Below the pieces are notes generated by a model. That model did not search any database. It saw only the letters and a program-made list of their open reading frames with translations, and had not been told where the DNA came from. From positions 248,001 to 312,000 of the forward strand of contig NZ_CANLSZ010000002.1 in assembly GCF_947493765.1 (NCBI RefSeq): DNA of 64,000 bases, written 5' to 3'. The DNA comes from an uncultured Arthrobacter sp. Lineage in GTDB: Bacteria; Actinomycetota; Actinomycetes; Actinomycetales; Micrococcaceae. Positions 1-64,000 of the stretch are shown piece by piece (position 1 is the first letter of the stretch; each line of letters begins with the position of its first letter). The position numbers and the translations under genes are program-made.

Positions 1-1
1 G

Positions 2-112
2 CTGAAGCTGCCGCCGTGGCTCGAGCCCAACCGCGAGGCCATCGCCCACGCGGTCGCGAAGATCGACGTCCCGGGCGAGAACAACCCCGCCGTCCAGTCC
101 TTCCTGAAGTAG
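2..112 (+). CDS. C-terminal end of a ring-cleaving dioxygenase-like (VOC) protein, partial
   Basis: Only the last 36 codons are inside the window; the 5' part lies to the left. The tail reads LPPWLEPNREAIAHAV near its start and ends in FLK. A proline-rich 'LPPWLEPNR' segment near the C-terminus is typical of the MhqO/MhqA-type glyoxalase-superfamily ring-cleaving dioxygenases. The next gene, 9 bp downstream, is an MhqD-like hydrolase, and mhqO-mhqD pairing is known from quinone-detoxification operons in Firmicutes. The assignment rests on a short tail plus this neighbour, so it is moderate only. Confidence 0.55.
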   Translation: MKLPPWLEPNREAIAHAVAKIDVPGENNPAVQSFLK

Positions 113-121
113 GAGCGCACC

Positions 122-763
122 ATGACCACCACGCACGACTGGCCCCACCTGTTCGACGCCGGAGCGGCGGACGCCCCGGTGCTGCTGCTGCTGCACGGCA
201 CCGGGGGGACCGAGCACGACCTCCTGCCGCTCGTGAAGGGGCTCGCACCGGAGGCAGGGTACCTGGCACCCCGCGGTCCCGTGCAGGAACACGGCATGAA
301 CCGCTGGTTCCGCCGTTTCGGGGAGGGCAACTTCGACGTCGACGACGTGGTCCGCCGCTCCGGTGAGCTGGCCGACTTCATCGCGTGGGCCAGGGACCAC
401 TACGGGATCGGGGAGCGCCGGCTCGTGGCCGTGGGCTTCTCGAACGGCGCGAACATCGCCCTCGCCACGGCCCTGCTGCACCCGGGTGCGGTGGCCGACG
501 CCGTCGCGTTCTCGGGGATGTACCCGCTGGACGGGCGTCCGGTCGAGGCGGACCTGTCCGGGTCCTCGATCGCCCTGTTCAATGGGAAGGCGGATGCCAT
601 GGCACCGATCGACAGCGTGGTCCGCCTCGGGTCGATCCTCGAGAGCCGTGGCGCCGAAGTACACCGGGCCGTCCGCGAGGGCGGGCACGGTATCCATCCC
701 AGCGAGATCGACGGCGCAGCAGCGTGGATCGCCTCGCTCACCCGGAAGGTTTCACATGACTGA
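122..763 (+). CDS. alpha/beta hydrolase, phospholipase/carboxylesterase family (MhqD-like)
   Basis: This 213-residue cytoplasmic protein has the compact serine-hydrolase fold of the phospholipase/carboxylesterase family. An oxyanion-type LLLLHGTGG lies near residue 20, the nucleophile elbow GFSNGAN near residue 110, the acid in the NGKADAMAP stretch, and the catalytic His in GGHGIHP near the end. Family members hydrolyse small esters or thioesters, and MhqD relatives are induced by quinones. It follows the dioxygenase tail by 9 bp, and its stop overlaps the next start by 8 bp, so the three genes look like one operon. The true substrate is unknown. The start ATG has an upstream GGAG. Confidence 0.85.
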   Translation: MTTTHDWPHLFDAGAADAPVLLLLHGTGGTEHDLLPLVKGLAPEAGYLAPRGPVQEHGMNRWFRRFGEGNFDVDDVVRRSGELADFIAWARDHYGIGERRLVAVGFSNGANIALATALLHPGAVADAVAFSGMYPLDGRPVEADLSGSSIALFNGKADAMAPIDSVVRLGSILESRGAEVHRAVREGGHGIHPSEIDGAAAWIASLTRKVSHD

Positions 764-1553
764 CGCACACACCGAGCACGGCGGCCTCGCCGCGAGGGCG
801 ACCGCCTTCGCCGAGCTGCACTCCGCCCCCGAGATCCTGCAGGTGGTCAACGTCTGGGACGTCATCAGCGCGACGACCGTCGCCGACGTACCCGGCACGA
901 AGGCCCTCGCCACGGCGAGCCACTCGATCGCCGCGTCCCTCGGCTACGAGGACGGCGAGAACATCCCCCTGGAGGAGATGATCGCGGCGATCGGGCGGAT
1001 CGCGGCGGCCACGGACCTGCCGGTCTCCGCCGATCTCGAATCGGGCTACGGTGACCCGGAGGACACCGTGCGCCGGGCGATCGGCGTCGGGATCGTGGGG
1101 GCCAACATCGAGGACCAGATGCGCCCGCTCGCCGACGCCGTGGCGCAGATGGAGGCGGCCATGAAGGCCGGCCAGGCCGAGGGCATCGACTTCGTCCTCA
1201 ACGCCCGCACCGACGCGTTCGTGAGGGCCGGTGATCGCGATCCGGCGGAGGTCCTCGGCGACGCCGTGGAGCGCGGCAAGGCCTTCCTCGGCATCGGCGC
1301 GACGAACGTCTTCGTTCCCGGCCTGCTCGACGAGCACGCGGTGAGCACGCTCGTGGAGGCCTTCGGCCCGCAGCGCCTGAGCGTCATCAACGTGCCGGGC
1401 AGTCTCGCTCCGGCCCGGCTGCAGGAGCTCGGCGTGGCCCGGATCTCCTACGGACCGTGGACGCAGCGCGTGGCCCTGACCGCGCTGGCGGACTCGGCCG
1501 CCGAGCTGTACGCGGGAGGCGCGCTGCCCGAGGGCACGCGTCCCCTGAACTAG
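756..1553 (+). CDS. isocitrate lyase/PEP mutase family protein
   Basis: This 265-residue protein belongs to the isocitrate lyase/phosphoenolpyruvate mutase superfamily, single-domain (beta/alpha)8 enzymes that act on C-C or P-C bonds of small 2-hydroxy or 2-oxo acids with Mg2+. Characteristic segments are NVWDVISATTVA near the N-terminus (family NxWD), SADLESGYGD (metal-binding acidic loop), GANIEDQ and NARTDAF. It lacks the long insertions and the KKCGH catalytic loop of true isocitrate lyase, so an oxaloacetate hydrolase/PEP mutase-like activity is more likely. The ATG at 756 overlaps the hydrolase gene by 8 bp, implying translational coupling. An in-frame extension upstream of 756 is only a shadow of the hydrolase gene. 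Confidence 0.85.
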   Translation: MTDAHTEHGGLAARATAFAELHSAPEILQVVNVWDVISATTVADVPGTKALATASHSIAASLGYEDGENIPLEEMIAAIGRIAAATDLPVSADLESGYGDPEDTVRRAIGVGIVGANIEDQMRPLADAVAQMEAAMKAGQAEGIDFVLNARTDAFVRAGDRDPAEVLGDAVERGKAFLGIGATNVFVPGLLDEHAVSTLVEAFGPQRLSVINVPGSLAPARLQELGVARISYGPWTQRVALTALADSAAELYAGGALPEGTRPLN

Positions 1554-1562
1554 GGAGTTCCC

Positions 1563-1607
1563 CGGCGAACCCCGGTCAGCCCGTCACGGGCGGGCCGGGG
1601 TTCGCCG
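1563..1607. terminator. bidirectional hairpin terminator
   Basis: A perfect 13-bp inverted repeat (CGGCGAACCCCGG at 1563-1575 and its complement at 1595-1607) follows the lyase gene. It overlaps the last codons of the convergent hydrolase gene, so it probably terminates both transcripts. There is no T-run, as is common in high-GC actinobacteria. Confidence 0.7.
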
Positions 1608-2481
1608 TGTCCGCGGCCCGTCCCAGCGCCTCCACCACGGCCTCCCACGCCTTCGATCCGGGGGTGATGACCGCGAAGTGGTCCCCGGGCACGATCGTGA
1701 GATCGGCCGTGGCGCCCCGTGCCGTCGCGGCGGCCACATACGTCTCGGACTGCGAGAGCGGCACCGCGGTGTCCTCCGTCCCGTGCACCGCGTGGACCGG
1801 GACGCCGAGCGGGAGGGCGGTCATCGGATCCGCGAGGCGATAGCGCTCGGGATCGCCCGGTGCCCGCAGGAAGTTCTCGACGGCGTCGTCGCCGAGTCGC
1901 AGTTCGCGTGCCTGCCGCAGATCCAGGACGCCGGCCTGGCTGACCACCGCCGTGAGCGGCACCGCCGGCACACCGGTGCCGGCGGTGCCGGCCGGGAGGG
2001 TGCTGCGGCCCGCCGCCCACACCGCGAGGTGACCTCCCGCGGAGTGCCCGAGCGCCGTCGTCGAGCGCAGCTCCAGTCCGTGCTCGGCGGCCGCCACCGC
2101 GAGGTGGTCGATCCCGGTGGCGACGTCGTCGAAGGTGGCGGGCCAGCCGCCGCCGTTGCCCGCGCGGCGGTACTCCAGATTCCAGCAGGCGTACCCGCGC
2201 CGCACCAGATCCTGCGCGAGGGGTTCACCGAGTTCCGCGCCGTAGGTGGAGCGCCAGTAGCCGCCGTGGATGATCACGACGACACCCCGGAGGGCGGTCC
2301 CCGTGGCCGGGAGGTAGAGTTCCGCGAACTGGCTCGGATCATCGCCGTAGGCGTAGCGCTGCGGCGTCACCGCGGCCGGCTTCGCGGTGGGCTCCGCGGC
2401 GGCCCTGAAGCCGCCGATCAGGAGCGCGGCACCGGCTGCGGCGGCAAGGGCGAGGAGGGGGCGTCGTCGTAGGGGATCCAC
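1576..2481 (-). CDS. exported alpha/beta hydrolase (esterase/lipase family)
   Basis: This 301-residue protein begins with a basic N-terminus (MDPLRRRP) and a hydrophobic stretch (LLALAAAAGAALLIGG), which looks like a signal peptide or anchor, so it is probably secreted or membrane-attached. The hydrolase core has the HGG oxyanion motif (VIIHGGYWRS), the nucleophile elbow GHSAGG, an acid in HGTEDTAVP and the final His in PGDHFAV. This layout matches the carboxylesterase/kynurenine formamidase-like group. The GTG start at 2481 is supported by a -10 element six bases upstream, which suggests a leaderless mRNA. It is transcribed divergently from the RelA/SpoT-domain gene. Confidence 0.82.
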   Translation of the reverse strand: MDPLRRRPLLALAAAAGAALLIGGFRAAAEPTAKPAAVTPQRYAYGDDPSQFAELYLPATGTALRGVVVIIHGGYWRSTYGAELGEPLAQDLVRRGYACWNLEYRRAGNGGGWPATFDDVATGIDHLAVAAAEHGLELRSTTALGHSAGGHLAVWAAGRSTLPAGTAGTGVPAVPLTAVVSQAGVLDLRQARELRLGDDAVENFLRAPGDPERYRLADPMTALPLGVPVHAVHGTEDTAVPLSQSETYVAAATARGATADLTIVPGDHFAVITPGSKAWEAVVEALGRAADTANPGPPVTG

Positions 2482-2493
2482 CCGTGCAGCCTA
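2482..2493 (-). promoter_or_regulatory. -10 element of a leaderless promoter for the exported hydrolase
   Basis: On the minus strand TAGGCT (2493-2488) is followed by six bases and then the GTG start. The spacing places the transcription start at the start codon. No Shine-Dalgarno sequence fits in the gap. Confidence 0.5.
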
Positions 2494-2511
2494 GCCGTCG
2501 GGAGCGTTGGC

Positions 2512-2517
2512 TACGAT
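2512..2517 (+). promoter_or_regulatory. -10 element (TACGAT) for the RelA/SpoT-domain gene
   Basis: TACGAT matches the actinobacterial TANNNT -10. It would give a leader of about 22 nt containing the GGAAAGG Shine-Dalgarno sequence before the ATG at 2546. Confidence 0.4.
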
Positions 2518-2545
2518 GGGACTTCTCCTCGGAAAGGCAGTGTGC

Positions 2546-3649
2546 ATGGGCGCGTGGGACGATCTCGACGACCGGCTGCGCCCTGCCGTCGAGGCCCATA
2601 CGCGCGAGTTCGAGCGTGTCCGCCCTGCCCTGGACCGCGTCACGAGCGCCATGCGGGAGAGCATCTCGGCCATCTTCGACGGGACCGATCTGAGCCCCCT
2701 GTTCGTCACGGCGCGCACCAAGACCGTCGAGTCCTTCCGCGACAAGGCCTCGCGCACCCTTCCCTCGTCCGAGCCGGGAGCACCTCCCACCCTCGTCTTC
2801 CCCGACCCGATGCGTAATCTGATCGACCTGGTGGGCGTGCGCATCATCACCACCCTCCCGCACGAGGTGGATCTCGCGGCGAACATGCTCAAGCGCCAGC
2901 GCCGGGAGTTCGACTGCCGCGGCGACCGCGAGAAGGACATCGGCTCGATCGAGTCCGGCACGTACGGCTATTCGAGCCGGCACCTGATCATGCGGACCAT
3001 CCACAACGACGTGGTCCGTGCGTTCCAGCAGGTCGTCGACCCGGAGACGAAGGCCGCGGGAAGCTATCTGTTCGAGGTGCAGGTGCGCACGGTCCTGGCC
3101 CATGCCTGGTCGGAGATCGAGCACGACCTGCGCTTCAAGGCGTCCAACCCGAAGGCCTGGAGCCCCTACTTCGACCGGCAGTTCACGGCCACCGCGGCCA
3201 TGCTGGAGACCGTGGAGTCCACCTTCGCCGAACTGCACGAGCGGTACGAGACCATCACCGGTTTCTGGGACGAGGACGGCGAGGGCAGCGCTCCGCTGAC
3301 GCCCAACAGGATCCGCCACATCTGGCAGACCCTCCTGCCCCACGTGGACCGCAAGTCCGGGGACGACTGGGCGTGGGCCGCCGAGCTGCTGGCCGCCCAC
3401 GGCCTGAGGACCACGCTGGATCTGGTGCCGCTGCTGCAGGCCGGGGCCATCACCTCGGTCCGGAAGGCCCTGGACCACCGCTACTCACCGGGCCCGGACC
3501 GGCTCCTCGACGACCTGCTGCTGTGGCACTACGGCCATCCGCACATCGAGCTCACCGCCGAGCCCGAGAGCGCCGAGAGCACTCCCCGCCGGGACAGCCT
3601 CCAGCGCCGGCACCGGCAGATGGAGATCTACCGTCAGCAGCATCCCTGA
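2546..3649 (+). CDS. RelA/SpoT synthetase-domain protein (GTP pyrophosphokinase-like)
   Basis: This 367-residue cytoplasmic protein has a (p)ppGpp synthetase-like nucleotidyltransferase domain. Visible motifs are RNLIDLVGVRII, YGYSSRHLIM (G-loop/substrate region) and FEVQVRTVLAHAWSEIEHD, with the conserved EVQVRT glutamate. No HD hydrolase, TGS or ACT domain is present, so it resembles a small alarmone synthetase with an extra C-terminal region of about 150 residues of unknown role. Members make or sense guanosine tetra/pentaphosphate; activity here is inferred. ATG at 2546 is preferred over an in-frame ATG at 2507 because GGAAAGG sits just upstream of it. The 3' end overlaps the convergent carboxyltransferase gene by 16 bp. 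Confidence 0.82.
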   Translation: MGAWDDLDDRLRPAVEAHTREFERVRPALDRVTSAMRESISAIFDGTDLSPLFVTARTKTVESFRDKASRTLPSSEPGAPPTLVFPDPMRNLIDLVGVRIITTLPHEVDLAANMLKRQRREFDCRGDREKDIGSIESGTYGYSSRHLIMRTIHNDVVRAFQQVVDPETKAAGSYLFEVQVRTVLAHAWSEIEHDLRFKASNPKAWSPYFDRQFTATAAMLETVESTFAELHERYETITGFWDEDGEGSAPLTPNRIRHIWQTLLPHVDRKSGDDWAWAAELLAAHGLRTTLDLVPLLQAGAITSVRKALDHRYSPGPDRLLDDLLLWHYGHPHIELTAEPESAESTPRRDSLQRRHRQMEIYRQQHP

Positions 3650-5163
3650 CCCGGCTCGTCGCCGGTGGCGGCGCGGTACTTCCCCGCACGCCGCACCAGC
3701 CGGTCCGCTGACGGCAGGGCCCTGACCCGCGACAGCTCGTACTCGATCGCCAGGGCCATCCGCTCGCAGAACGCGCGCCCCTCCCGGGCGGCGTCGGGGC
3801 GCTCGTCCACCACGTGGTCGACCACGCCGCGCTCCACGAGGGCGGCGACCTTCACGCCCTGCGCCTCGGCCATCTCGGGCGCCCGCTCCACGGTCCGGTG
3901 GACGATGGCGCTCGCTCCCTCCGGCGGCAGGGGTGAGAGCCACGCGTGCTCGGCGGCGATGGTGCTGTCGGCCGGCAGGAGCGCGAGCGCACCGCCGCCC
4001 GCGCCCTGCCCGAGCAACACGGAGACCGACGACGACGCGAGCCCGATGAGGTCGTACAGGGACCGGGCGATCTCGCCGGCCAGGCCGCCCTCCTCCGCCT
4101 CCCTGGACAGATCGGCGCCCGCGGTGTCGATGACCGTCAGGAGTGGCAGTCCCAGTTCCTCGGCGAGCTTCATGCCGCGGCGCGCCTCCCGGAGGGACGC
4201 CGGGCCCATCACGGCCTCCCCGGGCTCCCGTGGTCGCTGGTGCCCCAGCACGATGCAGGGCTGCGCCCCGAAGCGGGCCAGGGCGAGCAGGAGACCCGGG
4301 TCCTTCTCCCCCTGACCCGTGCCGTTGAGTGGCAGGACGTCCCGGGCGCCGTGGGCGAGCAGCCGGCGGAGATCCGGTCGGCGTCGATCGCGTGAGACCA
4401 GGATGGACTCCCAGGCGCTCCCGGTGCCGGGCGCTACGGAGGCGGTGGCGGGCACGGGCGGCCCGGCGGTCGCGTCGGCGAGCAGCACGCTGAGCGCCGT
4501 GTCGACGATCTTCGCCAGGTGCTCCGGTGCGACGACGGCGTCGATGAGTCCCTTGTCGAAGAGATTCTCCGCGGTCTGGACGTCCGGCGGAAAGGGCCTG
4601 TCGTAGAGCGCCTCGTACACGCGGGGCCCGAGGAACCCGAGGAGGGCGCCCGGTTCGGCCACGGTGAGATGCCCCAGGGAGCCCCACGACGCCATGACCC
4701 CGCCGGTGGTGGGATGGCGGAGATAGACGAGATAGGGCAGACCGGCCTGCCGGTGGGCGCGCACGGCACCGGTGATGTCCACCATGGACAGGAACGCCGG
4801 GGTGCCCTCCTGCATGCGCGTCCCGCCCGACGCCGGCCCGGCCAGGAGGGGCAGCCGCTCGCGGGTGGCCCTCTGGATGGCGGCGGTGATGCGGTGCGCG
4901 GCCGCGCTGCCGATCGAGCCGGCGAGGAACGCGAACTCCGAGACGATGACGGCCACCCGTCGTCCGTGGATGAGGCCCTCCCCCGTCAGGACGGACTCGT
5001 CCGCGCCACTCCTGTGCCGGGCGCGCAGCAGCTCGTCCTCGTAGGACGGGCTCGCGCCCGGATACGGGACGGGGACGGGACTGTCCCAGGACGCGAAGGA
5101 ACCGTCGTCGAGCACCTCGTCGATGAGGTCCCGCGCCGTGAGGTGGCGCGCTCCGGCGGTCAT
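3634..5163 (-). CDS. fused acetyl-CoA carboxylase carboxyltransferase, beta plus alpha (AccD-AccA)
   Basis: This 509-residue protein joins two crotonase-fold carboxyltransferase halves. The N-terminal half is AccD-like (GTRMQEGTPAFLSMVDITGA, HPTTGGVMASWGSLG, GFLGPRVYE). The C-terminal half is AccA-like (LLTVIDTAGADLS, EEGGLAGEIARSLYDL, GQGAGGGALALLPAD). The AccD zinc finger is absent. It should transfer CO2 between carboxybiotin and an acyl-CoA, but no biotin carboxylase or carrier protein is encoded nearby. The start ATG (5163-5161) overlaps the stop of the upstream CoA-transferase (ATGA), so the two are translationally coupled. An in-frame extension to 5565 is a shadow of that gene. The acyl-CoA substrate cannot be deduced. 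Confidence 0.88.
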   Translation of the reverse strand: MTAGARHLTARDLIDEVLDDGSFASWDSPVPVPYPGASPSYEDELLRARHRSGADESVLTGEGLIHGRRVAVIVSEFAFLAGSIGSAAAHRITAAIQRATRERLPLLAGPASGGTRMQEGTPAFLSMVDITGAVRAHRQAGLPYLVYLRHPTTGGVMASWGSLGHLTVAEPGALLGFLGPRVYEALYDRPFPPDVQTAENLFDKGLIDAVVAPEHLAKIVDTALSVLLADATAGPPVPATASVAPGTGSAWESILVSRDRRRPDLRRLLAHGARDVLPLNGTGQGEKDPGLLLALARFGAQPCIVLGHQRPREPGEAVMGPASLREARRGMKLAEELGLPLLTVIDTAGADLSREAEEGGLAGEIARSLYDLIGLASSSVSVLLGQGAGGGALALLPADSTIAAEHAWLSPLPPEGASAIVHRTVERAPEMAEAQGVKVAALVERGVVDHVVDERPDAAREGRAFCERMALAIEYELSRVRALPSADRLVRRAGKYRAATGDEPGQGCC

Positions 5164-6374
5164 GCGCCCGGCGCCGGCTCCGCGAGCCAGGCGCGGATGG
5201 ACTCGCCGTCGCCGTCGAGCAGTGGGGGCGCGGCATGCGTGGTGGGCGTGGTCTCGGCGGCGCCGTCGAAGAACCGCAGCGGGGGTCCCGGGAGGGCGAT
5301 GGTCCCGAGCAGCGCGTGCTCGACGTCGAGGAGCAGACCCTGCGACCGCACCTGGTCCCAGGCGTACACCTCGTCGAGCGTGCGCACCTTGCCGGCCGGG
5401 ATGTCGGCCTCCTCGAGCTTCCTCAGGAGGGGTTCGGCCTGGTACGCGGAGAAGGCGTCCTCGACCACCCCGATCAGCTGCTCCCGGTTCCGCACGCGGT
5501 CCGCGTTGGTGGCGAACCGGGGCTCGTCCGCCGCGAGGCCGAAGGTCTCCGCGAACGTGGCCCACAGCTTCTCGCTGCCCACGCTGATCTGCACCCTGCC
5601 TCCGCGGCAGGTGAAGAGACCGTAGGGGGCGATCGACGGGTGATGGTTCCCCTGCGCCTGCGGCACCTCGCCGGCCACCGTGGCCCGGGTGCCCTGGAAC
5701 GCATGCACACCGATGATCGAGGCGAGCAGGGACGTCCGCACCACCTGGCCCTTGCCCGTCCGCTCGCGCTCGAGCAGTGCCGCGACGGCCCCGTACGCCC
5801 CGTACATGCCCGAGAGCAGATCGGCGATCGGCACGCCGACGCGCTGGGGATGGTCGGGATCGGGGCCCGTGAGGGACATGAGGCCCGCCTCGCCCTGGAC
5901 GATCTGGTCGTAGCCGCTGCGCCTGGCCTCCGGTCCGTCGTGCCCGAACCCGGTGATGGAGAGGATCACCAGGCCGGCGTTCAGCTCCAGCATGGCCTCG
6001 GTGGAGAACCCGAGGCGGTCGAGGACGCCGGGGCGGAAGTTCTCCACGACGACGTCGGCGCGGCGCAGCAGCTCGGTGAGCGTGTCCCTGCCGTCGTCGC
6101 TCTTGAGGTCGAGGGCGATGGACTCCTTGTTGCGGTTGCAGGACAGGAAGTAGGTGGACTGCCGGTCCTCCTCCGGCCCCACGAACGGCGGCCCCCAGCC
6201 GCGCGTGTCGTCGCCGGTCCCGGGGGTCTCCACCTTGATCACGCGGGCGCCGAGATCGCCGAGCATCATGCCCGCGTGCGGTCCGGCGAGCGCCCGGCTG
6301 AGATCGACGACCAGGCGGCCGGCGAGGGGGCCGCCGCGGTCTCCGCTCGTAGGGGACGGTGTCTCGGCGCTCAT
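5160..6374 (-). CDS. CaiB/BaiF CoA-transferase family protein
   Basis: This 404-residue family III CoA-transferase moves CoA between organic acids without a covalent ping-pong acyl anhydride. Typical family stretches are LVVDLSRALAGPHAGMMLGD, RVIKVETPGTGDDTRGWGPP, SIALDLKSDDGRD, ADVVVENFRPGVLDRLG (preceding the usual Asp/Glu region), YDQIVQGEAGLMSLTG and GVPIADLLSGMYGAYG. ATG at 6374 is chosen because CCTCCGGAGGAACC precedes it, and the N-terminus then fits the family length. It overlaps the fused carboxyltransferase by 4 bp, suggesting a pathway that activates and then carboxylates or decarboxylates a short acid. That is inference. Confidence 0.88.
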   Translation of the reverse strand: MSAETPSPTSGDRGGPLAGRLVVDLSRALAGPHAGMMLGDLGARVIKVETPGTGDDTRGWGPPFVGPEEDRQSTYFLSCNRNKESIALDLKSDDGRDTLTELLRRADVVVENFRPGVLDRLGFSTEAMLELNAGLVILSITGFGHDGPEARRSGYDQIVQGEAGLMSLTGPDPDHPQRVGVPIADLLSGMYGAYGAVAALLERERTGKGQVVRTSLLASIIGVHAFQGTRATVAGEVPQAQGNHHPSIAPYGLFTCRGGRVQISVGSEKLWATFAETFGLAADEPRFATNADRVRNREQLIGVVEDAFSAYQAEPLLRKLEEADIPAGKVRTLDEVYAWDQVRSQGLLLDVEHALLGTIALPGPPLRFFDGAAETTPTTHAAPPLLDGDGESIRAWLAEPAPGA

Positions 6375-6500
6375 GGTTCCTCCGGAGGTTCGGGCGCGAT
6401 CGGTCGCGTGGGGTCGGTCGTGCGCGAAGTGGATCGGACCAGCACTACCAGGATCTGTGGTCCACGAGTTCCAACGCATCTGGTGCGCACGCGCGAAGCG

Positions 6501-7220
6501 CTATGCCACCCCGGTCGTTCCCAGCAGGAGTCCCACCGCGTAGGTGAACGCCATGGCCAGGGCCCCGCCGATCATGAGGCGGGTCACGGCGCGGGCCACC
6601 GAACTCTCGCCCACGCGGGCGCTGATCGCTCCCGTGATGGCCAGTGCCACCAGGACGGCGACGAAGGTCAGCGGCACCCGGATGTCGGCGGGTGCGAGGA
6701 GGATGGTGAGCAGGGGCAGGACGGCGCCCACGGCGAAGGCCGCCGCCGAGGCGAACGCGGCGTGCCACGGATTGGCCACCTCGAGTTCGTCGATGTTGAG
6801 TTCGATGGAGAGATGGGCGGCCAGGGCATCGTGCTCGGTCAGCTCCGCCGCGACCCGGTGCGCGGTGTCCGGGGCCAGACCCTTCTTCTCGTAGAGCCCG
6901 GCGAGTTCGAGGAGCTCGCCCTCGGGATCCTCGCGGAGCTCCTGGCGTTCCTTCTCGATCAGGGCCTCCTGGCTGTCCCGCTGGCTGCTGACCGAGACAT
7001 ATTCTCCGAGCGCCATGGACACCGATCCGCCCACCACGGCTGCTGTTCCGGCGACCAGGATCGGGGTGACGGTATTGGTCACACCCGCCACGCCGATCAC
7101 GGTGGCGGCCGTCGAGACGATTCCGTCGTTCGCGCCCAGGACGGCGGCGCGGAGCCAGTTCAGGCGCGATGCTATGCCGTTGTCGTGGGGCTCGGGGCGA
7201 CCCGCGGGGATGTGTGCCAT
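6501..7220 (-). CDS. VIT1/CCC1-family Fe2+/Mn2+ transporter
   Basis: This 239-residue membrane protein has the VIT family signature near the N-terminus (LNWLRAAVLGANDGIVSTAA) and a cytosolic acidic insertion rich in Glu (residues about 70-140). Two further pairs of hydrophobic helices follow (GAVLPLLTILLA, FVAVLVALAITGAISA, LAMAFTYAVGLLLG). The family moves ferrous iron or manganese out of the cytoplasm; the bacterial members resemble the plant vacuolar transporter. The ATG at 7220 is chosen because the preceding in-frame residues are not family-like. The 126-bp gap to the downstream CoA-transferase suggests a separate transcript. Confidence 0.85.
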   Translation of the reverse strand: MAHIPAGRPEPHDNGIASRLNWLRAAVLGANDGIVSTAATVIGVAGVTNTVTPILVAGTAAVVGGSVSMALGEYVSVSSQRDSQEALIEKERQELREDPEGELLELAGLYEKKGLAPDTAHRVAAELTEHDALAAHLSIELNIDELEVANPWHAAFASAAAFAVGAVLPLLTILLAPADIRVPLTFVAVLVALAITGAISARVGESSVARAVTRLMIGGALAMAFTYAVGLLLGTTGVA

Positions 7221-7311
7221 CCCTGCAGTAAACACCGGGCGGCGCCATCCGGCCACACAGGTTCGGCTTGCCTCACGCGGCCCGCGCGCTGCGGGAGCCT
7301 ACGGTGCACGC

Positions 7312-7725
7312 TCACTGCTCCGGTCGCCGGCGCTGCTGGGCGTAGTGGTGGCCGAGGGAGTCCTCATGGATCTCGATGGACCCCAGGGTCTCCTCCGAGA
7401 AGTCCTCTGCCTCGTCGTGCCGATGGACCACGGGCAGATCCCCCTCGGACCGGTCGGCCGGTCCGAGGAACACCCGGACGGTGGAGTCGATCCTGTCGAA
7501 GATCGAGCCATGACCCCTGCCCGGCTTCTTCGGGACGGTCCCCGGGTCGGTTCCGGGATCGGTTCCGGACTCCGGCGGCATCGGAAGGTCCTCGGCCCTG
7601 TGCCGGGCGGCCGGATCGGGCTGCGGCGCGGGATCGGGCGGCACTGTCGAGTCCTGCTGCGCGTCCGAGTCCTGCTGCGCCGTGGGATCCTGCTGCTGCG
7701 ACTGTCGGCTTCGATGGGTATCCAT
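7312..7725 (-). CDS. hypothetical acidic low-complexity protein
   Basis: This is an unrecognised 137-residue protein. The first third is a low-complexity run of Gln, Asp and Pro (repeats of QQDS and DPA), then TDPGTDPGTVPKKPG. The C-terminal half is more complex (GSIFDRIDSTVRVFLGPADR) and ends with a His/Glu-rich tail. It has no signal peptide or membrane segment. The start may be GTG at 7728 or ATG at 7725, with an AGGTG-like sequence upstream. It lies alone between the VIT transporter and a START-domain gene, all on the minus strand. Coding status is supported by length and the downstream non-repetitive region, but not by any family. Confidence 0.5.
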   Translation of the reverse strand: MDTHRSRQSQQQDPTAQQDSDAQQDSTVPPDPAPQPDPAARHRAEDLPMPPESGTDPGTDPGTVPKKPGRGHGSIFDRIDSTVRVFLGPADRSEGDLPVVHRHDEAEDFSEETLGSIEIHEDSLGHHYAQQRRRPEQ

Positions 7726-7774
7726 CACACACCTGCTTCATCGGGGCATTTAGTGTACTCCGGACCACGGCGAA

Positions 7775-7803
7775 GGGCTACGGCGGAGGGCTACGGCGGA
7801 GGG
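7775..7803. repeat. 13-bp tandem duplication in an intergenic region
   Basis: GGGCTACGGCGGA occurs twice head to tail (7775-7787, 7788-7800), followed by another GGG. It lies in the 184-bp gap between the hypothetical gene and the START-domain gene. Confidence 0.6.
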
Positions 7804-7837
7804 TCATCGTCGGTCCGGTGTGCTCGCGCCGGGCAGC

Positions 7838-7905
7838 GGAACGGCCGGCCCCCTCGAGGGTGACCGGCCGTTCCCGTCCTGACCGGGCCCGCGGAACGGG
7901 CCCGG
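7838..7905 (-). terminator. double-hairpin terminator after the START-domain gene
   Basis: Two GC-rich inverted repeats follow each other: GGAACGGCCGG/CCGGCCGTTCC (7838-7848 with 7864-7874) and CCGGGCCC/GGGCCCGG (7883-7890 with 7898-7905). They lie just downstream of the minus-strand gene that ends at 7910. Confidence 0.65.
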
Positions 7906-7909
7906 AGCA

Positions 7910-8374
7910 TCAGGCCTCGGAGACCTGCGCTGCGAGATTCCCGAGCGTGGTGTCCAGGGCGTCCTGGGGCACGGCGGGGAAGCTGACCTTCTTGAGGAGC
8001 TCCTTGTCGGTCACGGCCGACCAGTCGTACGTCACCGAGACCTGCGTGGAATCGGGGCCGTCGGGCTGAAGCTCCCAGACCCACTCCCATCCCGGGGGAA
8101 CCTCGCCGGCCGGAGCGGTCTTCCAGGCCAGCAGCTTGTTCGGGTCGTAGCCCACCACGTGGTTGTCGGTCTGGTAGTCCCCGCCCATCTTGTCCCAGTG
8201 CTGGTTCATGGTGAACACCTGGCCGACGGCGGTGATGCGATCCGACTTGCTGTCGGACTGCACCATCCCCGAACCGTCCAGGGCGGCATGATGCTCCGGG
8301 TTCGAGAGGATCTCGAAGATCGCGGCGGCGGGTGCATCGATGGTGCGAGTTGCGGAAATGCTTGTTTCTGCCAT
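7910..8374 (-). CDS. SRPBCC (START-like) family protein
   Basis: This 154-residue protein has the polyketide cyclase/dehydrase-like helix-grip fold. It starts with SATRTIDAPAAAIFEILSNPEHH, the usual SRPBCC opening, then a beta-rich body (VFTMNQHWDKMGGDYQTDNH, GWEWVWELQPDGPDSTQVSVTY) and a C-terminal helix (ALDTTLGNLAAQVSEA). Such proteins bind lipids or aromatic ligands; no catalytic residues can be assigned. The start is ATG at 8374, with GGAGAACGTTCC upstream. It lies 34 bp downstream of phosphoketolase on the same strand and may be the last gene of a ligD-xfp transcript. Confidence 0.8.
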   Translation of the reverse strand: MAETSISATRTIDAPAAAIFEILSNPEHHAALDGSGMVQSDSKSDRITAVGQVFTMNQHWDKMGGDYQTDNHVVGYDPNKLLAWKTAPAGEVPPGWEWVWELQPDGPDSTQVSVTYDWSAVTDKELLKKVSFPAVPQDALDTTLGNLAAQVSEA

Positions 8375-8408
8375 GGAACGTTCTCCTTCTGGTTGGGGAC
8401 GACGCCGT

Positions 8409-10790
8409 CTACTGCGCGTCGTCCGGTGAGGACTCGTCGAGCGTCCAGCCGGTGATGGCTTCCAGGTCCTTGCCGGCATCGCGCGTGTACTGCCATGCAC
8501 GCTGCCGCTGGTCCTGCAGGTCCTGCCGGAACCGGCCCTGCGAGGCGCCCAGGGTCGGCACGCGATCGATGACGTCCATGGCCAGCTGGAACCGGTCGAT
8601 CTGGTTCAGCATCGCCATGTCGAACGGCGTCGTCGTCGTGCCTTCCTCCTTGTAGCCCCGAACGTGCAGATTACCGTGGTTGTTCCTCCGGTAGGTGAGG
8701 CGGTGGATGAGCGCCGGGTAGCCGTGGAACGCGAAGATCACGGGCTTCGACGTGGTGAAGAGCGTATCGAAGTCGCGCGACGAGAGCCCGTGCGGATGCT
8801 CGGTGTCGTCCTGCAGGCGCATCAGGTCCACGACGTTCACCACGCGGATCTTCAGACCGGGAACACCGGCCTTGAGGAGACCTGCTGCCGCGACGGCCTC
8901 GAGCGTGGGCACGTCACCGGCACAGCCGAGGACGACGTCGGGCTCCATGCCCGGCTCCTCGCTGCCGGCGAAATCGAGGATGCCGATGCCCCGCTCGGTG
9001 TGCAGCTGCGCCTCCTCCGGCCCGAACCACGTGGGGGTGGGCTGCTTGCCCGTGACGATCACGTTGACGGTGTCACGCGCGCGCATGCAGTGCTCGGTCA
9101 CCGCGAGCATGGTGTTCGCATCCGGTGGCAGGTACACGCGGGTGATGTCGGCCGTCTTGTTCACCACGTGGTCCATGAAGCCGGGGTCCTGGTGGGAGAA
9201 CCCGTTGTGGTCCTGCTGCCAGACATGGCTGGAGAGCATGTAGTTGAAGGAGGCGATGGGCCTGCGCCAGGACAGCATGCGGTGGACCTTCAGCCACTTG
9301 GCGAACTGGTTGAACATCGAGTCGACGATGTGCACGAATGCCTCGTAGCAGTTGAAGACACCGTGCCGCCCCGTGAGCAGATACCCCTCGAGCCAGCCCT
9401 GGCACAGGTGCTCGCTGAGCACCTCCATCACGCGCCCTGATCGCGCGAGGTGCTCGTCCACCTCCTCGATGCGCGGCTGCCAGGCCTTGTCCGTCACCTC
9501 GTAGACGGCCGACAACCGGTTAGAGGCCGTCTCGTCCGGCCCGAAGAGACGGAACGTGTGCGGATTGAGCTCGATGACGTCGCGCAGGTAGCCACCCACC
9601 GTGATCATGGGACTCACCTTCTCCGTCCCGGGACGGGAGACCGCCACGGCGTGCTCGGCGTAGGAGGGCAGGACGAGATCCTTCAGGAGCCAGCCGCCGT
9701 TGGCATAGGGTGTCGCGCTCATCCGGAGACCGCCCTCGGGCGCAAGGGCGGCGATCTCCGGTCGCAGTTCCCCGTTGCCGGTGAAGAGGGACTCCGGGTC
9801 GTAGGACCTCATCCACTCCTCGAGCTGCTGCAGGTGCCGCTCGTCGGTGTGGACCCCGGACAGCGGTACCTGGTGGGACCGCCAGGTACCCTCCACCGGT
9901 GCGCCGTCCACCTCCGCGGGGCCGGTCCAGCCCTTCGGTGAGCGCAGCACGATCATGGGCCAGCGCACGGCGGGGTCCCCTGGTCCGGAGGGGGAGGTCC
10001 GCGCCCGGTCCTGGATGGCGTGGATGTCGTCGATGCACGCGTCGAGGACGTCCGCGAAGTCCTGGTGCGCGGCCTCCGTGGCGGCGGGATCGGTCACCGT
10101 GACGAAGCGGGGATCGTAGCCGTAGCCGTACATGAGCTGCCGCAGCTGTTCCTCGGGCATGCGGGCCAGCACCGTGGGATTGGCGATCTTGTAGCCGTTG
10201 AGGTGCAGGATCGGCAGCACCGCGCCGTCGATGGCGGGGTCCACGAAGCTGCTCGAGTGCCAGCTCGCGGCGAGGGGACCGGTCTCGGCCTCGCCGTCGC
10301 CCACCACCGTGGCGGCGATGAGCGTGGGGTTGTCGAAGACGGCGCCGTACGCGTGGGCCAGGGAGTACCCGAGCTCCCCGCCCTCGTGGATGGAGCCCGG
10401 GGTCTCTGGTGCTGCGTGGGACGGTATGCCGCCGGGATAGCTGAACTGCTTGAACAGGGCGTTCATCCCGGCGTCGTCGGACCCGATCTTCCCGTAGATC
10501 TCCGAGTAGGTCCCCTCCAGCCACGCGTTGGCCACGTTCGCCGGGCCGCCGTGCCCCGGACCGGTGACGAAGAGGATCTCCTGCTGCCGCTGCGCGATCA
10601 CCCGGTTCAGGTGTGCGTACACGAAGTTGAGGCCCGGGGTGGTCCCCCAGTGTCCGAGCAGGCGCTCCTTCACGTCCTCGCTCCTGAGGGATCGCGTCAG
10701 CAGGGCGTTGTCCCGCAGGTAGATCTGCCCGACGGACAGATAGTTGGCGGCGCGCCACCACGCATGCAGACCCTGGATGTCGATACTCAT
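8409..10790 (-). CDS. xfp: xylulose-5-phosphate/fructose-6-phosphate phosphoketolase
   Basis: This 793-residue thiamine-diphosphate enzyme cleaves xylulose 5-phosphate (and possibly fructose 6-phosphate) with phosphate to give acetyl phosphate and glyceraldehyde 3-phosphate (or erythrose 4-phosphate). Family hallmarks are [18 protein letters not shown] at the N-terminus, [30 protein letters not shown], the ThDP motif [16 protein letters not shown] with [25 protein letters not shown], and HDFDTLFT-like C-terminal segments ([15 protein letters not shown]). The length matches the family. Its ATG directly follows the TAG of ligD with no spacer, and the Shine-Dalgarno GGAGG lies inside the last ligD codons. 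Translation is therefore coupled to a DNA-repair gene, an unusual pairing. Confidence 0.95.
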
Positions 10791-13313
10791 CTATGCCTCC
10801 GTGTTCATGGAACTAGTTCGGTCGTCGGTGATGTCGTCCGTGATGTCGTCGGTGATGTCGTCCGGTGTCTTGTCCGGGCGCCAGCCGCGCCACACGGGAT
10901 GGCGGAGACGTCCGCCTCCCGTCCGGCCGCTGTAGCGGACCTCGGCCACGAGCGAGGGGCTCACCCAGTGGGCGTCGGAGGCCTCCGCCGGCGGGACGTC
11001 GCCGAGCGGCGCCGTGGAGCGGCCCAGCCCGTCCAGGCGTTCCCGGGCGGCGCGGAGATCGCGCTCCCCGAGACCGGAGCCCACCCGGCCCACATAGCGG
11101 AGCGTGTCGCCGTCGGGCACGGCGACCAGGAGGGAGCCGAGCGTCGCGGCCCTGCCGCCGTTGCCCGGACGCCATCCCACCACCACCACCTCCTGCGTCC
11201 GCAGGTGCCTGATCTTGATCCACGACGGCGAGCGCGCTCCCGGTCGGTAGTCGCCGGAGAGCCGCTTGGCCACGATGCCCTCGAGGCCCAGCTGCCTGCT
11301 CGCCACGACCGCCTCCTCGAACGTCGCGTCCAGGGCCGCGGGCACCTGCACGTGGTGGTCCCCGGACTCGTCGACGGCCCGCTCGAGCAGTTCGCGCCGC
11401 TGGCGGTACTCGAATCCCGTGAGGTCGTTCCCCTCGAGGGCCGGCAGATCGAAGAGCACCAGGCGCACCGGCGTGATGCCACGGGCCTCCTCGATCTCCT
11501 GCTCGTCCGTCAGCGTCATGCGCTGCTGGAGCAGCCCGAAGTCCGGCCGGCCCCTCGGGTCGAGCGCCACGATCTCGCCGTCGAGCACGGCGGTGTCGGC
11601 CCGGACGTGCTCGGCCAGGTCGCCGAGTTCCGGGTAGACCGCCGTGATGTCCACGCCGTTCCGACTCCACAGCGTGAGCCCTCCCTCCGAGACGGTGGCT
11701 ATGCAGCGCACCCCGTCCCACTTGAGCTCGTACGCCCAGTCGTCGGGGTCCGGAAGGGTCTGCGCCACGCTCGGGGTCGCGAGCATGGGAGGGACGAACC
11801 CGCCGGACGTCCTCTCCTCCGGGTGCTCCCCGTCAGGGGGCGCCGTGCGGACCGTCGGCGCGTCCTCCTGCTGCGCGGGCTGGTCCTTCATGAGGTGGAT
11901 GAGCCAGTTGTTCTTCCCCTTCACGCCTCCCGTGCTGATGAGCGCGTACCGGCGGACGGCCGCTCCCGCGCGCGCCAGGCCGCCGTCGGGCCGGCCGTGG
12001 AGCGTGCAGATGACCTCCTTGCCGTCCCTCCACTTCTCCAGCTCGTAGGTTCCGGCATCCCAGATGGAGACGTGGCCGCCACCATATTCCCCGGCCGGAA
12101 TGTCTCCTTCGAAGCTCCCGTACTCGAGGGGGTGGTCCTCGGTCTGGACGGCCAGGTGGTTCCTGTCCGGTGTCAGGGGAGGCCCCTTGGGGAGGGCCCA
12201 GGACACCAGCACACCCTCGCGCTCGAGGCGGAAGTCCCAGTGGAGGCGGCGTGCATGGTGCTCCTGGATCACGAACCCGGTCCCACCGGCCGGGCCGGTC
12301 GCCGCGGGCACGGGCTCGGGTGTCCTCGACGCATCGCGCATGCTCCGGTAGGTGGAGAGCCGGTCGGCGGGAGCTTCACCGGCGGACGCGCCGGCGGAGG
12401 CGCCGCCGGCGTCGGCCGGGACGGGAACCGTGGCGGGGGCGAGGAGATCCCCGGACGCTGCGATCCGGGCCATGACCGCCGCGGGATCCAGCTGGTCCAG
12501 CCCGCCCGCCTCGAGCTCCTCCCACGAGCGCGGCGCCGCGACGGTGGGTTCGAACCCGCCGCGGAGGGAGTACGGGGCCACGGTGGTCTTGGTGGCGCTG
12601 TTCTGGCTCCAGTCCACCAGGACCCTGCCGGAGCGGAGCGTCTTCTTCATGTCGCTGACCGCGAGTGCGGGGTGGTCCGCCTCGAGCGCCCGCGCGAGCT
12701 CGTGGGCGACGGCGGACACCTGTGCCGAGCTCTGGCCCCCGGTCAGGGCACAGTAGAGGTGGAGGCCCTTCGCTCCGCTCGTCACGGGGAAGGGCTCGAG
12801 ACCCATGCCCTGCAGGATGGGCCGGGCCAGGAGCGCCACCTCGGCGCACTCGGCCAGGCCGGCCCCCTCCCCCGGATCGAGATCGAGCACGAGGCGGTCG
12901 GGGGCGGCCGCGGCGCCGTCGGCGTCGAAGCGCCACTGCGGCACATGGATCTCCAGGGCCGCGATCTGTCCCAGCCAGGTCAGGGTCGCGAGGTCGTCGA
13001 CCCGCGGATAGCTGTTCGTGTGGTCCCTGTGCCGGACGGCGGTGCGGGGCACCCAGTCCGGGGCGTTGTCGTCGATGTTCTTCTGGAAGAACACCTCACC
13101 CGGCGCGGCAGGGGTCCCCACGCCGTGGACCCAGCGCTTCCGCGTGGCCGGCCGCCCGGCCGCGTGGTGGATCAGGGGCCCGGCCACGGCGGCGTAGTAG
13201 GAGAGCACGTCGGCCTTGGTGGTCCCGGTGGCCGGGTAGAGCACCTTGTCCAGGTTCGACAGGCGGAGGGTGCGCCCGTCCACGGTGACGCTCTGGGAGC
13301 GGGTGGGGACCAT
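10791..13313 (-). CDS. ligD: ATP-dependent DNA ligase LigD (polymerase-phosphoesterase-ligase)
   Basis: This 840-residue enzyme performs non-homologous end joining with Ku. The N-terminal primase-like polymerase domain (about 1-290) opens with LRLSNLDKVLYPATGTTKAD and contains DLDPGEG. The central 3'-phosphoesterase domain (about 345-480) has FVIQEHHARRLHWDFRLE and EYGSFEGDIPAGEYGGG. The C-terminal ligase (about 525-830) has the lysine motif YELKWDGVR and DGEIVALD. The domain order Pol-PE-Lig is the mycobacterial one. The extreme C-terminus is a DDIT repeat encoded by 12-bp tandem repeats, then SSMNTEA. ku lies about 0.6 kb upstream on the other strand. The gene runs directly into xfp. Confidence 0.96.
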   Translation of the reverse strand: MVPTRSQSVTVDGRTLRLSNLDKVLYPATGTTKADVLSYYAAVAGPLIHHAAGRPATRKRWVHGVGTPAAPGEVFFQKNIDDNAPDWVPRTAVRHRDHTNSYPRVDDLATLTWLGQIAALEIHVPQWRFDADGAAAAPDRLVLDLDPGEGAGLAECAEVALLARPILQGMGLEPFPVTSGAKGLHLYCALTGGQSSAQVSAVAHELARALEADHPALAVSDMKKTLRSGRVLVDWSQNSATKTTVAPYSLRGGFEPTVAAPRSWEELEAGGLDQLDPAAVMARIAASGDLLAPATVPVPADAGGASAGASAGEAPADRLSTYRSMRDASRTPEPVPAATGPAGGTGFVIQEHHARRLHWDFRLEREGVLVSWALPKGPPLTPDRNHLAVQTEDHPLEYGSFEGDIPAGEYGGGHVSIWDAGTYELEKWRDGKEVICTLHGRPDGGLARAGAAVRRYALISTGGVKGKNNWLIHLMKDQPAQQEDAPTVRTAPPDGEHPEERTSGGFVPPMLATPSVAQTLPDPDDWAYELKWDGVRCIATVSEGGLTLWSRNGVDITAVYPELGDLAEHVRADTAVLDGEIVALDPRGRPDFGLLQQRMTLTDEQEIEEARGITPVRLVLFDLPALEGNDLTGFEYRQRRELLERAVDESGDHHVQVPAALDATFEEAVVASRQLGLEGIVAKRLSGDYRPGARSPSWIKIRHLRTQEVVVVGWRPGNGGRAATLGSLLVAVPDGDTLRYVGRVGSGLGERDLRAARERLDGLGRSTAPLGDVPPAEASDAHWVSPSLVAEVRYSGRTGGGRLRHPVWRGWRPDKTPDDITDDITDDITDDRTSSMNTEA
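10821..10862 (-). repeat. 12-bp tandem repeats at the 3' end of ligD
   Basis: About 3.5 copies of GTCGTCSGTGAT (plus-strand reading) encode the repeated tetrapeptide DDIT in the ligD tail. The repeat keeps the frame, so copy number can vary without disrupting the gene. Confidence 0.75.
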
Positions 13314-13379
13314 ACCCCCAGTCTCGACCGGATGGGCCGCGGATGCCAGTGGTGCGGTCCGTCGATGCCGGTGGCGGTC

Positions 13380-13874
13380 TCAGTCGGCGAACTGCTCGCG
13401 GTACCGGTCCACGTAGACCTCCCAAAGTGCGGGATCCTGCCCGAGATTGCGCTTGTTCAGGAAGTCGTCGAGGCCCGCAATGGTCAGGTGCCAGCCCGCA
13501 GCCATGGTGGCCGCGTGGCGCGGGCTCCCGGGGGTGAGCAGCAGCACGAGGCGCGTACCGTTGTCCGGTGTCCGCTCCAGTTCCCAGCGCAGGGTGTCCC
13601 GCTCCCACGTGTACGCCAGCACCGAGGGCCGCTCGGCCTCCAGCACCACACCGCGCAGGGGCTTCTGGTCGGCGTACCGGAACAGGATCTCCGCGTCCTT
13701 CCGCGGCTCGAACTCCATCTCGCACGGGAACCAGTACTTGAGCTTCTCGGCGTCGGTGAGGTGCTTCCACAGCACGGTGGGCGGGAAGGCGAACTCGAAG
13801 GCGAGGCGCAGCACCGTGGCGCCGTCGTCGCTGGTGGTCCTGCTGACCGTGGGTTCTGCGGTTTCGGAAGTCAC
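13380..13874 (-). CDS. SRPBCC / AHSA1-like domain protein
   Basis: This 164-residue protein has the AHSA1-type helix-grip fold. Key parts are FEFAFPPTVLWKHLTDAEKL near residue 25, WFPCEMEFEPRKDAEI, and the C-terminal TMAAGWHLTIAGLDDFLN, the usual GWxxxLxxLxxxL region. It has no catalytic motif, and bacterial members are mostly uncharacterised ligand-binding proteins. It is divergent from ku and lies 66 bp upstream of ligD on the same strand, so it may be co-transcribed with ligD. The GTG start at 13874 has a -10 element six bases upstream, which suggests a leaderless transcript. Confidence 0.82.
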   Translation of the reverse strand: MTSETAEPTVSRTTSDDGATVLRLAFEFAFPPTVLWKHLTDAEKLKYWFPCEMEFEPRKDAEILFRYADQKPLRGVVLEAERPSVLAYTWERDTLRWELERTPDNGTRLVLLLTPGSPRHAATMAAGWHLTIAGLDDFLNKRNLGQDPALWEVYVDRYREQFAD

Positions 13875-13886
13875 CCCCCAAGTCTA
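13875..13886 (-). promoter_or_regulatory. -10 element of a leaderless promoter (SRPBCC-ligD-xfp direction)
   Basis: On the minus strand TAGACT (13886-13881) is followed by six bases and the GTG start at 13874. No separate ribosome-binding site is present in that gap. Confidence 0.5.
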
Positions 13887-13943
13887 GGCGCGGTTGTCCC
13901 GCGTGCTCTGGCCCGCTAGGCGCGCGTGGTGTCTACTGGAGCC

Positions 13944-14777
13944 ATGAGAGCCATCTGGAAGGGTGCGGTCGCGTTCGGCCTGGTCAATGTCCCCGTGAAG
14001 GTCTACAGCGCCACGGAGGACCACGACATCTCGCTCCACCAGGTCCACGACAGGGACGGCGGCCGGATCCGCTACCAGCGGCGCTGCGAGGTCTGCGGGG
14101 AGATCGTGGACTTCAAGGACATCGACAAGGCCTACGACGACGGCGAGCACACCGTGGTGCTGACCGACGACGATCTCTCCGCGCTGCCGGTGGAGCGCAG
14201 CCGGGAGATCGAGGTGGTGGAGTTCGTCCCGAGCGATCAGCTCGACCCGATCATGCTGGACCGCGCCTACTACCTCGAACCGGACAGCACCTCGATCAAG
14301 GCGTACGTCCTGCTGCGCCGCACGCTCCAGGAGACGGATCGCACGGCGATCGTGCAGTTCGCCCTCCGCCAGAAGAGCCGCCTCGCCGCGCTGCGCGTAC
14401 GCGGTGACGTCCTGATGCTCCAGACCCTCCTCTGGGACGACGAGATCCGCGAGGCCGCCTTCCCCGCCCTCGAGGAGAAGGTGCGCATCTCCGCGAAGGA
14501 GAAGCAGATGTCGGCCGAGCTCGTCGACTCCTTCTCCACGGACTTCGATCCGGAGAACTTCACCGACGACTACCAGTCCCAGCTGCGCACCCTCATCGAG
14601 GCGAAGATCGACAAGGGCGACACCCTCGACACGGAGGAGACCTTCGGCCCGGCGGACGAGGACGACGACGACAACGTCCTGGATCTCATGGAGGCGCTGC
14701 GCCGCAGCGTCGAGAAGAACCGGGAGAAGGCCGGCGCCAAGAAGGCCACCGGCTCCACGAAGCAGAAGGGCGCGTGA
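13944..14777 (+). CDS. ku: Ku protein, NHEJ DNA end-binding
   Basis: This 277-residue homodimeric Ku binds broken DNA ends and recruits LigD. It opens with the family start MRAIWKGAVAFGLVNVPVKV, followed by YSATEDHDISLHQVHDRDGG, RCEVCGEIVDFKDIDKAY, and the bridge region YYLEPDS...YVLLRRTLQETDRTA. The C-terminus is Lys-rich (KNREKAGAKKATGSTKQKG), as in actinobacterial Ku proteins, which use such tails for DNA binding. An in-frame GTG at 13926 is less likely than the ATG at 13944. It is divergent from the SRPBCC-ligD-xfp genes, and its stop overlaps the next small gene by 1 bp. Confidence 0.96.
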   Translation: MRAIWKGAVAFGLVNVPVKVYSATEDHDISLHQVHDRDGGRIRYQRRCEVCGEIVDFKDIDKAYDDGEHTVVLTDDDLSALPVERSREIEVVEFVPSDQLDPIMLDRAYYLEPDSTSIKAYVLLRRTLQETDRTAIVQFALRQKSRLAALRVRGDVLMLQTLLWDDEIREAAFPALEEKVRISAKEKQMSAELVDSFSTDFDPENFTDDYQSQLRTLIEAKIDKGDTLDTEETFGPADEDDDDNVLDLMEALRRSVEKNREKAGAKKATGSTKQKGA

Positions 14778-15040
14778 TGGGATTCTTCACCGACGAGTTC
14801 GGACGGCAGACGGTGCTGCAGCGACCCAACGCGCCCATCCTCGGCTGGGCCGGGTCCGAAGCGGCCTCCTTCATGGCGCTCGGGGCGGAGAACCGCCAGC
14901 GCCTACGCCGGGCGAGCTCCGCCTGCCTGCTGGTGTGGGCGCTGCTCGAGACCACCACGGGTCGGAGCGGGTTCCGTCGCAGCGCCGGGATCCTCACCCT
15001 CTCCTGGCTGTGGCGGAGGTACGGACCCCGCGCGGACTGA
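14777..15040 (+). CDS. small hypothetical protein downstream of ku
   Basis: This is an unrecognised 87-residue protein whose ATG shares its A with the TGA of ku, so translation is probably coupled. It begins MGFFTDEFGRQTVLQRPNAP, has a weakly hydrophobic middle (ASSACLLVWALLETTTG) and a basic C-terminus (SWLWRRYGPRAD). No domain is visible. The overlap with ku and the convergent end only 4 bp from nhaA support it as a real gene. A role in end joining is possible by position only. Confidence 0.55.
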   Translation: MGFFTDEFGRQTVLQRPNAPILGWAGSEAASFMALGAENRQRLRRASSACLLVWALLETTTGRSGFRRSAGILTLSWLWRRYGPRAD

Positions 15041-15044
15041 GCGC

Positions 15045-16463
15045 CTACTGCTGCTCGAAGACGTCCGGTATGCCGTCGTCGTCGGCGTCGATCTGCTCCT
15101 GCTCCTCGATCTCCCGGTAGCGCTTGCTGCGCCGGAGCAGCAGGACCGCTGCCACGAGCGCGGCGATCAGGGACCCGGCGAGGATGGCCACCTTGGCGTG
15201 ATCGTCCTCCACGGTGCCCTGCCCGAAGCCGAGTTCGCTGATGAGCAGCGAGACCGTGAAGCCGACGCCCGCCAGGATCGCGACGCCGATGATGTCGATC
15301 CACGCCAGGTCCGGGGCGAGCGCCGCCTTCGTGGTCTTCGTGACGACGACGGTGGCGAGCAGGATCCCGATGGGCTTGCCGATGACGAGGGCCACCATGA
15401 TGCCGATCGCGATCGGGTCGGTGATCGCATTCACCAGACCGTCGATCCCGCCCACGGCCACGCCGGCGGAGAAGAATGCGAAGACGGGCACGGCGAACCC
15501 GGCGGACAGCGGACGGATGCGGTGTTCGAGGGTGTCCGCGAGGCCGTCCGGCTGGGCGGCAGGCACCTCGTCCGCCGACGCCTCCGCGGCGTCGACGGCG
15601 TCGGCCGACTTCACGGCGTCCGCGCGGGTGACACCGCGGGGCAGCACCGGGATGGCGAAGGCGAGCAGCACGCCCGCCACCGTGGCGTGGACGCCCGACT
15701 CGTGCACCAGCGCCCACACGATGATCCCGAGGGGGAGCAGGATCACCCACGGCGACCACGGATGGCGCTGGAAGAAGGCGGGGAAGCGCTGCGCCGCGAA
15801 GGCGTAGACCGCGAGCGGGACGATCGCCAGCAGCAGGGGCGGGAACGCGATGTCCTCGGAGTAGAAGAAGGCGATGATGCTGATCGCCAGGAGGTCGTCC
15901 ACCACGGCGAGGGTCAGGAGGAAGATGCGCAGCGCGCTGGGCAGATGGGACCCGACGACGGCGAGCACGGCCACCGCGAACGCGATGTCGGTGGCGGTGG
16001 GGATGGCCCAGCCGCGCAGGGCCTCCGGTCCGGCGCTGAAGGTGATGGCCACATAGATGAGCGCGGGCACGACGACGCCGCCCACGGCCGCGGCGACCGG
16101 GACGATCGCGCGGTCGAACTTGCGGAGGTCCCCGGCCACGAACTCCCGCTTCAGTTCCAAGCCGGCGAGGAAGAAGAAGATGGCGAGCAACCCGTCGGCG
16201 GACCAGGTTCCCACACTCAGTTCGAGGTGCCACGGCTCGTAGCCGAACCGGAAGTCCCGGACGGCGAAGTAGGCGTCCGCCGCGGCCGTGTTGGCGAGGA
16301 CCAGCGCGATCACCGTGGCCAGCAGCAGCAGGCCTCCGCCCACGGTCTCCTTGCGCAGGATGCTCGTGATGCGCAGGTGTTCGGGGTAGCTGCTGCGGGA
16401 GAAGATCCTGCTGCCGGGCGGGGAGTCCGGGACGGGATCGGTGGGGCCTGCAAGATGGGCCAT
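15045..16463 (-). CDS. nhaA: Na+/H+ antiporter NhaA
   Basis: This 472-residue integral membrane protein exchanges sodium for protons and supports pH and salt homeostasis. Family signatures include [41 protein letters not shown], and [17 protein letters not shown] with the paired aspartates of the ion-binding site (ATDIAFA and [12 protein letters not shown]). The C-terminal half has [14 protein letters not shown] loop of about 40 residues rich in Ala and Asp ([20 protein letters not shown]) interrupts the core, and the tail is acidic ([19 protein letters not shown]). ATG at 16463 is chosen because of an upstream AAGGAA; an in-frame ATG at 16496 has none. Confidence 0.93.
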
Positions 16464-16576
16464 GGCATTCCTTCGGTTGGGCACGCTCGACGTCACGCCG
16501 ACCAGACTTCCCGGCTCACCAGTTCGTCCACACTAGCCCCGCTCGGGCGCGGGCGCGACATCGATGACGTGGCGCG

Positions 16577-17275
16577 CTACAGGAGGGAGCTGAACAGTTC
16601 CGCCTTGGCCGTCGGTCCCGCGACGATGATCTCGTCGTCGTCGTAGAGGGTGGTCTGGGCCGTGGTGTAGTCCCACGTCCCGCCCTTGCGCCGGACGGCG
16701 ACGACCGTCACGCCGTACTTGCCGCGCAGCCCGGTGGTGCCCAGCTCCCGGTCCCAGTACTCGCGGGGCGGGCGGGTCTTGACCATCGCGAAGTTGTCCT
16801 CGAACTCCACGTAGTCGAGCATGGTGCCGCGGACCAGGTGCGCCACACGCCGGCCCATGTCGTGCTCGGGCCGGATGACGTGCTCCACCCCGAGCTGCGA
16901 CAGGATCTGCGCGTGCGGCTCGCTGATGGCTTTCGCCCAGACGGTGGAGCGATCGAACCGCAGGAGGATCGACGTCGTCAGGATGCTCGCCTCGAGGTCG
17001 CTGCCGATCCCCACCACCACACGGTCGAAATCCGGCAGGGAGAGCTGGCGCAGCGCCTCCTCCTTGGTGGCGTCGGCGCGCACCACGTGCGTCAGGCGAC
17101 CGTTGAAGGACTGGACCACTTCCTCGTCGAGGTCTATCCCGAGGACCTCGGTTCCGGCCCCCTCGAGTTCGAGGGCGAGCGCGCCGCCGAAGCGCCCGAG
17201 GCCGATGACGGCGACGGAATCGGCCGCCGCGATGGCCTCGATGGGTTTGGAGGAGAAGAAGCGTTGCCTAGCCAA
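16577..17275 (-). CDS. Trk/Ktr potassium uptake regulatory subunit (KtrA/TrkA-like)
   Basis: This 232-residue cytoplasmic protein has an N-terminal RCK/KTN Rossmann domain (SVAVIGLGRFGGALALELEG, then DLDEEVVQSF and RADATKEEALRQL) and a C-terminal RCK_C ligand-binding domain (about 145-232). It gates the adjacent TrkH/KtrB channel in response to nucleotides. Cyclic di-AMP binding by the C-terminal domain is known in relatives but is inferred here. Its start overlaps the 3' end of trkH by 8 bp, so the subunits are co-translated. Confidence 0.92.
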   Translation of the reverse strand: MARQRFFSSKPIEAIAAADSVAVIGLGRFGGALALELEGAGTEVLGIDLDEEVVQSFNGRLTHVVRADATKEEALRQLSLPDFDRVVVGIGSDLEASILTTSILLRFDRSTVWAKAISEPHAQILSQLGVEHVIRPEHDMGRRVAHLVRGTMLDYVEFEDNFAMVKTRPPREYWDRELGTTGLRGKYGVTVVAVRRKGGTWDYTTAQTTLYDDDEIIVAGPTAKAELFSSLL

Positions 17276-18689
17276 TGAGGGGCCTTTCCTTGGGGTATTC
17301 GTACTGGAGGGGCCTGGACCGCAGCGCCAGGGCCGAGGCGAGGGTCACCGGGCCCAGCCTCCCGGCGAACATCACCAGGATGAGGATCACCTGGCCCACG
17401 GACGGGATGCCCGCGGTGATGCCGGTGGACAGTCCCACGGTGCCGAAGGCGGAGACCACCTCGAACAGGATCCGGTCCAGCCCGAAGTCGGTGATCAGCA
17501 TCAGGACCATCGTGGCCGTGATGACCAGGCCACCGGCGAGCAGCACGATCGAGATGGCCTGCCGGTGCACGGAGCGCGGGAGTCGCTTGCCGAAGACGTT
17601 GACGGCGTTGCCTCCGCTGATCTCCGTGTAGAGGATGAAGAACAGCACACCGAAGGTGGTGATCTTCAGCCCCCCTGCGGTGCCGGCGGGACCACCCCCG
17701 ATGAACATCAGCACGTCCATGGCCAGCAGGGTGACCGGGTGGAGCTGCCCGATGTCGACGCTGTTGAAGCCCGCGGTGCGCGTCATGGTGGACTGGAAGA
17801 ATCCGGCGAGGACCCGCTCGCCGGGCGGCAGCGGCCCGAGGGTCGCCGGACTGGACCACTCCACCGCGGTGATGAAGACGGTGCCGAGGACCAGGAGCAC
17901 GAGGGTCCCGCTCAGCACGAGCTTGGTGGTCATCAGCCACTTGCGCGGGTACCGGAAGTGGCGCCGCAGCTCGAACAGCACCGGGAAGCCGAGTCCTCCG
18001 AGGATGACGGCGCCGGCCACGGGCAGGCAGATCCACGGGTCGCCCACGAATCCCGTCAGGTTGTCGCTGAACAGGGCGAAGCCGGCGTTGTTGAACGCCG
18101 AGACGGCATGGAAGACGCCGAGCCACACGGACTCGGCCGGTGGACGGCCGTACCCGAGGTGGAAGCGGCCGGCGAGGAGTACCGCGGTCACGCCCTCCAC
18201 CAGCAGGGTGGTCCTCAGGATCCCGACCAGGATGCTGCGCACGTCACCGATACCCGTGCTCTTCGTCTCCGCCGCCGTCGAGATCCGCGAGCGCAGGCCC
18301 ATCCGACGGGCCAGCAGGACTCCGAGCAGCGAGGCGAAGGACATGATGCCGAAGCCGCCGATCTGGATCAGCGCCAGGATGGTCACCTGGCCCATACCGG
18401 TCCAGTACGCCGGGGTGTCGACGACGGTCAGGCCGGTGACGCAGACCGCGGACGTGGCGGTGAAGAGGGCCTCGAGGAAGCCCGCGCCTCCCGGGCCCAC
18501 CCTGGAGGTGGGCAGCGTGAGCAGGAGGGTGCCCGCGAGGATGGCCGCTGCGAAGCCGAGCACGATCACCTGGGCCGGATGGCGCGGACTCAGATGTGCC
18601 GCCCAGGCACGGAGGATCCGGGCCAGGGCCTGGACCCTCGACGTCGCCGGCGTCCGGGCCGCCCGCGGGGTCTGACTGGTGAGCCTCAC
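17268..18689 (-). CDS. TrkH/KtrB-family potassium transporter
   Basis: This 473-residue membrane protein is the ion-conducting subunit of a Trk/Ktr potassium uptake system. It contains the repeated membrane-pore-membrane units with filter-like segments, for example FTATSAVCVTGLTVVDT, HAVSAFNNAGFALFSD, STMTRTAGFNSVDIGQL and VVSAFGTVGLSTGIT. Each carries the Gly expected in the selectivity filter (CVTGL, NNAGF, TAGF, VGLS). The N-terminus is basic and cytosolic. The regulatory subunit follows with an 8-bp overlap. The start is GTG at 18689. Confidence 0.93.
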   Translation of the reverse strand: MRLTSQTPRAARTPATSRVQALARILRAWAAHLSPRHPAQVIVLGFAAAILAGTLLLTLPTSRVGPGGAGFLEALFTATSAVCVTGLTVVDTPAYWTGMGQVTILALIQIGGFGIMSFASLLGVLLARRMGLRSRISTAAETKSTGIGDVRSILVGILRTTLLVEGVTAVLLAGRFHLGYGRPPAESVWLGVFHAVSAFNNAGFALFSDNLTGFVGDPWICLPVAGAVILGGLGFPVLFELRRHFRYPRKWLMTTKLVLSGTLVLLVLGTVFITAVEWSSPATLGPLPPGERVLAGFFQSTMTRTAGFNSVDIGQLHPVTLLAMDVLMFIGGGPAGTAGGLKITTFGVLFFILYTEISGGNAVNVFGKRLPRSVHRQAISIVLLAGGLVITATMVLMLITDFGLDRILFEVVSAFGTVGLSTGITAGIPSVGQVILILVMFAGRLGPVTLASALALRSRPLQYEYPKERPLIG

Positions 18690-18710
18690 GGGGACGCGGA
18701 ACCTCCGGTA

Positions 18711-18747
18711 GCGGGATGCGGCGAGCTGATCCTACGCCGCATCCCGC
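18711..18747 (-). terminator. hairpin terminator between the HAD gene and trkH
   Basis: A perfect 13-bp inverted repeat (GCGGGATGCGGCG, 18711-18723, with 18735-18747) and an 11-nt loop lie downstream of the HAD hydrolase gene and upstream of trkH. It would separate the two minus-strand transcripts. Confidence 0.6.
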
Positions 18748-18830
18748 TCCCGCGGAAGGCGCTGCGGACCGGGCTGCACGGTCCGGGAACGCACCCCGCC
18801 GAGCGGGCCCGCCACGGCTCCCGGACGGCG

Positions 18831-19499
18831 TCAGGCGCGCAGGGCGCCCCGGGCGTCGGTGAGCGCGTGGATCTCCTGGTCCGGTGCGGTCATGGCGGGC
18901 GGGTAGGGCGCGCCGTCGCGGTTCAGCCAGAGGGTCCTCAGGCCGGCCCGCGCCGCGCCGTCGATGTCCCACGGGTGGACGGCGAGGAGCACGACGTCGC
19001 CCGGATCCCGGCCGAGCGATTCCAGTGCGTAGGCGTAGGACTCCGGCGCCGGTTTCCACCGCGGCGCATCCTGGACGGACAGGACGGTGCCCATCAGGTC
19101 ACGGACTCCGGCGCGGTCGAGCAGGGCCTCCGCGGTCGCGGCCGCGCCGTTGGTCAGGGCGGCCATGTCGACGCCCCCTGCGGCCAGGTCACGGATGCCG
19201 TCGGCGACGTCGGCGTGGACGGGAAGGCCCTGCAGACCCGAGAAGACGTGCTCCACGGCCTCCTCGAGGTCCCGGTTGAGGGGCTGACCGGCCAGGACGG
19301 CCCGCAGTGTCCCCTCGGCCACGTCCCGGAAGGGGACATTCTGCCCGACGGCGGTCAAGGCGAACCCGTCCCGGAGCACCGCGGCGAACCACAGCCCGGC
19401 CAGCTGCGGCGGTGCGCCGAGTTCCTCGAAGTGCTGGGACATCACGCTCATGTCCGAGAGCGTCTCGTTGACGTCGAAGAGCACCAGGGGCGGCGCCAT
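18831..19499 (-). CDS. HAD-superfamily hydrolase (haloacid dehalogenase type II-like)
   Basis: This 222-residue HAD hydrolase has motif I LVLFDVNETLSDMS (nucleophile Asp in DVNET), motif II MAALTNGAA (Thr-Asn), a Lys in PRWKPAPESY (motif III) and motif IV VVLLAVHPWDIDGAA. The DVNETL variant and the cap region (FEELGAPPQLAGLWFAAVLRDG) resemble haloacid dehalogenase type II proteins. Motif IV has VHPWDIDG where haloacid dehalogenases usually have VxxxxxD, so the substrate is uncertain. The ATG at 19499 overlaps the stop of the DUF2630 gene (TAATG), indicating coupling. Confidence 0.83.
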   Translation of the reverse strand: MAPPLVLFDVNETLSDMSVMSQHFEELGAPPQLAGLWFAAVLRDGFALTAVGQNVPFRDVAEGTLRAVLAGQPLNRDLEEAVEHVFSGLQGLPVHADVADGIRDLAAGGVDMAALTNGAAATAEALLDRAGVRDLMGTVLSVQDAPRWKPAPESYAYALESLGRDPGDVVLLAVHPWDIDGAARAGLRTLWLNRDGAPYPPAMTAPDQEIHALTDARGALRA

Positions 19500-19750
19500 T
19501 ACTGCCGGTACCCCTCCACCTGGCTGATGGGGCGCGCATCGGCGTCCGCGGGGTTCTCCCCGGCATCGGCCTTGGCGCGGCGCTGGCGCAGCAGATCCCA
19601 GCACTGGTCGAGGTCCTCCTCCAGCCGCTTCAGCCGCGCCGTGTGGTCCTGGCTCTCGGCGCCGGCCGCAGCGCCCTGGGGCTGGTCCCTGAGATCGTGC
19701 TCCTCCTGCACGAGCGCCTGGATCCGCTGCAGGATGTCCTCGTTGTTCAT
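19499..19750 (-). CDS. DUF2630 family protein
   Basis: This small 83-residue protein matches the DUF2630 pattern: it begins MNNEDILQRIQALVQEEHDL, has a helical middle (RLKRLEEDLDQCWDLLRQRR) and ends PISQVEGYRQ. It is predicted to be entirely helical and cytoplasmic; no function is known. It has a GAAGGGA ribosome-binding site, which sets the start at 19750. It is the first gene of a two-gene unit with the HAD hydrolase. Confidence 0.85.
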   Translation of the reverse strand: MNNEDILQRIQALVQEEHDLRDQPQGAAAGAESQDHTARLKRLEEDLDQCWDLLRQRRAKADAGENPADADARPISQVEGYRQ

Positions 19751-19886
19751 GTGCTGTCCCTTCGTCGCCGTGCCCGACCGATCGACCCGCTCCGGCCTCC
19801 GATCCGTTTCCCTCAGGCTACTGAGGTGTCGGGACGATGACCAGCGGCCCGTCCGGCCGTCGTCGGCGATGCTGATCCCCGCGAAT

Positions 19887-19914
19887 TTGGCGCATCGCCC
19901 GGATGGCCTAAGCT
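19887..19914 (+). promoter_or_regulatory. promoter of tRNA-Val
   Basis: TTGGCG (19887-19892) and TAAGCT (19909-19914) are separated by 16 bp and lie 15 bp before the mature 5' end of the tRNA. They resemble a housekeeping sigma-70 type promoter. Confidence 0.6.
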
Positions 19915-19929
19915 GGTCAGGAGTCACAG

Positions 19930-20003
19930 GCCTGTGTAGCTCAGTCTGGTAGAGCATCCGCCTCACACGCGGAAGGCCCGGGGATCAAGGCCCCGCGCAG
20001 GCA
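19930..20003 (+). tRNA. tRNA-Val (anticodon CAC)
   Basis: The 74-nt cloverleaf has acceptor arm GCCTGTG pairing with CGCAGGC (one G-U), D-arm GCTC/GAGC, anticodon arm TCCGC-CTCACAC-GCGGA with CAC, and T-arm CGGGG/CCCCG. The T-loop reads ATCAAGG, so position 54 is A instead of the usual T. CCA is not encoded; CAT follows the discriminator A. Confidence 0.93.
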
Positions 20004-20042
20004 CATCGGAACGCCGGTGACGGCAGTACAGTGACGGTGATA

Positions 20043-20084
20043 CAGGAGGGGCCCGCACCGGGACGACGGTGCGGGCCCCTCCTG
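20043..20084. terminator. strong hairpin terminator after tRNA-Val
   Basis: A perfect 18-bp inverted repeat (20043-20060 with 20067-20084) surrounds a 6-nt loop. It lies 40 bp after the tRNA and before the SDR gene. Confidence 0.75.
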
Positions 20085-20145
20085 CATCCGCATCCCGCCG
20101 AGGCCCACCTTGCACAGCGGCGCCCCGCACGCGAAGGATGGGGGC

Positions 20146-20943
20146 ATGGACTTCACACCGAGCACAGCAATCGTCACCGGCTCCGACTCCGGCATCGGCC
20201 GGGCAACAGCACTCGCCCTCGCAGCGGCCGGCTGCGCGGTCGGTGTCACCTGGCACTCCGACCAGGAAGGCGCGGAGGAGACCGCGCGCCTCGTCCGCGA
20301 GAAGGGCGTCAAGGCGGCGGTGGCGCACCTGGACACCACGGACGCGCCGGCCTGCGGAGATGTGATCGACCAGCTCGCGGAGGAACTCGGCGGGGTGGAC
20401 GTCTTCGTCAACAATGCCGGCATCAACGGCGGCACCATGTTCATGGAGACGGACTGGGATCTCTGGCGCGCCACGGTCGGCGCGAACCTCGACGGCGCGT
20501 TCGTCTGCATCCAGCGCGCGGCCCGGCACATGCTCGACGCCGGCAGGGGCGGGCGCATCATCGCGGTCACCAGTGTCCACCAGGCGCAGCCGCGTGTGGG
20601 ATCGGCCGCCTACGACGCGTCCAAGCACGGCCTCGGCGGCCTCGTCAAGACCATCGCCCTGGAGCTCGGTGATCGCGGCATCACGGCGAACGCCGTACTC
20701 CCGGGCGAGATCAACACTCCGATGAACGATTCCGAGGACCAGGATCCGCGGAGCATCGACCGCCCCGGGGTGCCGGTGGGCCGGCCGGGATCGGCGGAGG
20801 AGGTGGCCGACGTCGTCGCCTTCCTCGCCTCCGGCGCCTCCAGCTACGTCAACGGCGCCTCGTTCGTCGTCGACGGCGGCATGCTCCTCATGGGGCCGCA
20901 GGCCGGCTCGCACCTCACGAGCGGCGACTGGCGCACGGTCTAG
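20146..20943 (+). CDS. SDR family NAD(P)-dependent oxidoreductase
   Basis: This 265-residue classical short-chain dehydrogenase has the cofactor motif TGSDSGIG near residue 10, NNAG at about residue 88 and the active-site YDASK, with a Ser/His region upstream (ITSVHQAQPRVGSAAYDASK in part). The C-terminal FLASGASSYVNGASFVVDGG is the usual substrate-loop/oligomer region. Family members interconvert alcohols and ketones, commonly sugars or short hydroxy acids. The specific substrate is unknown. ATG at 20146 is used; the short upstream in-frame extension lacks family similarity. It stands alone between two terminators. Confidence 0.9.
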   Translation: MDFTPSTAIVTGSDSGIGRATALALAAAGCAVGVTWHSDQEGAEETARLVREKGVKAAVAHLDTTDAPACGDVIDQLAEELGGVDVFVNNAGINGGTMFMETDWDLWRATVGANLDGAFVCIQRAARHMLDAGRGGRIIAVTSVHQAQPRVGSAAYDASKHGLGGLVKTIALELGDRGITANAVLPGEINTPMNDSEDQDPRSIDRPGVPVGRPGSAEEVADVVAFLASGASSYVNGASFVVDGGMLLMGPQAGSHLTSGDWRTV

Positions 20944-20952
20944 CGGCCGATC

Positions 20953-20999
20953 CCGCAGGAACGACGGGTCCCGGGGTCCGGGATCCGTCATTCCTGCGG
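20953..20999. terminator. bidirectional terminator between the SDR gene and the ABC permease gene
   Basis: A long imperfect inverted repeat (CCGCAGGAACGACGGGTCCC and CCGGGATCCGTCATTCCTGCGG arms, two mismatches) separates convergent genes. Confidence 0.7.
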
Positions 21000-21017
21000 T
21001 GTCGCCGAGCCGGAGCG

Positions 21018-21731
21018 CTACCGGACCACCGCTGAGCGCAGCAGGAGAAGGGTCATGACCGCGCTGACGGCGATGATCACGACGGCGGCGACCGCCAGCC
21101 ACCACAGCCGGAAGCCGTCGAGCACCGACCCGGTGATCAACGGCAGGACCAGGGCGAGCAGGCCGAGGAGTCCGATCGCCAGACCTGCTCCGAGGAAGAC
21201 CGGTCCGCGATTCCCGAAGCGTGCCCAGGACGCCCCGAACAGGGCTCCGATGGTCAGTGCGCCGAGGCTGCCGAGGAACACCGTGGGCAGCAGGATCAGC
21301 AGGTCACCGGTCCCGAGGTAGTAGACGTCGAAGATGTAGATGCCGGCGAACCAGTGATCGGTGGCCAGCTCCACCAGCAGGAGCACGGCGTAGATGACCG
21401 CGAGATACGCGGAGGTGACGGCGGCCCAGACCAGGGTCCCGCCCACGAAGGCCTTCCGCGTGGAGCCGAGCGTCAGGGCGAAGGGGAACGTGGTGGCGAT
21501 CGACTGGACCCCCATGTAGACGAGGAATCCCAGCAGCCCGAAGGCCATGCCACCGTTGCTTCGTGCTCCGTCGATCCATTCCTCGGAGCCCGGGAGTCCC
21601 CCGGCACGCCAGATGATGAGGGCGATCAGGGCTGAGATGACGGCGATAAGCCCCACGATCTGCAGGGGGACCCCGAACGTCATGTTCTTCTTGGTCAGAT
21701 GCAGCCGGGTGGCCGCCTGGATGCCGCTCAT
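21018..21731 (-). CDS. ABC transporter membrane protein of a YtrA-type operon
   Basis: This 237-residue protein has about six hydrophobic segments (for example PLQIVGLIAVISALIALIIW, GLLGFLVYMGVQSIATTFPF, LGAGLAIGLLGLLALVLPLI, AVAAVVIIAVSAVMTLLLLR). It has no cytosolic domain beyond short loops. It is the membrane partner of the adjacent ATPase. ATG at 21731 has AAGGAAGGA upstream and overlaps the ATPase stop (ATGA). The substrate is unknown; related GntR-ABC operons respond to cell-wall antibiotics or other envelope stress. Confidence 0.8.
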   Translation of the reverse strand: MSGIQAATRLHLTKKNMTFGVPLQIVGLIAVISALIALIIWRAGGLPGSEEWIDGARSNGGMAFGLLGFLVYMGVQSIATTFPFALTLGSTRKAFVGGTLVWAAVTSAYLAVIYAVLLLVELATDHWFAGIYIFDVYYLGTGDLLILLPTVFLGSLGALTIGALFGASWARFGNRGPVFLGAGLAIGLLGLLALVLPLITGSVLDGFRLWWLAVAAVVIIAVSAVMTLLLLRSAVVR

Positions 21732-22633
21732 GCGCTGATTCCTTCCTTGCTGGAGTCCTGCAGGGAGTCCCCGGAGCCGTAGGCCACCGCGAGATCCTGC
21801 AGCGATGCGCCCTTGAGCTGGACGCCGAGGGTCGCCGCACGCGACCGGGCGTCGTCGTCGAGCCGGCCGGTGATGGTGGATGTGCGCAGACCGCCGATGG
21901 AATGGCTGCGGAGCACGGGGTAGTCCGCGCAGAACGCCTGGACGGCATCCGCGACGCCGCTGACGCACATCGCGAGACGGCGCGCCTCCTCGGCCTCCGC
22001 ACGGAGGACCACGCGGCCGCGGTCCATGAGCACGACATGGTCGAAGAGGGAGTCCGATTCGTCGATGAGGTGCGTGGAGAGCAGGAGCGTGCGCGGGTGC
22101 CGCCCGAGATCGCGGAGCAGGAGATCGTGGAACAGCCCGCGGGCCGTCGCGTCGAGACCGAGATACGGCTCGTCCAGCAGGGTGACCGGCGCCCGGGAGG
22201 CGAGTCCGAGCACGATGGCGACGGCGGAGAGCTGGCCCCTGGAGAACTTCCTGATGGCCGGTTTCCGCGGCAGCCGGAAGCCCTCGACCAGTTCGGCGGC
22301 GAGTTCGCCGTCCCAGGAAGGCGCGAACTCGGGGGCGATGCTCAGGACGTGATGCAGGAAGTAGTCGTCGGGATACCGCTGGTTGTCGCGGACGAAGCTG
22401 ATCCTGGACAGGACCGCCTCATTCTCGAACGGGTCCTCCCCGTCCACGAGCACCTGCCCGGTGGTGGGCCGGTCCTGCCCCGAGATCAGCGACATCACGG
22501 TGGTCTTGCCCGCACCGTTCCTGCCGAGCAGGCCGCAGATGGCGCCGTCCGGCACGGTCAGGGTGACATCCTCCAGCGCGTTGTCATTGCGGAAGCGCCG
22601 GGTGACGGACTGTAGTTCTATCGCCTGTGTCAT
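21728..22633 (-). CDS. ABC transporter ATP-binding protein
   Basis: This 301-residue nucleotide-binding subunit has Walker A GRNGAGKTT, the Q-loop after it (ISFVRDNQRYPDD), the signature region FSRGQLSAVAIVLGLASRAP (LSGGQ variant FSRGQ), Walker B VTLLDEPYLGLD and the H-loop LLLSTHLID. The C-terminal 80 residues form the extension typical of export-type drug or lantibiotic ATPases. It is coupled by 4-bp overlaps to both the upstream GntR regulator and the downstream membrane protein. Confidence 0.9.
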   Translation of the reverse strand: MTQAIELQSVTRRFRNDNALEDVTLTVPDGAICGLLGRNGAGKTTVMSLISGQDRPTTGQVLVDGEDPFENEAVLSRISFVRDNQRYPDDYFLHHVLSIAPEFAPSWDGELAAELVEGFRLPRKPAIRKFSRGQLSAVAIVLGLASRAPVTLLDEPYLGLDATARGLFHDLLLRDLGRHPRTLLLSTHLIDESDSLFDHVVLMDRGRVVLRAEAEEARRLAMCVSGVADAVQAFCADYPVLRSHSIGGLRTSTITGRLDDDARSRAATLGVQLKGASLQDLAVAYGSGDSLQDSSKEGISA

Positions 22634-22989
22634 GGGATGTATTCCTCCTTGATCATCTGCGCCAGCTCCGGGGGCTCGATACCGACGGCCCTGGCCTCCC
22701 TGATGAGCGGGTGGACGAACTGCTGCGGGAAGTCCGCCCTCCGCTGCTTGAGGAGCTGGCTCCGGGCGCCGGGCGCCACGAACATGCCCACGCCCCGCTT
22801 CTTGTAGAGCACGCCCTGCTCGACGAGCACATTGAGCGCTTTCCCGGCCGTGGCCGGATTCATGTGCAGGAAGGTCGCGAAGTCGTTCGACGACGGTACA
22901 GCGGCATCCTCGGCGTAGGTCCCGGCCACGATGTCGTCCGCGATCCGGGCAGCGAGCTGCTGATAGATGGGGCTGTCTCCGGTGAACAT
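22630..22989 (-). CDS. GntR family transcriptional regulator (YtrA-type)
   Basis: This 119-residue repressor has an N-terminal winged helix (SPIYQQLAARIADDIVAGTY, VPSSNDFATFLHMNPATAGKA) and only a short C-terminal helical tail, the YtrA layout. In this subfamily the tail dimerises and the regulator typically represses its own ABC operon. ATG at 22989 has GGGAG upstream; an in-frame ATG at 23007 is the alternative. Its stop overlaps the ATPase start by 4 bp, so it is the first gene of a regulator-ATPase-permease operon. Confidence 0.9.
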   Translation of the reverse strand: MFTGDSPIYQQLAARIADDIVAGTYAEDAAVPSSNDFATFLHMNPATAGKALNVLVEQGVLYKKRGVGMFVAPGARSQLLKQRRADFPQQFVHPLIREARAVGIEPPELAQMIKEEYIP

Positions 22990-23006
22990 CGCACTCCCTT
23001 GGTTCA

Positions 23007-23022
23007 TTACTACACTAGTTAA
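23007..23022 (-). promoter_or_regulatory. candidate operator of the GntR-ABC operon
   Basis: TTACTACACTAGTTAA is an imperfect palindrome (TTACT...AGTTAA) directly upstream of the regulator gene, in an AT-rich patch unusual for this window. Autoregulation through a palindrome at this position is typical of YtrA regulators. No experiment supports this site. Confidence 0.35.
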
Positions 23023-23100
23023 CCTACGAGGTGCATGCTGTCCCGTCAAGGCCTCATCGGGCGCCGGGCGCCCGTCCGCGAGGTCGGCTCCTCTCCCCTG

Positions 23101-23106
23101 TAACGT
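23101..23106 (+). promoter_or_regulatory. -10 element (TAACGT) of a leaderless promoter for pstS
   Basis: TAACGT lies seven bases before the GTG at 23114. No Shine-Dalgarno sequence is visible. Confidence 0.45.
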
Positions 23107-23113
23107 GGCTCCG

Positions 23114-24226
23114 GTGAGAAACCGAGCCCCCGCCGTATCCCTCGCCCTCGCCGCCGCGCTCGCCCTGACGGCCTGCGGCTCCGACTACCCCCTCGGAGCC
23201 GAGCAGGAGGCGGCAGCGGAGAACGGTGACACGAGCCTGAAGGGCGCGATCACCGGTGCTGGGTCCTCGGCGCAGGGACCGGCCATGGACGCGTGGCGGG
23301 CCGGCTTCAGTACGCTGTACCCGCGCGCGCAGGTCCAGTACTCACCCGACGGCTCGGGGGCGGGCCGGGGCGCGCTGCTCGCCGGCGCGGTCTCCTTCGC
23401 CGGATCCGACGCCTATCTCAGCGACGAGGAACTCGCCGAGTCGCGGGAGGCCTGCGGTCCCGGCGGGGCCTTCAACATCCCTGCCTACGTCTCCCCCATC
23501 AGCGTTGCCTTCAATCTCCCCGGCATCACGGAGCTGAACCTCAATGCCGGTACGATCGCGCAGATCTTCCGCGGGGAGATCACGCGGTGGGACGATCCGG
23601 CGATCGCGGCGCAGAACGAGGTGGACCTCCCCGATCTGGCGATCTCCGCGGTGAGCCGCTCCGACGACTCCGGAACCACCGAGAACTTCACCGACTACCT
23701 GCACGCCGTGGTGCCCGAGATCTGGACCGAGGAGGCCGATGGGACCTGGCCCTCCGGTCTCGACAACGAGAACGCCAAGGGCAATGCGGGGGTGGTCAGC
23801 ACGGTGGCCGGTACGGAGGGGGCCATCACCTATGCCGACGACTCGGCCGTCGGGGATCCCCTCGGGCGGGCCGCCCTGCGGGTCGGGGACGCGTACGTGC
23901 CGGTCAGCGCCGACGCCGCCGCAGCCGCCGTCGATCTCGCGGGCCGCGTCCCGGGCCGGGCGGACTACGACATAGCGCTGGACCTCGACCGGTCCACGCG
24001 CGAACCCGGCGTCTACCCGCTGGTCCTGGTGTCCTACCACGTCTACTGCGCACGCTACGAGAACGAGTCGACCGCCGACGTCGTCCGCACCTTCGGGACC
24101 TACGCGGTCAGCGCGGAGGGTCAGGCCGAAGCGGCGGAGGCGGCGAAGAGCTCCCCCATCTCCGCGGAGCTGTCCCGTCAGGCGACCGACGCCATCGCGA
24201 CGATCGAGGTCGGCGACGTCCCGTAG
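23114..24226 (+). CDS. pstS: phosphate-binding lipoprotein PstS
   Basis: This 370-residue solute-binding protein starts with a lipoprotein signal (VRNRAPAVSLALAAALALTAC, Cys about 20), so it should be lipid-anchored outside the membrane. Phosphate-binding segments ITGAGSSAQGPAMDAW, YSPDGSGAGRGALLAG and AVSRSDDSGTTENFTDYL fit PstS. It lacks adjacent pstC, pstA and pstB, so it is a standalone copy. It could serve another ABC complex or scavenge phosphate. GTG at 23114 is chosen because the signal peptide then has a normal length; GTG at 23105 is possible. Confidence 0.9.
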   Translation: MRNRAPAVSLALAAALALTACGSDYPLGAEQEAAAENGDTSLKGAITGAGSSAQGPAMDAWRAGFSTLYPRAQVQYSPDGSGAGRGALLAGAVSFAGSDAYLSDEELAESREACGPGGAFNIPAYVSPISVAFNLPGITELNLNAGTIAQIFRGEITRWDDPAIAAQNEVDLPDLAISAVSRSDDSGTTENFTDYLHAVVPEIWTEEADGTWPSGLDNENAKGNAGVVSTVAGTEGAITYADDSAVGDPLGRAALRVGDAYVPVSADAAAAAVDLAGRVPGRADYDIALDLDRSTREPGVYPLVLVSYHVYCARYENESTADVVRTFGTYAVSAEGQAEAAEAAKSSPISAELSRQATDAIATIEVGDVP

Positions 24227-24239
24227 GCCGGGAGGACGC

Positions 24240-24280
24240 AGGACAGGAGGCGGACCCCACGGGGATCCGCCTCCTGTCCT
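24240..24280. terminator. bidirectional terminator after pstS
   Basis: An inverted repeat built from AGGACAGGAGGCGGA and its complement, with a short CACG-centred loop, lies between convergent pstS and the SRPBCC gene. Confidence 0.75.
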
Positions 24281-24291
24281 TCGCCTGCGCG

Positions 24292-24840
24292 TCAGTCGGC
24301 GCGCGGTCCACCCGAGTCCGGGTCGTTCGTCGAGGTGTCCGGCACCGCATCGTTCGCCGGCACCGCATCCCCCGTCTCCCCCGTGGGGGGCGCGTCGACC
24401 TCCCCGCGCCAGGCGCCGGTCTCTCCACCACTCTTCTCGATGAAGGACTTGAACCGCTTGAGGTCGCCCTTGACCTGGATCGCGTCCGCATTCACCACGG
24501 CACCGACCTTCTCGGTGAACGTCTCCGGGTGCCAGTCGATCTGCACCATGAGCCGCGTACTGCTCTCGTCGAGCCGGTGGAACGTCACCACGCCGGCGTG
24601 CGATTCCCCGTCGGTGCTCTTCCAGGCGATCCGCTGGTCGGGATGCTGCTCGGTGATCTCCGCGTCGAACTCGCGCTTCACCCCACCGATGCTCGTCACC
24701 CAGTGCGTCATGGTCTCGGAGGACTGCGTGATGGAGTCGACACCCCCCATGAACCGGGGGAAACTCTCGAACTGGGTCCACTGGTTGTAGGCCGTGGTGA
24801 CCGGTACTGCCACGTCGATGGATTCCTGCACTGAAGCCAC
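24292..24840 (-). CDS. SRPBCC family protein (cyclase/dehydrase type)
   Basis: This 182-residue protein opens with the family sequence SIDVAVPVTTAYNQWTQFES and FPRFMGGVDSI. The core continues to FKSFIEKSGGETGAWRGEV at about residue 145 and is followed by a disordered acidic tail (DAVPANDAVPDTSTNDPDSG). This is the cyclase/dehydrase-type START fold common in Actinobacteria. A strong AAAAAGGAGGAACC ribosome site marks the GTG start at 24840. It is divergent from dps across a 206-bp region. Function is unknown; its relatives are often linked to envelope or aromatic metabolism. Confidence 0.82.
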   Translation of the reverse strand: MASVQESIDVAVPVTTAYNQWTQFESFPRFMGGVDSITQSSETMTHWVTSIGGVKREFDAEITEQHPDQRIAWKSTDGESHAGVVTFHRLDESSTRLMVQIDWHPETFTEKVGAVVNADAIQVKGDLKRFKSFIEKSGGETGAWRGEVDAPPTGETGDAVPANDAVPDTSTNDPDSGGPRAD

Positions 24841-25046
24841 GAGGGTTCCTCCTTTTTCAAGACTCCGGCGCCGCCCATACCCCTCGTGCGGGGTTTCGGC
24901 ACGACTGGACCGTAAGTCCCCTTAGCGTATTGATTCCGGTTGGATTTGGCCAACACCCGGGACTACGCTGAAAACGGTCCCCCGGCGTTTCCCGGCGTGA
25001 ACACCACGCCGCCGGAGGAGGTCATTTCTCTAGCACTGGAGGATTC

Positions 25047-25541
25047 ATGAAGGCTTCAAGCACCCTCACCGACAACATGCAGGCGGTCCTCGTGGACCTG
25101 GTCGAACTGCACCTGCAGGGCAAGCAGGCGCACTGGAACGTGGTCGGCAAGAACTTCCGCGATCTCCACCTGCAGCTCGACGAGATCATCGACGACGCCC
25201 GCACCTTCGCCGACGACATGGCGGAGCGCATGCGTGCGCTGCACGCCGTACCGGACGGCCGCAGCATCGCCGTGGCCGAGGGCACCAAGATCGAACCCTT
25301 CCCGGCCGGTCTCGTCTCCACCAAGGACACCGTGGGTCTCGTGGTCAGGATGCTGAACGCAGCGGTGAAGACCATGCGCGACGTCCACGACCAGATCGAC
25401 GAGGAGGATCCCACCACGGCCGACCTGCTCCACGGCTTCATCGGGAAGCTCGAGCAGTACGCCTGGATGGTCGACGCCGAGAACATGGAACCGACCGCAG
25501 AGGTCGTCACGCCGGTCGGCACCGAAGAGGCCACCGTCTGA
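25047..25541 (+). CDS. dps: Dps family ferritin-like DNA-protecting protein
   Basis: This 164-residue protein forms a dodecameric shell that stores iron and consumes peroxide. The ferroxidase-site helix reads HLQGKQAHWNVVGKNFRDLH, with the typical AHWN and D in LQLDEIIDD. The later helices (GLVVRMLNAAVKTMRDVHDQ and DLLHGFIGKLEQYAWMVDAE) match Dps. No long lysine-rich N-tail is present, so non-specific DNA binding may be weak. A TTGGAT-N18-TACGCT promoter-like pair lies about 80 bp upstream. It is a single-gene unit ending in a strong hairpin. Confidence 0.92.
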   Translation: MKASSTLTDNMQAVLVDLVELHLQGKQAHWNVVGKNFRDLHLQLDEIIDDARTFADDMAERMRALHAVPDGRSIAVAEGTKIEPFPAGLVSTKDTVGLVVRMLNAAVKTMRDVHDQIDEEDPTTADLLHGFIGKLEQYAWMVDAENMEPTAEVVTPVGTEEATV

Positions 25542-25580
25542 GCCACTGCATTATCTGCACTGACGCGTGACAGTCACGTA

Positions 25581-25614
25581 GGGAGGGGAGGTGCCCGTGG
25601 GCACCTCCCCTCCC
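25581..25614 (+). terminator. Rho-independent terminator after dps
   Basis: A perfect 16-bp stem (GGGAGGGGAGGTGCCC at 25581-25596 with 25599-25614) is followed by CCTTTCG. Confidence 0.82.
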
Positions 25615-25724
25615 CCTTTCGCGCTGCCTTCATCCCGGGTCCGCCGATGCCTGATTCACCCGGGACCCAAGGACTGGCAGGTAGGGAAACGCATCGGGAT
25701 ACCAGAGGCCTGGGACCCTGGTGC

Positions 25725-25746
25725 TGACATCAGGCGTCACTACGCT
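25725..25746 (+). promoter_or_regulatory. narG promoter with palindrome (leaderless type)
   Basis: TACGCT (25741-25746) lies seven bases before the narG ATG, so the transcript may begin at or next to the start codon. Directly upstream, TGAC-N7-GTCA (25725-25739) forms an inverted repeat overlapping the core promoter. That is a plausible site for a regulator, but it is not the FNR consensus. Confidence 0.4.
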
Positions 25747-25753
25747 TTCCGTC

Positions 25754-28700
25754 ATGGCTACCCCTCCTATAGCTCCGGGTACCGATGGTCCCGCGTCCGA
25801 CGCCCTCCTCAAGATCGGGCAGTTCTTCACCCGATGGGACCAGAGCCCGGACCGTCGCGCGGTGTTCCGCTCGGGCGGACGCGCCGGTGACGCGTTCTAC
25901 CGGAACCGGTGGAGTCACGACAAGGTGGTCCGTTCCACGCACGGGGTGAACTGCACCGGTTCGTGCTCATGGAAGGTCTACGTCAAGGACGGGATCATCA
26001 CCTGGGAGGCGCAGGAGACCGACTACCCGTCGGTGGGTCCGGACCGCCCGGAGTACGAGCCCCGCGGCTGCCCCCGTGGCGCGGCCTTCTCCTGGTACAC
26101 CTACTCGCCGACCCGCGTGCGCTACCCGTACGTACGCGGAGTGCTGCTGGGGATGTACCGCCAGGCCAAGGAAGAGGTGGGTGGGGATCCGGTGCTCGCC
26201 TGGCAGGCGGTGGTGAGCGACCCGGAGAAGCGCCGGGCATTCCAGTAGGCCCGTGGCAAGGGCGGACTGGTGCGCTCGAGCTGGCAGGAGGCCCTGGAGA
26301 TGACGGCCGCCGCCCACGTGCACACGATCAAGACCTACGGACCCGACCGGTGCACCGGGTTCTCCCCCATCCCGGCCATGTCGATGGTCTCCCACGCGGC
26401 CGGCGCGCGGTTCATCAACCTCATCGGCGGGGTGATGAACAGCTTCTACGACTGGTACGCGGACCTGCCCGTTGCCAGTCCTCAGGTCTTCGGCGACCAG
26501 ACGGACGTCCCGGAGTCCGGCGACTGGTGGGACGCCACCTACCTCATGATGTGGGGCTCCAACATCCCGGTGACCCGCACCCCTGACGCGCACTGGATGG
26601 TCGAGGCACGCTACCGGGGGACGAAAGTCGTCTCCGTCAGCCCCGACTACGCCGACAACACGAAGTTCGCCGACGAGTGGCTGCCGGCCCAGGCCGGCAC
26701 GGACGCTGCCCTGGCCATGGCGATGGGTCATGTGATCCTCAAGGAGAACTTCGTGGACAGAAGGGTTCCCTTCTTCGAGGACTATGTGGTGCAGTACACC
26801 GACTTACCCTTCCTCGTCACCCTCGAGCAGCGACCGGACGGCACCGTGGTGCCCGACAAGTTCCTCACCGCCACGGATCTGGGCAACGCCGAGGCGGAAA
26901 CTTCCGACGCGGCGTTCAAGACGGTGCTGATCGATCGGGATGCGGGTACCCCGGTGGTGCCCAACGGGTCGGTGGGGTTCCGCTACAACGAGGTAGACGA
27001 GGGGAAGTGGAACCTGGATCTGCAGGGCGTGCGTCCGGCTCTGTCGATCACCGACGCGGCATCGTACAGCGGGACCACGAGTACGGTGGAGCTGCCCGCC
27101 TTCACGGACGCCACGGGAGAGGGCTCGGTGGTGCACCGCGGAGTACCCGTCACGGAAGTTGCCGGACGCCAGGTCACGACGGTCTTCGACCTCATGCTCG
27201 CCCAGTACGGAGTGGGTAGAGCCGGATTGCCCGGACAGTGGGCCTCAGGGTACGACGACGTCGACACGCCCTACACGCCGGCCTGGCAGGAGGAGATCAC
27301 CTCGGTCCCAGCTCAGGCAGTAGCCCGCATCGCCCGGGAATTCGCGACCAATGCAGAGAAGTCCAGAGGCCGGTCGATGATCATCCTGGGCGCCGGCATC
27401 TGCCAGTGGTACCACGGGGACGTCACCTACCGGGCCATCCTGGCGATGCTCATGCTCTGTGGTTGCCAAGGCCGCAACGGCGGCGGCTGGGCGCACTACG
27501 TCGGTCAGGAGAAGGTCCGCCCCATCACGGGCTGGGCAGCGATGGCGGCAGCCACCGATTGGACCCGTCCGCCGCGGTTCATGATCGGCACGGCCTTCTG
27601 GTACATGCACACCGACCAGTTCCGCTCCGACGGGTACTCCTCCGATTCCCTGCAGTCCCCGCTGGCCCAGGGTCATCTGGAGGGCATGCACACCGCCGAT
27701 GTGGTCGCCAAGTCCACCCGGATGGGGTGGATGCCGTTCTTCCCGCAGTTCGACCAGAATTCGCTCGATGTGGCCGAGGCGGCCATCGCGGGTGTGGCCC
27801 GCGGCGAAGCTGCCGACGAGGCGCAGTGGGTCGCGGACCGGCTCAAGGCCGAGGACATGCGCTTCGCCGTGGAGGACGTCGACGCCCCGCAGAACTGGCC
27901 TCGCACCCTGATCCTGTGGCGTTCCAATCTGCTGGGTTCCTCGGCCAAGGGCGAGGAGTACTTCCTCAAGCATCTGCTGGGCACTCATCACAACGTCATG
28001 GGGGAGGACCACGCCGGGTCACGGCCGAAGGACGTGACCTGGCACGAGGAAGCCCCCGAGGGCAAACTCGACCTGCTCGTCTCGGCCGATTTCAGGATGA
28101 CCAGCTCCACGCTGCTCTCCGACGTCGTGTTCCCGGCGGCGACCTGGTACGAGAAGCACGATCTCTCCTCGACCGACATGCACCCGTACGTGCACGCCTT
28201 CACCCCGGCGATCAGCCCGCCCTGGGAGGCCAAGACGGACTACGACCTGTTCCGGCTGCTGGCCGAGGAATTCTCCCGGCAGGCGAGCGCCCACCTGGGC
28301 GTGCGGAAGGACCTGGTGGCCACTGCACTCACCCACGACACCCCCGGCGAGCTCGCCCAACCCGGAGGCCACGCTCCGGACTGGAAGGGCACTGACATCC
28401 CGGCCGTCCCGGGGAGGAATCTGCCGGAGCTGAAGATCGTCGAACGGGACTACGCCGCGGTCGGGCAGAAGTTCTCGGCCGTCGGACCGCTGGCGGAGAA
28501 GCTTGGATTCACCACGAAACACATCACCTACGACGTCACCCACCAGATCCGCCAGCTCGCGCAGAAGCACGGCGTCTTCGACTCCGGCGCCGCGGCGGGC
28601 CGGCCCGCAGTGGACACCGACGCGCGGATGGCCGAGGCCATCCTGCTGTTCTCCGGCACCACCAATGGTGAGCTGGCCGTACAGGGATTCGAGACGCTCG

Positions 28701-29479
28701 AGCAGCGCACAGGAGTCCAGCTGGCCGATCTGGCCCGCGGATCCCAGGAGAAGCGGATCACCTTTGCCGACACCCAGGCCGCTCCCGTTCCCGTGATCAC
28801 CTCCCCGGAGTGGTCGGGCTCGGAGACCGGAGGTCGGCGCTACGCCCCGTTCACCATCAACATCGAACGGCTCAAACCGTTCCACACCCTCACCGGGCGG
28901 ATGCACTTCTTCCTCGACCACGACTGGATCAAGGACATGGGTGAGTCCCTGCCGATCTACCGCCCGCCCCTGGACATGCACCGCCTGTTCGGGGAGCCCC
29001 AGCTCGGGCAGCGCGGTGAGCTGTCGATCGCCGTGCGGTACCTGACCCCGCACAACAAGTGGTCGATCCATTCGGAGTACCAGGACAACCTGTTCATGCT
29101 CTCCCTCTCCCGCGGCGGCACCACGGTGTGGATGAGCCCCCAGGACGCCGCGCTGATCGAGGTCTCCGACAACGACTGGGTCGAGTGCCTCAACACCAAC
29201 GGCGTTTACGTGGGACGGGCCATCGTCTCCCACCGCATGCCGGCCGGGGTGGTCTATGTTCATCACGCTCAGGAGCGCACCATCGACGTGCCGAAGTCCG
29301 AGACGACCGGCCGCCGGGGCGGGATCCACAACTCGGTCACCCGCATCCTCGTCAAACCGACCCACATGATCGGTGGCTACGCACAGCTGTCCTGGGCCTT
29401 CAACTATCTCGGGCCCACCGGCAACCAGCGCGACATCGTCTCCGTGGTCCGAAAGCGTTCCCAGGAGGTCCGGTACTGA
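25754..29479 (+). pseudogene. narG: respiratory nitrate reductase alpha subunit, interrupted by an in-frame TAG
   Basis: The reading frame is 1241 codons long and would encode a full NarG, the molybdopterin subunit that reduces nitrate to nitrite at the cytoplasmic face of the membrane. It is broken by TAG at codon 165 (26246-26248), between RRAFQ and ARGKGGLVR. The FS0 cluster ligands (His63, Cys67, Cys71, Cys106) lie before the stop. The Mo-ligand region YDWYADLP, QTDVPES and TRTPDAHW lie after it. Both sides keep the same frame and normal family sequence, so nothing else is missing. A CAG-to-TAG change is the simplest explanation. An internal GTG at 26270 could start a truncated protein lacking FS0. 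The following narHJI genes are intact. Confidence 0.85.
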
Positions 29480-31155
29480 TGCGAGTCATGGCCCAGGTCG
29501 CGATGGTGATGGCGCTCGACAAGTGCATCGGGTGCCACACCTGTTCGGTGACGTGCAAGCAGGCGTGGACGAACCGCGCCGGCACGGAGTACGTGTGGTT
29601 CAACAACGTGGAGACCCGTCCGGGCCAGGGATATCCCCGCCGGTACGAGGACCAGGAGAAGTGGAAGGGCGGCTGGGAGCTCAATCGCCGCGGCAATCTC
29701 AAGCTCAAGGCAGGCGGGCGCTGGGCGAAGCTCTTCGGCCTGTTCGCGAGTCCCGTCCAGCCCGAGCTCAACGACTACTACGAGCCGTGGACCTACGACT
29801 ACGAGAATCTGATCACCGCTCCGGCCGGCACCGACTTCCCGGTGGCCCGGCCCAAGTCCCTGATCACCGGTGAGGACATGAAGATCGAGTGGTCGGCCAA
29901 CTGGGACGACAATCTCGGCGGTACGGCCCAGCTGGGCCATCTGGACCCGGTCGTGGAAAAGGTCCGACGGGAATCGGAGGACAAGATCACGTTCGAGTTC
30001 GAACAGACCTTCGCCTTCTACCTTCCCCGGATCTGCGAGCACTGCCTCAATCCCTCCTGCATGGCCTCCTGCCCCTCCGGCGCGATCTACAAGCGTGCGG
30101 AGGACGGGATCGTGCTGGTGGACCAGGACCGGTGCCGAGGCTGGCGCCAGTGCATCACCGGCTGCCCGTACAAGAAGATGTACTACAACCACAAATCCGG
30201 CAAAGCGGAGAAGTGCACCTTCTGCTACCCCCGCATCGAGGTGGGCATCCCCACCGTGTGCGCGGAGACGTGCGTGGGCCGGCTGCGCTACATCGGCATC
30301 GTCCTCTACGACGCCGACCGGGTCACCGAGGCCGCCGCGACCCCGGACGAGCAGGACCTCTACGAGGCCCAGCTGGACATCATGCTCGATCCCCATGACC
30401 CCGACGTAGTCGCCGCTGCTCGTGCCGAAGGCATCCCCGAGGACTGGCTCGACGCCGCACGCCGATCCCCCGTCCACATTCTCGCCAAGGAGCTGCGGGT
30501 GGCTCTGCCGCTGCACCCGGAGTACCGGACCATGCCCATGGTCTGGTACGTGCCGCCGCTGTCCCCGGTGGTGGACCTGCTCAAGGACCAGGGTCACGAC
30601 GGCGAGGACGCCTCCACCCTGTTCGGGGCCATCGACGCCCTGCGCATCCCGGTCGAGTACCTCGCCGAGCTGTTCACGGCCGGGGACACCGGGACGATCC
30701 GTGAGGTACTCGGCAAACTGGCCGCCATGCGTTCGTACATGCGCGACATCGCCCTCGGCGAGGACCCGGACGAGGGGATCGCCGAGGCTGTCGGGATGAC
30801 CGGTGCCGAGATCCGGAAGATGTACCGGCTCATGGCGATCGCCAAGTACGAGGAACGCTACGTCATCCCCTCCGCTCATCTGGAGGAGGCACACAACCTC
30901 GAGGAGATCGGCTGCTCCCTCGACGTCGACGGCGGGCCGGGCATGGGCCAGACCGGCGTGTTCGGCGAGGCCTCCGGCCGACCGATGCCCGTGGCGACGG
31001 AGAACTTCAACGCCCTGCAGGCACGGCAGCGCGGCGAGGATCCCACCGGCAACGAGGGCCTGGCCGGACGGGTCAACCTGCTCAACTGGGACGGCCGGGG
31101 CAACCCCCAGGGGTTGTTCCCGCCCGACAGCGGACCTAGGAACGGAACGAACTGA
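29479..31155 (+). CDS. narH: nitrate reductase beta subunit NarH
   Basis: This 558-residue iron-sulfur subunit passes electrons from NarI to NarG. It carries four Cys clusters: CIGCHTCSVTCKQAW near the N-terminus, CEHCLNPSCMASCPSGAIYK, CRGWRQCITGCPYKK (Trp in place of the cysteine, as expected for the 3Fe-4S cluster) and CTFCYPRIEVGIPTVCAETC. The C-terminal part (EEIGCSLDVDGGPGMGQ) fits the family. The ATG shares one base with the narG stop (TGATG), and the next gene overlaps similarly. All key cysteines are present, so this subunit looks functional. Confidence 0.95.
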   Translation: MRVMAQVAMVMALDKCIGCHTCSVTCKQAWTNRAGTEYVWFNNVETRPGQGYPRRYEDQEKWKGGWELNRRGNLKLKAGGRWAKLFGLFASPVQPELNDYYEPWTYDYENLITAPAGTDFPVARPKSLITGEDMKIEWSANWDDNLGGTAQLGHLDPVVEKVRRESEDKITFEFEQTFAFYLPRICEHCLNPSCMASCPSGAIYKRAEDGIVLVDQDRCRGWRQCITGCPYKKMYYNHKSGKAEKCTFCYPRIEVGIPTVCAETCVGRLRYIGIVLYDADRVTEAAATPDEQDLYEAQLDIMLDPHDPDVVAAARAEGIPEDWLDAARRSPVHILAKELRVALPLHPEYRTMPMVWYVPPLSPVVDLLKDQGHDGEDASTLFGAIDALRIPVEYLAELFTAGDTGTIREVLGKLAAMRSYMRDIALGEDPDEGIAEAVGMTGAEIRKMYRLMAIAKYEERYVIPSAHLEEAHNLEEIGCSLDVDGGPGMGQTGVFGEASGRPMPVATENFNALQARQRGEDPTGNEGLAGRVNLLNWDGRGNPQGLFPPDSGPRNGTN

Positions 31156-31853
31156 TGGGTGTGCTGGAGAAGCTGCTCGGCAAAGCCGGACCGGGAACCG
31201 TCGATCCCGGCATATATACCGACACCGATCCCCGGCGCAGCGCCGTGATCCGCCAGGCCACCGCTCTGCTCCTCGGCTATCCGGACCACCAGCTTCTGAC
31301 GATGCTGCCGACCCTTCGTGCTGCCCTCGAGGAGGTGCGAGCTCCGGTGGAGGAGATCGAGGAGCTCCTCGACTGGTTCACGGCCCGACCGCTGGAGCAG
31401 GTGCAGTCCGACTATGTCCAGGAGTTCGACCTCTCCCGCCGCCACAGCCTGCACCTGACGTACTGGACCGACGGCGACACCCGCCGTCGGGGGGAGGCCC
31501 TGGCGGCGTTCAAGGAGATCTATCGCTCCCACGGGGCAGATCCCGAGGAATCCGAGCTTCCGGACTATCTGCCGCTGGTGCTGGAGTTCGCCGCAAGGAT
31601 CTCCCCGGAGGACGGCTACGAGCTGCTGCAGCGCTACCGCCCCTCCCTCGAACTGCTGCGGCTCGCGCTGCGTGACGATCATTTGCCGTACCGCGGCGCC
31701 GTCGCCCTCGTGTGCTCCACCCTTCCCGGGGTCTCCCCGGAGGACCGCGACGCCGTGATGCGGATGGCCGGTTACGGTCCGCCCACCGAGTCCGTCGGCC
31801 TGGATCCCTACGATCCCCGGTTACTGCCCGTCAGCCGAAGGAGCACTCCATGA
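31155..31853 (+). CDS. narJ: nitrate reductase assembly chaperone NarJ
   Basis: This 232-residue helical chaperone of the TorD/DmsD/NarJ group binds NarG during cofactor insertion and membrane attachment. Recognisable parts are ATALLLGYPDHQLLTMLPTL, EFDLSRRHSLHLTYWTDGDT, the SELPDYLPLVLEF motif, and ALVCSTLPGVSPED. It overlaps narH by 1 bp and narI by 4 bp. The gene is intact. Confidence 0.93.
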   Translation: MGVLEKLLGKAGPGTVDPGIYTDTDPRRSAVIRQATALLLGYPDHQLLTMLPTLRAALEEVRAPVEEIEELLDWFTARPLEQVQSDYVQEFDLSRRHSLHLTYWTDGDTRRRGEALAAFKEIYRSHGADPEESELPDYLPLVLEFAARISPEDGYELLQRYRPSLELLRLALRDDHLPYRGAVALVCSTLPGVSPEDRDAVMRMAGYGPPTESVGLDPYDPRLLPVSRRSTP

Positions 31854-32686
31854 ACCGCGTTGCCCCGATCGTTCAGAACGCTGACACGGGCGTAGGTAGC
31901 ATCCTGCTGTGGGGCGTGCTCCCCTACGTAGTGCTGGCCGTCGTGATCGGCGGCACCGTGTGGCGCTACAGGTACGACCAGTTCGGCTGGACCACCCGGT
32001 CCTCGCAGCTCTATGAATCCCGTATTCTGCGCATCGCCTCCCCGCTGTTCCATTTCGGGATCCTCGCGGTCCTGGCGGGGCACATCATGGGCCTGTTCAT
32101 TCCCGCGTCCTGGACTGCCGCCGTGGGCATGACCGAGGGGATGTACCACTTCATGGCCCTGAGCATCGGGACGATCGCCGGGATCGGCACCCTCGTGGGG
32201 ATCGTCCTGCTCGTCTGGCGCCGCCGCACCACCGGCCCCGTGTTCATGGCGACCACCAAGAACGACAAGTTCATGTACGTCATGCTCCTGGCGGCCCTGC
32301 TGACGGGACTGGCCACCACCGTCATCTCGGTGCTCGACCACTCGGTCGCGGACTACCGGCAGACAGTCTCCCCGTGGTTCCGCTCCATCTGGATCTTCCA
32401 GCCGGATGTCGCAGCCATGGCCGCCGCCGGGCCGTCCTTCAAGCTCCACGCGCTGTGGGCGATGGCCCTGTTCGCGATCTGGCCGTTCACCCGCCTCGTG
32501 CACGCGTTCACGGCACCCGTGCACTACCTCTTCCGTCCATACATCGTCTACCGCTCCCGCGACACCGGCTCCTCGTCGCATCACCACTCATCCGGCCACC
32601 GCGGCTGGGAACCTGTGGGCACCCAGGACCGGGCCCGCGGTGCCACGAGGGCACCTTCGCCCCGCAGGAGGGCCGGCCGACGTTGA
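31850..32686 (+). CDS. narI: nitrate reductase gamma subunit NarI (cytochrome b)
   Basis: This 278-residue membrane subunit oxidises quinol and carries two hemes b. Five hydrophobic segments are visible, including GSILLWGVLPYVVLAVVIGG, and the heme-ligand histidines in PLFHFGILAVLAGHIMGLF and FKLHALWAMALFAIWPFTRL. The C-terminal 50 residues are soluble and basic, with a His-rich patch (SSSHHHSSGHRGW). The ATG at 31850 overlaps narJ. The gene is intact. Confidence 0.94.
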   Translation: MNRVAPIVQNADTGVGSILLWGVLPYVVLAVVIGGTVWRYRYDQFGWTTRSSQLYESRILRIASPLFHFGILAVLAGHIMGLFIPASWTAAVGMTEGMYHFMALSIGTIAGIGTLVGIVLLVWRRRTTGPVFMATTKNDKFMYVMLLAALLTGLATTVISVLDHSVADYRQTVSPWFRSIWIFQPDVAAMAAAGPSFKLHALWAMALFAIWPFTRLVHAFTAPVHYLFRPYIVYRSRDTGSSSHHHSSGHRGWEPVGTQDRARGATRAPSPRRRAGRR

Positions 32687-32722
32687 TGTCCCGTCTCATC
32701 CACCGACCGCACGAGGACGACC

Positions 32723-33964
32723 ATGGCATCCACCTCCCGAGCGACATCTCCCGGCACTGACCCGGATCTCAGAGCCGGGCAGCTGCGCAACCTGGTCCTG
32801 GCCACGCTGGCGTCCACGGTCGGTTTCTGGGCCTGGACCATCGTGGGTCCGCTCTCCAGGCGCTACGCCCAGCAGATGGAGCTCGATGCCACCCAGACCG
32901 CCGTCCTGGTGGCGATGCCGATCCTCGTCGGCTCCGTCTTCCGTGTTCCCGTGGGAGCTCTGACCGACCGCTACGGGGGACGGGTGATGTTCACCGTCAT
33001 CCTCGGCATGGCGGCCCCGCTGGTGCTGGCCACCGGATTGATCGGGCAGCTGAACAGCTTCGGGCTGCTCGTGGCTGCGGCGTTCTTCCTGGGTATCGCC
33101 GGCACGGTCTTCGCCATCGGCATCCCGTTCTGCTCCGCCTGGTACGAGTCCCACCGCAAGGGCTTCGCCACCGGTGTCTTCGGTGCCGGCATGATCGGCA
33201 CCGCCGTCTCGGCGTTCCTCACTCCCCGCCTCGTGGCCGGAATCGGATATCTGGGTACGCACATCACCGTCGCCGTGATCGTCGCCCTCATGGCCCTGGT
33301 CAGCTGGCTGCTACTGCGCGACTCACCCGTGCATGCGGCCAAGACCCCCGAGCCGGTCCTGCCGAAGATCGGCCACGCCTTCACCCTGAAGGTGACCTGG
33401 CAGCTGTGCTTCCTCTACGGGGTGGTGTTCGGCGCGTTCGTGGCATTTTCGAACTATCTGCCGACCTATCTCGACAACGTGTATGGCTTCGACGCCACCG
33501 CCGCCGGTACCCGCACCGCGGGATTCGCCCTGGCCGCTGTCATCGCCCGCCCCGTCGGCGGGATCCTCGCTGACAGGATCGGACCCAGGACCGTCACCCT
33601 GGCGTCCCTGGGCGGCACTGCCGTGCTCGCGATGGTCGTGGCCCTCCAACCCGGGCAGGAACGCGTCTACGGGCCCGTCTTCCTCCTCATGGCACTCTTC
33701 CTCGGTCTGGGCACCGGTGGGGTCTTCGGCTGGGTAGGCCGGGCAGCCCCGGCCAGGAACGTCGGAACCATCGGCGGCATCATCGCGGCCGCCGGCGGTC
33801 TGGGCGGGTACTTCCCACCGCTGGTCATGGGTGCCACCTACAACACCGAGAACAGCAGCTACTTCGTCGGGCTGACACTACTGGCAGCATTCGCGGTTCT
33901 GTCCCTGCTGCTCTCCCTCACCGTGCGCAATGGTGGAAAGGTCGACGCGCGGGCCGATCCCTGA
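32723..33964 (+). CDS. narK: nitrate/nitrite transporter, NarK family (MFS)
   Basis: This 413-residue major facilitator protein has about 12 membrane segments. Family markers are LASTVGFWAWTIVGPLSRRY, FRVPVGALTDRYGGR (MFS loop motif), a nitrate signature-like GTVFAIGIPFCSAWYE in helix 5, and ARPVGGILADRIGPR. It imports nitrate or exports nitrite. It lies 36 bp after narI and completes a narGHJIK operon. No nitrate-responsive two-component system is encoded in the window. Confidence 0.92.
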   Translation: MASTSRATSPGTDPDLRAGQLRNLVLATLASTVGFWAWTIVGPLSRRYAQQMELDATQTAVLVAMPILVGSVFRVPVGALTDRYGGRVMFTVILGMAAPLVLATGLIGQLNSFGLLVAAAFFLGIAGTVFAIGIPFCSAWYESHRKGFATGVFGAGMIGTAVSAFLTPRLVAGIGYLGTHITVAVIVALMALVSWLLLRDSPVHAAKTPEPVLPKIGHAFTLKVTWQLCFLYGVVFGAFVAFSNYLPTYLDNVYGFDATAAGTRTAGFALAAVIARPVGGILADRIGPRTVTLASLGGTAVLAMVVALQPGQERVYGPVFLLMALFLGLGTGGVFGWVGRAAPARNVGTIGGIIAAAGGLGGYFPPLVMGATYNTENSSYFVGLTLLAAFAVLSLLLSLTVRNGGKVDARADP

Positions 33965-34050
33965 TCTCGCGCGGTATCGCCGGAGCACCGACTGACCACC
34001 CCGGACACGCACTCGGACCGAGTCCGTGGTCCGCTCAGGTAGAAGCCGGC

Positions 34051-34080
34051 ATGGGACCCATGCGCCGATGATGCTAGGTT
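34051..34080 (+). promoter_or_regulatory. candidate promoter and palindrome upstream of gntK
   Basis: ATGGG-A-CCCAT (34051-34061) is a perfect palindrome, and TAGGTT (34075-34080) is a possible -10, about 42 bp before the gntK start. The palindrome lies near the -35 position and could bind a repressor. Confidence 0.3.
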
Positions 34081-34122
34081 TACCCGACATCGTGATCCCC
34101 GCTGTGGGGTAAGGGAGTCAGA

Positions 34123-34665
34123 ATGGATGCACAACCGCGCCACGTGGTGGTCATGGGAATCTCGGGTTCCGGCAAGACCACCATCGCCACCCACCTGGCG
34201 GAGACACTCGGGTGGACGTTCGCCGAGGCGGACGAGTTCCACTCCGCGGAGAACATCGAGAAGATGACGTCCGGGACACCACTGACCGACGAGGACCGCT
34301 GGCCCTGGCTGGAGTCGATCCGCGCCTGGCTCACCGAGCAGGCGGAGGCCGGTACCAGTACCGTCATCACGTGTTCGGCCCTGCGGCGCGCCTACCGCGA
34401 CGTCCTCGCGCAGGCGGCGGGCGAGGTCCGGTTCGTGCACCTGCTCGGCGACACGGATCTCATCCTCGACCGCATGAAGACCCGCAGCGGCCACTTCATG
34501 CCGCAGTCGCTCCTGCCGTCACAGCTCAGCACGCTCGAACCGCTGGAGTCCGACGAGCAGGGCATCAGGATCATGAACACCGGGACTCCCGACGAGGTGA
34601 CCGCCGGCGTGATCGACCAGCTCGGCCTCGAGCATTCCGACCCCCTGCAGGAGGAGACGCCATGA
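34123..34665 (+). CDS. gntK: gluconokinase, GntK/IdnK family
   Basis: This 180-residue P-loop kinase phosphorylates D-gluconate to 6-phosphogluconate. Walker A is MGISGSGKTTIA. Family sequences are EADEFHSAENIEKM, PLTDEDRWPWLESI, TCSALRRAYRDVL and RSGHFMPQSLLPSQLSTLE. TAAGGGAG provides a ribosome-binding site. It overlaps the permease gene by 4 bp, giving an uptake-plus-phosphorylation operon that feeds the pentose phosphate pathway. Confidence 0.95.
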   Translation: MDAQPRHVVVMGISGSGKTTIATHLAETLGWTFAEADEFHSAENIEKMTSGTPLTDEDRWPWLESIRAWLTEQAEAGTSTVITCSALRRAYRDVLAQAAGEVRFVHLLGDTDLILDRMKTRSGHFMPQSLLPSQLSTLEPLESDEQGIRIMNTGTPDEVTAGVIDQLGLEHSDPLQEETP

Positions 34666-36062
34666 CCGTCGAAGGATGGACCCAGACCCTGACCGCCGGT
34701 CCGCTCCTGCTGATCGCCGCAGCGGCGATCCTCGTCCTGCTGTTCCTGATCATCACGCTCCGCCTCCACGCGTTCGTGGCCCTGATCCTCATCAGCCTCG
34801 CGACGGCCTTCGCCACGGGTATCCCGACGTCCCAGATCGTGACCGTCCTGGTGGGGAGCTTCGGTTCCACGCTGGGCGCCGTGGCACTCCTCGTGGGTCT
34901 CGGCGCCATGCTCGGCCGGCTCGTCGAGACCAGTGGCGGTGCCAAGGTCCTCGCCGACTACCTCATCAGGGTCTTCGGTGAGCAGAGGGCACCCCTGGCC
35001 CTGGGAGTCGCCTCACTGGTCTTCGGGTTCCCCATCTTCTTCGACGCCGGACTCGTGGTGATGCTGCCGATCGTCTTCTCGATCGCCCGTCGCCTCGGTG
35101 GTGGTGTGCTGCGGTACGGTCTGCCGGCCGCGGGGGCCTTCTCGGTCATGCACATCTTCGTCCCCCCGCATCCGGGACCGGTCGCCGCCTCCGAGTTCTT
35201 CGGGGCGAACGTGGGGATCGTCATCATGGTCGGCCTCGTCGCCGCCATCCCCACCTGGTACGTGACCTCCTACCTGTACGGCCTCTGGGTCGGCAAGAAG
35301 TACGTCCTGCCCGTCCCGGCACTCCTCGGGACGGCGGACGAGCATGCGGAGGCCAATCCTCCGAAATTCGGCACCGTGGTGGCCATCCTCCTGCTCCCCC
35401 TCGTGCTGATCTTCCTCAACACGGGGCTGAACACCGTGGCACGATCGGGCTCGGCCGACGAGGGTCTCGCCGACCAGACCTGGTTCCAGGTACTCAGGAC
35501 CCTCGGTGAGACACCCGTGGCCCTGCTGATCTCCCTGCTCGTGGCCGCCTATGTCCTCGGCCGCCGGCGCGGAATGGACAAGACCGTCCTCGAGAGCACC
35601 CTGGAATCCGCCCTCGGGCCGATCGCCTCCGTGGTCCTCATCACCGGGGCGGGCGGCATGTTCGGCGGCGTGCTGCGCACCAGCGGAATCGGCGACGCCC
35701 TCGCGGATGTCCTCGGCGAGCTCGGCATCCCGCTGATCCTCGCGGGCTTCCTCATCGCCGCGATCCTGCGCATCGCCCAGGGCTCGGCGACCGTGGCACT
35801 GACCACCGCGGCCGGCCTCATCTCCCCCGCCATCCTCGCGGGCGACTACAACACGTTCCAGCTCGCGGCCCTCGTGGTCGCCGTCGCCGGCGGCTCGGTG
35901 GTGGCCAGCCACGTGAACGACTCCGGCTTCTGGCTCGTGGGGCGGTTCTTCGGCATGGACGTCAAGACCACGCTGAAGACGTGGACCGTCATGGAGACGA
36001 CGATCGGCGTCATGGGCTTCGCCATCGCGGCGGCGGTCTTCGCCCTCGCCTCGGCGGGCTGA
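34662..36062 (+). CDS. gluconate:H+ symporter, GntP family
   Basis: This 466-residue membrane protein of the GntP family has about 12-14 hydrophobic helices. Family motifs are VGLGAMLGRLVETSGGA, FGFPIFFDAGLVVMLPIVF, FVPPHPGPVAASEFFGANVG and NDSGFWLVGRFFGMDVKTTL. It imports gluconate or a related aldonate with protons. Coupling to gntK by a 4-bp overlap supports gluconate. It ends 9 bp from a convergent FAD dehydrogenase gene. Confidence 0.93.
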   Translation: MTVEGWTQTLTAGPLLLIAAAAILVLLFLIITLRLHAFVALILISLATAFATGIPTSQIVTVLVGSFGSTLGAVALLVGLGAMLGRLVETSGGAKVLADYLIRVFGEQRAPLALGVASLVFGFPIFFDAGLVVMLPIVFSIARRLGGGVLRYGLPAAGAFSVMHIFVPPHPGPVAASEFFGANVGIVIMVGLVAAIPTWYVTSYLYGLWVGKKYVLPVPALLGTADEHAEANPPKFGTVVAILLLPLVLIFLNTGLNTVARSGSADEGLADQTWFQVLRTLGETPVALLISLLVAAYVLGRRRGMDKTVLESTLESALGPIASVVLITGAGGMFGGVLRTSGIGDALADVLGELGIPLILAGFLIAAILRIAQGSATVALTTAAGLISPAILAGDYNTFQLAALVVAVAGGSVVASHVNDSGFWLVGRFFGMDVKTTLKTWTVMETTIGVMGFAIAAAVFALASAG

Positions 36063-36071
36063 CGGCCGCGG

Positions 36072-37748
36072 CTACAGCAGCGCGGCCAGGGAACGGCCCA
36101 CGGTCCGTCCTGAGAAGATGCACCCACCCAGGAAGGTGCCCTCGAGGGCGTTGTACCCGTGGGCGCCTCCGCCCCCGAACCCCGCGGCCTCGCCCGCCGC
36201 GTACAGGCCCTGGATCGGCGTTCCCGCCGTATCGAAGGCCCTGTCGGTCAGATCGGTCTGGATGCCGCCCAGGCTCTTCCGGGTGATGATGTGCAGCTTC
36301 ACCGCGATCAGCGGCCCCGCCGCCGGATCGAGGATCCTGTGGGGCTTCGCCGTCCTCGTGAGCCGATCGCCGAGGAACCTCCGCGAATTGTGGATGCTCA
36401 TGACCTGGACGTCCTTGGAATAGGGGTTGTCCAGCTCGGCATCACGCTGGACGATCTGACGCTCGATCAGGTCGTGGTCCAGCAGCGCCGTGTCGGTGAG
36501 CCGGTTCATGCCCGCCACGAGTCCGCGAAGGGTGCTCGCGACCACGAAGTCCTCGCCTCGATCCTTGAACGCCTCGACGGGTGGTGGCGCACCGCGACCC
36601 AGCCTGCTGCGCAGCAGCAGCCTCAGGTCCCGGTCCGTGAGATCGGGATTCTGCTCCGAGCCCGAGAGCGCAAACTCCTTCTCGATCATCCTCTGCGTCA
36701 GGATGAACCAGGAGTGGTCGTACTCGACCAGGTCCGGGGTGGTGCGGAGGAGCTTCAGGGTCCCGATCGTGTCGTGCCCGGGCAGGCCGGGCACGGGCAG
36801 CCTCCGCCCCAGGGCGTCGAACCACATCGACGACGGACCCGGCAGGATCCGGATGCCGTGCTGCGGCCAGACAGGGTCCCAGTTCCGCACGCCCTCGGTG
36901 TAGTGCCACATGCGATCCCGATTGACCAGGCGGACACCGGCGTCGGCGACGATGTCGAGCATGCGTCCGTCCACGTGCCGCGGCACCCCGGTGATCATGG
37001 TCGACGGCGGCGTGCCCAGGCGTGGGGGCCACCACTTGCGGATCTGCTCGTGGTCCCCACCGATCCCTCCGCTGGCGATCACTACGGCCTGGGCCCGCAG
37101 CTCGAACGCGCCGACGGCGTCGCGGGTCGAGCTGACACCCCGGGCGGCGTCGTCCGGCGCCAGGACCGTCCCGTGGACCCCGGCGACCGTGGAGCCGTCC
37201 AGGACGAGGCCGTCGACGCGGTGACGGAAACAAAAGCCCAGTGAGCCCTCCTCCGCGGCCGCGCGGGCCCTGTCGGCGAACGGCTCGGAGATCCCGGTCC
37301 CGGTGCCCCACGGGACATGGAACCTGGGCACGGAGTTGCCGTGTCCCGCCGCCGAACCGCTACCCCGCTCGGCCCAGCCCACCAGCGGCGTGAACTTCAC
37401 GCCCTGCTCCTCGAGCCAGGGGCGTTTGTCGCCGGCCGCGAACTCGACGTACGCGCGTCCCCACCGCTGCGCCCACTCGTCCTCGGGAAGCTCGCCCTCG
37501 AGGCGGTCCCAGCCCGCCGAGCCCTGCCAGTCCTGCCAGGCGAGGTCGAACGAGTCCTTCACGCCGAGCCGGCGCTGCATCGGGGTGTCGACCAGGAAGA
37601 GACCCCCGAAGGACCAGAATGCCTGGCCTCCGAGATTGCGGGCGTTCTCCTGCTCCACGACGAGGACCGTCCTGCCCGCCCGGATCAGCTCGTTGGCGGC
37701 GACGAGGCCGGCAAGCCCTGCTCCGACGATGATGACGTCAGCGTCCAC
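36072..37748 (-). CDS. FAD-binding dehydrogenase (KstD/fumarate reductase-like family)
   Basis: This 558-residue flavoprotein begins VDADVIIVGAGLAGLVAANE, the dinucleotide-binding motif, followed by VVEQENARNLGGQAFWSFGG. The C-terminus has RKSLGGIQTDL and GLYAAGEAAGFGGGG with HGYNALEGTFLGG, as in the FAD-dependent dehydrogenase family related to 3-ketosteroid dehydrogenase. The substrate is unknown. The GTG at 37748 is preferred because the longer in-frame N-terminus (to 37832) is only the repetitive 3' tail of the upstream gene in another frame. It overlaps that LysR-domain gene by 11 bp. Confidence 0.85.
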   Translation of the reverse strand: MDADVIIVGAGLAGLVAANELIRAGRTVLVVEQENARNLGGQAFWSFGGLFLVDTPMQRRLGVKDSFDLAWQDWQGSAGWDRLEGELPEDEWAQRWGRAYVEFAAGDKRPWLEEQGVKFTPLVGWAERGSGSAAGHGNSVPRFHVPWGTGTGISEPFADRARAAAEEGSLGFCFRHRVDGLVLDGSTVAGVHGTVLAPDDAARGVSSTRDAVGAFELRAQAVVIASGGIGGDHEQIRKWWPPRLGTPPSTMITGVPRHVDGRMLDIVADAGVRLVNRDRMWHYTEGVRNWDPVWPQHGIRILPGPSSMWFDALGRRLPVPGLPGHDTIGTLKLLRTTPDLVEYDHSWFILTQRMIEKEFALSGSEQNPDLTDRDLRLLLRSRLGRGAPPPVEAFKDRGEDFVVASTLRGLVAGMNRLTDTALLDHDLIERQIVQRDAELDNPYSKDVQVMSIHNSRRFLGDRLTRTAKPHRILDPAAGPLIAVKLHIITRKSLGGIQTDLTDRAFDTAGTPIQGLYAAGEAAGFGGGGAHGYNALEGTFLGGCIFSGRTVGRSLAALL

Positions 37749-38478
37749 GCCGTCTGCCGCCCTTCTGCCCGCTGCCCTGCTGTTTGTGGCTCTGCTGTCC
37801 ACTGCCCTTTCGTCCACTGCCCTGCTGTCCACTGCCCTGCTGTCCCCCGCCCCGGCCGGTGGCGGCCTTCTTCGCCGCGGCCTTCTGCGCAGCGGTCCTC
37901 TTCGGGGCCTCCTGCCGGGAGGGTTGCCGTGAGCTCTGCGCCGTCCGTCCGCGGACGATGCCGATGAACTCCTCGACGTCGTCCGACTCGTCCTCCACCC
38001 GCCACGCGATGCCGATGGTGGTCACCGGCAGGCCCGGTACCGGGCGGTGCACCGCATCCTTGCGCGCATGCAGCCGGGCGAGGGACATCGGCAGGACCAC
38101 AACCCCCGCGCCGGAGGCAGCCACCTCCACGGCGTTCCCCGGTCCGCCGCACGCGCCGACGTCGAGCAGGGTCTGCGCCCCGAGTTCCTCGGGCGGCACC
38201 TCGTCGAGGAGCGAGAGCTCGTTCTCCCGCGACATCACCACCACGGGCTGTTCCTCGTAGAGGGGGATCAGGTGCAACCCGGCGCGCTCCACCGGCAGGC
38301 GGACGAACACGACGTCGTCGGATCCGTTCCGCAGGCCCTCCAGGGCGGCGTCGGCGTCGTGCTCGTGGAGCTCCAGGGGCACGCTGGGGTGCCGCTCACG
38401 CCACCTCGACGCCCACTTGCCCGGCGTCACGCCCGGCACGAAGCCGACGGAGAGGACGCGGGGCTGGTCGGCGGGCAC
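37738..38478 (-). CDS. LysR-type substrate-binding domain protein without HTH
   Basis: This 246-residue protein contains a LysR effector-binding domain: RVLSVGFVPGVTPGKWASRW (start), LHEHDADAALEGLRNGSDDV, EEQPVVVMSRENELSLLDEV and VEVAASGAGVVVLPMSLARL. The usual N-terminal helix-turn-helix is absent. The C-terminal 60 residues are basic and low-complexity (APKRTAAQKAAAKKAATG, then GQQGSG repeats), perhaps binding nucleic acid. GTG at 38478 is chosen from the VPADQPRV start; a -10 lies six bases upstream. It is back to back with the DUF5997 gene, a conserved pairing in Micrococcaceae from memory. Confidence 0.82.
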   Translation of the reverse strand: MPADQPRVLSVGFVPGVTPGKWASRWRERHPSVPLELHEHDADAALEGLRNGSDDVVFVRLPVERAGLHLIPLYEEQPVVVMSRENELSLLDEVPPEELGAQTLLDVGACGGPGNAVEVAASGAGVVVLPMSLARLHARKDAVHRPVPGLPVTTIGIAWRVEDESDDVEEFIGIVRGRTAQSSRQPSRQEAPKRTAAQKAAAKKAATGRGGGQQGSGQQGSGRKGSGQQSHKQQGSGQKGGRRRGR

Positions 38479-38520
38479 CTGATCACAGTAGCGCCTGGGC
38501 TCGACCGTTAAGCTGGGTCC
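38479..38520. promoter_or_regulatory. 42-bp divergent leaderless promoter pair
   Basis: On the minus strand TACTGT (38490-38485) is six bases before the GTG at 38478. On the plus strand TAAGCT (38509-38514) is six bases before the ATG at 38521. The two -10 elements sit back to back, so a protein bound between them would affect both genes. Confidence 0.55.
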
Positions 38521-38913
38521 ATGACTCCCGCGAAAGCCACCCAGACCCTCAAACCCGCCACGGCGGCCAAGAAGCTGGGGATCTACCTGCCCGCCGCCCC
38601 CCAGGCCTTCCAGGAGAGTGGACCGACGCGCGCGGAGTTCGACGAACTCCAGCAGAGCCCGCCGGAATGGCTCGCGGAGCTGCGCCGCACTGGCCCGCAC
38701 CCGCGCCCCGTGGTGGCGCAGAAGCTCGGTATCTCCATCAGCGGCCTGGCCCGCGGTGGACTGACGGATCCCCTGACGACCGAGCAGATCACCGCCCTCC
38801 TGCAGGATCCGCCGGCCTGGCTGGTCAGCGAGCGCGCCACGCAGGCGGCCGTCCGCAGCGAGGCGGCGAGGGTCAAGGAGCGCGATGCCGCGCGCAGGGC
38901 TGCCGACACCTGA
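38521..38913 (+). CDS. DUF5997 family protein
   Basis: This 130-residue protein matches DUF5997: KPATAAKKLGIYLPAAPQAF, PTRAEFDELQQSPPEWLAEL, RPVVAQKLGISISGLARGGL and PLTTEQITALLQDPPAWL. It is rich in helices, has no membrane part and its function is unknown. Repeated PPEWL/PPAWL units suggest duplicated helical hairpins. It is transcribed divergently from the LysR-domain gene, and the two probably share a regulatory region. Confidence 0.85.
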   Translation: MTPAKATQTLKPATAAKKLGIYLPAAPQAFQESGPTRAEFDELQQSPPEWLAELRRTGPHPRPVVAQKLGISISGLARGGLTDPLTTEQITALLQDPPAWLVSERATQAAVRSEAARVKERDAARRAADT

Positions 38914-38954
38914 GAAGCACCGTGGACGCGGTTCGTCCGGACCGGACACACCGA

Positions 38955-38990
38955 TTGACTTAATAGAACACGTCTTCGAATATTAGGGGG
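38955..38990 (+). promoter_or_regulatory. SOS promoter: LexA box between -35 and -10 of imuA'
   Basis: TAGAACACGTCTTCGA (38964-38979) matches the actinobacterial SOS box TCGAAC-N4-GTTCGA with one mismatch in each half. It sits between TTGACT (38955-38960) and GAATAT (38978-38983), which are 17 bp apart. The GTG start begins six bases after the -10, so the mRNA would be leaderless. LexA bound here would block the promoter directly. Confidence 0.8.
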
Positions 38991-39754
38991 TGACGCCTCC
39001 AGCTGCCGGTCCCGAGTGGGACGATCCCCCCACCGAGGGCGCGCCACGACCCGCGGCGTCCGGGACGGCCCGCGAGCTCCAGGCCCGGATCAACAGCATG
39101 CAGGCCAGCACGCTGGCCTCGCGGTGCATGCCCACGGTTCCCGCACTCGCCCGGATCCTGCCCGGCGGCGGCCTCCAGTCCGGAAGCTCGTACGCGGTGC
39201 GGAATTCCGCCACCCTGGCCATGGCGCTGCTCGCCGGCCCGTCGGCAACGGGCGCCTGGTGCTGCGTCATCGGCGTACCGGACTTCAGCGCCGAAGCGGC
39301 ACAGGGCTTCGGCATCAACCTCGAGCGGCTCATCCTGATCCCCGACCCCGGAAGCCAGTGGCTCTCCGTCACGGCAGCCCTCGTGGACGTGGTCTCGATC
39401 GTGCTGGTCCGCACCCCGGAACACCTCGCACCCACCGAGTGGGCCCGTCTGAAGGCGCGCCTGCGCCAGCGCGGCGCGGCGCTGATCACCCTCGGCTCCT
39501 GGAAGCAGAGCGATTCGACGCTCGGTGTGGCCGAGAGCGCCTGGGAGGGCCTCGGGGCCGGCTCCGGCCACCTCCGGAAACGCCGCATGAAGATCACCGC
39601 CACGCAACCCTCCGGACGGCTCCGCCACGCCTATGTGGGACTGGCCGAGCTGCAGGGCACCGCGGACGGAACCGTGCTCCCCGGAGCCCCCTCCCTCGGC
39701 GACGGCGATCCCGCCGGTTCCCTGTTCGAACCCCGGCTGATGAAGTCCTCGTGA
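38990..39754 (+). CDS. ImuA'-like protein of the SOS mutagenesis cassette
   Basis: This 254-residue RecA-like protein lacks a complete Walker A. It contains SMQASTLASRCMPTVPALAR, LPGGGLQSGSSYAVRNSATL (RecA-like loop with GGLQSG), ATGAWCCVIGVPDFSAEA and RLKARLRQRGAALITLGSW. Together with ImuB and DnaE2 it forms the mutasome used for error-prone translesion synthesis; ImuA' binds ImuB in mycobacteria. The GTG at 38990 is set by the SOS promoter. It overlaps imuB by 4 bp (GTGA). Confidence 0.83.
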   Translation: MTPPAAGPEWDDPPTEGAPRPAASGTARELQARINSMQASTLASRCMPTVPALARILPGGGLQSGSSYAVRNSATLAMALLAGPSATGAWCCVIGVPDFSAEAAQGFGINLERLILIPDPGSQWLSVTAALVDVVSIVLVRTPEHLAPTEWARLKARLRQRGAALITLGSWKQSDSTLGVAESAWEGLGAGSGHLRKRRMKITATQPSGRLRHAYVGLAELQGTADGTVLPGAPSLGDGDPAGSLFEPRLMKSS

Positions 39755-41352
39755 GATCCACCCTGCCCGCAGCGCCCACCGCCACCCGGACCCTGATGTT
39801 CTGGTGCCCGGACTGGCCCGTGACGGCAGCACTGCGCGAACACGCGCTGCCCGCGGACACCGCACTCGTCCTCGTGGATCGGGGGGAGGTCTTCGCGTGC
39901 TCCCCCGCCGCGCGCCAGGACGGCGTGCGGCGGGGACTGCGGATCAGGGAGGCCCAGGCCCGCAGCACCGGACTCGTGTCCCTCGCGTACGATGCCTCCC
40001 TCGACGAACGCGCCTTCGAACCCGTGACCGCGGCGGTCGAGACCATCATGCCCGGCGTGCAGGTGATCCGTCCCGGGCTGTGCGCCATCAGGGTCAAGGG
40101 ACCCGCGCGGTACTACGGCAGCGAGGAGAAGACCGCCGGCGTCGTCGTCGACACCCTTGCCGCCATCGGCCTCACCGATGTGCGGATCGGCGTCGCCGAC
40201 GGGCCGTTCGCCGCCGAGCAGGCAGCCCGGGCCACCGACCAGCTCGACGACGACGCCGCGCCGGTCGTCGTCATCCCGCCCGGTGGCTCGCCCTGGTTCC
40301 TCAGCAGCTACCCCCTGGAGGTCCTGGAGCAGCCGAAGCTCACGGTGCTGCTCAAACGGCTCGGCATCCGGTCCCTCGGCGACTTCGCCGCCCTCAGGGC
40401 CTCCGACGTCCGGAACCGCTTCGGCCTCGAGGGCGCCGTGGCCCACCGTCAGGCCGGCGGGCTCGACCACCACGACGTCGTGGCCCGCACGCCCCCGCCC
40501 CAGCTCGACGCCGTCGCCGATTTCGAGCCGCCGCTGGCCCGTATCGACCAGCTCGCATTCACCATGCGCACCAAGGCTGCTGCCTTCATCGACACCCTGC
40601 GCGGGGCCGGCCTGGTCTGCACGGCCCTGCACGTGTCCCTGCACACGGAGTCGGGCGAGGTCTCCGCGCGCCGCTGGCAGCACCCGCGCTGGTTCGACGC
40701 CGACGACGTCGTGGACCGCGTGCGCTGGCAACTGCAGGGGGCCAATGCGTCCGACCACGGCCTGACCTCCGGCATCACCCGGGTGCACCTGGTGCCCGAC
40801 GTCGTCGAGGACCTCGGCGATCACGCCGACGGCCTGTGGGGCACGGGACCGGACGAGAGCATCCACCACGGCCTGGCCCGGGTGCAGAGCATGCTGGGCC
40901 ACAGCGCCGTGCTCACCGCCGTCATCGCCGGGGGCCGGCTCCTGGCGGATCGCCGCGTCCTCATCCCCTGGGGGGACGTACCGGCGGGATCGCAGTCCCC
41001 GGGACCACCCGCCAGGGAGCGGGACCAGCCCTGGCCCGGCAGGCTGCCGGGCCCGGCTCCGGCCACCGTGTTCGCCGACCCCAGGCCCGCCGTCGTCGTC
41101 GATGCGCGCGGCAATCCGGTGGACGTGGATCCCCGCGGTCTCCTGAGCGCCGATCCCGCCTTCTTCAGCGCCGGGTCCGACGGCGGACAGCGGCCCGTGC
41201 ACTCCTGGGCCGGGCCGTGGCCCATCAGTGAACGGTGGTGGGATCCGAAGGGACGGGCGCTCCACCGCTTCCAGCTGGTGGATCAGTCGGGATCCGCCTG
41301 GCTGCTGCTGCTCGAGGACCACGCCTGGTGGGTGGAGGCGAGCTACGACTGA
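39751..41352 (+). CDS. imuB: ImuB-type Y-family DNA polymerase-like protein
   Basis: This 533-residue protein is related to Y-family polymerases. The N-terminus TRTLMFWCPDWPVTAALREH replaces the usual acidic catalytic motif, as in ImuB, which is thought to be an adaptor rather than a polymerase. Further parts are ACSPAARQDGVRRGLRIREA, VRIGVADGPFAAEQAARATD and KLTVLLKRLGIRSLGDFAAL (helix-hairpin-helix). A long C-terminal domain should bind the beta clamp and DnaE2. It lies between imuA' and dnaE2 and belongs to the same SOS unit. Confidence 0.92.
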   Translation: MRSTLPAAPTATRTLMFWCPDWPVTAALREHALPADTALVLVDRGEVFACSPAARQDGVRRGLRIREAQARSTGLVSLAYDASLDERAFEPVTAAVETIMPGVQVIRPGLCAIRVKGPARYYGSEEKTAGVVVDTLAAIGLTDVRIGVADGPFAAEQAARATDQLDDDAAPVVVIPPGGSPWFLSSYPLEVLEQPKLTVLLKRLGIRSLGDFAALRASDVRNRFGLEGAVAHRQAGGLDHHDVVARTPPPQLDAVADFEPPLARIDQLAFTMRTKAAAFIDTLRGAGLVCTALHVSLHTESGEVSARRWQHPRWFDADDVVDRVRWQLQGANASDHGLTSGITRVHLVPDVVEDLGDHADGLWGTGPDESIHHGLARVQSMLGHSAVLTAVIAGGRLLADRRVLIPWGDVPAGSQSPGPPARERDQPWPGRLPGPAPATVFADPRPAVVVDARGNPVDVDPRGLLSADPAFFSAGSDGGQRPVHSWAGPWPISERWWDPKGRALHRFQLVDQSGSAWLLLLEDHAWWVEASYD

Positions 41353-41377
41353 CCGGGGTGCCGGCAGCAGGGACAGT

Positions 41378-41409
41378 GACGGGAACGACGACGGGAACGA
41401 CGACGGGAC
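41378..41409 (+). repeat. 12-bp tandem repeats between imuB and dnaE2
   Basis: About 2.7 copies of GACGGGAACGAC occupy most of the 65-bp spacer. They end just before the GGAGGACC ribosome-binding site of dnaE2. Confidence 0.7.
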
Positions 41410-41417
41410 GGAGGACC

Positions 41418-44400
41418 ATGGGCTGGAACAACCCACCCATCCCGTGGTCGGAGTTCGAGCGGAATCTCTCCGCGACCCGGCCCGGTGCACCGCCCGTGGG
41501 CGCCGACGGTGGTGACAGTCCCGCGTGGTCGCGGAAGCGCCTGCCCTACACGGCCCCTGCGGCGCTCCCTGCCCCGGAGGGCCCGGTGGTCCCGTACGCG
41601 GAACTGCACGTCCACTCCAACTTCAGCTTCCTCGATGGCGCCTCCAGCCCCGAGCACCTCGCCGAGGAGGCCCACCGGCTCGGGCTGACCGGGCTGGCCC
41701 TGACCGATCACGACGGTCTGTACGGCGCCGTCCGCTTCGCCGAGGCGACCGAGAAGTACGCCGGCTTCTCGACGATGTACGGCACCGAGCTCTCGCTGGG
41801 GCTGTCCCGGCCCCAGAACGGGGAGGCGGATCCGCAGGGGAAGCACCTGCTGGTCCTGGCCCGCGGGGCCGCCGGTTATCACCGCCTCTCCACGGCCATC
41901 ACGGAGGCCCAGCTCGATGCGGGGGCCGAGAAGGGCAAGCCCTGCTACGACCTCGAGCGTCTCGCCGGACACGCCGGTGGCCAGTGGATGATCCTCACCG
42001 GGTGCCGCAAGGGGTCGGTCCGCTCGGCCCTCGCCACCGGGGTCACCGAGGCCGAGACCGAGCTCCGGAGGCTCGTGGACCTGTTCGGCCGGGAGTCCGT
42101 CGCCGTCGAGCTGATCGACCAGGGCAACCCGCTGGACACCGCACACAACGCCGCCCTGGCCACCCTCGCCGGCCGCCTGCAGCTGCCCACCGTCGCCACG
42201 AACAACGTGCACTACGCCACCCCGGACCAGCACCGGCTCGCCTCCGCCCTGGCCGCGGTCAGGGCGCGCCGGAGCCTGGACCAGATGGACGGCTGGCTCC
42301 CCGCTGCCGGCTCCGCCCACCTGCGCAGCGGGGCGGAGATGCTGCGACGGTTCAGGGACTACCCCGGAGCCGTGGAACGGACCGTGGACCTCGCGGCGGA
42401 GCTGTCCTTCACCCTGCGCAGTGTCACCCCCGGTCTGCCGAACATCGAGCTGCCCGAGGGACACACCCAGATGAGCTATCTCCGCCAGCTCGTCTGGCAG
42501 GGAGCCGACAGGCTCTACGGGGGCCGGGCCGACGTCCGGGAACGCATCGAGCGCGAGCTGGAGGTCATCGAGGACAAGAACTTCCCGGGCTACTTCCTGA
42601 TCGTCCACGATCTCGTGCAGTACGCCCGCCGGCACGGCATCCTGTGCCAGGGGCGCGGCTCGGCCGCGAACTCGGCGGTCTGCTATCTGCTGGAGATCAC
42701 CGCCGTCGACTCCATCAAGTACCGGCTCCCCTTCGAACGCTTCCTCTCGAGTCTGCGCGACGAGGAACCGGACATCGACGTGGACTTCGACTCGGACCGG
42801 CGCGAGGAGGTCATCCAGTACGTCTACCGCAAGTACGGACGCTTCAACGCCGCCCAGGTGGCCAACGTGATCACGTACCGGCCGAAGTTCGCCGTCCGGG
42901 ACATGGCGAAGGCACTCGGGCACAGTCCAGGGCAGCAGGACGCCTGGTCCCGGCAGATCGAGCGCTGGGGGGGCCTCGTCTCCAGCAGCGATCACGACAT
43001 CCCGGAGTCCGTGGTCACGCTGGCGCAGGAGGTGCTGAAGTTTCCCCGCCACCTGGGGATCCACTCGGGCGGGATGGTGCTGACGGACCGGCCGGTGGGA
43101 GAAGTATGTCCGATCGAGCATGGACGGATGGAGGGGCGGACCGTCCTGCAGTGGGACAAGGACGACTGCGCCTGGATGGGGCTCGTGAAGTTCGACCTCC
43201 TGGGGCTCGGCATCCTAGCCGCCATCCAGTACAACTTCGATCTCGTGGAACGGCACTTCGGTGAGACATGGGAGCTGCACACCATTCCGAAGGAGGAGCA
43301 GGGCGTCTACGACATGCTGTGCTTCGCGGACTCCATCGGGGTGTTCCAGGTGGAGAGCCGCGCCCAGATGGGAATGCTCCCCCGCCTGCAGCCCCGCCAG
43401 TTCTACGATCTCGTGATCGAGGTGGCCCTGGTCAGGCCCGGTCCCATCCAGGGCGGCGCCGTCCACCCGTACGTCAAGCGGAAGATGGGCGAGGAGGAGG
43501 TCCGGTACATCCACCCCGAACTGAAACCGGTTCTGGAGCGGACCCTGGGTGTCCCCCTCTTCCAGGAACAGCTCATGCAGATGGCCATGGTGGTGGGCGG
43601 CTGCACCGGCGCGGACGCCGACCTCCTGCGCCGCGCCATGGGATCGAAGCGGGGCGAGGAGCGGATCGACTCCCTCAAGGCCACGCTGTACGAGGGCATG
43701 GCCTCCAAGGGGATCACCGGAGAGACGGCGGACGCGATCTACAGCAAGATCTACGCGTTCGCGAACTTCGGCTTCGCCGAGAGCCACTCGATCAGTTTCG
43801 CGCTGCTGGTCTATGTCAGTGCCTGGCTGCGCCTGCATTATCCGGGGGCGTTCCTCGCCTCGCTGCTGCGTGCGCAGCCCATGGGGTTCTACTCGCCGCA
43901 GACGCTCGTGGCGGACGCCCGGCGGCACGGCGCCGTCGTGCTGCGCCCCGACATCCTGCTCTCCGGGGTGCACGCCGATCTTGAACCGCTGGAGGGGTAC
44001 CACCCTCCCTCCGATCCTTCCCGGCGTACCACCGGTATGGACTGCTGCACCGAGAACGAGCAGGCGCCGGTGGGTCCCTTCGACCCGGACACGCCCTTCG
44101 ACTCCACCCCGCACCGGCGTGACGGCAACCATGCGGTGCGACTCGGGCTCGCCAGCGTGGAGTCCCTCGGCATGAAGCTGGCCGAGAGGATCGTCGCGGA
44201 GCGGGAACGGGAGGGCCCCTACGAGGATCTTCCCGATCTGGCACGGCGCACCGGGGTCAATGCGGGCCAGCTCGAGGCCCTGGCCGCGGCGGGTGCTTTC
44301 GACTCCATGGGCCTGACCCGCCGGGAGGCGCTGTGGCATGCCGGCCCGGCGTCCACCGAGCGGGCCGACCAGATCAAGGGGACCGCCGTCTACATCCAGC

Positions 44401-44834
44401 CCCCGCTCATGCCCGAGCTCTCGGACATCGACAGGGTCGGGTCCGATCTCTGGTCCACCGGGATCACTCCGGACGACCACCCCATGCGCCACGCCAGGAG
44501 CAGGCTGATCCGCCGTGGCGCCCTGACGGCACTGGAGCTGAGGACGACGGAGTCCGGTCGGAGGATCGAGGTGGCGGGAGTCGTCACGCACCGGCAGAGG
44601 CCGGCAACCGCGAGCGGTATCACCTTCATGAATCTCGAGGACGAGACGGGACTGGTGAACATCATCTGCTCGGTGGGCGTCTGGCAGCGCCACCGCCGGG
44701 TGGCGCGCGAGGCCGGCAGCGTGATCGTCCGCGGCATCCTCGAACGCTCCGACGAGGGGATCGTGAACGTGGTGGCGGACCGCATCGAGGCCCTGCAGCT
44801 GAAGGCCACCAGCAAGTCACGCGACTTCCGCTGA
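41418..44834 (+). CDS. dnaE2: error-prone DNA polymerase III alpha subunit DnaE2
   Basis: This 1138-residue family C polymerase is the catalytic part of the SOS mutasome. It starts MGWNNPPIPWSEFERNLSAT, as DnaE2 proteins do. An N-terminal PHP domain (YAELHVHSNFSFLDGAS, LALTDHDGLYG) is followed by the polymerase core with FLIVHDLVQYARRHGILCQG, GSAANSAVCYLLEIT and the acidic DIDVDFDSDRREEV, then the C-terminal OB fold (VVTHRQRPATASGITFMNLE). No tau-binding tail is evident. Its start has GGAGGACC. It ends at a terminator shared with tRNA-Leu. Confidence 0.95.
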   Translation: MGWNNPPIPWSEFERNLSATRPGAPPVGADGGDSPAWSRKRLPYTAPAALPAPEGPVVPYAELHVHSNFSFLDGASSPEHLAEEAHRLGLTGLALTDHDGLYGAVRFAEATEKYAGFSTMYGTELSLGLSRPQNGEADPQGKHLLVLARGAAGYHRLSTAITEAQLDAGAEKGKPCYDLERLAGHAGGQWMILTGCRKGSVRSALATGVTEAETELRRLVDLFGRESVAVELIDQGNPLDTAHNAALATLAGRLQLPTVATNNVHYATPDQHRLASALAAVRARRSLDQMDGWLPAAGSAHLRSGAEMLRRFRDYPGAVERTVDLAAELSFTLRSVTPGLPNIELPEGHTQMSYLRQLVWQGADRLYGGRADVRERIERELEVIEDKNFPGYFLIVHDLVQYARRHGILCQGRGSAANSAVCYLLEITAVDSIKYRLPFERFLSSLRDEEPDIDVDFDSDRREEVIQYVYRKYGRFNAAQVANVITYRPKFAVRDMAKALGHSPGQQDAWSRQIERWGGLVSSSDHDIPESVVTLAQEVLKFPRHLGIHSGGMVLTDRPVGEVCPIEHGRMEGRTVLQWDKDDCAWMGLVKFDLLGLGILAAIQYNFDLVERHFGETWELHTIPKEEQGVYDMLCFADSIGVFQVESRAQMGMLPRLQPRQFYDLVIEVALVRPGPIQGGAVHPYVKRKMGEEEVRYIHPELKPVLERTLGVPLFQEQLMQMAMVVGGCTGADADLLRRAMGSKRGEERIDSLKATLYEGMASKGITGETADAIYSKIYAFANFGFAESHSISFALLVYVSAWLRLHYPGAFLASLLRAQPMGFYSPQTLVADARRHGAVVLRPDILLSGVHADLEPLEGYHPPSDPSRRTTGMDCCTENEQAPVGPFDPDTPFDSTPHRRDGNHAVRLGLASVESLGMKLAERIVAEREREGPYEDLPDLARRTGVNAGQLEALAAAGAFDSMGLTRREALWHAGPASTERADQIKGTAVYIQPPLMPELSDIDRVGSDLWSTGITPDDHPMRHARSRLIRRGALTALELRTTESGRRIEVAGVVTHRQRPATASGITFMNLEDETGLVNIICSVGVWQRHRRVAREAGSVIVRGILERSDEGIVNVVADRIEALQLKATSKSRDFR

Positions 44835-44852
44835 CCCGCGCCCCGACGACGA

Positions 44853-44877
44853 AGGGCCCCCGACCGGCGGGAGCCCT
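44853..44877. terminator. bidirectional terminator between dnaE2 and tRNA-Leu
   Basis: AGGGCCCCCG (44853-44862) pairs with CGGGAGCCCT (44868-44877) with one mismatch. It lies between convergent dnaE2 and tRNA-Leu. Confidence 0.6.
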
Positions 44878-44893
44878 CCACTGTGATGCACTG

Positions 44894-44976
44894 TGCGCGA
44901 GGGGGGATTTGAACCCCCACACCCTTTCGGATACTGGCACCTGAAGCCAGCGCGTCTGCCGTTCCGCCACTCGCGC
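44894..44976 (-). tRNA. tRNA-Leu (anticodon CAG)
   Basis: This is an 83-nt class II tRNA on the minus strand. The acceptor stem is GCGCGAG/CTCGCGC, the anticodon loop TTCAGGT contains CAG, and a long variable arm lies between anticodon and T-arm (GGGGG-TTCAAAT-CCCCC). CCA is not encoded. Confidence 0.95.
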
Positions 44977-45187
44977 AGTCTGAGTTTCCAACTCCTGCAC
45001 GCCAGGGCGCAGATGTTGTGAACAGCAGAAACGAGCATAGCGGAGAGCTGCGGCATTCACCTAAACACCCCCGGACATGGCCGGTCGTACCATGGATCCA
45101 CGCACCGGGAGCTGCCCGGCCCGGTGATCGTTAGGACAAAGTGATCCTCGGGGAGCCCACCTGGAGCCCTTTCAGGAGGGCTCCCAG

Positions 45188-45193
45188 TAGTAT
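45188..45193 (+). promoter_or_regulatory. -10 element (TAGTAT) upstream of fhaA
   Basis: TAGTAT would start a transcript about 100 nt before fhaA. The -35 is weak. It is the best promoter candidate in the 320-bp stretch between tRNA-Leu and fhaA, which holds no gene. Confidence 0.35.
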
Positions 45194-45298
45194 CGGATGG
45201 AACACGCCCGGCTGGACCCTGCCATCAGGCAGCACCGGGCACGATGCCGCGGCACCCCGCCGTCGGACCGGCGCAGCGACAGCAGAAGGAGGCACGCG

Positions 45299-46036
45299 AT
45301 GGGCATTCTCGACAACGTGGAACGCGGACTCGAAAAGCTCGTCCGCGGCGCCTTCGCAAGTGGCTCGCACTCCCAGGTCCAGCCCCTGGAGATCGCCAGT
45401 GCCCTCCGGAAGGAGCTCGACAACCGCTCCCTGGTCCTCTCGCAGGGTCGTACCCTCGCACCGAACGTCTTCGCCGCGCGACTGTCGGACTCCGACTTCG
45501 ACCTCGCCCAGCAGTGGGGTTCCCCCCTCGCCGAGGAACTCTGCGACGTGGTCATCGCCCACGTGAACAGCCAGCAGTACAGCCTGCAGGGGCCCGTGCG
45601 TGTCTCCTTCGAGCACGACCCCGATCTTCGGGCGGGTGTCTTCGAGATCGACTCCTCCATCGAGAAGGCGGGCGCGGAGCGTCGCCCCGCAGGGCCCGCT
45701 GCTCCCGCGACGCCCCGGCACGAGCCGGTGCGGTACCAGCCGGTCCTCGAGCTCGACGGGCGGCGGTACTCCATCACCTCCGGCTCGGTGGTGCTGGGCC
45801 GCTCGTCCGAGGCGGACATCCTCGTCGACGACACCGGGGTGTCGCGGCGGCACCTGGAGATCCGTTCGGAGGACGGGCGCGTCTACGCCGTCGACCTCGG
45901 GTCCACCAACGGCAGCTACGTCAACGGCCAGCGCGTGGCGGGCCGCACGGAGCTCACCGACGGTTCGGCCATCTCCCTGGGGCGGTCGCGCCTGATGTTC
46001 CGCATCCTCCCCGCGCAGGGCGGCGGACACCGATGA
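45299..46036 (+). CDS. fhaA: FhaA-type protein: DUF3662 plus FHA domain
   Basis: This 245-residue protein has an N-terminal DUF3662 domain (MGILDNVERGLEKLVRGAFA, VQPLEIASALRKELDNRSLV) and a C-terminal FHA phosphothreonine-binding domain (about 160-240: VVLGRSSEADILVDDTGVS, RRHLEIRSEDG, DLGSTNGSYVNG). In mycobacteria FhaA binds phosphorylated partners of the cell-wall machinery. The ATG has AGAAGGAGG upstream. It is the first gene of a tightly overlapping operon through pknB. Confidence 0.93.
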   Translation: MGILDNVERGLEKLVRGAFASGSHSQVQPLEIASALRKELDNRSLVLSQGRTLAPNVFAARLSDSDFDLAQQWGSPLAEELCDVVIAHVNSQQYSLQGPVRVSFEHDPDLRAGVFEIDSSIEKAGAERRPAGPAAPATPRHEPVRYQPVLELDGRRYSITSGSVVLGRSSEADILVDDTGVSRRHLEIRSEDGRVYAVDLGSTNGSYVNGQRVAGRTELTDGSAISLGRSRLMFRILPAQGGGHR

Positions 46037-46521
46037 CCGATGCCGGTGAACTCACCGTCACCCTGCTGCGCTTCGGATTCCTGATCCTGCTCTGGATCCT
46101 CGTCCTCAGCACCGTGGGTGCCCTGCGCCGCGACCTCGTGGTGGGCCGCCGGAACAAGGTGGGTACGCCCACGGCACGGGAGATCCGCAGGAACCCGGAC
46201 CTCGTGGACCAGGCACCCCCGGCACGCACGACGGCGCGGCAGCTGGTCGTCACCGAGGGCCCCCTCACCGGGACGGTCCTGGAACTCGCCTCCAGTCCCA
46301 TCCTGCTCGGCCGGGCCCAGGAGTCGTCGCTCGTCCTCGAGGACGACTACGCCTCCGGTCGGCACGCGCGCCTGTTCCCGCAGGGCAGCCGCTGGTTCGT
46401 CGAGGATCTCGGCTCCACGAACGGCACGTACCTGGCCGGTCAGCAATTGACGCGAGCCCTGCCCGTCGAGCCGGGGGTCCCGATCCGGATCGGCAAGACG
46501 GTCATCGAATTGAGGCCGTGA
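46033..46521 (+). CDS. fhaB: FHA-domain membrane protein (FhaB/FipA type)
   Basis: This 162-residue protein begins with one membrane helix (LTVTLLRFGFLILLWILVLS), then a linker with a TPTAREIRRNP-like segment and a C-terminal FHA domain (PILLGRAQESSLVLEDDYAS, GRHARLFPQGS, VEDLGSTNGTYLAGQQ). It binds phosphothreonine, likely produced by the PknB encoded downstream. It overlaps fhaA and pstP by 4 bp each. Confidence 0.93.
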   Translation: MTDAGELTVTLLRFGFLILLWILVLSTVGALRRDLVVGRRNKVGTPTAREIRRNPDLVDQAPPARTTARQLVVTEGPLTGTVLELASSPILLGRAQESSLVLEDDYASGRHARLFPQGSRWFVEDLGSTNGTYLAGQQLTRALPVEPGVPIRIGKTVIELRP

Positions 46522-48212
46522 GCATGCGGCTCGCCCTGCGGTTCGCCGCCCGGTCCGACGTGGGCATGGTGCGTGCGAAGAACGACGACTCCGCCTACGC
46601 CGGCCGCTATCTCGCCGTCGTGGCCGACGGCATGGGAGGCCATGCCGGCGGGAACGTCGCCTCGGCGTCGACGGTGCTGGACCTGATCCACCTCGACCAC
46701 GACGGACACGGCGGCGAGGCGGGAACGCATCTCGCGGACGAGATCCAGACCGCCAACTCGCTGCTCTCCGAACTGGTCGGCACCAGTCCGCAACTGGCGG
46801 GGATGGGCACCACCGTCACGGCCCTGCTCCTCGAGGACAGCACGCTCCAGCTGGCCCACATCGGGGACTCACGCGCCTATCGCCTCAAGGACGGCGTCTT
46901 CGAGCAGATCACCACGGACCACACCTTCGTGCAGCGGCTCATCGACGAGGGCCGCATCACGCCCGAGGACGCGGAGGTCCACCCGCACAAGAACGTCCTC
47001 ATGCGGGTCCTGGGCGACGTCGATGCCAGCCCCGAGCTCGATCTGGACCACTTCGACGCGGCGCCGGGAGAACGCTGGCTGCTGTGCTCCGACGGGCTCA
47101 ACGCCGTCCTCCCCGACCGCGTCGTCGAGCAGACCATGCGCGAGGCCGAGGACATCCGCGAGGCCGTCGACGCCCTCGTGGACATGACGCTCGCGGGCGG
47201 CTCGCCCGACAACATCACCGTCGCCGTGATCGAGGTGGTCGATGCGGACGACGACGGCGGCCCGCCCGCCGTGCTGCCTCCGGCCCGGGAAGCGGCCGGC
47301 GAGCGCGACGACGCAGCGGAGCGCCCCGCCGAAACGGGGGACACCGCCGGGACGGGGGACACCGATGGGACGGGGAACACCGCCGGGACGGGGAACACCG
47401 CCGGGACGGACCCGGCGGAGACCGCCTCCACGGATGTCGAGCACAAGGGGGACCTGCCCGGCACGGCCATCCGCGCCGACGTGATCCGCGAGGATCTGCT
47501 GACCAGGCCCCATGTCCTCGTGGGCTCGGCGGCCCTGGCCACGGAGACGGGCCAGATCCCCATCGTGACGCAGCGGACCACGGAGCGGCGCGCGGCGAAG
47601 ATGCTGATGCGCCAGTCGGACGAGGATCTGGCCGAGGACCTCGAGGACGAACCCCCCGTCCGGAAGCGGCGCTGGCTCGTGCCCGCCTTCCTCTCCCTGC
47701 TCACCCTGATCCTGGTGGCCGTCCTGGGCTTCGGCTACACCTGGACGCAGACGCGCTACTACATCGCCGACGCCGACAATCGCGTCGCGATCTTCACGGG
47801 GGTGCCCCAGAGGGTGGGCCCCATCGATCTGAGTGATCTGTACCGGACCACCGACATCCCGGTCTCCAATCTGCCCGAGTACCAGCGTTCCCAGGTGCGG
47901 AACACCCTGCCGGCGGCGAGCCTGCAGGAGGCCGAACGGATCGTGGGCGATCTGCGCAGTGAGTTGCGCGCCGTCTCCTGCGACCCGGTCACGCCGGGCA
48001 CCGCATCCGCGAGCCCGCGCACCGGCAGTGCGGCTCCGACCGCCGGCAGCACGGCACGTCCCGGTCCCTCCGGGTCGGCCGGTCCGTCGGCCTCCGCGAT
48101 GCCGAACCGGTCGGCCTCCGCCTCGCTGGCGCCGTCGGCGTCCGTGCAGGCCGGTACCGCCTCCGGGTCCGGTTCCCCGACCGTGGACTGTGGAGGTACC
48201 GGCGATGAGTGA
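46518..48212 (+). CDS. pstP: PP2C-family Ser/Thr protein phosphatase PstP
   Basis: This 564-residue phosphatase removes phosphate from Ser/Thr kinase substrates. The PP2C domain (about 5-240) has AARSDVGMVRAKNDDSAYA, VVADGMGGHAGGNVAS, IGDSRAYRLKDG and LLCSDGLNA, with the metal-binding aspartates. A linker contains a hexapeptide repeat GTGNTA (18-bp DNA repeat). One membrane helix follows (about 385-408, LVPAFLSLLTLILVAVLGFG), and the extracellular tail is Ser/Pro/Ala-rich. The start is GTG at 46518 or ATG at 46524. It lies between fhaB and rodA, overlapping both. Confidence 0.95.
   Translation: MSMRLALRFAARSDVGMVRAKNDDSAYAGRYLAVVADGMGGHAGGNVASASTVLDLIHLDHDGHGGEAGTHLADEIQTANSLLSELVGTSPQLAGMGTTVTALLLEDSTLQLAHIGDSRAYRLKDGVFEQITTDHTFVQRLIDEGRITPEDAEVHPHKNVLMRVLGDVDASPELDLDHFDAAPGERWLLCSDGLNAVLPDRVVEQTMREAEDIREAVDALVDMTLAGGSPDNITVAVIEVVDADDDGGPPAVLPPAREAAGERDDAAERPAETGDTAGTGDTDGTGNTAGTGNTAGTDPAETASTDVEHKGDLPGTAIRADVIREDLLTRPHVLVGSAALATETGQIPIVTQRTTERRAAKMLMRQSDEDLAEDLEDEPPVRKRRWLVPAFLSLLTLILVAVLGFGYTWTQTRYYIADADNRVAIFTGVPQRVGPIDLSDLYRTTDIPVSNLPEYQRSQVRNTLPAASLQEAERIVGDLRSELRAVSCDPVTPGTASASPRTGSAAPTAGSTARPGPSGSAGPSASAMPNRSASASLAPSASVQAGTASGSGSPTVDCGGTGDE
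47334..47405 (+). repeat. four 18-bp tandem repeats in the pstP linker
   Basis: Four copies of ACGGGGRACACCGMYGGG run in frame and encode variants of the hexapeptide TGNTAG. They lie in the linker between the PP2C domain and the membrane helix, so copy number changes would only alter linker length. Confidence 0.8.
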
Positions 48213-49635
48213 TGTCCTGACAGCGCCCCGCTCACGGCGCAACATCGAGCTCGTCCTGCTCCTGCTCGCCCTCGTGGTGGGCATCGGGGCGAACTTCCTG
48301 GCCAATCTCGGGCGCAACGAGCCCCTCGGCGACTACTTCTGGTCCCAGGCCCTGACACTCGGGCTCATGGGCCTGTTCCTCCACATCGTGCTCCGGTTCC
48401 GGGCGAAGTATGCCGATCCCGTGATACTTCCCATCGTGATCGCCCTGAACGGGATCGGCCTGGCCATGATCCATCGCCTCGATCTCTCGGCACTCTCGGT
48501 GAATCCCGAGTTCACCCCCGTCGCGCCGCAACAGGTCATGTGGACCGCGGTGGCGATCGGGGCGGCAGCGGTCCTGCTGCTCGTGTTCAAGGATCACCGG
48601 ATCCTCCGGCGCTTCACCTACACCTCGCTCATCGTCAGCGCCGTGCTGCTCCTGCTGCCCCTCATGCCCCCACCCCTCGGCCTGGAGATCAACGGGGCGC
48701 GGATCTGGATCTCGGTCGGTTTCGGCACGTTCCAGCCGGGTGAGATCGCGAAGATCACCCTCGCCATCTTCTTCGCCGGCTATCTGTCGACCAACCGCGA
48801 TCTGATCCTGCTGGCCGGCAAGAAGATCGGCCCCCTCCAGCTGCCGCGCTTCCGTGATCTGGCCCCGATGGCCGCGGCCTGGGTGGTCAGTATCGGCGTG
48901 CTGATCTTCCAGCGCGACCTGGGGTCGTCGATCCTCTTCTTCGGTCTCTTCATGGTCATGATCTACGTGGCGACGAGCAGGGTCAGCTGGGTCCTCATCG
49001 GCCTGGCGATGATCGCCGGCGGGGTGTTCGTCGCCCTCGAGCTGTTCAGCCACGTGGCCCTGCGCTTCGACTCGTGGATCAACGCCTTCGACCCCGACGT
49101 CTACAACAGGGCTCCCGGCGGGAGCGGTCAGGTGGTGCAGGGCCTGTTCGGACTCGCCGACGGCGGGCTCCTGGGCACGGGGCTCGGCGGGGGCCGGCCC
49201 GATCTCGTGACCTATGCGAACAGCGACATGATCATCGCCGCGCTCGGAGAGGAACTCGGGCTCATCGGCGTCGTCGCGATCGTGATGCTCTACGTCATCC
49301 TCGTCTCCCGCGGCATCAGGGCCGCTCTCGGGACCAAGGACGGCTTCGGCAAGCTGCTGGCGTGCGGTCTCTCCTTCACCATCGCCCTCCAGTGTTTCGT
49401 GGTGATCGGCGGCATCACCCGGCTCATCCCGCTGACGGGGCTCACCACGCCGTTCATGTCGGCCGGCGGGTCGTCGCTGCTCGCCAACTGGCTGATCGTG
49501 GCCCTGCTGCTGCTCATCTCCGAGACCGCGCGGCGACCGGTCACCAGCACGCCCATGAAGAACTCGTTCCCGGAGCCGGTCGGCGTCACGGGGAAGATCG
49601 GCAGAACCAGGGCAGCCAGGGAGGGAACCCGATGA
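48205..49635 (+). CDS. rodA: SEDS peptidoglycan polymerase RodA/FtsW family
   Basis: This 476-residue SEDS protein has about ten membrane helices and polymerises lipid II for cell elongation. Family motifs include NGARIWISVGFGTFQPGEIA, FFAGYLSTNRDLI, RDLGSSILFFGLFMVMIYVA and GLTTPFMSAGGSSLLANWL. Its position next to pbpA makes the RodA role more likely than FtsW. It overlaps pstP by 8 bp and pbpA by 4 bp. Confidence 0.94.
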   Translation: MSDVLTAPRSRRNIELVLLLLALVVGIGANFLANLGRNEPLGDYFWSQALTLGLMGLFLHIVLRFRAKYADPVILPIVIALNGIGLAMIHRLDLSALSVNPEFTPVAPQQVMWTAVAIGAAAVLLLVFKDHRILRRFTYTSLIVSAVLLLLPLMPPPLGLEINGARIWISVGFGTFQPGEIAKITLAIFFAGYLSTNRDLILLAGKKIGPLQLPRFRDLAPMAAAWVVSIGVLIFQRDLGSSILFFGLFMVMIYVATSRVSWVLIGLAMIAGGVFVALELFSHVALRFDSWINAFDPDVYNRAPGGSGQVVQGLFGLADGGLLGTGLGGGRPDLVTYANSDMIIAALGEELGLIGVVAIVMLYVILVSRGIRAALGTKDGFGKLLACGLSFTIALQCFVVIGGITRLIPLTGLTTPFMSAGGSSLLANWLIVALLLLISETARRPVTSTPMKNSFPEPVGVTGKIGRTRAAREGTR

Positions 49636-51074
49636 ATCAGGCCATCCGCGGGGCCTGGGTGGTCGCCGTCACCATGTTCGCCCTCGTCCTGGGTTCCCTG
49701 ACCTACGTGCAGTTCTTCCAGGCGGCCGAGCTGACGGCCAACCCCTGGAACAACCGCCAGCTCTATCAGGACTTCGACCGGCAGCGGGGGGCGATCCTGG
49801 TCGACGGGCGGGCCGTGGCCCAGTCCGTGCCGTCCGACGACCAGTTCAACTACCAGCGCGTCTACGGGGAACCCGAGCGGTACGCGCACCTCACGGGTTT
49901 CTATTCCCTCTCGATCGGGTCCACGCAGCTCGAGGACGCGGAATCGGAGATCCTCGCCGGCACCAGCAGCTCGCTCTTCTACGACCGTGTGGTGAGCCTG
50001 TTCTCCGGAGCCGAACCGGGAGGCGCCTCCGTGGAACTGACCATCGACCCCCAGCTCCAGCAGCTCGCGTCGGACCTGATCCCGGAGGGCCAGCGGGGCT
50101 CCATCGTGGTGCTGGAACCGTCCACCGGGCGGATCCTCGCGATGGTGTCCAAGCCGACCTACGACCCGAATCTGCTGGCGGGGCACGACACCTCGATCGT
50201 CGCCGAGAATCTGGCAGCGCTCACGGAACAGCCGGGCCTGTCCGTCTACACCAACCCGGCCACGGAGTCGCTCATCGCACCGGGATCCGTCTTCAAGCTC
50301 ATCGACGCGGCGGCGGCGCTCGAGTCCGGGGAGTACGACGCCGAGTCGGAGATCCCCAACCCGCCGGCGCTCGAGTTCCCCGGGATCGAGTACACCCTGC
50401 CGAACTTCGTCTCCGGCGGGTGTGCGAGCCGGGCGACGGCGGATCTCGAGTTCGCCCTGGAGCAGTCCTGCAACACGGCGTTCGCGCAGATCGCCCTGGA
50501 CCTGGGCGAGGAGGCCCTCCGCAAGCAGGCGGAGCGGTTCGGTTTCGGCGAGGAGCTGTCCATCCCCACCAGGGTCCTGGCCAGTATCTTCCCGACGGAC
50601 CTGACGGACCCCGAGCTGGCCCAGTCGGCGGTCGGCCAGTTCGACACGCGCGTCACCCCCCTGCAGATGGCCATGGTCGCCGCTGCCATCGCCAACGACG
50701 GCGAGCAGATGAAGCCGCAGCTCGTCTCCTCCATCAGGGCCGCCGACCTCGAACTGATCGACTCCCCGCAGCCGGAGACGCTGCGGCAGTCGGTGAGCCG
50801 GGAGACGGCTGACCAGCTGACGGAGTGGATGGTCAACGTGGTGGACAACGGCACCGCGGCGGGAGCCCAGGTGGCGGGCGTGAAGGTGGCCGGCAAGACA
50901 GGGACCGCCGAGGTCACCGACAGCGGGGACAACGCCTGGTTCACCGGCTTCGCCCCCGCGGACGACCCGCAGGTGGCCATCTCGATCGTGATGGAGAACG
51001 TGGACATCCCCACCGGTCAGCAATTGACCTCACCCAGTGCCAAGCGACTCATAGAGGCGGTGTTGAACAGATGA
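49632..51074 (+). CDS. pbpA: penicillin-binding protein, PbpA type (class B)
   Basis: This 480-residue transpeptidase has one N-terminal membrane anchor (GAWVVAVTMFALVLGSLTYV) and a dimerisation domain (RQRGAILVDGRAVAQSV). In the transpeptidase domain the active site is APGSVFKL (SxxK), the second motif LEQSCNTAF (SCN) and the third VAGKTGTAE (KTG). It cross-links peptidoglycan together with the adjacent RodA. In mycobacteria PbpA is phosphorylated by PknB. It overlaps pknB by 4 bp. Confidence 0.95.
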   Translation: MNQAIRGAWVVAVTMFALVLGSLTYVQFFQAAELTANPWNNRQLYQDFDRQRGAILVDGRAVAQSVPSDDQFNYQRVYGEPERYAHLTGFYSLSIGSTQLEDAESEILAGTSSSLFYDRVVSLFSGAEPGGASVELTIDPQLQQLASDLIPEGQRGSIVVLEPSTGRILAMVSKPTYDPNLLAGHDTSIVAENLAALTEQPGLSVYTNPATESLIAPGSVFKLIDAAAALESGEYDAESEIPNPPALEFPGIEYTLPNFVSGGCASRATADLEFALEQSCNTAFAQIALDLGEEALRKQAERFGFGEELSIPTRVLASIFPTDLTDPELAQSAVGQFDTRVTPLQMAMVAAAIANDGEQMKPQLVSSIRAADLELIDSPQPETLRQSVSRETADQLTEWMVNVVDNGTAAGAQVAGVKVAGKTGTAEVTDSGDNAWFTGFAPADDPQVAISIVMENVDIPTGQQLTSPSAKRLIEAVLNR

Positions 51075-52855
51075 GGCCAACGTCAGGAATCACCCTGGGC
51101 GGCAGATTCGAACTGACCGACCGCATCGCCATCGGTGGCATGGGGGAGGTCTGGAAGGCCCGGGACCGGATCCTCGGGCGCGTGGTCGCGATCAAGATCC
51201 TCAAGGAGGAGTACTCGGGCGACCCGGCGTTCCTCAACCGCTTCCGGGCGGAAGCACGTCACACCGCCCTGCTCAACCATGAGGGAATCGCGAATGTCTT
51301 CGACTACGGCGAGGAGGGCGGTTCCGCCTACCTCGTCATGGAACTCGTCCCGGGGCAGCCGCTCTCCGCCGTGATCGAGAAGGAGCAGGTCCTCTCACCG
51401 GACCGCACCCTGTCCATCGTGGGGCAGACCGCCACGGCCCTCGCCGTCGCCCACCGCCAGGGCCTCGTCCACCGCGACGTCAAGCCCGGCAATATCCTCG
51501 TCATGCCGGACGGCCGGGTGAAGATCACCGACTTCGGGATCGCGCGGCTCGCCGATCAGGTGCCGCTGACCGCCACCGGCCAGGTCATGGGCACCGCCCA
51601 GTACCTCGCTCCGGAGCAGGCCACCGGCCAGCCGGCCACGGGCTCCTCCGACATCTACGCACTCGGCGTGATCGGCTACGAACTGCTGGCCGGCCGGCGC
51701 CCCTTCTCCGGCGAATCACAGATCGCCATCGCACTCGCGCAGGTCAACGACGCACCACCTCCCCTGCCGCAGTCCATCCCGCATCCGGTGCGGGCACTCA
51801 TCGGCTCGATGCTGGCCAAGAACCCGGCCGACAGGCCCGCCGACTCGGAGGCCCTGGCTCGGGCGGTCGATGCCATCCGTTCCGGCGACATCCGGGCTGC
51901 GGAGGCCGCCGTCCCCGGGATGCTCGCCTTCTCCCGCGGCGCCGACACGCCCACGGCAGCGGTACAGCGCCAGGACACCCAGGCGACAACCGCCATCTCC
52001 TCCCCGTCGACGTCGGCCCTGCCCACCGTGGCCGCTCCCACGACCGCCGGGATCGCGGCGTCGCGGGACTGGTCGCAGGACGACGTCGAGGGCCCCGACG
52101 GTGCGCAGGCGTACGACCACGAGGCGAACCGGCGCAGCCCGTGGCTGATACCGCTGATCGTGCTGCTCCTGCTCGCCCTCGGCGCGATCGCGTTCCTGAT
52201 GCTCCAGCCCCTGCTCGTGGGCGACGATGCGGCGGACGTGCCTCCGGCCCCGACCTCGGCGGCACCCACGACGCCGTCACCGGAGCCCAGCGAGGAAGCG
52301 GAGATCGTCATCACCACGGGCGACTACCTGGGGAGGCCGGTGGCCGAGGTGACGGACGAGCTCGCCGAGCTCGGCTTCAGGGTGACGACGGAGACGGATC
52401 CACCCTCCGATACCCGGGAGGGCCTCGTGACCGGCATCGACCCGGTCGGCAGCCTCACCCGGGGCGACACCATCACGCTCAGTGTCTCCAGCGGCCCGGA
52501 GGAGGTCACGGTACCGGCGGGCCTGCAGGGAAGGACCTCCGCCGAGGTGGACCGCATCCTCGTGGATCTGGGACTCGTGCCGGTGAACGAGGGGACCGAG
52601 GAGTCCCAGCAGCCCGCGGGCACGGTCGTCAGAACCGCACCCGGAGCCGGTGCGGTGGTCGCCACGGGGACGAACGTCAACTACGTCGTCTCCTCCGGTC
52701 CTCCCGCACCTGCGCCGCCCGTCGAGCCTGTACCGAGCGAAGAACCGCCGCCCGAGGAGCCGACGACGAGCCCGGAGCCCACCACGAGTCCGGAGCCCAC
52801 CTCGAGCCCCGCAGCAGCGGCCGACCCGACACCCGCTCCCACCTCGACCCCCTGA
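51071..52855 (+). CDS. pknB: Ser/Thr protein kinase PknB with PASTA domains
   Basis: This 594-residue receptor kinase has an N-terminal Hanks-type domain (GGMGEVWKARD glycine loop, VVAIKILKEEY lysine, HRDVKPGNIL catalytic loop, ITDFGIARLA, GTAQYLAPEQ). A membrane helix sits at about 357-380 (WLIPLIVLLLLALGAIAFLM). Outside there are two PASTA repeats (about 413-480 and 480-548) and a Pro/Thr/Ser-rich tail with PTTSPEPTSSP. It senses muropeptides or lipid II and phosphorylates cell-wall proteins, including FHA partners. It is the only kinase in this operon. Confidence 0.94.
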   Translation: MRPTSGITLGGRFELTDRIAIGGMGEVWKARDRILGRVVAIKILKEEYSGDPAFLNRFRAEARHTALLNHEGIANVFDYGEEGGSAYLVMELVPGQPLSAVIEKEQVLSPDRTLSIVGQTATALAVAHRQGLVHRDVKPGNILVMPDGRVKITDFGIARLADQVPLTATGQVMGTAQYLAPEQATGQPATGSSDIYALGVIGYELLAGRRPFSGESQIAIALAQVNDAPPPLPQSIPHPVRALIGSMLAKNPADRPADSEALARAVDAIRSGDIRAAEAAVPGMLAFSRGADTPTAAVQRQDTQATTAISSPSTSALPTVAAPTTAGIAASRDWSQDDVEGPDGAQAYDHEANRRSPWLIPLIVLLLLALGAIAFLMLQPLLVGDDAADVPPAPTSAAPTTPSPEPSEEAEIVITTGDYLGRPVAEVTDELAELGFRVTTETDPPSDTREGLVTGIDPVGSLTRGDTITLSVSSGPEEVTVPAGLQGRTSAEVDRILVDLGLVPVNEGTEESQQPAGTVVRTAPGAGAVVATGTNVNYVVSSGPPAPAPPVEPVPSEEPPPEEPTTSPEPTTSPEPTSSPAAAADPTPAPTSTP

Positions 52856-52857
52856 AC

Positions 52858-52878
52858 CGGCGGCTCCACGGGCCGCCG
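52858..52878. terminator. hairpin between pknB and pabA
   Basis: CGGCGGC (52858-52864) pairs with GCCGCCG (52872-52878) around a 7-nt loop, immediately after the pknB stop and before the convergent pabA. Confidence 0.45.
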
Positions 52879-52918
52879 TCGGAAGCCCTGCACGGTCGAA
52901 GGGCGTGCTGCGCCGGCG

Positions 52919-53563
52919 TCAGCGTGCGATGAGCGGACTGAGGCCCGCAGCAGTGGCAGCAGCCCCCCGGAGACCCAGGGACTCCAACCAGTTCCCCAGC
53001 AGCTGATAACCACCCTCCGTGAGCACGGACTCCGGGTGGAACTGGACGCCGCGCAGGGGCGCTGTGGTGTGGTCCAGCCCCATGATGATCCCGCTCGCCG
53101 TGCGCGCGGTCACCACCAGCTCGGCCGGCACGTCGTCGCTGACGGCCGCCAGCGAGTGGTAGCGGGTGGCCGTCATGGGCGACGGCAGACCCGCGAAGAC
53201 CCCGGTGGAATCATGCTCCACGAGGGAGGTCTTGCCGTGCATGAGCTCCGGGGCGTGCGTGACGGTCCCGCCGTACGCCTCGGCGAGTGCCTGGTGCCCG
53301 AGGCACACCCCGAGCATCGGCTTGGCATGCTCTCCGCACCAGGTGATGAGGTCCACGCAGATGCCGGCCTCGGCGGGCGTCCCGGGGCCGGGAGAGATCA
53401 GGACGCCGTCGCGGGACGCCGCCATCTCCTGCGCCTCGGCGAGCGTGAGATCGTCGTTGCGGACCACTGTCGTCTCGGCCCCGAGCTCCTGCAGGTAACC
53501 GACGAGGGTGTAGACGAAGCTGTCGTAGTTGTCCACGACGAGGATTCGGGTTGTAGCAGCCAT
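52919..53563 (-). CDS. pabA: glutamine amidotransferase, anthranilate/aminodeoxychorismate synthase component II
   Basis: This 214-residue class I glutamine amidotransferase supplies ammonia to a chorismate-using synthase. It starts RILVVDNYDSFVYTLVGYLQ, has LISPGPGTPAEAG, the nucleophile GVCLGHQALAEAYGG and the His-Glu pair in GVQFHPESVLTEGG. Sequence alone does not separate PabA from TrpG. The position next to pknB and crgA is conserved in Actinobacteria and is usually annotated as pabA or trpG. It is convergent with pknB. Confidence 0.92.
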   Translation of the reverse strand: MAATTRILVVDNYDSFVYTLVGYLQELGAETTVVRNDDLTLAEAQEMAASRDGVLISPGPGTPAEAGICVDLITWCGEHAKPMLGVCLGHQALAEAYGGTVTHAPELMHGKTSLVEHDSTGVFAGLPSPMTATRYHSLAAVSDDVPAELVVTARTASGIIMGLDHTTAPLRGVQFHPESVLTEGGYQLLGNWLESLGLRGAAATAAGLSPLIAR

Positions 53564-53690
53564 GAGCCAGAGGGAACCAATCGTTGAATCGGTGGGTGGA
53601 CCGGCCCGCCAAGGCCCGGACGGGCAGCACCCCGGAGGTGGCCGGAGCCGGTGGGCGGGACCGTCGGGTCGTCGGGTCGTCGTCCCCCAG

Positions 53691-53696
53691 ATTATC
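53691..53696 (-). promoter_or_regulatory. -10 element (GATAAT) upstream of pabA
   Basis: On the minus strand GATAAT is near consensus and would give a leader of about 120 nt. No clear -35 is present. Confidence 0.4.
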
Positions 53697-53807
53697 CCTG
53701 TCCTGCGGCACGGACCATTCGGGCTCCTCCGCCGAGGCGCGGTCCCCGGCCCGGCGGGAGCGGCGGCCGCTCCCGCCGGCAGGATCTCCGGTGACCCGGG
53801 TCTTGGC

Positions 53808-53813
53808 TAGAAT
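53808..53813 (+). promoter_or_regulatory. -10 element (TAGAAT) upstream of crgA
   Basis: TAGAAT lies 123 bp before the crgA GTG. The -35 is weak. It implies a 5' leader of roughly 115 nt. Confidence 0.45.
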
Positions 53814-53936
53814 CGTCAGGAGTGCCGGGCCGCCGCCTGTCGCTGGGCCCGTCGGCCCGGACACAGCGTCCCGGACAGCAAGTCGTCCCACCCCCGGCGC
53901 CGTCGATCCGCGGCCGCGCCCCGTCGAGGAGTACCC

Positions 53937-54185
53937 GTGCCAGAGTCGAAGCCCCGCAAGAGAGCCACCTCAGCAACGGCCGGCGTGAGATCCTCGCAGC
54001 CCGCCCCGAATCCTGCCTGGTACAAACCCGTGATGTTCGGCCTGATGATCATCGGGCTGCTCTGGATCATCACCTTCTACATCTCCGAGTCGCGCTTCCC
54101 CGTGGAGGCCTGGGGGTCATGGAACATCATGGCCGGTTTCGGCATCGCGATCGTCGGCTTCCTCATGACCACGCGCTGGCGGTGA
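53937..54185 (+). CDS. crgA: cell division protein CrgA
   Basis: This 82-residue membrane protein has two helices (PVMFGLMIIGLLWIITFYIS and WNIMAGFGIAIVGFLMTTRW) behind a basic, disordered N-terminus (MPESKPRKRATSATA). The pattern NPAWYKP before the first helix is typical of CrgA. It interacts with FtsZ, FtsQ/FtsI and CwsA in mycobacteria and modulates septation in streptomycetes. The start is GTG with GAGGAG upstream. Downstream lies the DnaA-box cluster and then a terminator. Confidence 0.94.
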   Translation: MPESKPRKRATSATAGVRSSQPAPNPAWYKPVMFGLMIIGLLWIITFYISESRFPVEAWGSWNIMAGFGIAIVGFLMTTRWR

Positions 54186-54225
54186 GTGCCCGGCGCCCGG
54201 GACTGTACACAGCGTGTGCATGACG

Positions 54226-54354
54226 TTTTCCACAACTGTGCAGAAGATGGGGGATTTCGTCCCGATTCCCGGCCGATCGCCCGCAGCGCTTATCCACAGC
54301 TGTGGAATTACATGTGTGTAAGTTATCCCCGCTGTGGACAACTGCTGTGGATAA
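54226..54354. other. cluster of DnaA-box-like sequences
   Basis: Perfect TTATCCACA boxes occur at 54290-54298 (+) and 54346-54354 (-). Close variants are TTGTCCACA at 54333-54341 (-), TTTTCCACA at 54226-54234 (+) and TTATCCCCG at 54323-54331 (+); AATTCCACA (54301-54309, -) completes a palindrome with the first box. An AT-rich patch (54307-54326) lies between them. No gene is here, and oriC is expected elsewhere, beyond the right edge. Confidence 0.7.
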
Positions 54355-54356
54355 CG

Positions 54357-54395
54357 CACTGAGGGGCCGGTACGGACAGTACCGGCCCCTCAGTG
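54357..54395. terminator. bidirectional terminator between crgA and the rhomboid gene
   Basis: A perfect 17-bp inverted repeat (CACTGAGGGGCCGGTAC, 54357-54373, with 54379-54395) with a GGACA loop immediately follows the DnaA-box cluster. Confidence 0.8.
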
Positions 54396-54407
54396 CATCC
54401 CCTGTGG

Positions 54408-55283
54408 TCAGCCGGGCAGGAGTGCACCCCCGACGAGGGTGAGCACGGCCAGCAGCGCCACCACCCCGGCGAGCCCCAGCCACTGGATGGTGGCCTGCCG
54501 TTCGCCGCGGGGTGCATAGGCGATGACCGCCGCACAGGCGGCCCCCGTCAGGAGCCCCCCGAGATGCGCTTCCCAGGCGATGCCCGGCACCACGAAGCCC
54601 AGCACGGCATTGATGCCGATGAGCACCACGATCTGCTTGACGTCGTTGCCGCGCTTCCGCTGGATGATGAAGAGCGCTCCGAACAGTCCGAAGACGGCGC
54701 CGGAGGCCCCCACCACGCCCTGGAGCGGGTTCGGGCTGAGCAGGAGCACCCCGATCGACCCGCCCGCGGCGGCGATCAGGTACAGCGCAGCGAACCGGGC
54801 CCATCCCATCGCCGGCTCGAGGACCTTCCCGAGGATGTACAGCGCGTACATGTTGAACGCGATGTGCAGGAAGGAACTCTGGGAGTGCAGGAACGCCGCC
54901 GTCAGCATGCGCCACGGCTGGGCGGGGATCACGCCCTCGAGCCCCGCCGTGAAGACGGGGGCGTAGAGCAGGGCGCGGGTCAGGTTTGGGACGACGAGTT
55001 GCAGGAGGAAGACCACCACACAGAGCCCGATGAAGGTGTAGGTGGCCACGGGCCCGGTCCCGCGGGCGATCCCGCCGAAGGCGTTCCTGCGCACCGGTGC
55101 GTTGGCGGCCTGCTCCCGCACGCAGTCCACGCACTGGAAGCCCACGGCAGCGGGCCGCTGGCACTGCCCGCAGGCCGGGCGACCGCACCGCTGGCAGCTC
55201 ACATAGCTGACGCGGTCAGGATGCCGCGGACATACCGGAGCCTCCTGGCTGCCGGTATCTGGCGCGGGAACACCGAAGGACAC
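54408..55283 (-). CDS. rhomboid family intramembrane serine protease
   Basis: This 291-residue protease has an N-terminal zinc-ribbon-like segment with paired cysteines (CPRHP, CQRCGRPACGQCQ, CVDC) and then six or more membrane helices. The catalytic Ser is in VVGASGAVFGLFGAL, the His in EAHLGGLLTGA, and the HIAFNMYALYILG helix is the usual HxxxN. It cleaves membrane proteins within the bilayer; the substrate is unknown. The GTG start lies 4 bp after the ppiA stop, so it follows ppiA on one transcript. Confidence 0.9.
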   Translation of the reverse strand: MSFGVPAPDTGSQEAPVCPRHPDRVSYVSCQRCGRPACGQCQRPAAVGFQCVDCVREQAANAPVRRNAFGGIARGTGPVATYTFIGLCVVVFLLQLVVPNLTRALLYAPVFTAGLEGVIPAQPWRMLTAAFLHSQSSFLHIAFNMYALYILGKVLEPAMGWARFAALYLIAAAGGSIGVLLLSPNPLQGVVGASGAVFGLFGALFIIQRKRGNDVKQIVVLIGINAVLGFVVPGIAWEAHLGGLLTGAACAAVIAYAPRGERQATIQWLGLAGVVALLAVLTLVGGALLPG

Positions 55284-55287
55284 TCGG

Positions 55288-55830
55288 TCAGAGCTGCTCG
55301 ACGGTGATGCTCTCGATCACGACGTCGTCGAGGGGCTTGTCCCTCATGTCGGTGGCGATCGAGTTGAGCTTGTCGACCACCGCGCGTGAGTCCTCGTCGG
55401 TGACATCGCCGAAGATGGTGTGCTTGCCCTGCAGCCAGGTGGTGGGCACCGACGTGATGAAGAACTGCGACCCGTTGGTCCCGCGTCCGCCCTGCAGCCC
55501 CGCATTGGCCATCGCGAGCTTGTACGGCTCCCCGAACGTCAGGTCGGGATTGATCTCGTCGTCGAACTGGTAGCCGGGGCCGCCCACTCCCTGTCCCAGG
55601 GGGTCGCCTCCCTGGATCATGAAGTCCTTGATGATGCGGTGGAAGATGGTCCCGTTGTAGAGCGGGGCGTTGCTCTTCTCGCCGGTCTTCGGGTGGGTCC
55701 AGGTGATCTCGCCGGTGGCGAGCCCGGTGAAGTTCTTGACGGTCTTCGGTGCGTGGTTGCCGAAGAGATTCACGAGGATCTCGCCCTGGTTCGTCCGGAT
55801 GGTCGCTTTTGCTGTTGGAATGGCAGTCAT
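55288..55830 (-). CDS. ppiA: cyclophilin-type peptidylprolyl cis-trans isomerase
   Basis: This 180-residue cytoplasmic cyclophilin accelerates prolyl isomerisation. Family sequences are IRTNQGEILVNLFGNHAPKT, VKNFTGLATG, YNGTIFHRIIKDFMIQGGDP, LAMANAGLQGGRGTNGSQFF and HTIFGDVTDE, with the active-site Arg, Phe and Met-Gln of FHRIIKDFMIQG. It has no signal peptide. It precedes the rhomboid gene, as in mycobacteria, where ppiA lies near crgA and cwsA. Confidence 0.94.
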   Translation of the reverse strand: MTAIPTAKATIRTNQGEILVNLFGNHAPKTVKNFTGLATGEITWTHPKTGEKSNAPLYNGTIFHRIIKDFMIQGGDPLGQGVGGPGYQFDDEINPDLTFGEPYKLAMANAGLQGGRGTNGSQFFITSVPTTWLQGKHTIFGDVTDEDSRAVVDKLNSIATDMRDKPLDDVVIESITVEQL

Positions 55831-56018
55831 CCCTCCATTCTTTCACGGTGTCCCGGGGAAAAAGCTGGAGCGGTGCCATTCCGCGCACAGTGAAATCGCA
55901 CAGTGAAATCACGGTGAAATGCCGGAACCCGACGGATATTCGCTCGGCGTCGGATAGCACGCCCTGCCCATGCAACGTAGGCTGATGTCAACGAGTAGGC
56001 ACCCTTTTGGAGGTTTTT

Positions 56019-56894
56019 GTGAAGAAGAACGATCGTGTTGCCCATGAGCTCGAAGACGTCGTCGCCGGAGTGACCGCCGTCCGTGAATGGGCGGCACCCC
56101 GCGTGGATGCAGCCTACGGCTGGGCGAAGCCCCGTCTGGAGAAGGGCCTCGAGACCGCCGGCCCCGCGCTCCAGGACACCTACCGGCGTGCGGCCGACGG
56201 CATCTCCGGAGGAATCTCCACCGTGACGCCCAAGATCCAGGACGGGATCGACAAGGTGGGCCCGAGGCTCTCCCAGCTGATCGACGACACCACCCCCAGG
56301 CTCCAGGGCACCCTGGACAAGGCCGGGCCCGCCATCACGACGGCGAAGGGCAAGGTGGTGGACGAGTACCTCCCCGCGCTGTCCACCAGGCTCGGAGAAG
56401 CCGCCGACACGGCATCGCGCTCCCTCGCCGGGGCCACGGTGCCTCCCGCCGTGGAGAAGACCGTGACGAAGGTGACCGGCAACAAGAAAAGCGTGAAGAA
56501 CGCGCAGAAGCGCCTCGCCGCCGCAGCCAAGCAGACGTCGAAGGACCTCAAGAAGAACCAGGCGCGCAAGTCCGGCAAGGGCTGGCTGGTCCTCGGTATC
56601 GTCATGGCGGCCCTCGTCGCCGGCGTCGCCGCCTGGCGGGCGTCCAAGCCGGTCGAGGACCCCTGGAAGACGCCGGCGCCGATCAAGGCGACCCCCGCTC
56701 CGGTGTCCAGTGCCAAGTCCGAGGAGGCGAAGGAGGTCATCGCCACCATCAAGGAAGCCGCTGATCGCGCGGCGGCCGCCGAAGGACAGACCGAGGACAC
56801 CAAGACCCAGGCGGACGTGCCGGCTCCGGTCACCGCGACCAAGAACGCACCGGAGACCACCAAGAACACCGGCACGGACGAGCACCGCGCCTGA
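56019..56894 (+). CDS. membrane-anchored helical-repeat protein at the CwsA/DUF5324 locus
   Basis: This 291-residue protein has N-terminal amphipathic repeats (VREWAAPRVDAAYGWAKPRL, GISTVTPKIQDGIDKVGPRL, TPRLQGTLDKAGPAITTAKG), a lysine-rich stretch (NKKSVKNAQKRLAAAAKQTS), one membrane helix (WLVLGIVMAALVAGVAAW, about 195-212) and an acidic-Thr tail. Its place next to ppiA and crgA is that of mycobacterial CwsA and streptomycete DUF5324 proteins, which act in cell-wall synthesis and division. Sequence identity is not evident to me, so this is a positional and architectural call. The GTG at 56019 has GGAGG upstream. Confidence 0.7.
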   Translation: MKKNDRVAHELEDVVAGVTAVREWAAPRVDAAYGWAKPRLEKGLETAGPALQDTYRRAADGISGGISTVTPKIQDGIDKVGPRLSQLIDDTTPRLQGTLDKAGPAITTAKGKVVDEYLPALSTRLGEAADTASRSLAGATVPPAVEKTVTKVTGNKKSVKNAQKRLAAAAKQTSKDLKKNQARKSGKGWLVLGIVMAALVAGVAAWRASKPVEDPWKTPAPIKATPAPVSSAKSEEAKEVIATIKEAADRAAAAEGQTEDTKTQADVPAPVTATKNAPETTKNTGTDEHRA

Positions 56895-56926
56895 TCCGGT
56901 AGTCGCCGCACCATCGACGACGGAAC

Positions 56927-56949
56927 GACCCCCGGGATTCCCGGGGGTC
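56927..56949 (+). terminator. hairpin terminator after the CwsA-like gene
   Basis: GACCCCCGGGA (56927-56937) pairs with its complement (56939-56949) and is followed by CTTCGTTGT. Confidence 0.65.
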
Positions 56950-56992
56950 CTTCGTTGTCCGGGCGGCGCTCCCGGCCCGCGAGGGCGCGAGC

Positions 56993-57910
56993 CTACTCTC
57001 CGCCGAGAGCCGGCGGCGGGGTGGGATGGTCGGTTCCCAGCGGTCGACGTCGGCCCCTGGCCCGTTGCTGACCGCGCACCACCACCGCCAGGCCGGCGAG
57101 GATCAGCAGGAGCCCCCCGTACGTGCCGATGGGCAACTTCTCGTCCAGGAAGATCGCCGCGAGGAGGGCCGCGCCCGGGATCTCCAGCAGGATGATCATC
57201 GAGACGACGAGCGGGCTCATCACGGCGAGCAGATGATTGAACACCGAGTGGCCCATGAGCTGCGCCAGGACCGTGACCGCGAGGATCCCTGCCCAGGCGG
57301 CCGGGCTGAAACCCACGAGTGCCTGCCCCGTCAGGAGGCACAGGACCGCGAGGATCGCCGCGCAGGCGCCGTAGCACAGGGTGGTGTAGGTCCCGGTGGA
57401 CATGGTCCTCCTCGCCGCGGCGCCGGCCATCTGGTAGATCGCCGCCATGGCTCCTCCCGCCAGGGCCAGGACGTCGCCGAGCAGCGCTTCGCGGGAGAGC
57501 GAGAGATCGAACCCGGTGATGATGACGACGCCGAGCAGCGCCACTCCGAGACCCGCCACCACGACACCCTGCGGCCGGCGGCCCAGGAGGGAGTCGAAGA
57601 GGGCGATCCAGGCCACCTGCAGACACACCAGCGCCGTCGCCGCGGCGACCGAGGTGAGCTTGAGCGCGGAGACGAAGCAGACGAAGTGGAGGGCCAGTGC
57701 CACGGCCGCGATGGTGAGCCGCTTGTAGTCGGCCGCGGTCAGCGCGGCGAACTCCGCGCGCTTCGTCACCGCCGTGGGTACCGCCATCAGGCCGGCGCCG
57801 AGCAGATTCCGCCAGAAGGCGATCGCCAGGACCGGTGCGGCGGTGGCGGCCATGATGGGACCAGATGCCGAGACTCCGATGACGCCGAGGATCGACAGGA
57901 AGATGATCAC
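56993..57910 (-). CDS. EamA/DMT-family transporter
   Basis: This 305-residue protein has ten predicted membrane helices arranged as two EamA repeats. Typical segments are AIAFWRNLLGAGLMAVPTAV, VSALKLTSVAAATALVCLQV and VVSMIILLEIPGAALLAAIF with LDEKLPIGTYGGLLLILAGL. Members export amino acids, metabolites or drugs; the substrate is unknown. The GTG at 57910 has a -10 element (TAGGGT) six bases upstream, which suggests a leaderless mRNA. It is convergent with the CwsA-like gene. Confidence 0.88.
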   Translation of the reverse strand: MIIFLSILGVIGVSASGPIMAATAAPVLAIAFWRNLLGAGLMAVPTAVTKRAEFAALTAADYKRLTIAAVALALHFVCFVSALKLTSVAAATALVCLQVAWIALFDSLLGRRPQGVVVAGLGVALLGVVIITGFDLSLSREALLGDVLALAGGAMAAIYQMAGAAARRTMSTGTYTTLCYGACAAILAVLCLLTGQALVGFSPAAWAGILAVTVLAQLMGHSVFNHLLAVMSPLVVSMIILLEIPGAALLAAIFLDEKLPIGTYGGLLLILAGLAVVVRGQQRARGRRRPLGTDHPTPPPALGGE

Positions 57911-57922
57911 CGGGCCACCCTA
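57911..57922 (-). promoter_or_regulatory. -10 element of a leaderless promoter for the EamA gene
   Basis: On the minus strand TAGGGT (57922-57917) is followed by six bases and the GTG. Confidence 0.45.
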
Positions 57923-57959
57923 GTGCACTTCATCTCCCCCAGGACCCCCTTAACGCGGC

Positions 57960-57987
57960 TAGGTCCCGACCTCCCGGCCGGGACCTA
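57960..57987 (-). terminator. terminator of the tRNA-Ile/DLW39/tRNA-Ala unit
   Basis: TAGGTCCCG (57960-57968) pairs with CGGGACCTA (57979-57987), 9 bp beyond the 3' end of tRNA-Ala on the minus strand. Confidence 0.65.
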
Positions 57988-57995
57988 CCCTTCGG

Positions 57996-58068
57996 TGGAG
58001 GCACGGGGACTCGAACCCCGAACCCCCTGCTTGCAAAGCAGGTGCGCTACCAATTGCGCCATGCCCCC
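57996..58068 (-). tRNA. tRNA-Ala (anticodon TGC)
   Basis: This 73-nt cloverleaf on the minus strand has acceptor GGGGGCA/TGCCTCC (one G-T), D-arm GCGC/GCGC, anticodon loop TTTGCAA containing TGC, and T-arm CGGGG-TTCGAGT-CCCCG. CCA is not encoded. Confidence 0.95.
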
Positions 58069-58103
58069 GAGATACATCCACCCACACGCGTGGATCATCC
58101 GTA

Positions 58104-58220
58104 CTACGCGACAGGATCCGTCGCGTTGCTCCAGATCTTCTTCTCCTTCACCGAACCCTGCCACCGCGTGTAGACGAGGACACCTGCTGCGGCCGCTGCT
58201 GCGACGAGCAACTTCTTCAC
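58104..58220 (-). CDS. DLW-39 family small membrane protein
   Basis: This 38-residue protein has one hydrophobic helix at the N-terminus (KKLLVAAAAAAGVLVYTRW) and a short charged tail (VKEKKIWSNATDPVA), the pattern of the DLW-39 family found between these tRNAs in Actinobacteria. The start is GTG at 58220 with GGAGA upstream. The usual DLW motif reads IWSNATD here. The function is unknown. It lies between tRNA-Ala and tRNA-Ile on the same strand. Confidence 0.85.
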   Translation of the reverse strand: MKKLLVAAAAAAGVLVYTRWQGSVKEKKIWSNATDPVA

Positions 58221-58258
58221 AACTGTCTCCTCACGCATACCTGCGAGTGGCGGATCCG

Positions 58259-58332
58259 TGGGCGTACCAGGACTTGAACCTGGGACCTCTTCGTTATCAG
58301 CGAAGCGCTCTAACCGCCTGAGCTATACGCCC
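58259..58332 (-). tRNA. tRNA-Ile (anticodon GAT)
   Basis: This 74-nt cloverleaf on the minus strand has acceptor GGGCGTA/TACGCCC, anticodon loop CTGATAA containing GAT, and T-arm CCAGG-TTCAAGT-CCTGG. CCA is not encoded. It follows the DUF3566 gene downstream of gyrA. Confidence 0.95.
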
Positions 58333-58410
58333 CCATACCGCTACGGGCCAAGAATTGACCTTACCGTAGTGATTCTCGATTTCTCAAATCAGGCCACGGG
58401 CGGGTCAGCC

Positions 58411-58929
58411 CTAGTCGTCGGTGAGCGTGACGCCGATACCGCCCACGAGGCTCGACGCGATGTTGTACAGCACGGCCGAGAGCATGGCCAGCGCCGTCAG
58501 CAGCACCACGTTCACCACCGCAATGATGGTGGCGAACGAGAGGACCTGGGCCAGGGATGCGAACTCCCGGAGATCGAACCCGCCGCTCTCGGAGCCTGCG
58601 ATCTCGCTCAGGAGCTCGTTCACCCCGTCGAAGATCCCCGTCAGGTCCAGCACGGTCCAGATCACGAACGAGGCGACCACCGTGACGATGCCCAGGGCCA
58701 CCGAGAGCAGGAACGACATCTTCAGGACCGACCACGGATCCACCTTGCTCACGAGCAGGCGCGCCTTCCGCGCCTTCGCCTTCGGAGCCGGCTTCACCAG
58801 CCCGGGCTTGCCCTGGTTCCCCGTGGACGCCGGCCGCTGGGCCGGACGTGGCGGGTTCACTCGCGACGTCGATCCAGGTGTCTTGACCTGGCCGCTTGAC
58901 GATCGCGGATTGGTGCTGCCCGAGCTCAC
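58411..58929 (-). CDS. DUF3566 family membrane protein
   Basis: This 172-residue protein has a disordered N-terminus rich in Pro, Ser and Lys (1-55), then a conserved segment [20 protein letters not shown], one long hydrophobic helix ([20 protein letters not shown]), an amphipathic middle, and a second helix ([20 protein letters not shown]). The pattern matches DUF3566 proteins that follow gyrA in Actinobacteria; their role is unknown. The GTG at 58929 overlaps the gyrA stop (GTGA), so it is translated with gyrA. Confidence 0.92.
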
Positions 58930-61595
58930 TCGCTACCTCCGTGTTCCGGCGACCCGGCATCTGACTCAGCCACGTCCTCTGTCGACAACGGTACTTCATC
59001 CCCCGGGAACTCCTCGGAATCAGCGTCCGGTCCCACCGTCCCGATGACGTCGACGTCCGGGCTGGCCTGCGCCGGATCGTCGATCAGGCCCTCCTCGACG
59101 GCCACGCTGCGTTCGCTGTTGCGGGCCACGGCGATGATGCGGTCGGCCTTGTCCGGCTTGGCGAAGATGACGCCCATGGTGTCGCGTCCCTTGGCGGGAA
59201 CACCGGCCACTGCGGATCGGACCACCTTGCCCCCGCCCATCACCACGAGCACCTCGTCCTCCTCCTGGACCACGAGTGCTCCCACCAGGTCCCCCCGCTC
59301 CTCGGCGAGTTTGGCCACCTTGATACCGAGGCCCCCGCGGCCCTGCACCCGGTAGTCGTCCACCCTGGTCCGCTTCGCGAAACCACCCTCGGTGACGATG
59401 AAGACGAACGAGTTGTCGGTGACCACCTTCGCGGCGAGCAGTTCGTCGTCGTTGCGGAACTTCATGCCGGTCACACCCGACGTCGCGCGCCCCATGGGAC
59501 GCAGCGCATCGTCGTCGGCCGTGAAGCGGATCGACTGGCCCTTCCGCGAGACGAGCATGATGTCGTCCGCGCCGGAGACCAGCTGCGCGGAGACGAGTTC
59601 GTCGTTGTCGCGCAGGTTGATCGCGATCACGCCGGCCGTCCGGTTGGTGTCGTAGTCCTCGAGGCGGGTCTTCTTGACCAGTCCCCGCCGGGTCGCCAGG
59701 ACCAGGTACGGCGACTGCTGGTAGTCGCGCAGGTCCAGGACCTGCGCGATGGTCTCGTCGGGCTGGAAGGCGAGCAGATTGGCCACGTGCTGCCCCTTCG
59801 CGTCGCGGGCGGCCTCCACCAGTTCGTAGGCCTTGGCCCGGTAGACCCGACCGAGATTCGTGAAGAACAGCAGCCAGTGGTGCGTGGTGGTGACGAAGAA
59901 GTGCTCGACGACGTCGTCGCCCCGCAGTTGCGCCCCCTTGATGCCCTTCCCGCCACGCGCCTGCTGGCGGTAGTTGTCGCTGCGCGTGCGCTTGACGTAG
60001 CCGCCGCGGGTGATCGTGACGACCATCTCCTCCTCCGGGATCAGGTCCTCCATGCTCATGTCACCGTCGTAGCCCTGGAGGATCTCCGTCCGTCGGTCGT
60101 CGCCGAACTTGGCGACGATCTCGGCGAGCTCCGTGCTGACGATGCCGCGCTGGACGTCCTCGGAGGCGAGGATGCGGTGGAACTCGACGATCATCGACTC
60201 CAGCTCGGCGTGACGGTCCTGGATCTTCTGCCGCTCGAGCGCAGCCAGTCGACGCAGCTGCATGTTGAGGATGGCCGTGGCCTGGAGCTCGTCGATGGAC
60301 AGCAGGGTGATCAGCCCGTCGCGCGCCTCCTCGGTGGTGGAGGACGCGCGGATCAGGGCGATGACCTCGTCGAGGGCGTCGAGTGCCTTGAGCAGGCCAC
60401 GGAGGATGTGGGCCTCCTCCTCGGCCTTGCGCAGCCTGTAGCGCGTGCGCCGCACGATGACCTCGAGCTGGTGGGTCACCCAGTGGCGGATGAACGCGTC
60501 CAGGCTGAGCGTGCGGGGCACGTCGTCCACGATGGCGAGCATGTTGGCGCTGAAGTTGTCCTGCAGCTGCGTGTGCTTGTAGAGGTTGTTCAGGACCACC
60601 TTGGCGATGGCGTCGCGCTTGAGCACGATCACCAGGCGCTGGCCGGTCCTGCCCGAGGTCTCGTCCCGCAGATCCGCGATCCCGCTGATCCGGCCGTCCT
60701 TGACCAGCTCGGCGATCTTGATCGCGAGGTTGTCGGGGTTGGCCTGGTAGGGGAGCTCGGTCACCACGAGGCACGTGCGGTTCTGGATCTCCTCGACGTT
60801 GACCACGGCCCGCATGGTGATGGACCCGCGTCCGGTCCGGTACGCGTCCTCGATGCCCCGGTGGCCGAGGATCTGCGCGCCGGTGGGGAAGTCGGGTCCC
60901 TTGATCCGCTGGATCAGTGCCTCGAGCAGTTCCTCCCGGGAGGCGCTGGGGTTCTCGAGGTACCACTGGACACCCTCGGCGACCTCCCGCAGGTTGTGCG
61001 GGGGGATGTTCGTGGCCATGCCCACGGCGATGCCGGAGGATCCGTTGGCGAGCAGGTTCGGGAAGCGCGACGGCAGGATCGTCGGTTCCTGGTTCTTCCC
61101 GTCGTAGTTGTCCTGGAAGTCGACGGTCTCCTCGTCGATGTCCCGCACCATCTCCATGGCGAGGGGTGCCATCTTCGTCTCCGTGTAGCGCGGTGCGGCC
61201 GCCCCGTCGTTGCCCGGTGAACCGAAGTTGCCCTGCCCGAGGGCCAGCGGATAGCGCATGGTCCAGTCCTGGATGAGCCGGACCAGCGCATCGTAGATCG
61301 CGGAATCCCCGTGCGGGTGGTACTGGCCCATGACCTCGCCCACCACGCGGGCACACTTGTTGAACGACCGGTCGGGCCGGTACCCGCCATCGAACATGGC
61401 ATACAGGACGCGGCGGTGCACGGGCTTGAGACCGTCGCGGACGTCCGGCAGCGCACGTCCCACGATGACCGCCATCGCGTAGTCCAGGTAGGACCGCTGC
61501 ATCTCGGTCTGCAGGTCCACCTGCTCGACACGGTCGGTCAGGACCTCGCCCTCGATGGGCTCGTCCGGGCCGTTGCCGATGGTCTCGTCAGTCAT
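58926..61595 (-). CDS. gyrA: DNA gyrase subunit A
   Basis: This 889-residue subunit cleaves and rejoins DNA in the gyrase tetramer. The catalytic tyrosine is Tyr137 in [11 protein letters not shown]. The quinolone region [15 protein letters not shown] has Ser98 and Asp102, the residues that are wild type for quinolone sensitivity. The C-terminal beta-pinwheel contains the GyrA box [12 protein letters not shown]. The tail is acidic ([19 protein letters not shown]). It lies 143 bp downstream of gyrB on the minus strand and overlaps DUF3566 by 4 bp. Confidence 0.98.
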
Positions 61596-61683
61596 GAATC
61601 AGTTCCGTTCGTGAAGAAGGTCTCCGCCGCAGAGTGGACGCGGCCGGCTGCCTGTGCCCGGCGTCTTGTGTAGGCGCTTTGAT

Positions 61684-61704
61684 ATTCGCGAGGAACGAGC
61701 GAAT
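61684..61704 (-). promoter_or_regulatory. inverted repeat in the gyrB-gyrA spacer
   Basis: ATTCGC-N9-GCGAAT lies in the 143-bp spacer, 90-110 bp before the gyrA start. It could form a small hairpin or bind a regulator. No confident promoter lies beside it. Confidence 0.35.
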
Positions 61705-61738
61705 TTCGTCGCGCCGGCAAGATCCCGGGTACCGGCAC

Positions 61739-64000
<2,262 letters not shown>

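Follow-up and report, generated by a model that had tools for sequence, protein, structure and literature searches.

The window analysed here, a stretch of 64,000 nucleotides from an uncultured Arthrobacter sp. (contig 2, 248001-312000), contains a nar operon in which the frame of the first gene, narG, carries a single in-frame stop. The features are listed below; the roles of the cofactor ligands and the residue number Asp222 are those we assume for E. coli NarG.

25754..29479, + strand: narG, catalytic subunit of the respiratory nitrate reductase, with one in-frame stop; over the TIGR01580 cut-off
25754..26248, + strand: N-terminal piece of narG, 164 codons plus stop, bearing the residues aligned with the four presumed FS0 ligands
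25940..25942, + strand: His63, aligned with a presumed FS0 ligand of E. coli NarG
25952..25954, + strand: Cys67, aligned with a presumed FS0 ligand
25964..25966, + strand: Cys71, aligned with a presumed FS0 ligand
26069..26071, + strand: Cys106, aligned with a presumed FS0 ligand
26246..26248, + strand: in-frame TAG, codon 165 of narG, from the frame translation and the alignment to E. coli 1q16_A
26249..29479, + strand: C-terminal piece of narG, 1076 codons plus terminal stop, bearing the molybdopterin domain
26462..26464, + strand: Asp aligned with the presumed Mo ligand Asp222 of E. coli NarG
29479..31155, + strand: narH, beta subunit, intact; over the NCBIfam cut-off
31155..31853, + strand: narJ, assembly chaperone, intact; over the NCBIfam cut-off
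31850..32686, + strand: narI, gamma subunit, intact frame with the start taken from the frame listing; over the NCBIfam cut-off
32723..33964, + strand: narK, nitrate/nitrite transporter of the NarK type, frame intact; matches TIGR00886 best, with the full profile spanned but a score below the curated cut-off

The narG frame runs from the ATG at 25754 to the TGA at 29477-29479 over 1241 codons plus stop and, when TAG is translated as X, the triplet at 26246-26248 is its sole internal stop. Frameshifts are absent, and HMM searches of the strain's own genome independently flag '1 TAG' within the frame, which bears out the claims of the earlier note that this codon is the only break and that the frame is not shifted. 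Against TIGR01580 (cut-off 1084.15) the frame scores 1573.6 bits, and the piece downstream of the stop alone reaches 1339.5 bits. The ATG of narH overlaps the TGA of narG (TGATG, 29477-29481), an AGGAGGT motif is found just 5' of the narH start, and narH, narJ, narI and narK are intact, as had been claimed, according to both their frames and their profile matches.

In E. coli NarG (1q16_A), codon 165 corresponds to residue 151, as interpolated from the end of the upstream match to the start of the downstream match. His63, Cys67, Cys71 and Cys106, which we take to occupy the FS0 ligand positions, are located upstream of the TAG, and the Asp at 26462..26464, presumably at the position of the Mo ligand Asp222, is located downstream; the stop therefore separates the two sites, in agreement with the earlier note. 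When read with translation table 11, the presumed FS0 ligands and the molybdopterin domain are split onto separate chains. The TAG directly precedes the conserved ARGKGGLVR block. Its original placement inside a very conserved stretch holds only in part, as the adjoining block is conserved but the residue at the stop varies: nine residue types and no stop occupy this column in the 79 of 80 named relatives that are readable there (in the remaining one, L081, the motif was not found). The alignment of NarG across relatives thus reveals sense codons in all 79 readable copies, and the frame is broken where those of the relatives are intact.

In the nearest relative, Arthrobacter echini, narG is syntenic and intact, and the TAG differs by one base from the sense codon found there. 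The A. echini stretch can be aligned to about 94% of the window; the aligned blocks are 81-88% identical in DNA, and 3651-6507 and 7276-7908 remain as gaps. Between the two narG products residue identity is 98% upstream and 97% downstream of the stop, and the pairwise dN/dS is 0.13 upstream (0.19 when a longer stretch before the ATG is included) and 0.069 downstream. In the downstream part, amino-acid changes number 12-14 on the strain's own branch and 10-11 on that of A. echini, and silent changes 55-69 and 40-48, respectively, the ranges spanning four outgroups (Kocuria, Brevibacterium and Micrococcus copies) and 24-30 ambiguous differences being set aside. The own branch is not enriched in amino-acid changes (Fisher p 0.81 and 0.82 with the two outgroups tested out of four). 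According to a rough Poisson bound, in which the A. echini ratio is treated as exact and multiple hits are ignored, a period of neutral drift would have become noticeable once it exceeded about 2.5-7% of the own branch, a value that varies with the outgroup. From the downstream dN/dS of 0.069 and the missing enrichment it follows that the stop is either very young or not real; in terms of the gene, the unrelaxed selection would imply either that the loss of narG is too young or that narG has not been lost.

The same comparison indicates an uneven divergence along the region. Per 500-base step, the nar operon (26000-32500) is 91-98% identical in DNA to that of A. echini and the flanks (20000-26000 and 32500-40000) are 81-93% identical; dS is 0.10-0.22 in narG, narH and narJ and about 0.25-0.8 in most other listed frames. 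The higher identity of narGHJI and the lower dS suggest that the two lineages exchanged the operon once they had split or, alternatively, that codon constraint is unusually strong.

The earlier note had left three options for the TAG, namely a recent knock-out, a base-calling error and a stop that is read through. The first is favoured here and the third is unlikely, while the second is the main rival. An error of sequencing, assembly or consensus calling, or else a base that has risen within one culture, would leave the natural strain with an intact narG; we judge this unlikely, although far from negligible. One single-base difference from the sense codon of the closest relative, in a frame that is otherwise undamaged and under unrelaxed selection, is what an error would leave behind, and this combination also counts against a genuine null allele. 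Moreover, an isolated mid-gene stop occurs even in gyrA in public genomes of the order (1 among the 150 matches listed). On the other side, the assembly is good (2.99 Mb in 31 contigs, 99.99% complete, 0 contamination), the neighbouring nar genes are free of frameshifts, and the four genomes with a stop in narG are 96-99.99% complete, whereas the genome with the gyrA stop is 88% complete and 7% contaminated. The completeness of the narG-stop genomes therefore leans towards real mutations, but no more than that.

As controls from essential genes, rpoB displayed no internal stop among the matches listed, each covering about half of the gene, and gyrA had 10 flagged among the 150 matches listed. 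Upon re-alignment of all 10, one proved to be a true mid-gene stop (G074), three were located near the C-terminal end and six had no stop in the re-aligned stretch. The gyrA of G074 (L188) has its internal TAG near query residue 496, which is perhaps an assembly artefact. These numbers are too small for a rate of narG loss and a rate of error to be separated by them, and the weakness of the controls has to be held against the null allele. The same applies to the truncated N-terminal product, which has one member only in the protein collection, on a single contig as long as the strain's own: one search of this collection returned no second copy, the next match (80% identity over 90% of the query; P0122 and P0143 are matches of this search) being less similar, and a 142-residue metagenome fragment matches at 95% identity over 73% of the product.

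Stops in narG are also found in other genomes. A search of the order with the part after codon 165 as query matched 151 of 396 genomes, with internal stops in G102 and G073 among the matches listed (the best 150 of 151), and a search of the family matched 180 of 395 genomes, with internal stops in the strain's own genome and G469 among the matches listed (the best 150 of 180); some genomes are in both sets. In G469, G102 and G073 the lesions are single stops, TAG, TAG and TAA, at query residue 28, about 93 codons past codon 165 (located by tblastn) and near the C-terminus, respectively, so that the four stops, including that of the present strain, occupy four different codons. The single stops at other codons in three further narG genes indicate that such events are ordinary. 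Some other narG genes match in pieces in different open frames (e.g. in G063 and G026). Comparison of the narG DNA with plasmids gave 173 records, most of 60-80% identity.

A strong narG match is present in 6 of 38 genomes of the genus, the own genome included; the gene is therefore dispensable in the genus and its absence tolerated. The strain's genome also encodes moaA and two further molybdopterin oxidoreductases, one with Fdh-alpha and NasC matches below the cut-offs and the other of the FdhF/YdeP type and over the subfamily cut-off, so that other enzymes may draw on the cofactor pathway. For Mycobacterium smegmatis it is reported that neither nitrate assimilation nor nitrate reductase activity required narGHJI under the test conditions (PMC7816997); PMC9241783 is irrelevant here, narG not having been detected in the species studied there. 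The stop described here was not found in print in searches of the literature on narG stops and pseudogenes, Arthrobacter nonsense mutations, nitrate in A. echini and read-through.

The purifying selection on both sides of the stop would equally be predicted if the TAG were read through often enough to provide functional full-length NarG, by means of a suppressor tRNA, recoding or a high level of near-cognate misreading. The translation apparatus of the strain makes this very improbable. The search of the genome for a UAG suppressor, as envisaged in the earlier note, was carried out with a covariance model, which found 46 tRNA genes, and with ARAGORN typing of 30 loci, 13 short stretches and the window; all 46 were typed and none has a CTA anticodon, i.e. 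no tRNA reads UAG by a CUA anticodon. A loss of release factor RF1 was looked for by profile search of the genome and prfA is present (472.6 bits, cut-off 423.25), while no pyrrolysyl-tRNA synthetase exceeds the curated cut-off in the genome (PylS at 26.8 bits, cut-off 178.15). In addition, a conserved recoding site is not seen, because the 79 readable relatives have sense codons at codon 165, and the three other narG stops sit at three other positions. On these grounds a suppressor tRNA or recoding was rejected, as was the idea that a stop position common to several narG genes might point to recoding. It is possible that a weak or unusual suppressor tRNA was missed by both programs, or that ordinary low-level misreading takes place. 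In a variant of this reading, a near-cognate tRNA would misread UAG 165 often enough to be of physiological use in some condition, the early stop acting as a dimmer on nitrate respiration with narG kept under selection; we regard this as exceedingly improbable.

Two tRNA genes of the survey deserve separate mention. The only tRNA-Leu (TAA) found (L145, 118-191, - strand) measures 74 nt and is shorter than the other leucine tRNAs found; leucine tRNAs usually carry a long variable arm, and this one looks as if it were without it. A second tRNA-Trp (cca) of 92 nt (L136, 1892-1983, + strand) was reported by ARAGORN only, is not in the covariance-model list and is probably spurious.

A wider reassignment of TAG was examined by a two-way scan confined to the window, in which a frame was flagged when a stop inside it had 40 or more constrained codons both before and after it. 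A filter on dN/dS was adopted because of shadow frames in GC-rich DNA and thus places weakly constrained genes outside the scan. Of the 274 matches between A. echini reading frames and the window, 45 had a dN/dS < 0.2, and three frames were flagged, narG and two that by their coordinates are antisense, to narH and to an error-prone polymerase gene. In the opposite direction, where 49 of 295 matches were constrained, two frames were flagged, antisense to gyrB and to a penicillin-binding-protein gene. As no annotatable gene of the window other than narG has a stop flanked on either side by constrained frame, a wider reassignment was rejected.

A working enzyme might also be assembled from two separately made pieces if translation restarted at the GTG at 26270, where a frame of 1069 residues begins. 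However, the context of this GTG is the ordinary coding sequence of the ARGKGGLVR block, near-identical in the intact A. echini gene, the residues that align with the FS0 ligands and with the Mo ligand would reside on different chains, and the 79 readable relatives have no stop at codon 165; a split enzyme is accordingly a far-fetched explanation, to which we give hardly any credence.

Altogether, the TAG in narG is a real observation and a matter of ordinary biology, and we consider it likely that it constitutes a real, very recent nonsense substitution and narG a null allele in this strain. This assignment is consistent with a frame that is otherwise open throughout, with an intact A. echini copy and a low downstream dN/dS over the whole divergence, with the tolerated absence of narG in the genus, with single narG stops elsewhere (G469, G102 and G073) and with a termination machinery that looks standard. 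We propose the following scenario: Provided that the base is real, ribosomes would terminate efficiently at codon 165 via RF1 and release a 164-residue stub that contains the FS0 ligands and lacks the molybdopterin domain, and any product restarted downstream would be without FS0 and the N-terminus. Active NarGHI would consequently not be formed, even though narH, narJ, narI and narK stay readable, and the 3.2 kb left untranslated may also lower the expression of narHJI by polarity. Such a loss would be tolerated, the gene being patchy in the genus. If the base is real, the operon annotates the genome as that of a nitrate respirer, yet the strain should not respire nitrate with NarGHI; the locus would then be a small, clean case of trait loss at its first step and a caution against inferring phenotypes from the presence of genes.

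Compared to E. coli NarGHI (TIGR01580; 1q16/1r27), the Arthrobacter system shares the length of NarG, the pattern of ligand residues and the gene order narG-H-J-I plus narK, whereas its narG frame is ended by a TAG at codon 165. With amber suppressor tRNA and pyrrolysine systems it has in common that a UAG stands in frame within a gene subject to purifying selection, but here neither a CUA tRNA among the 46 nor a PylS over the cut-off accompanies it. The single-lesion narG alleles of G469, G102 and G073 resemble it in an otherwise open frame with one in-frame stop and differ in that their stops are at codons other than 165. In the light of these systems, the narG described here seems to have lost its function very recently and in an ordinary way, or else to contain a sequencing error, and does not look like a new reading of the genetic code.
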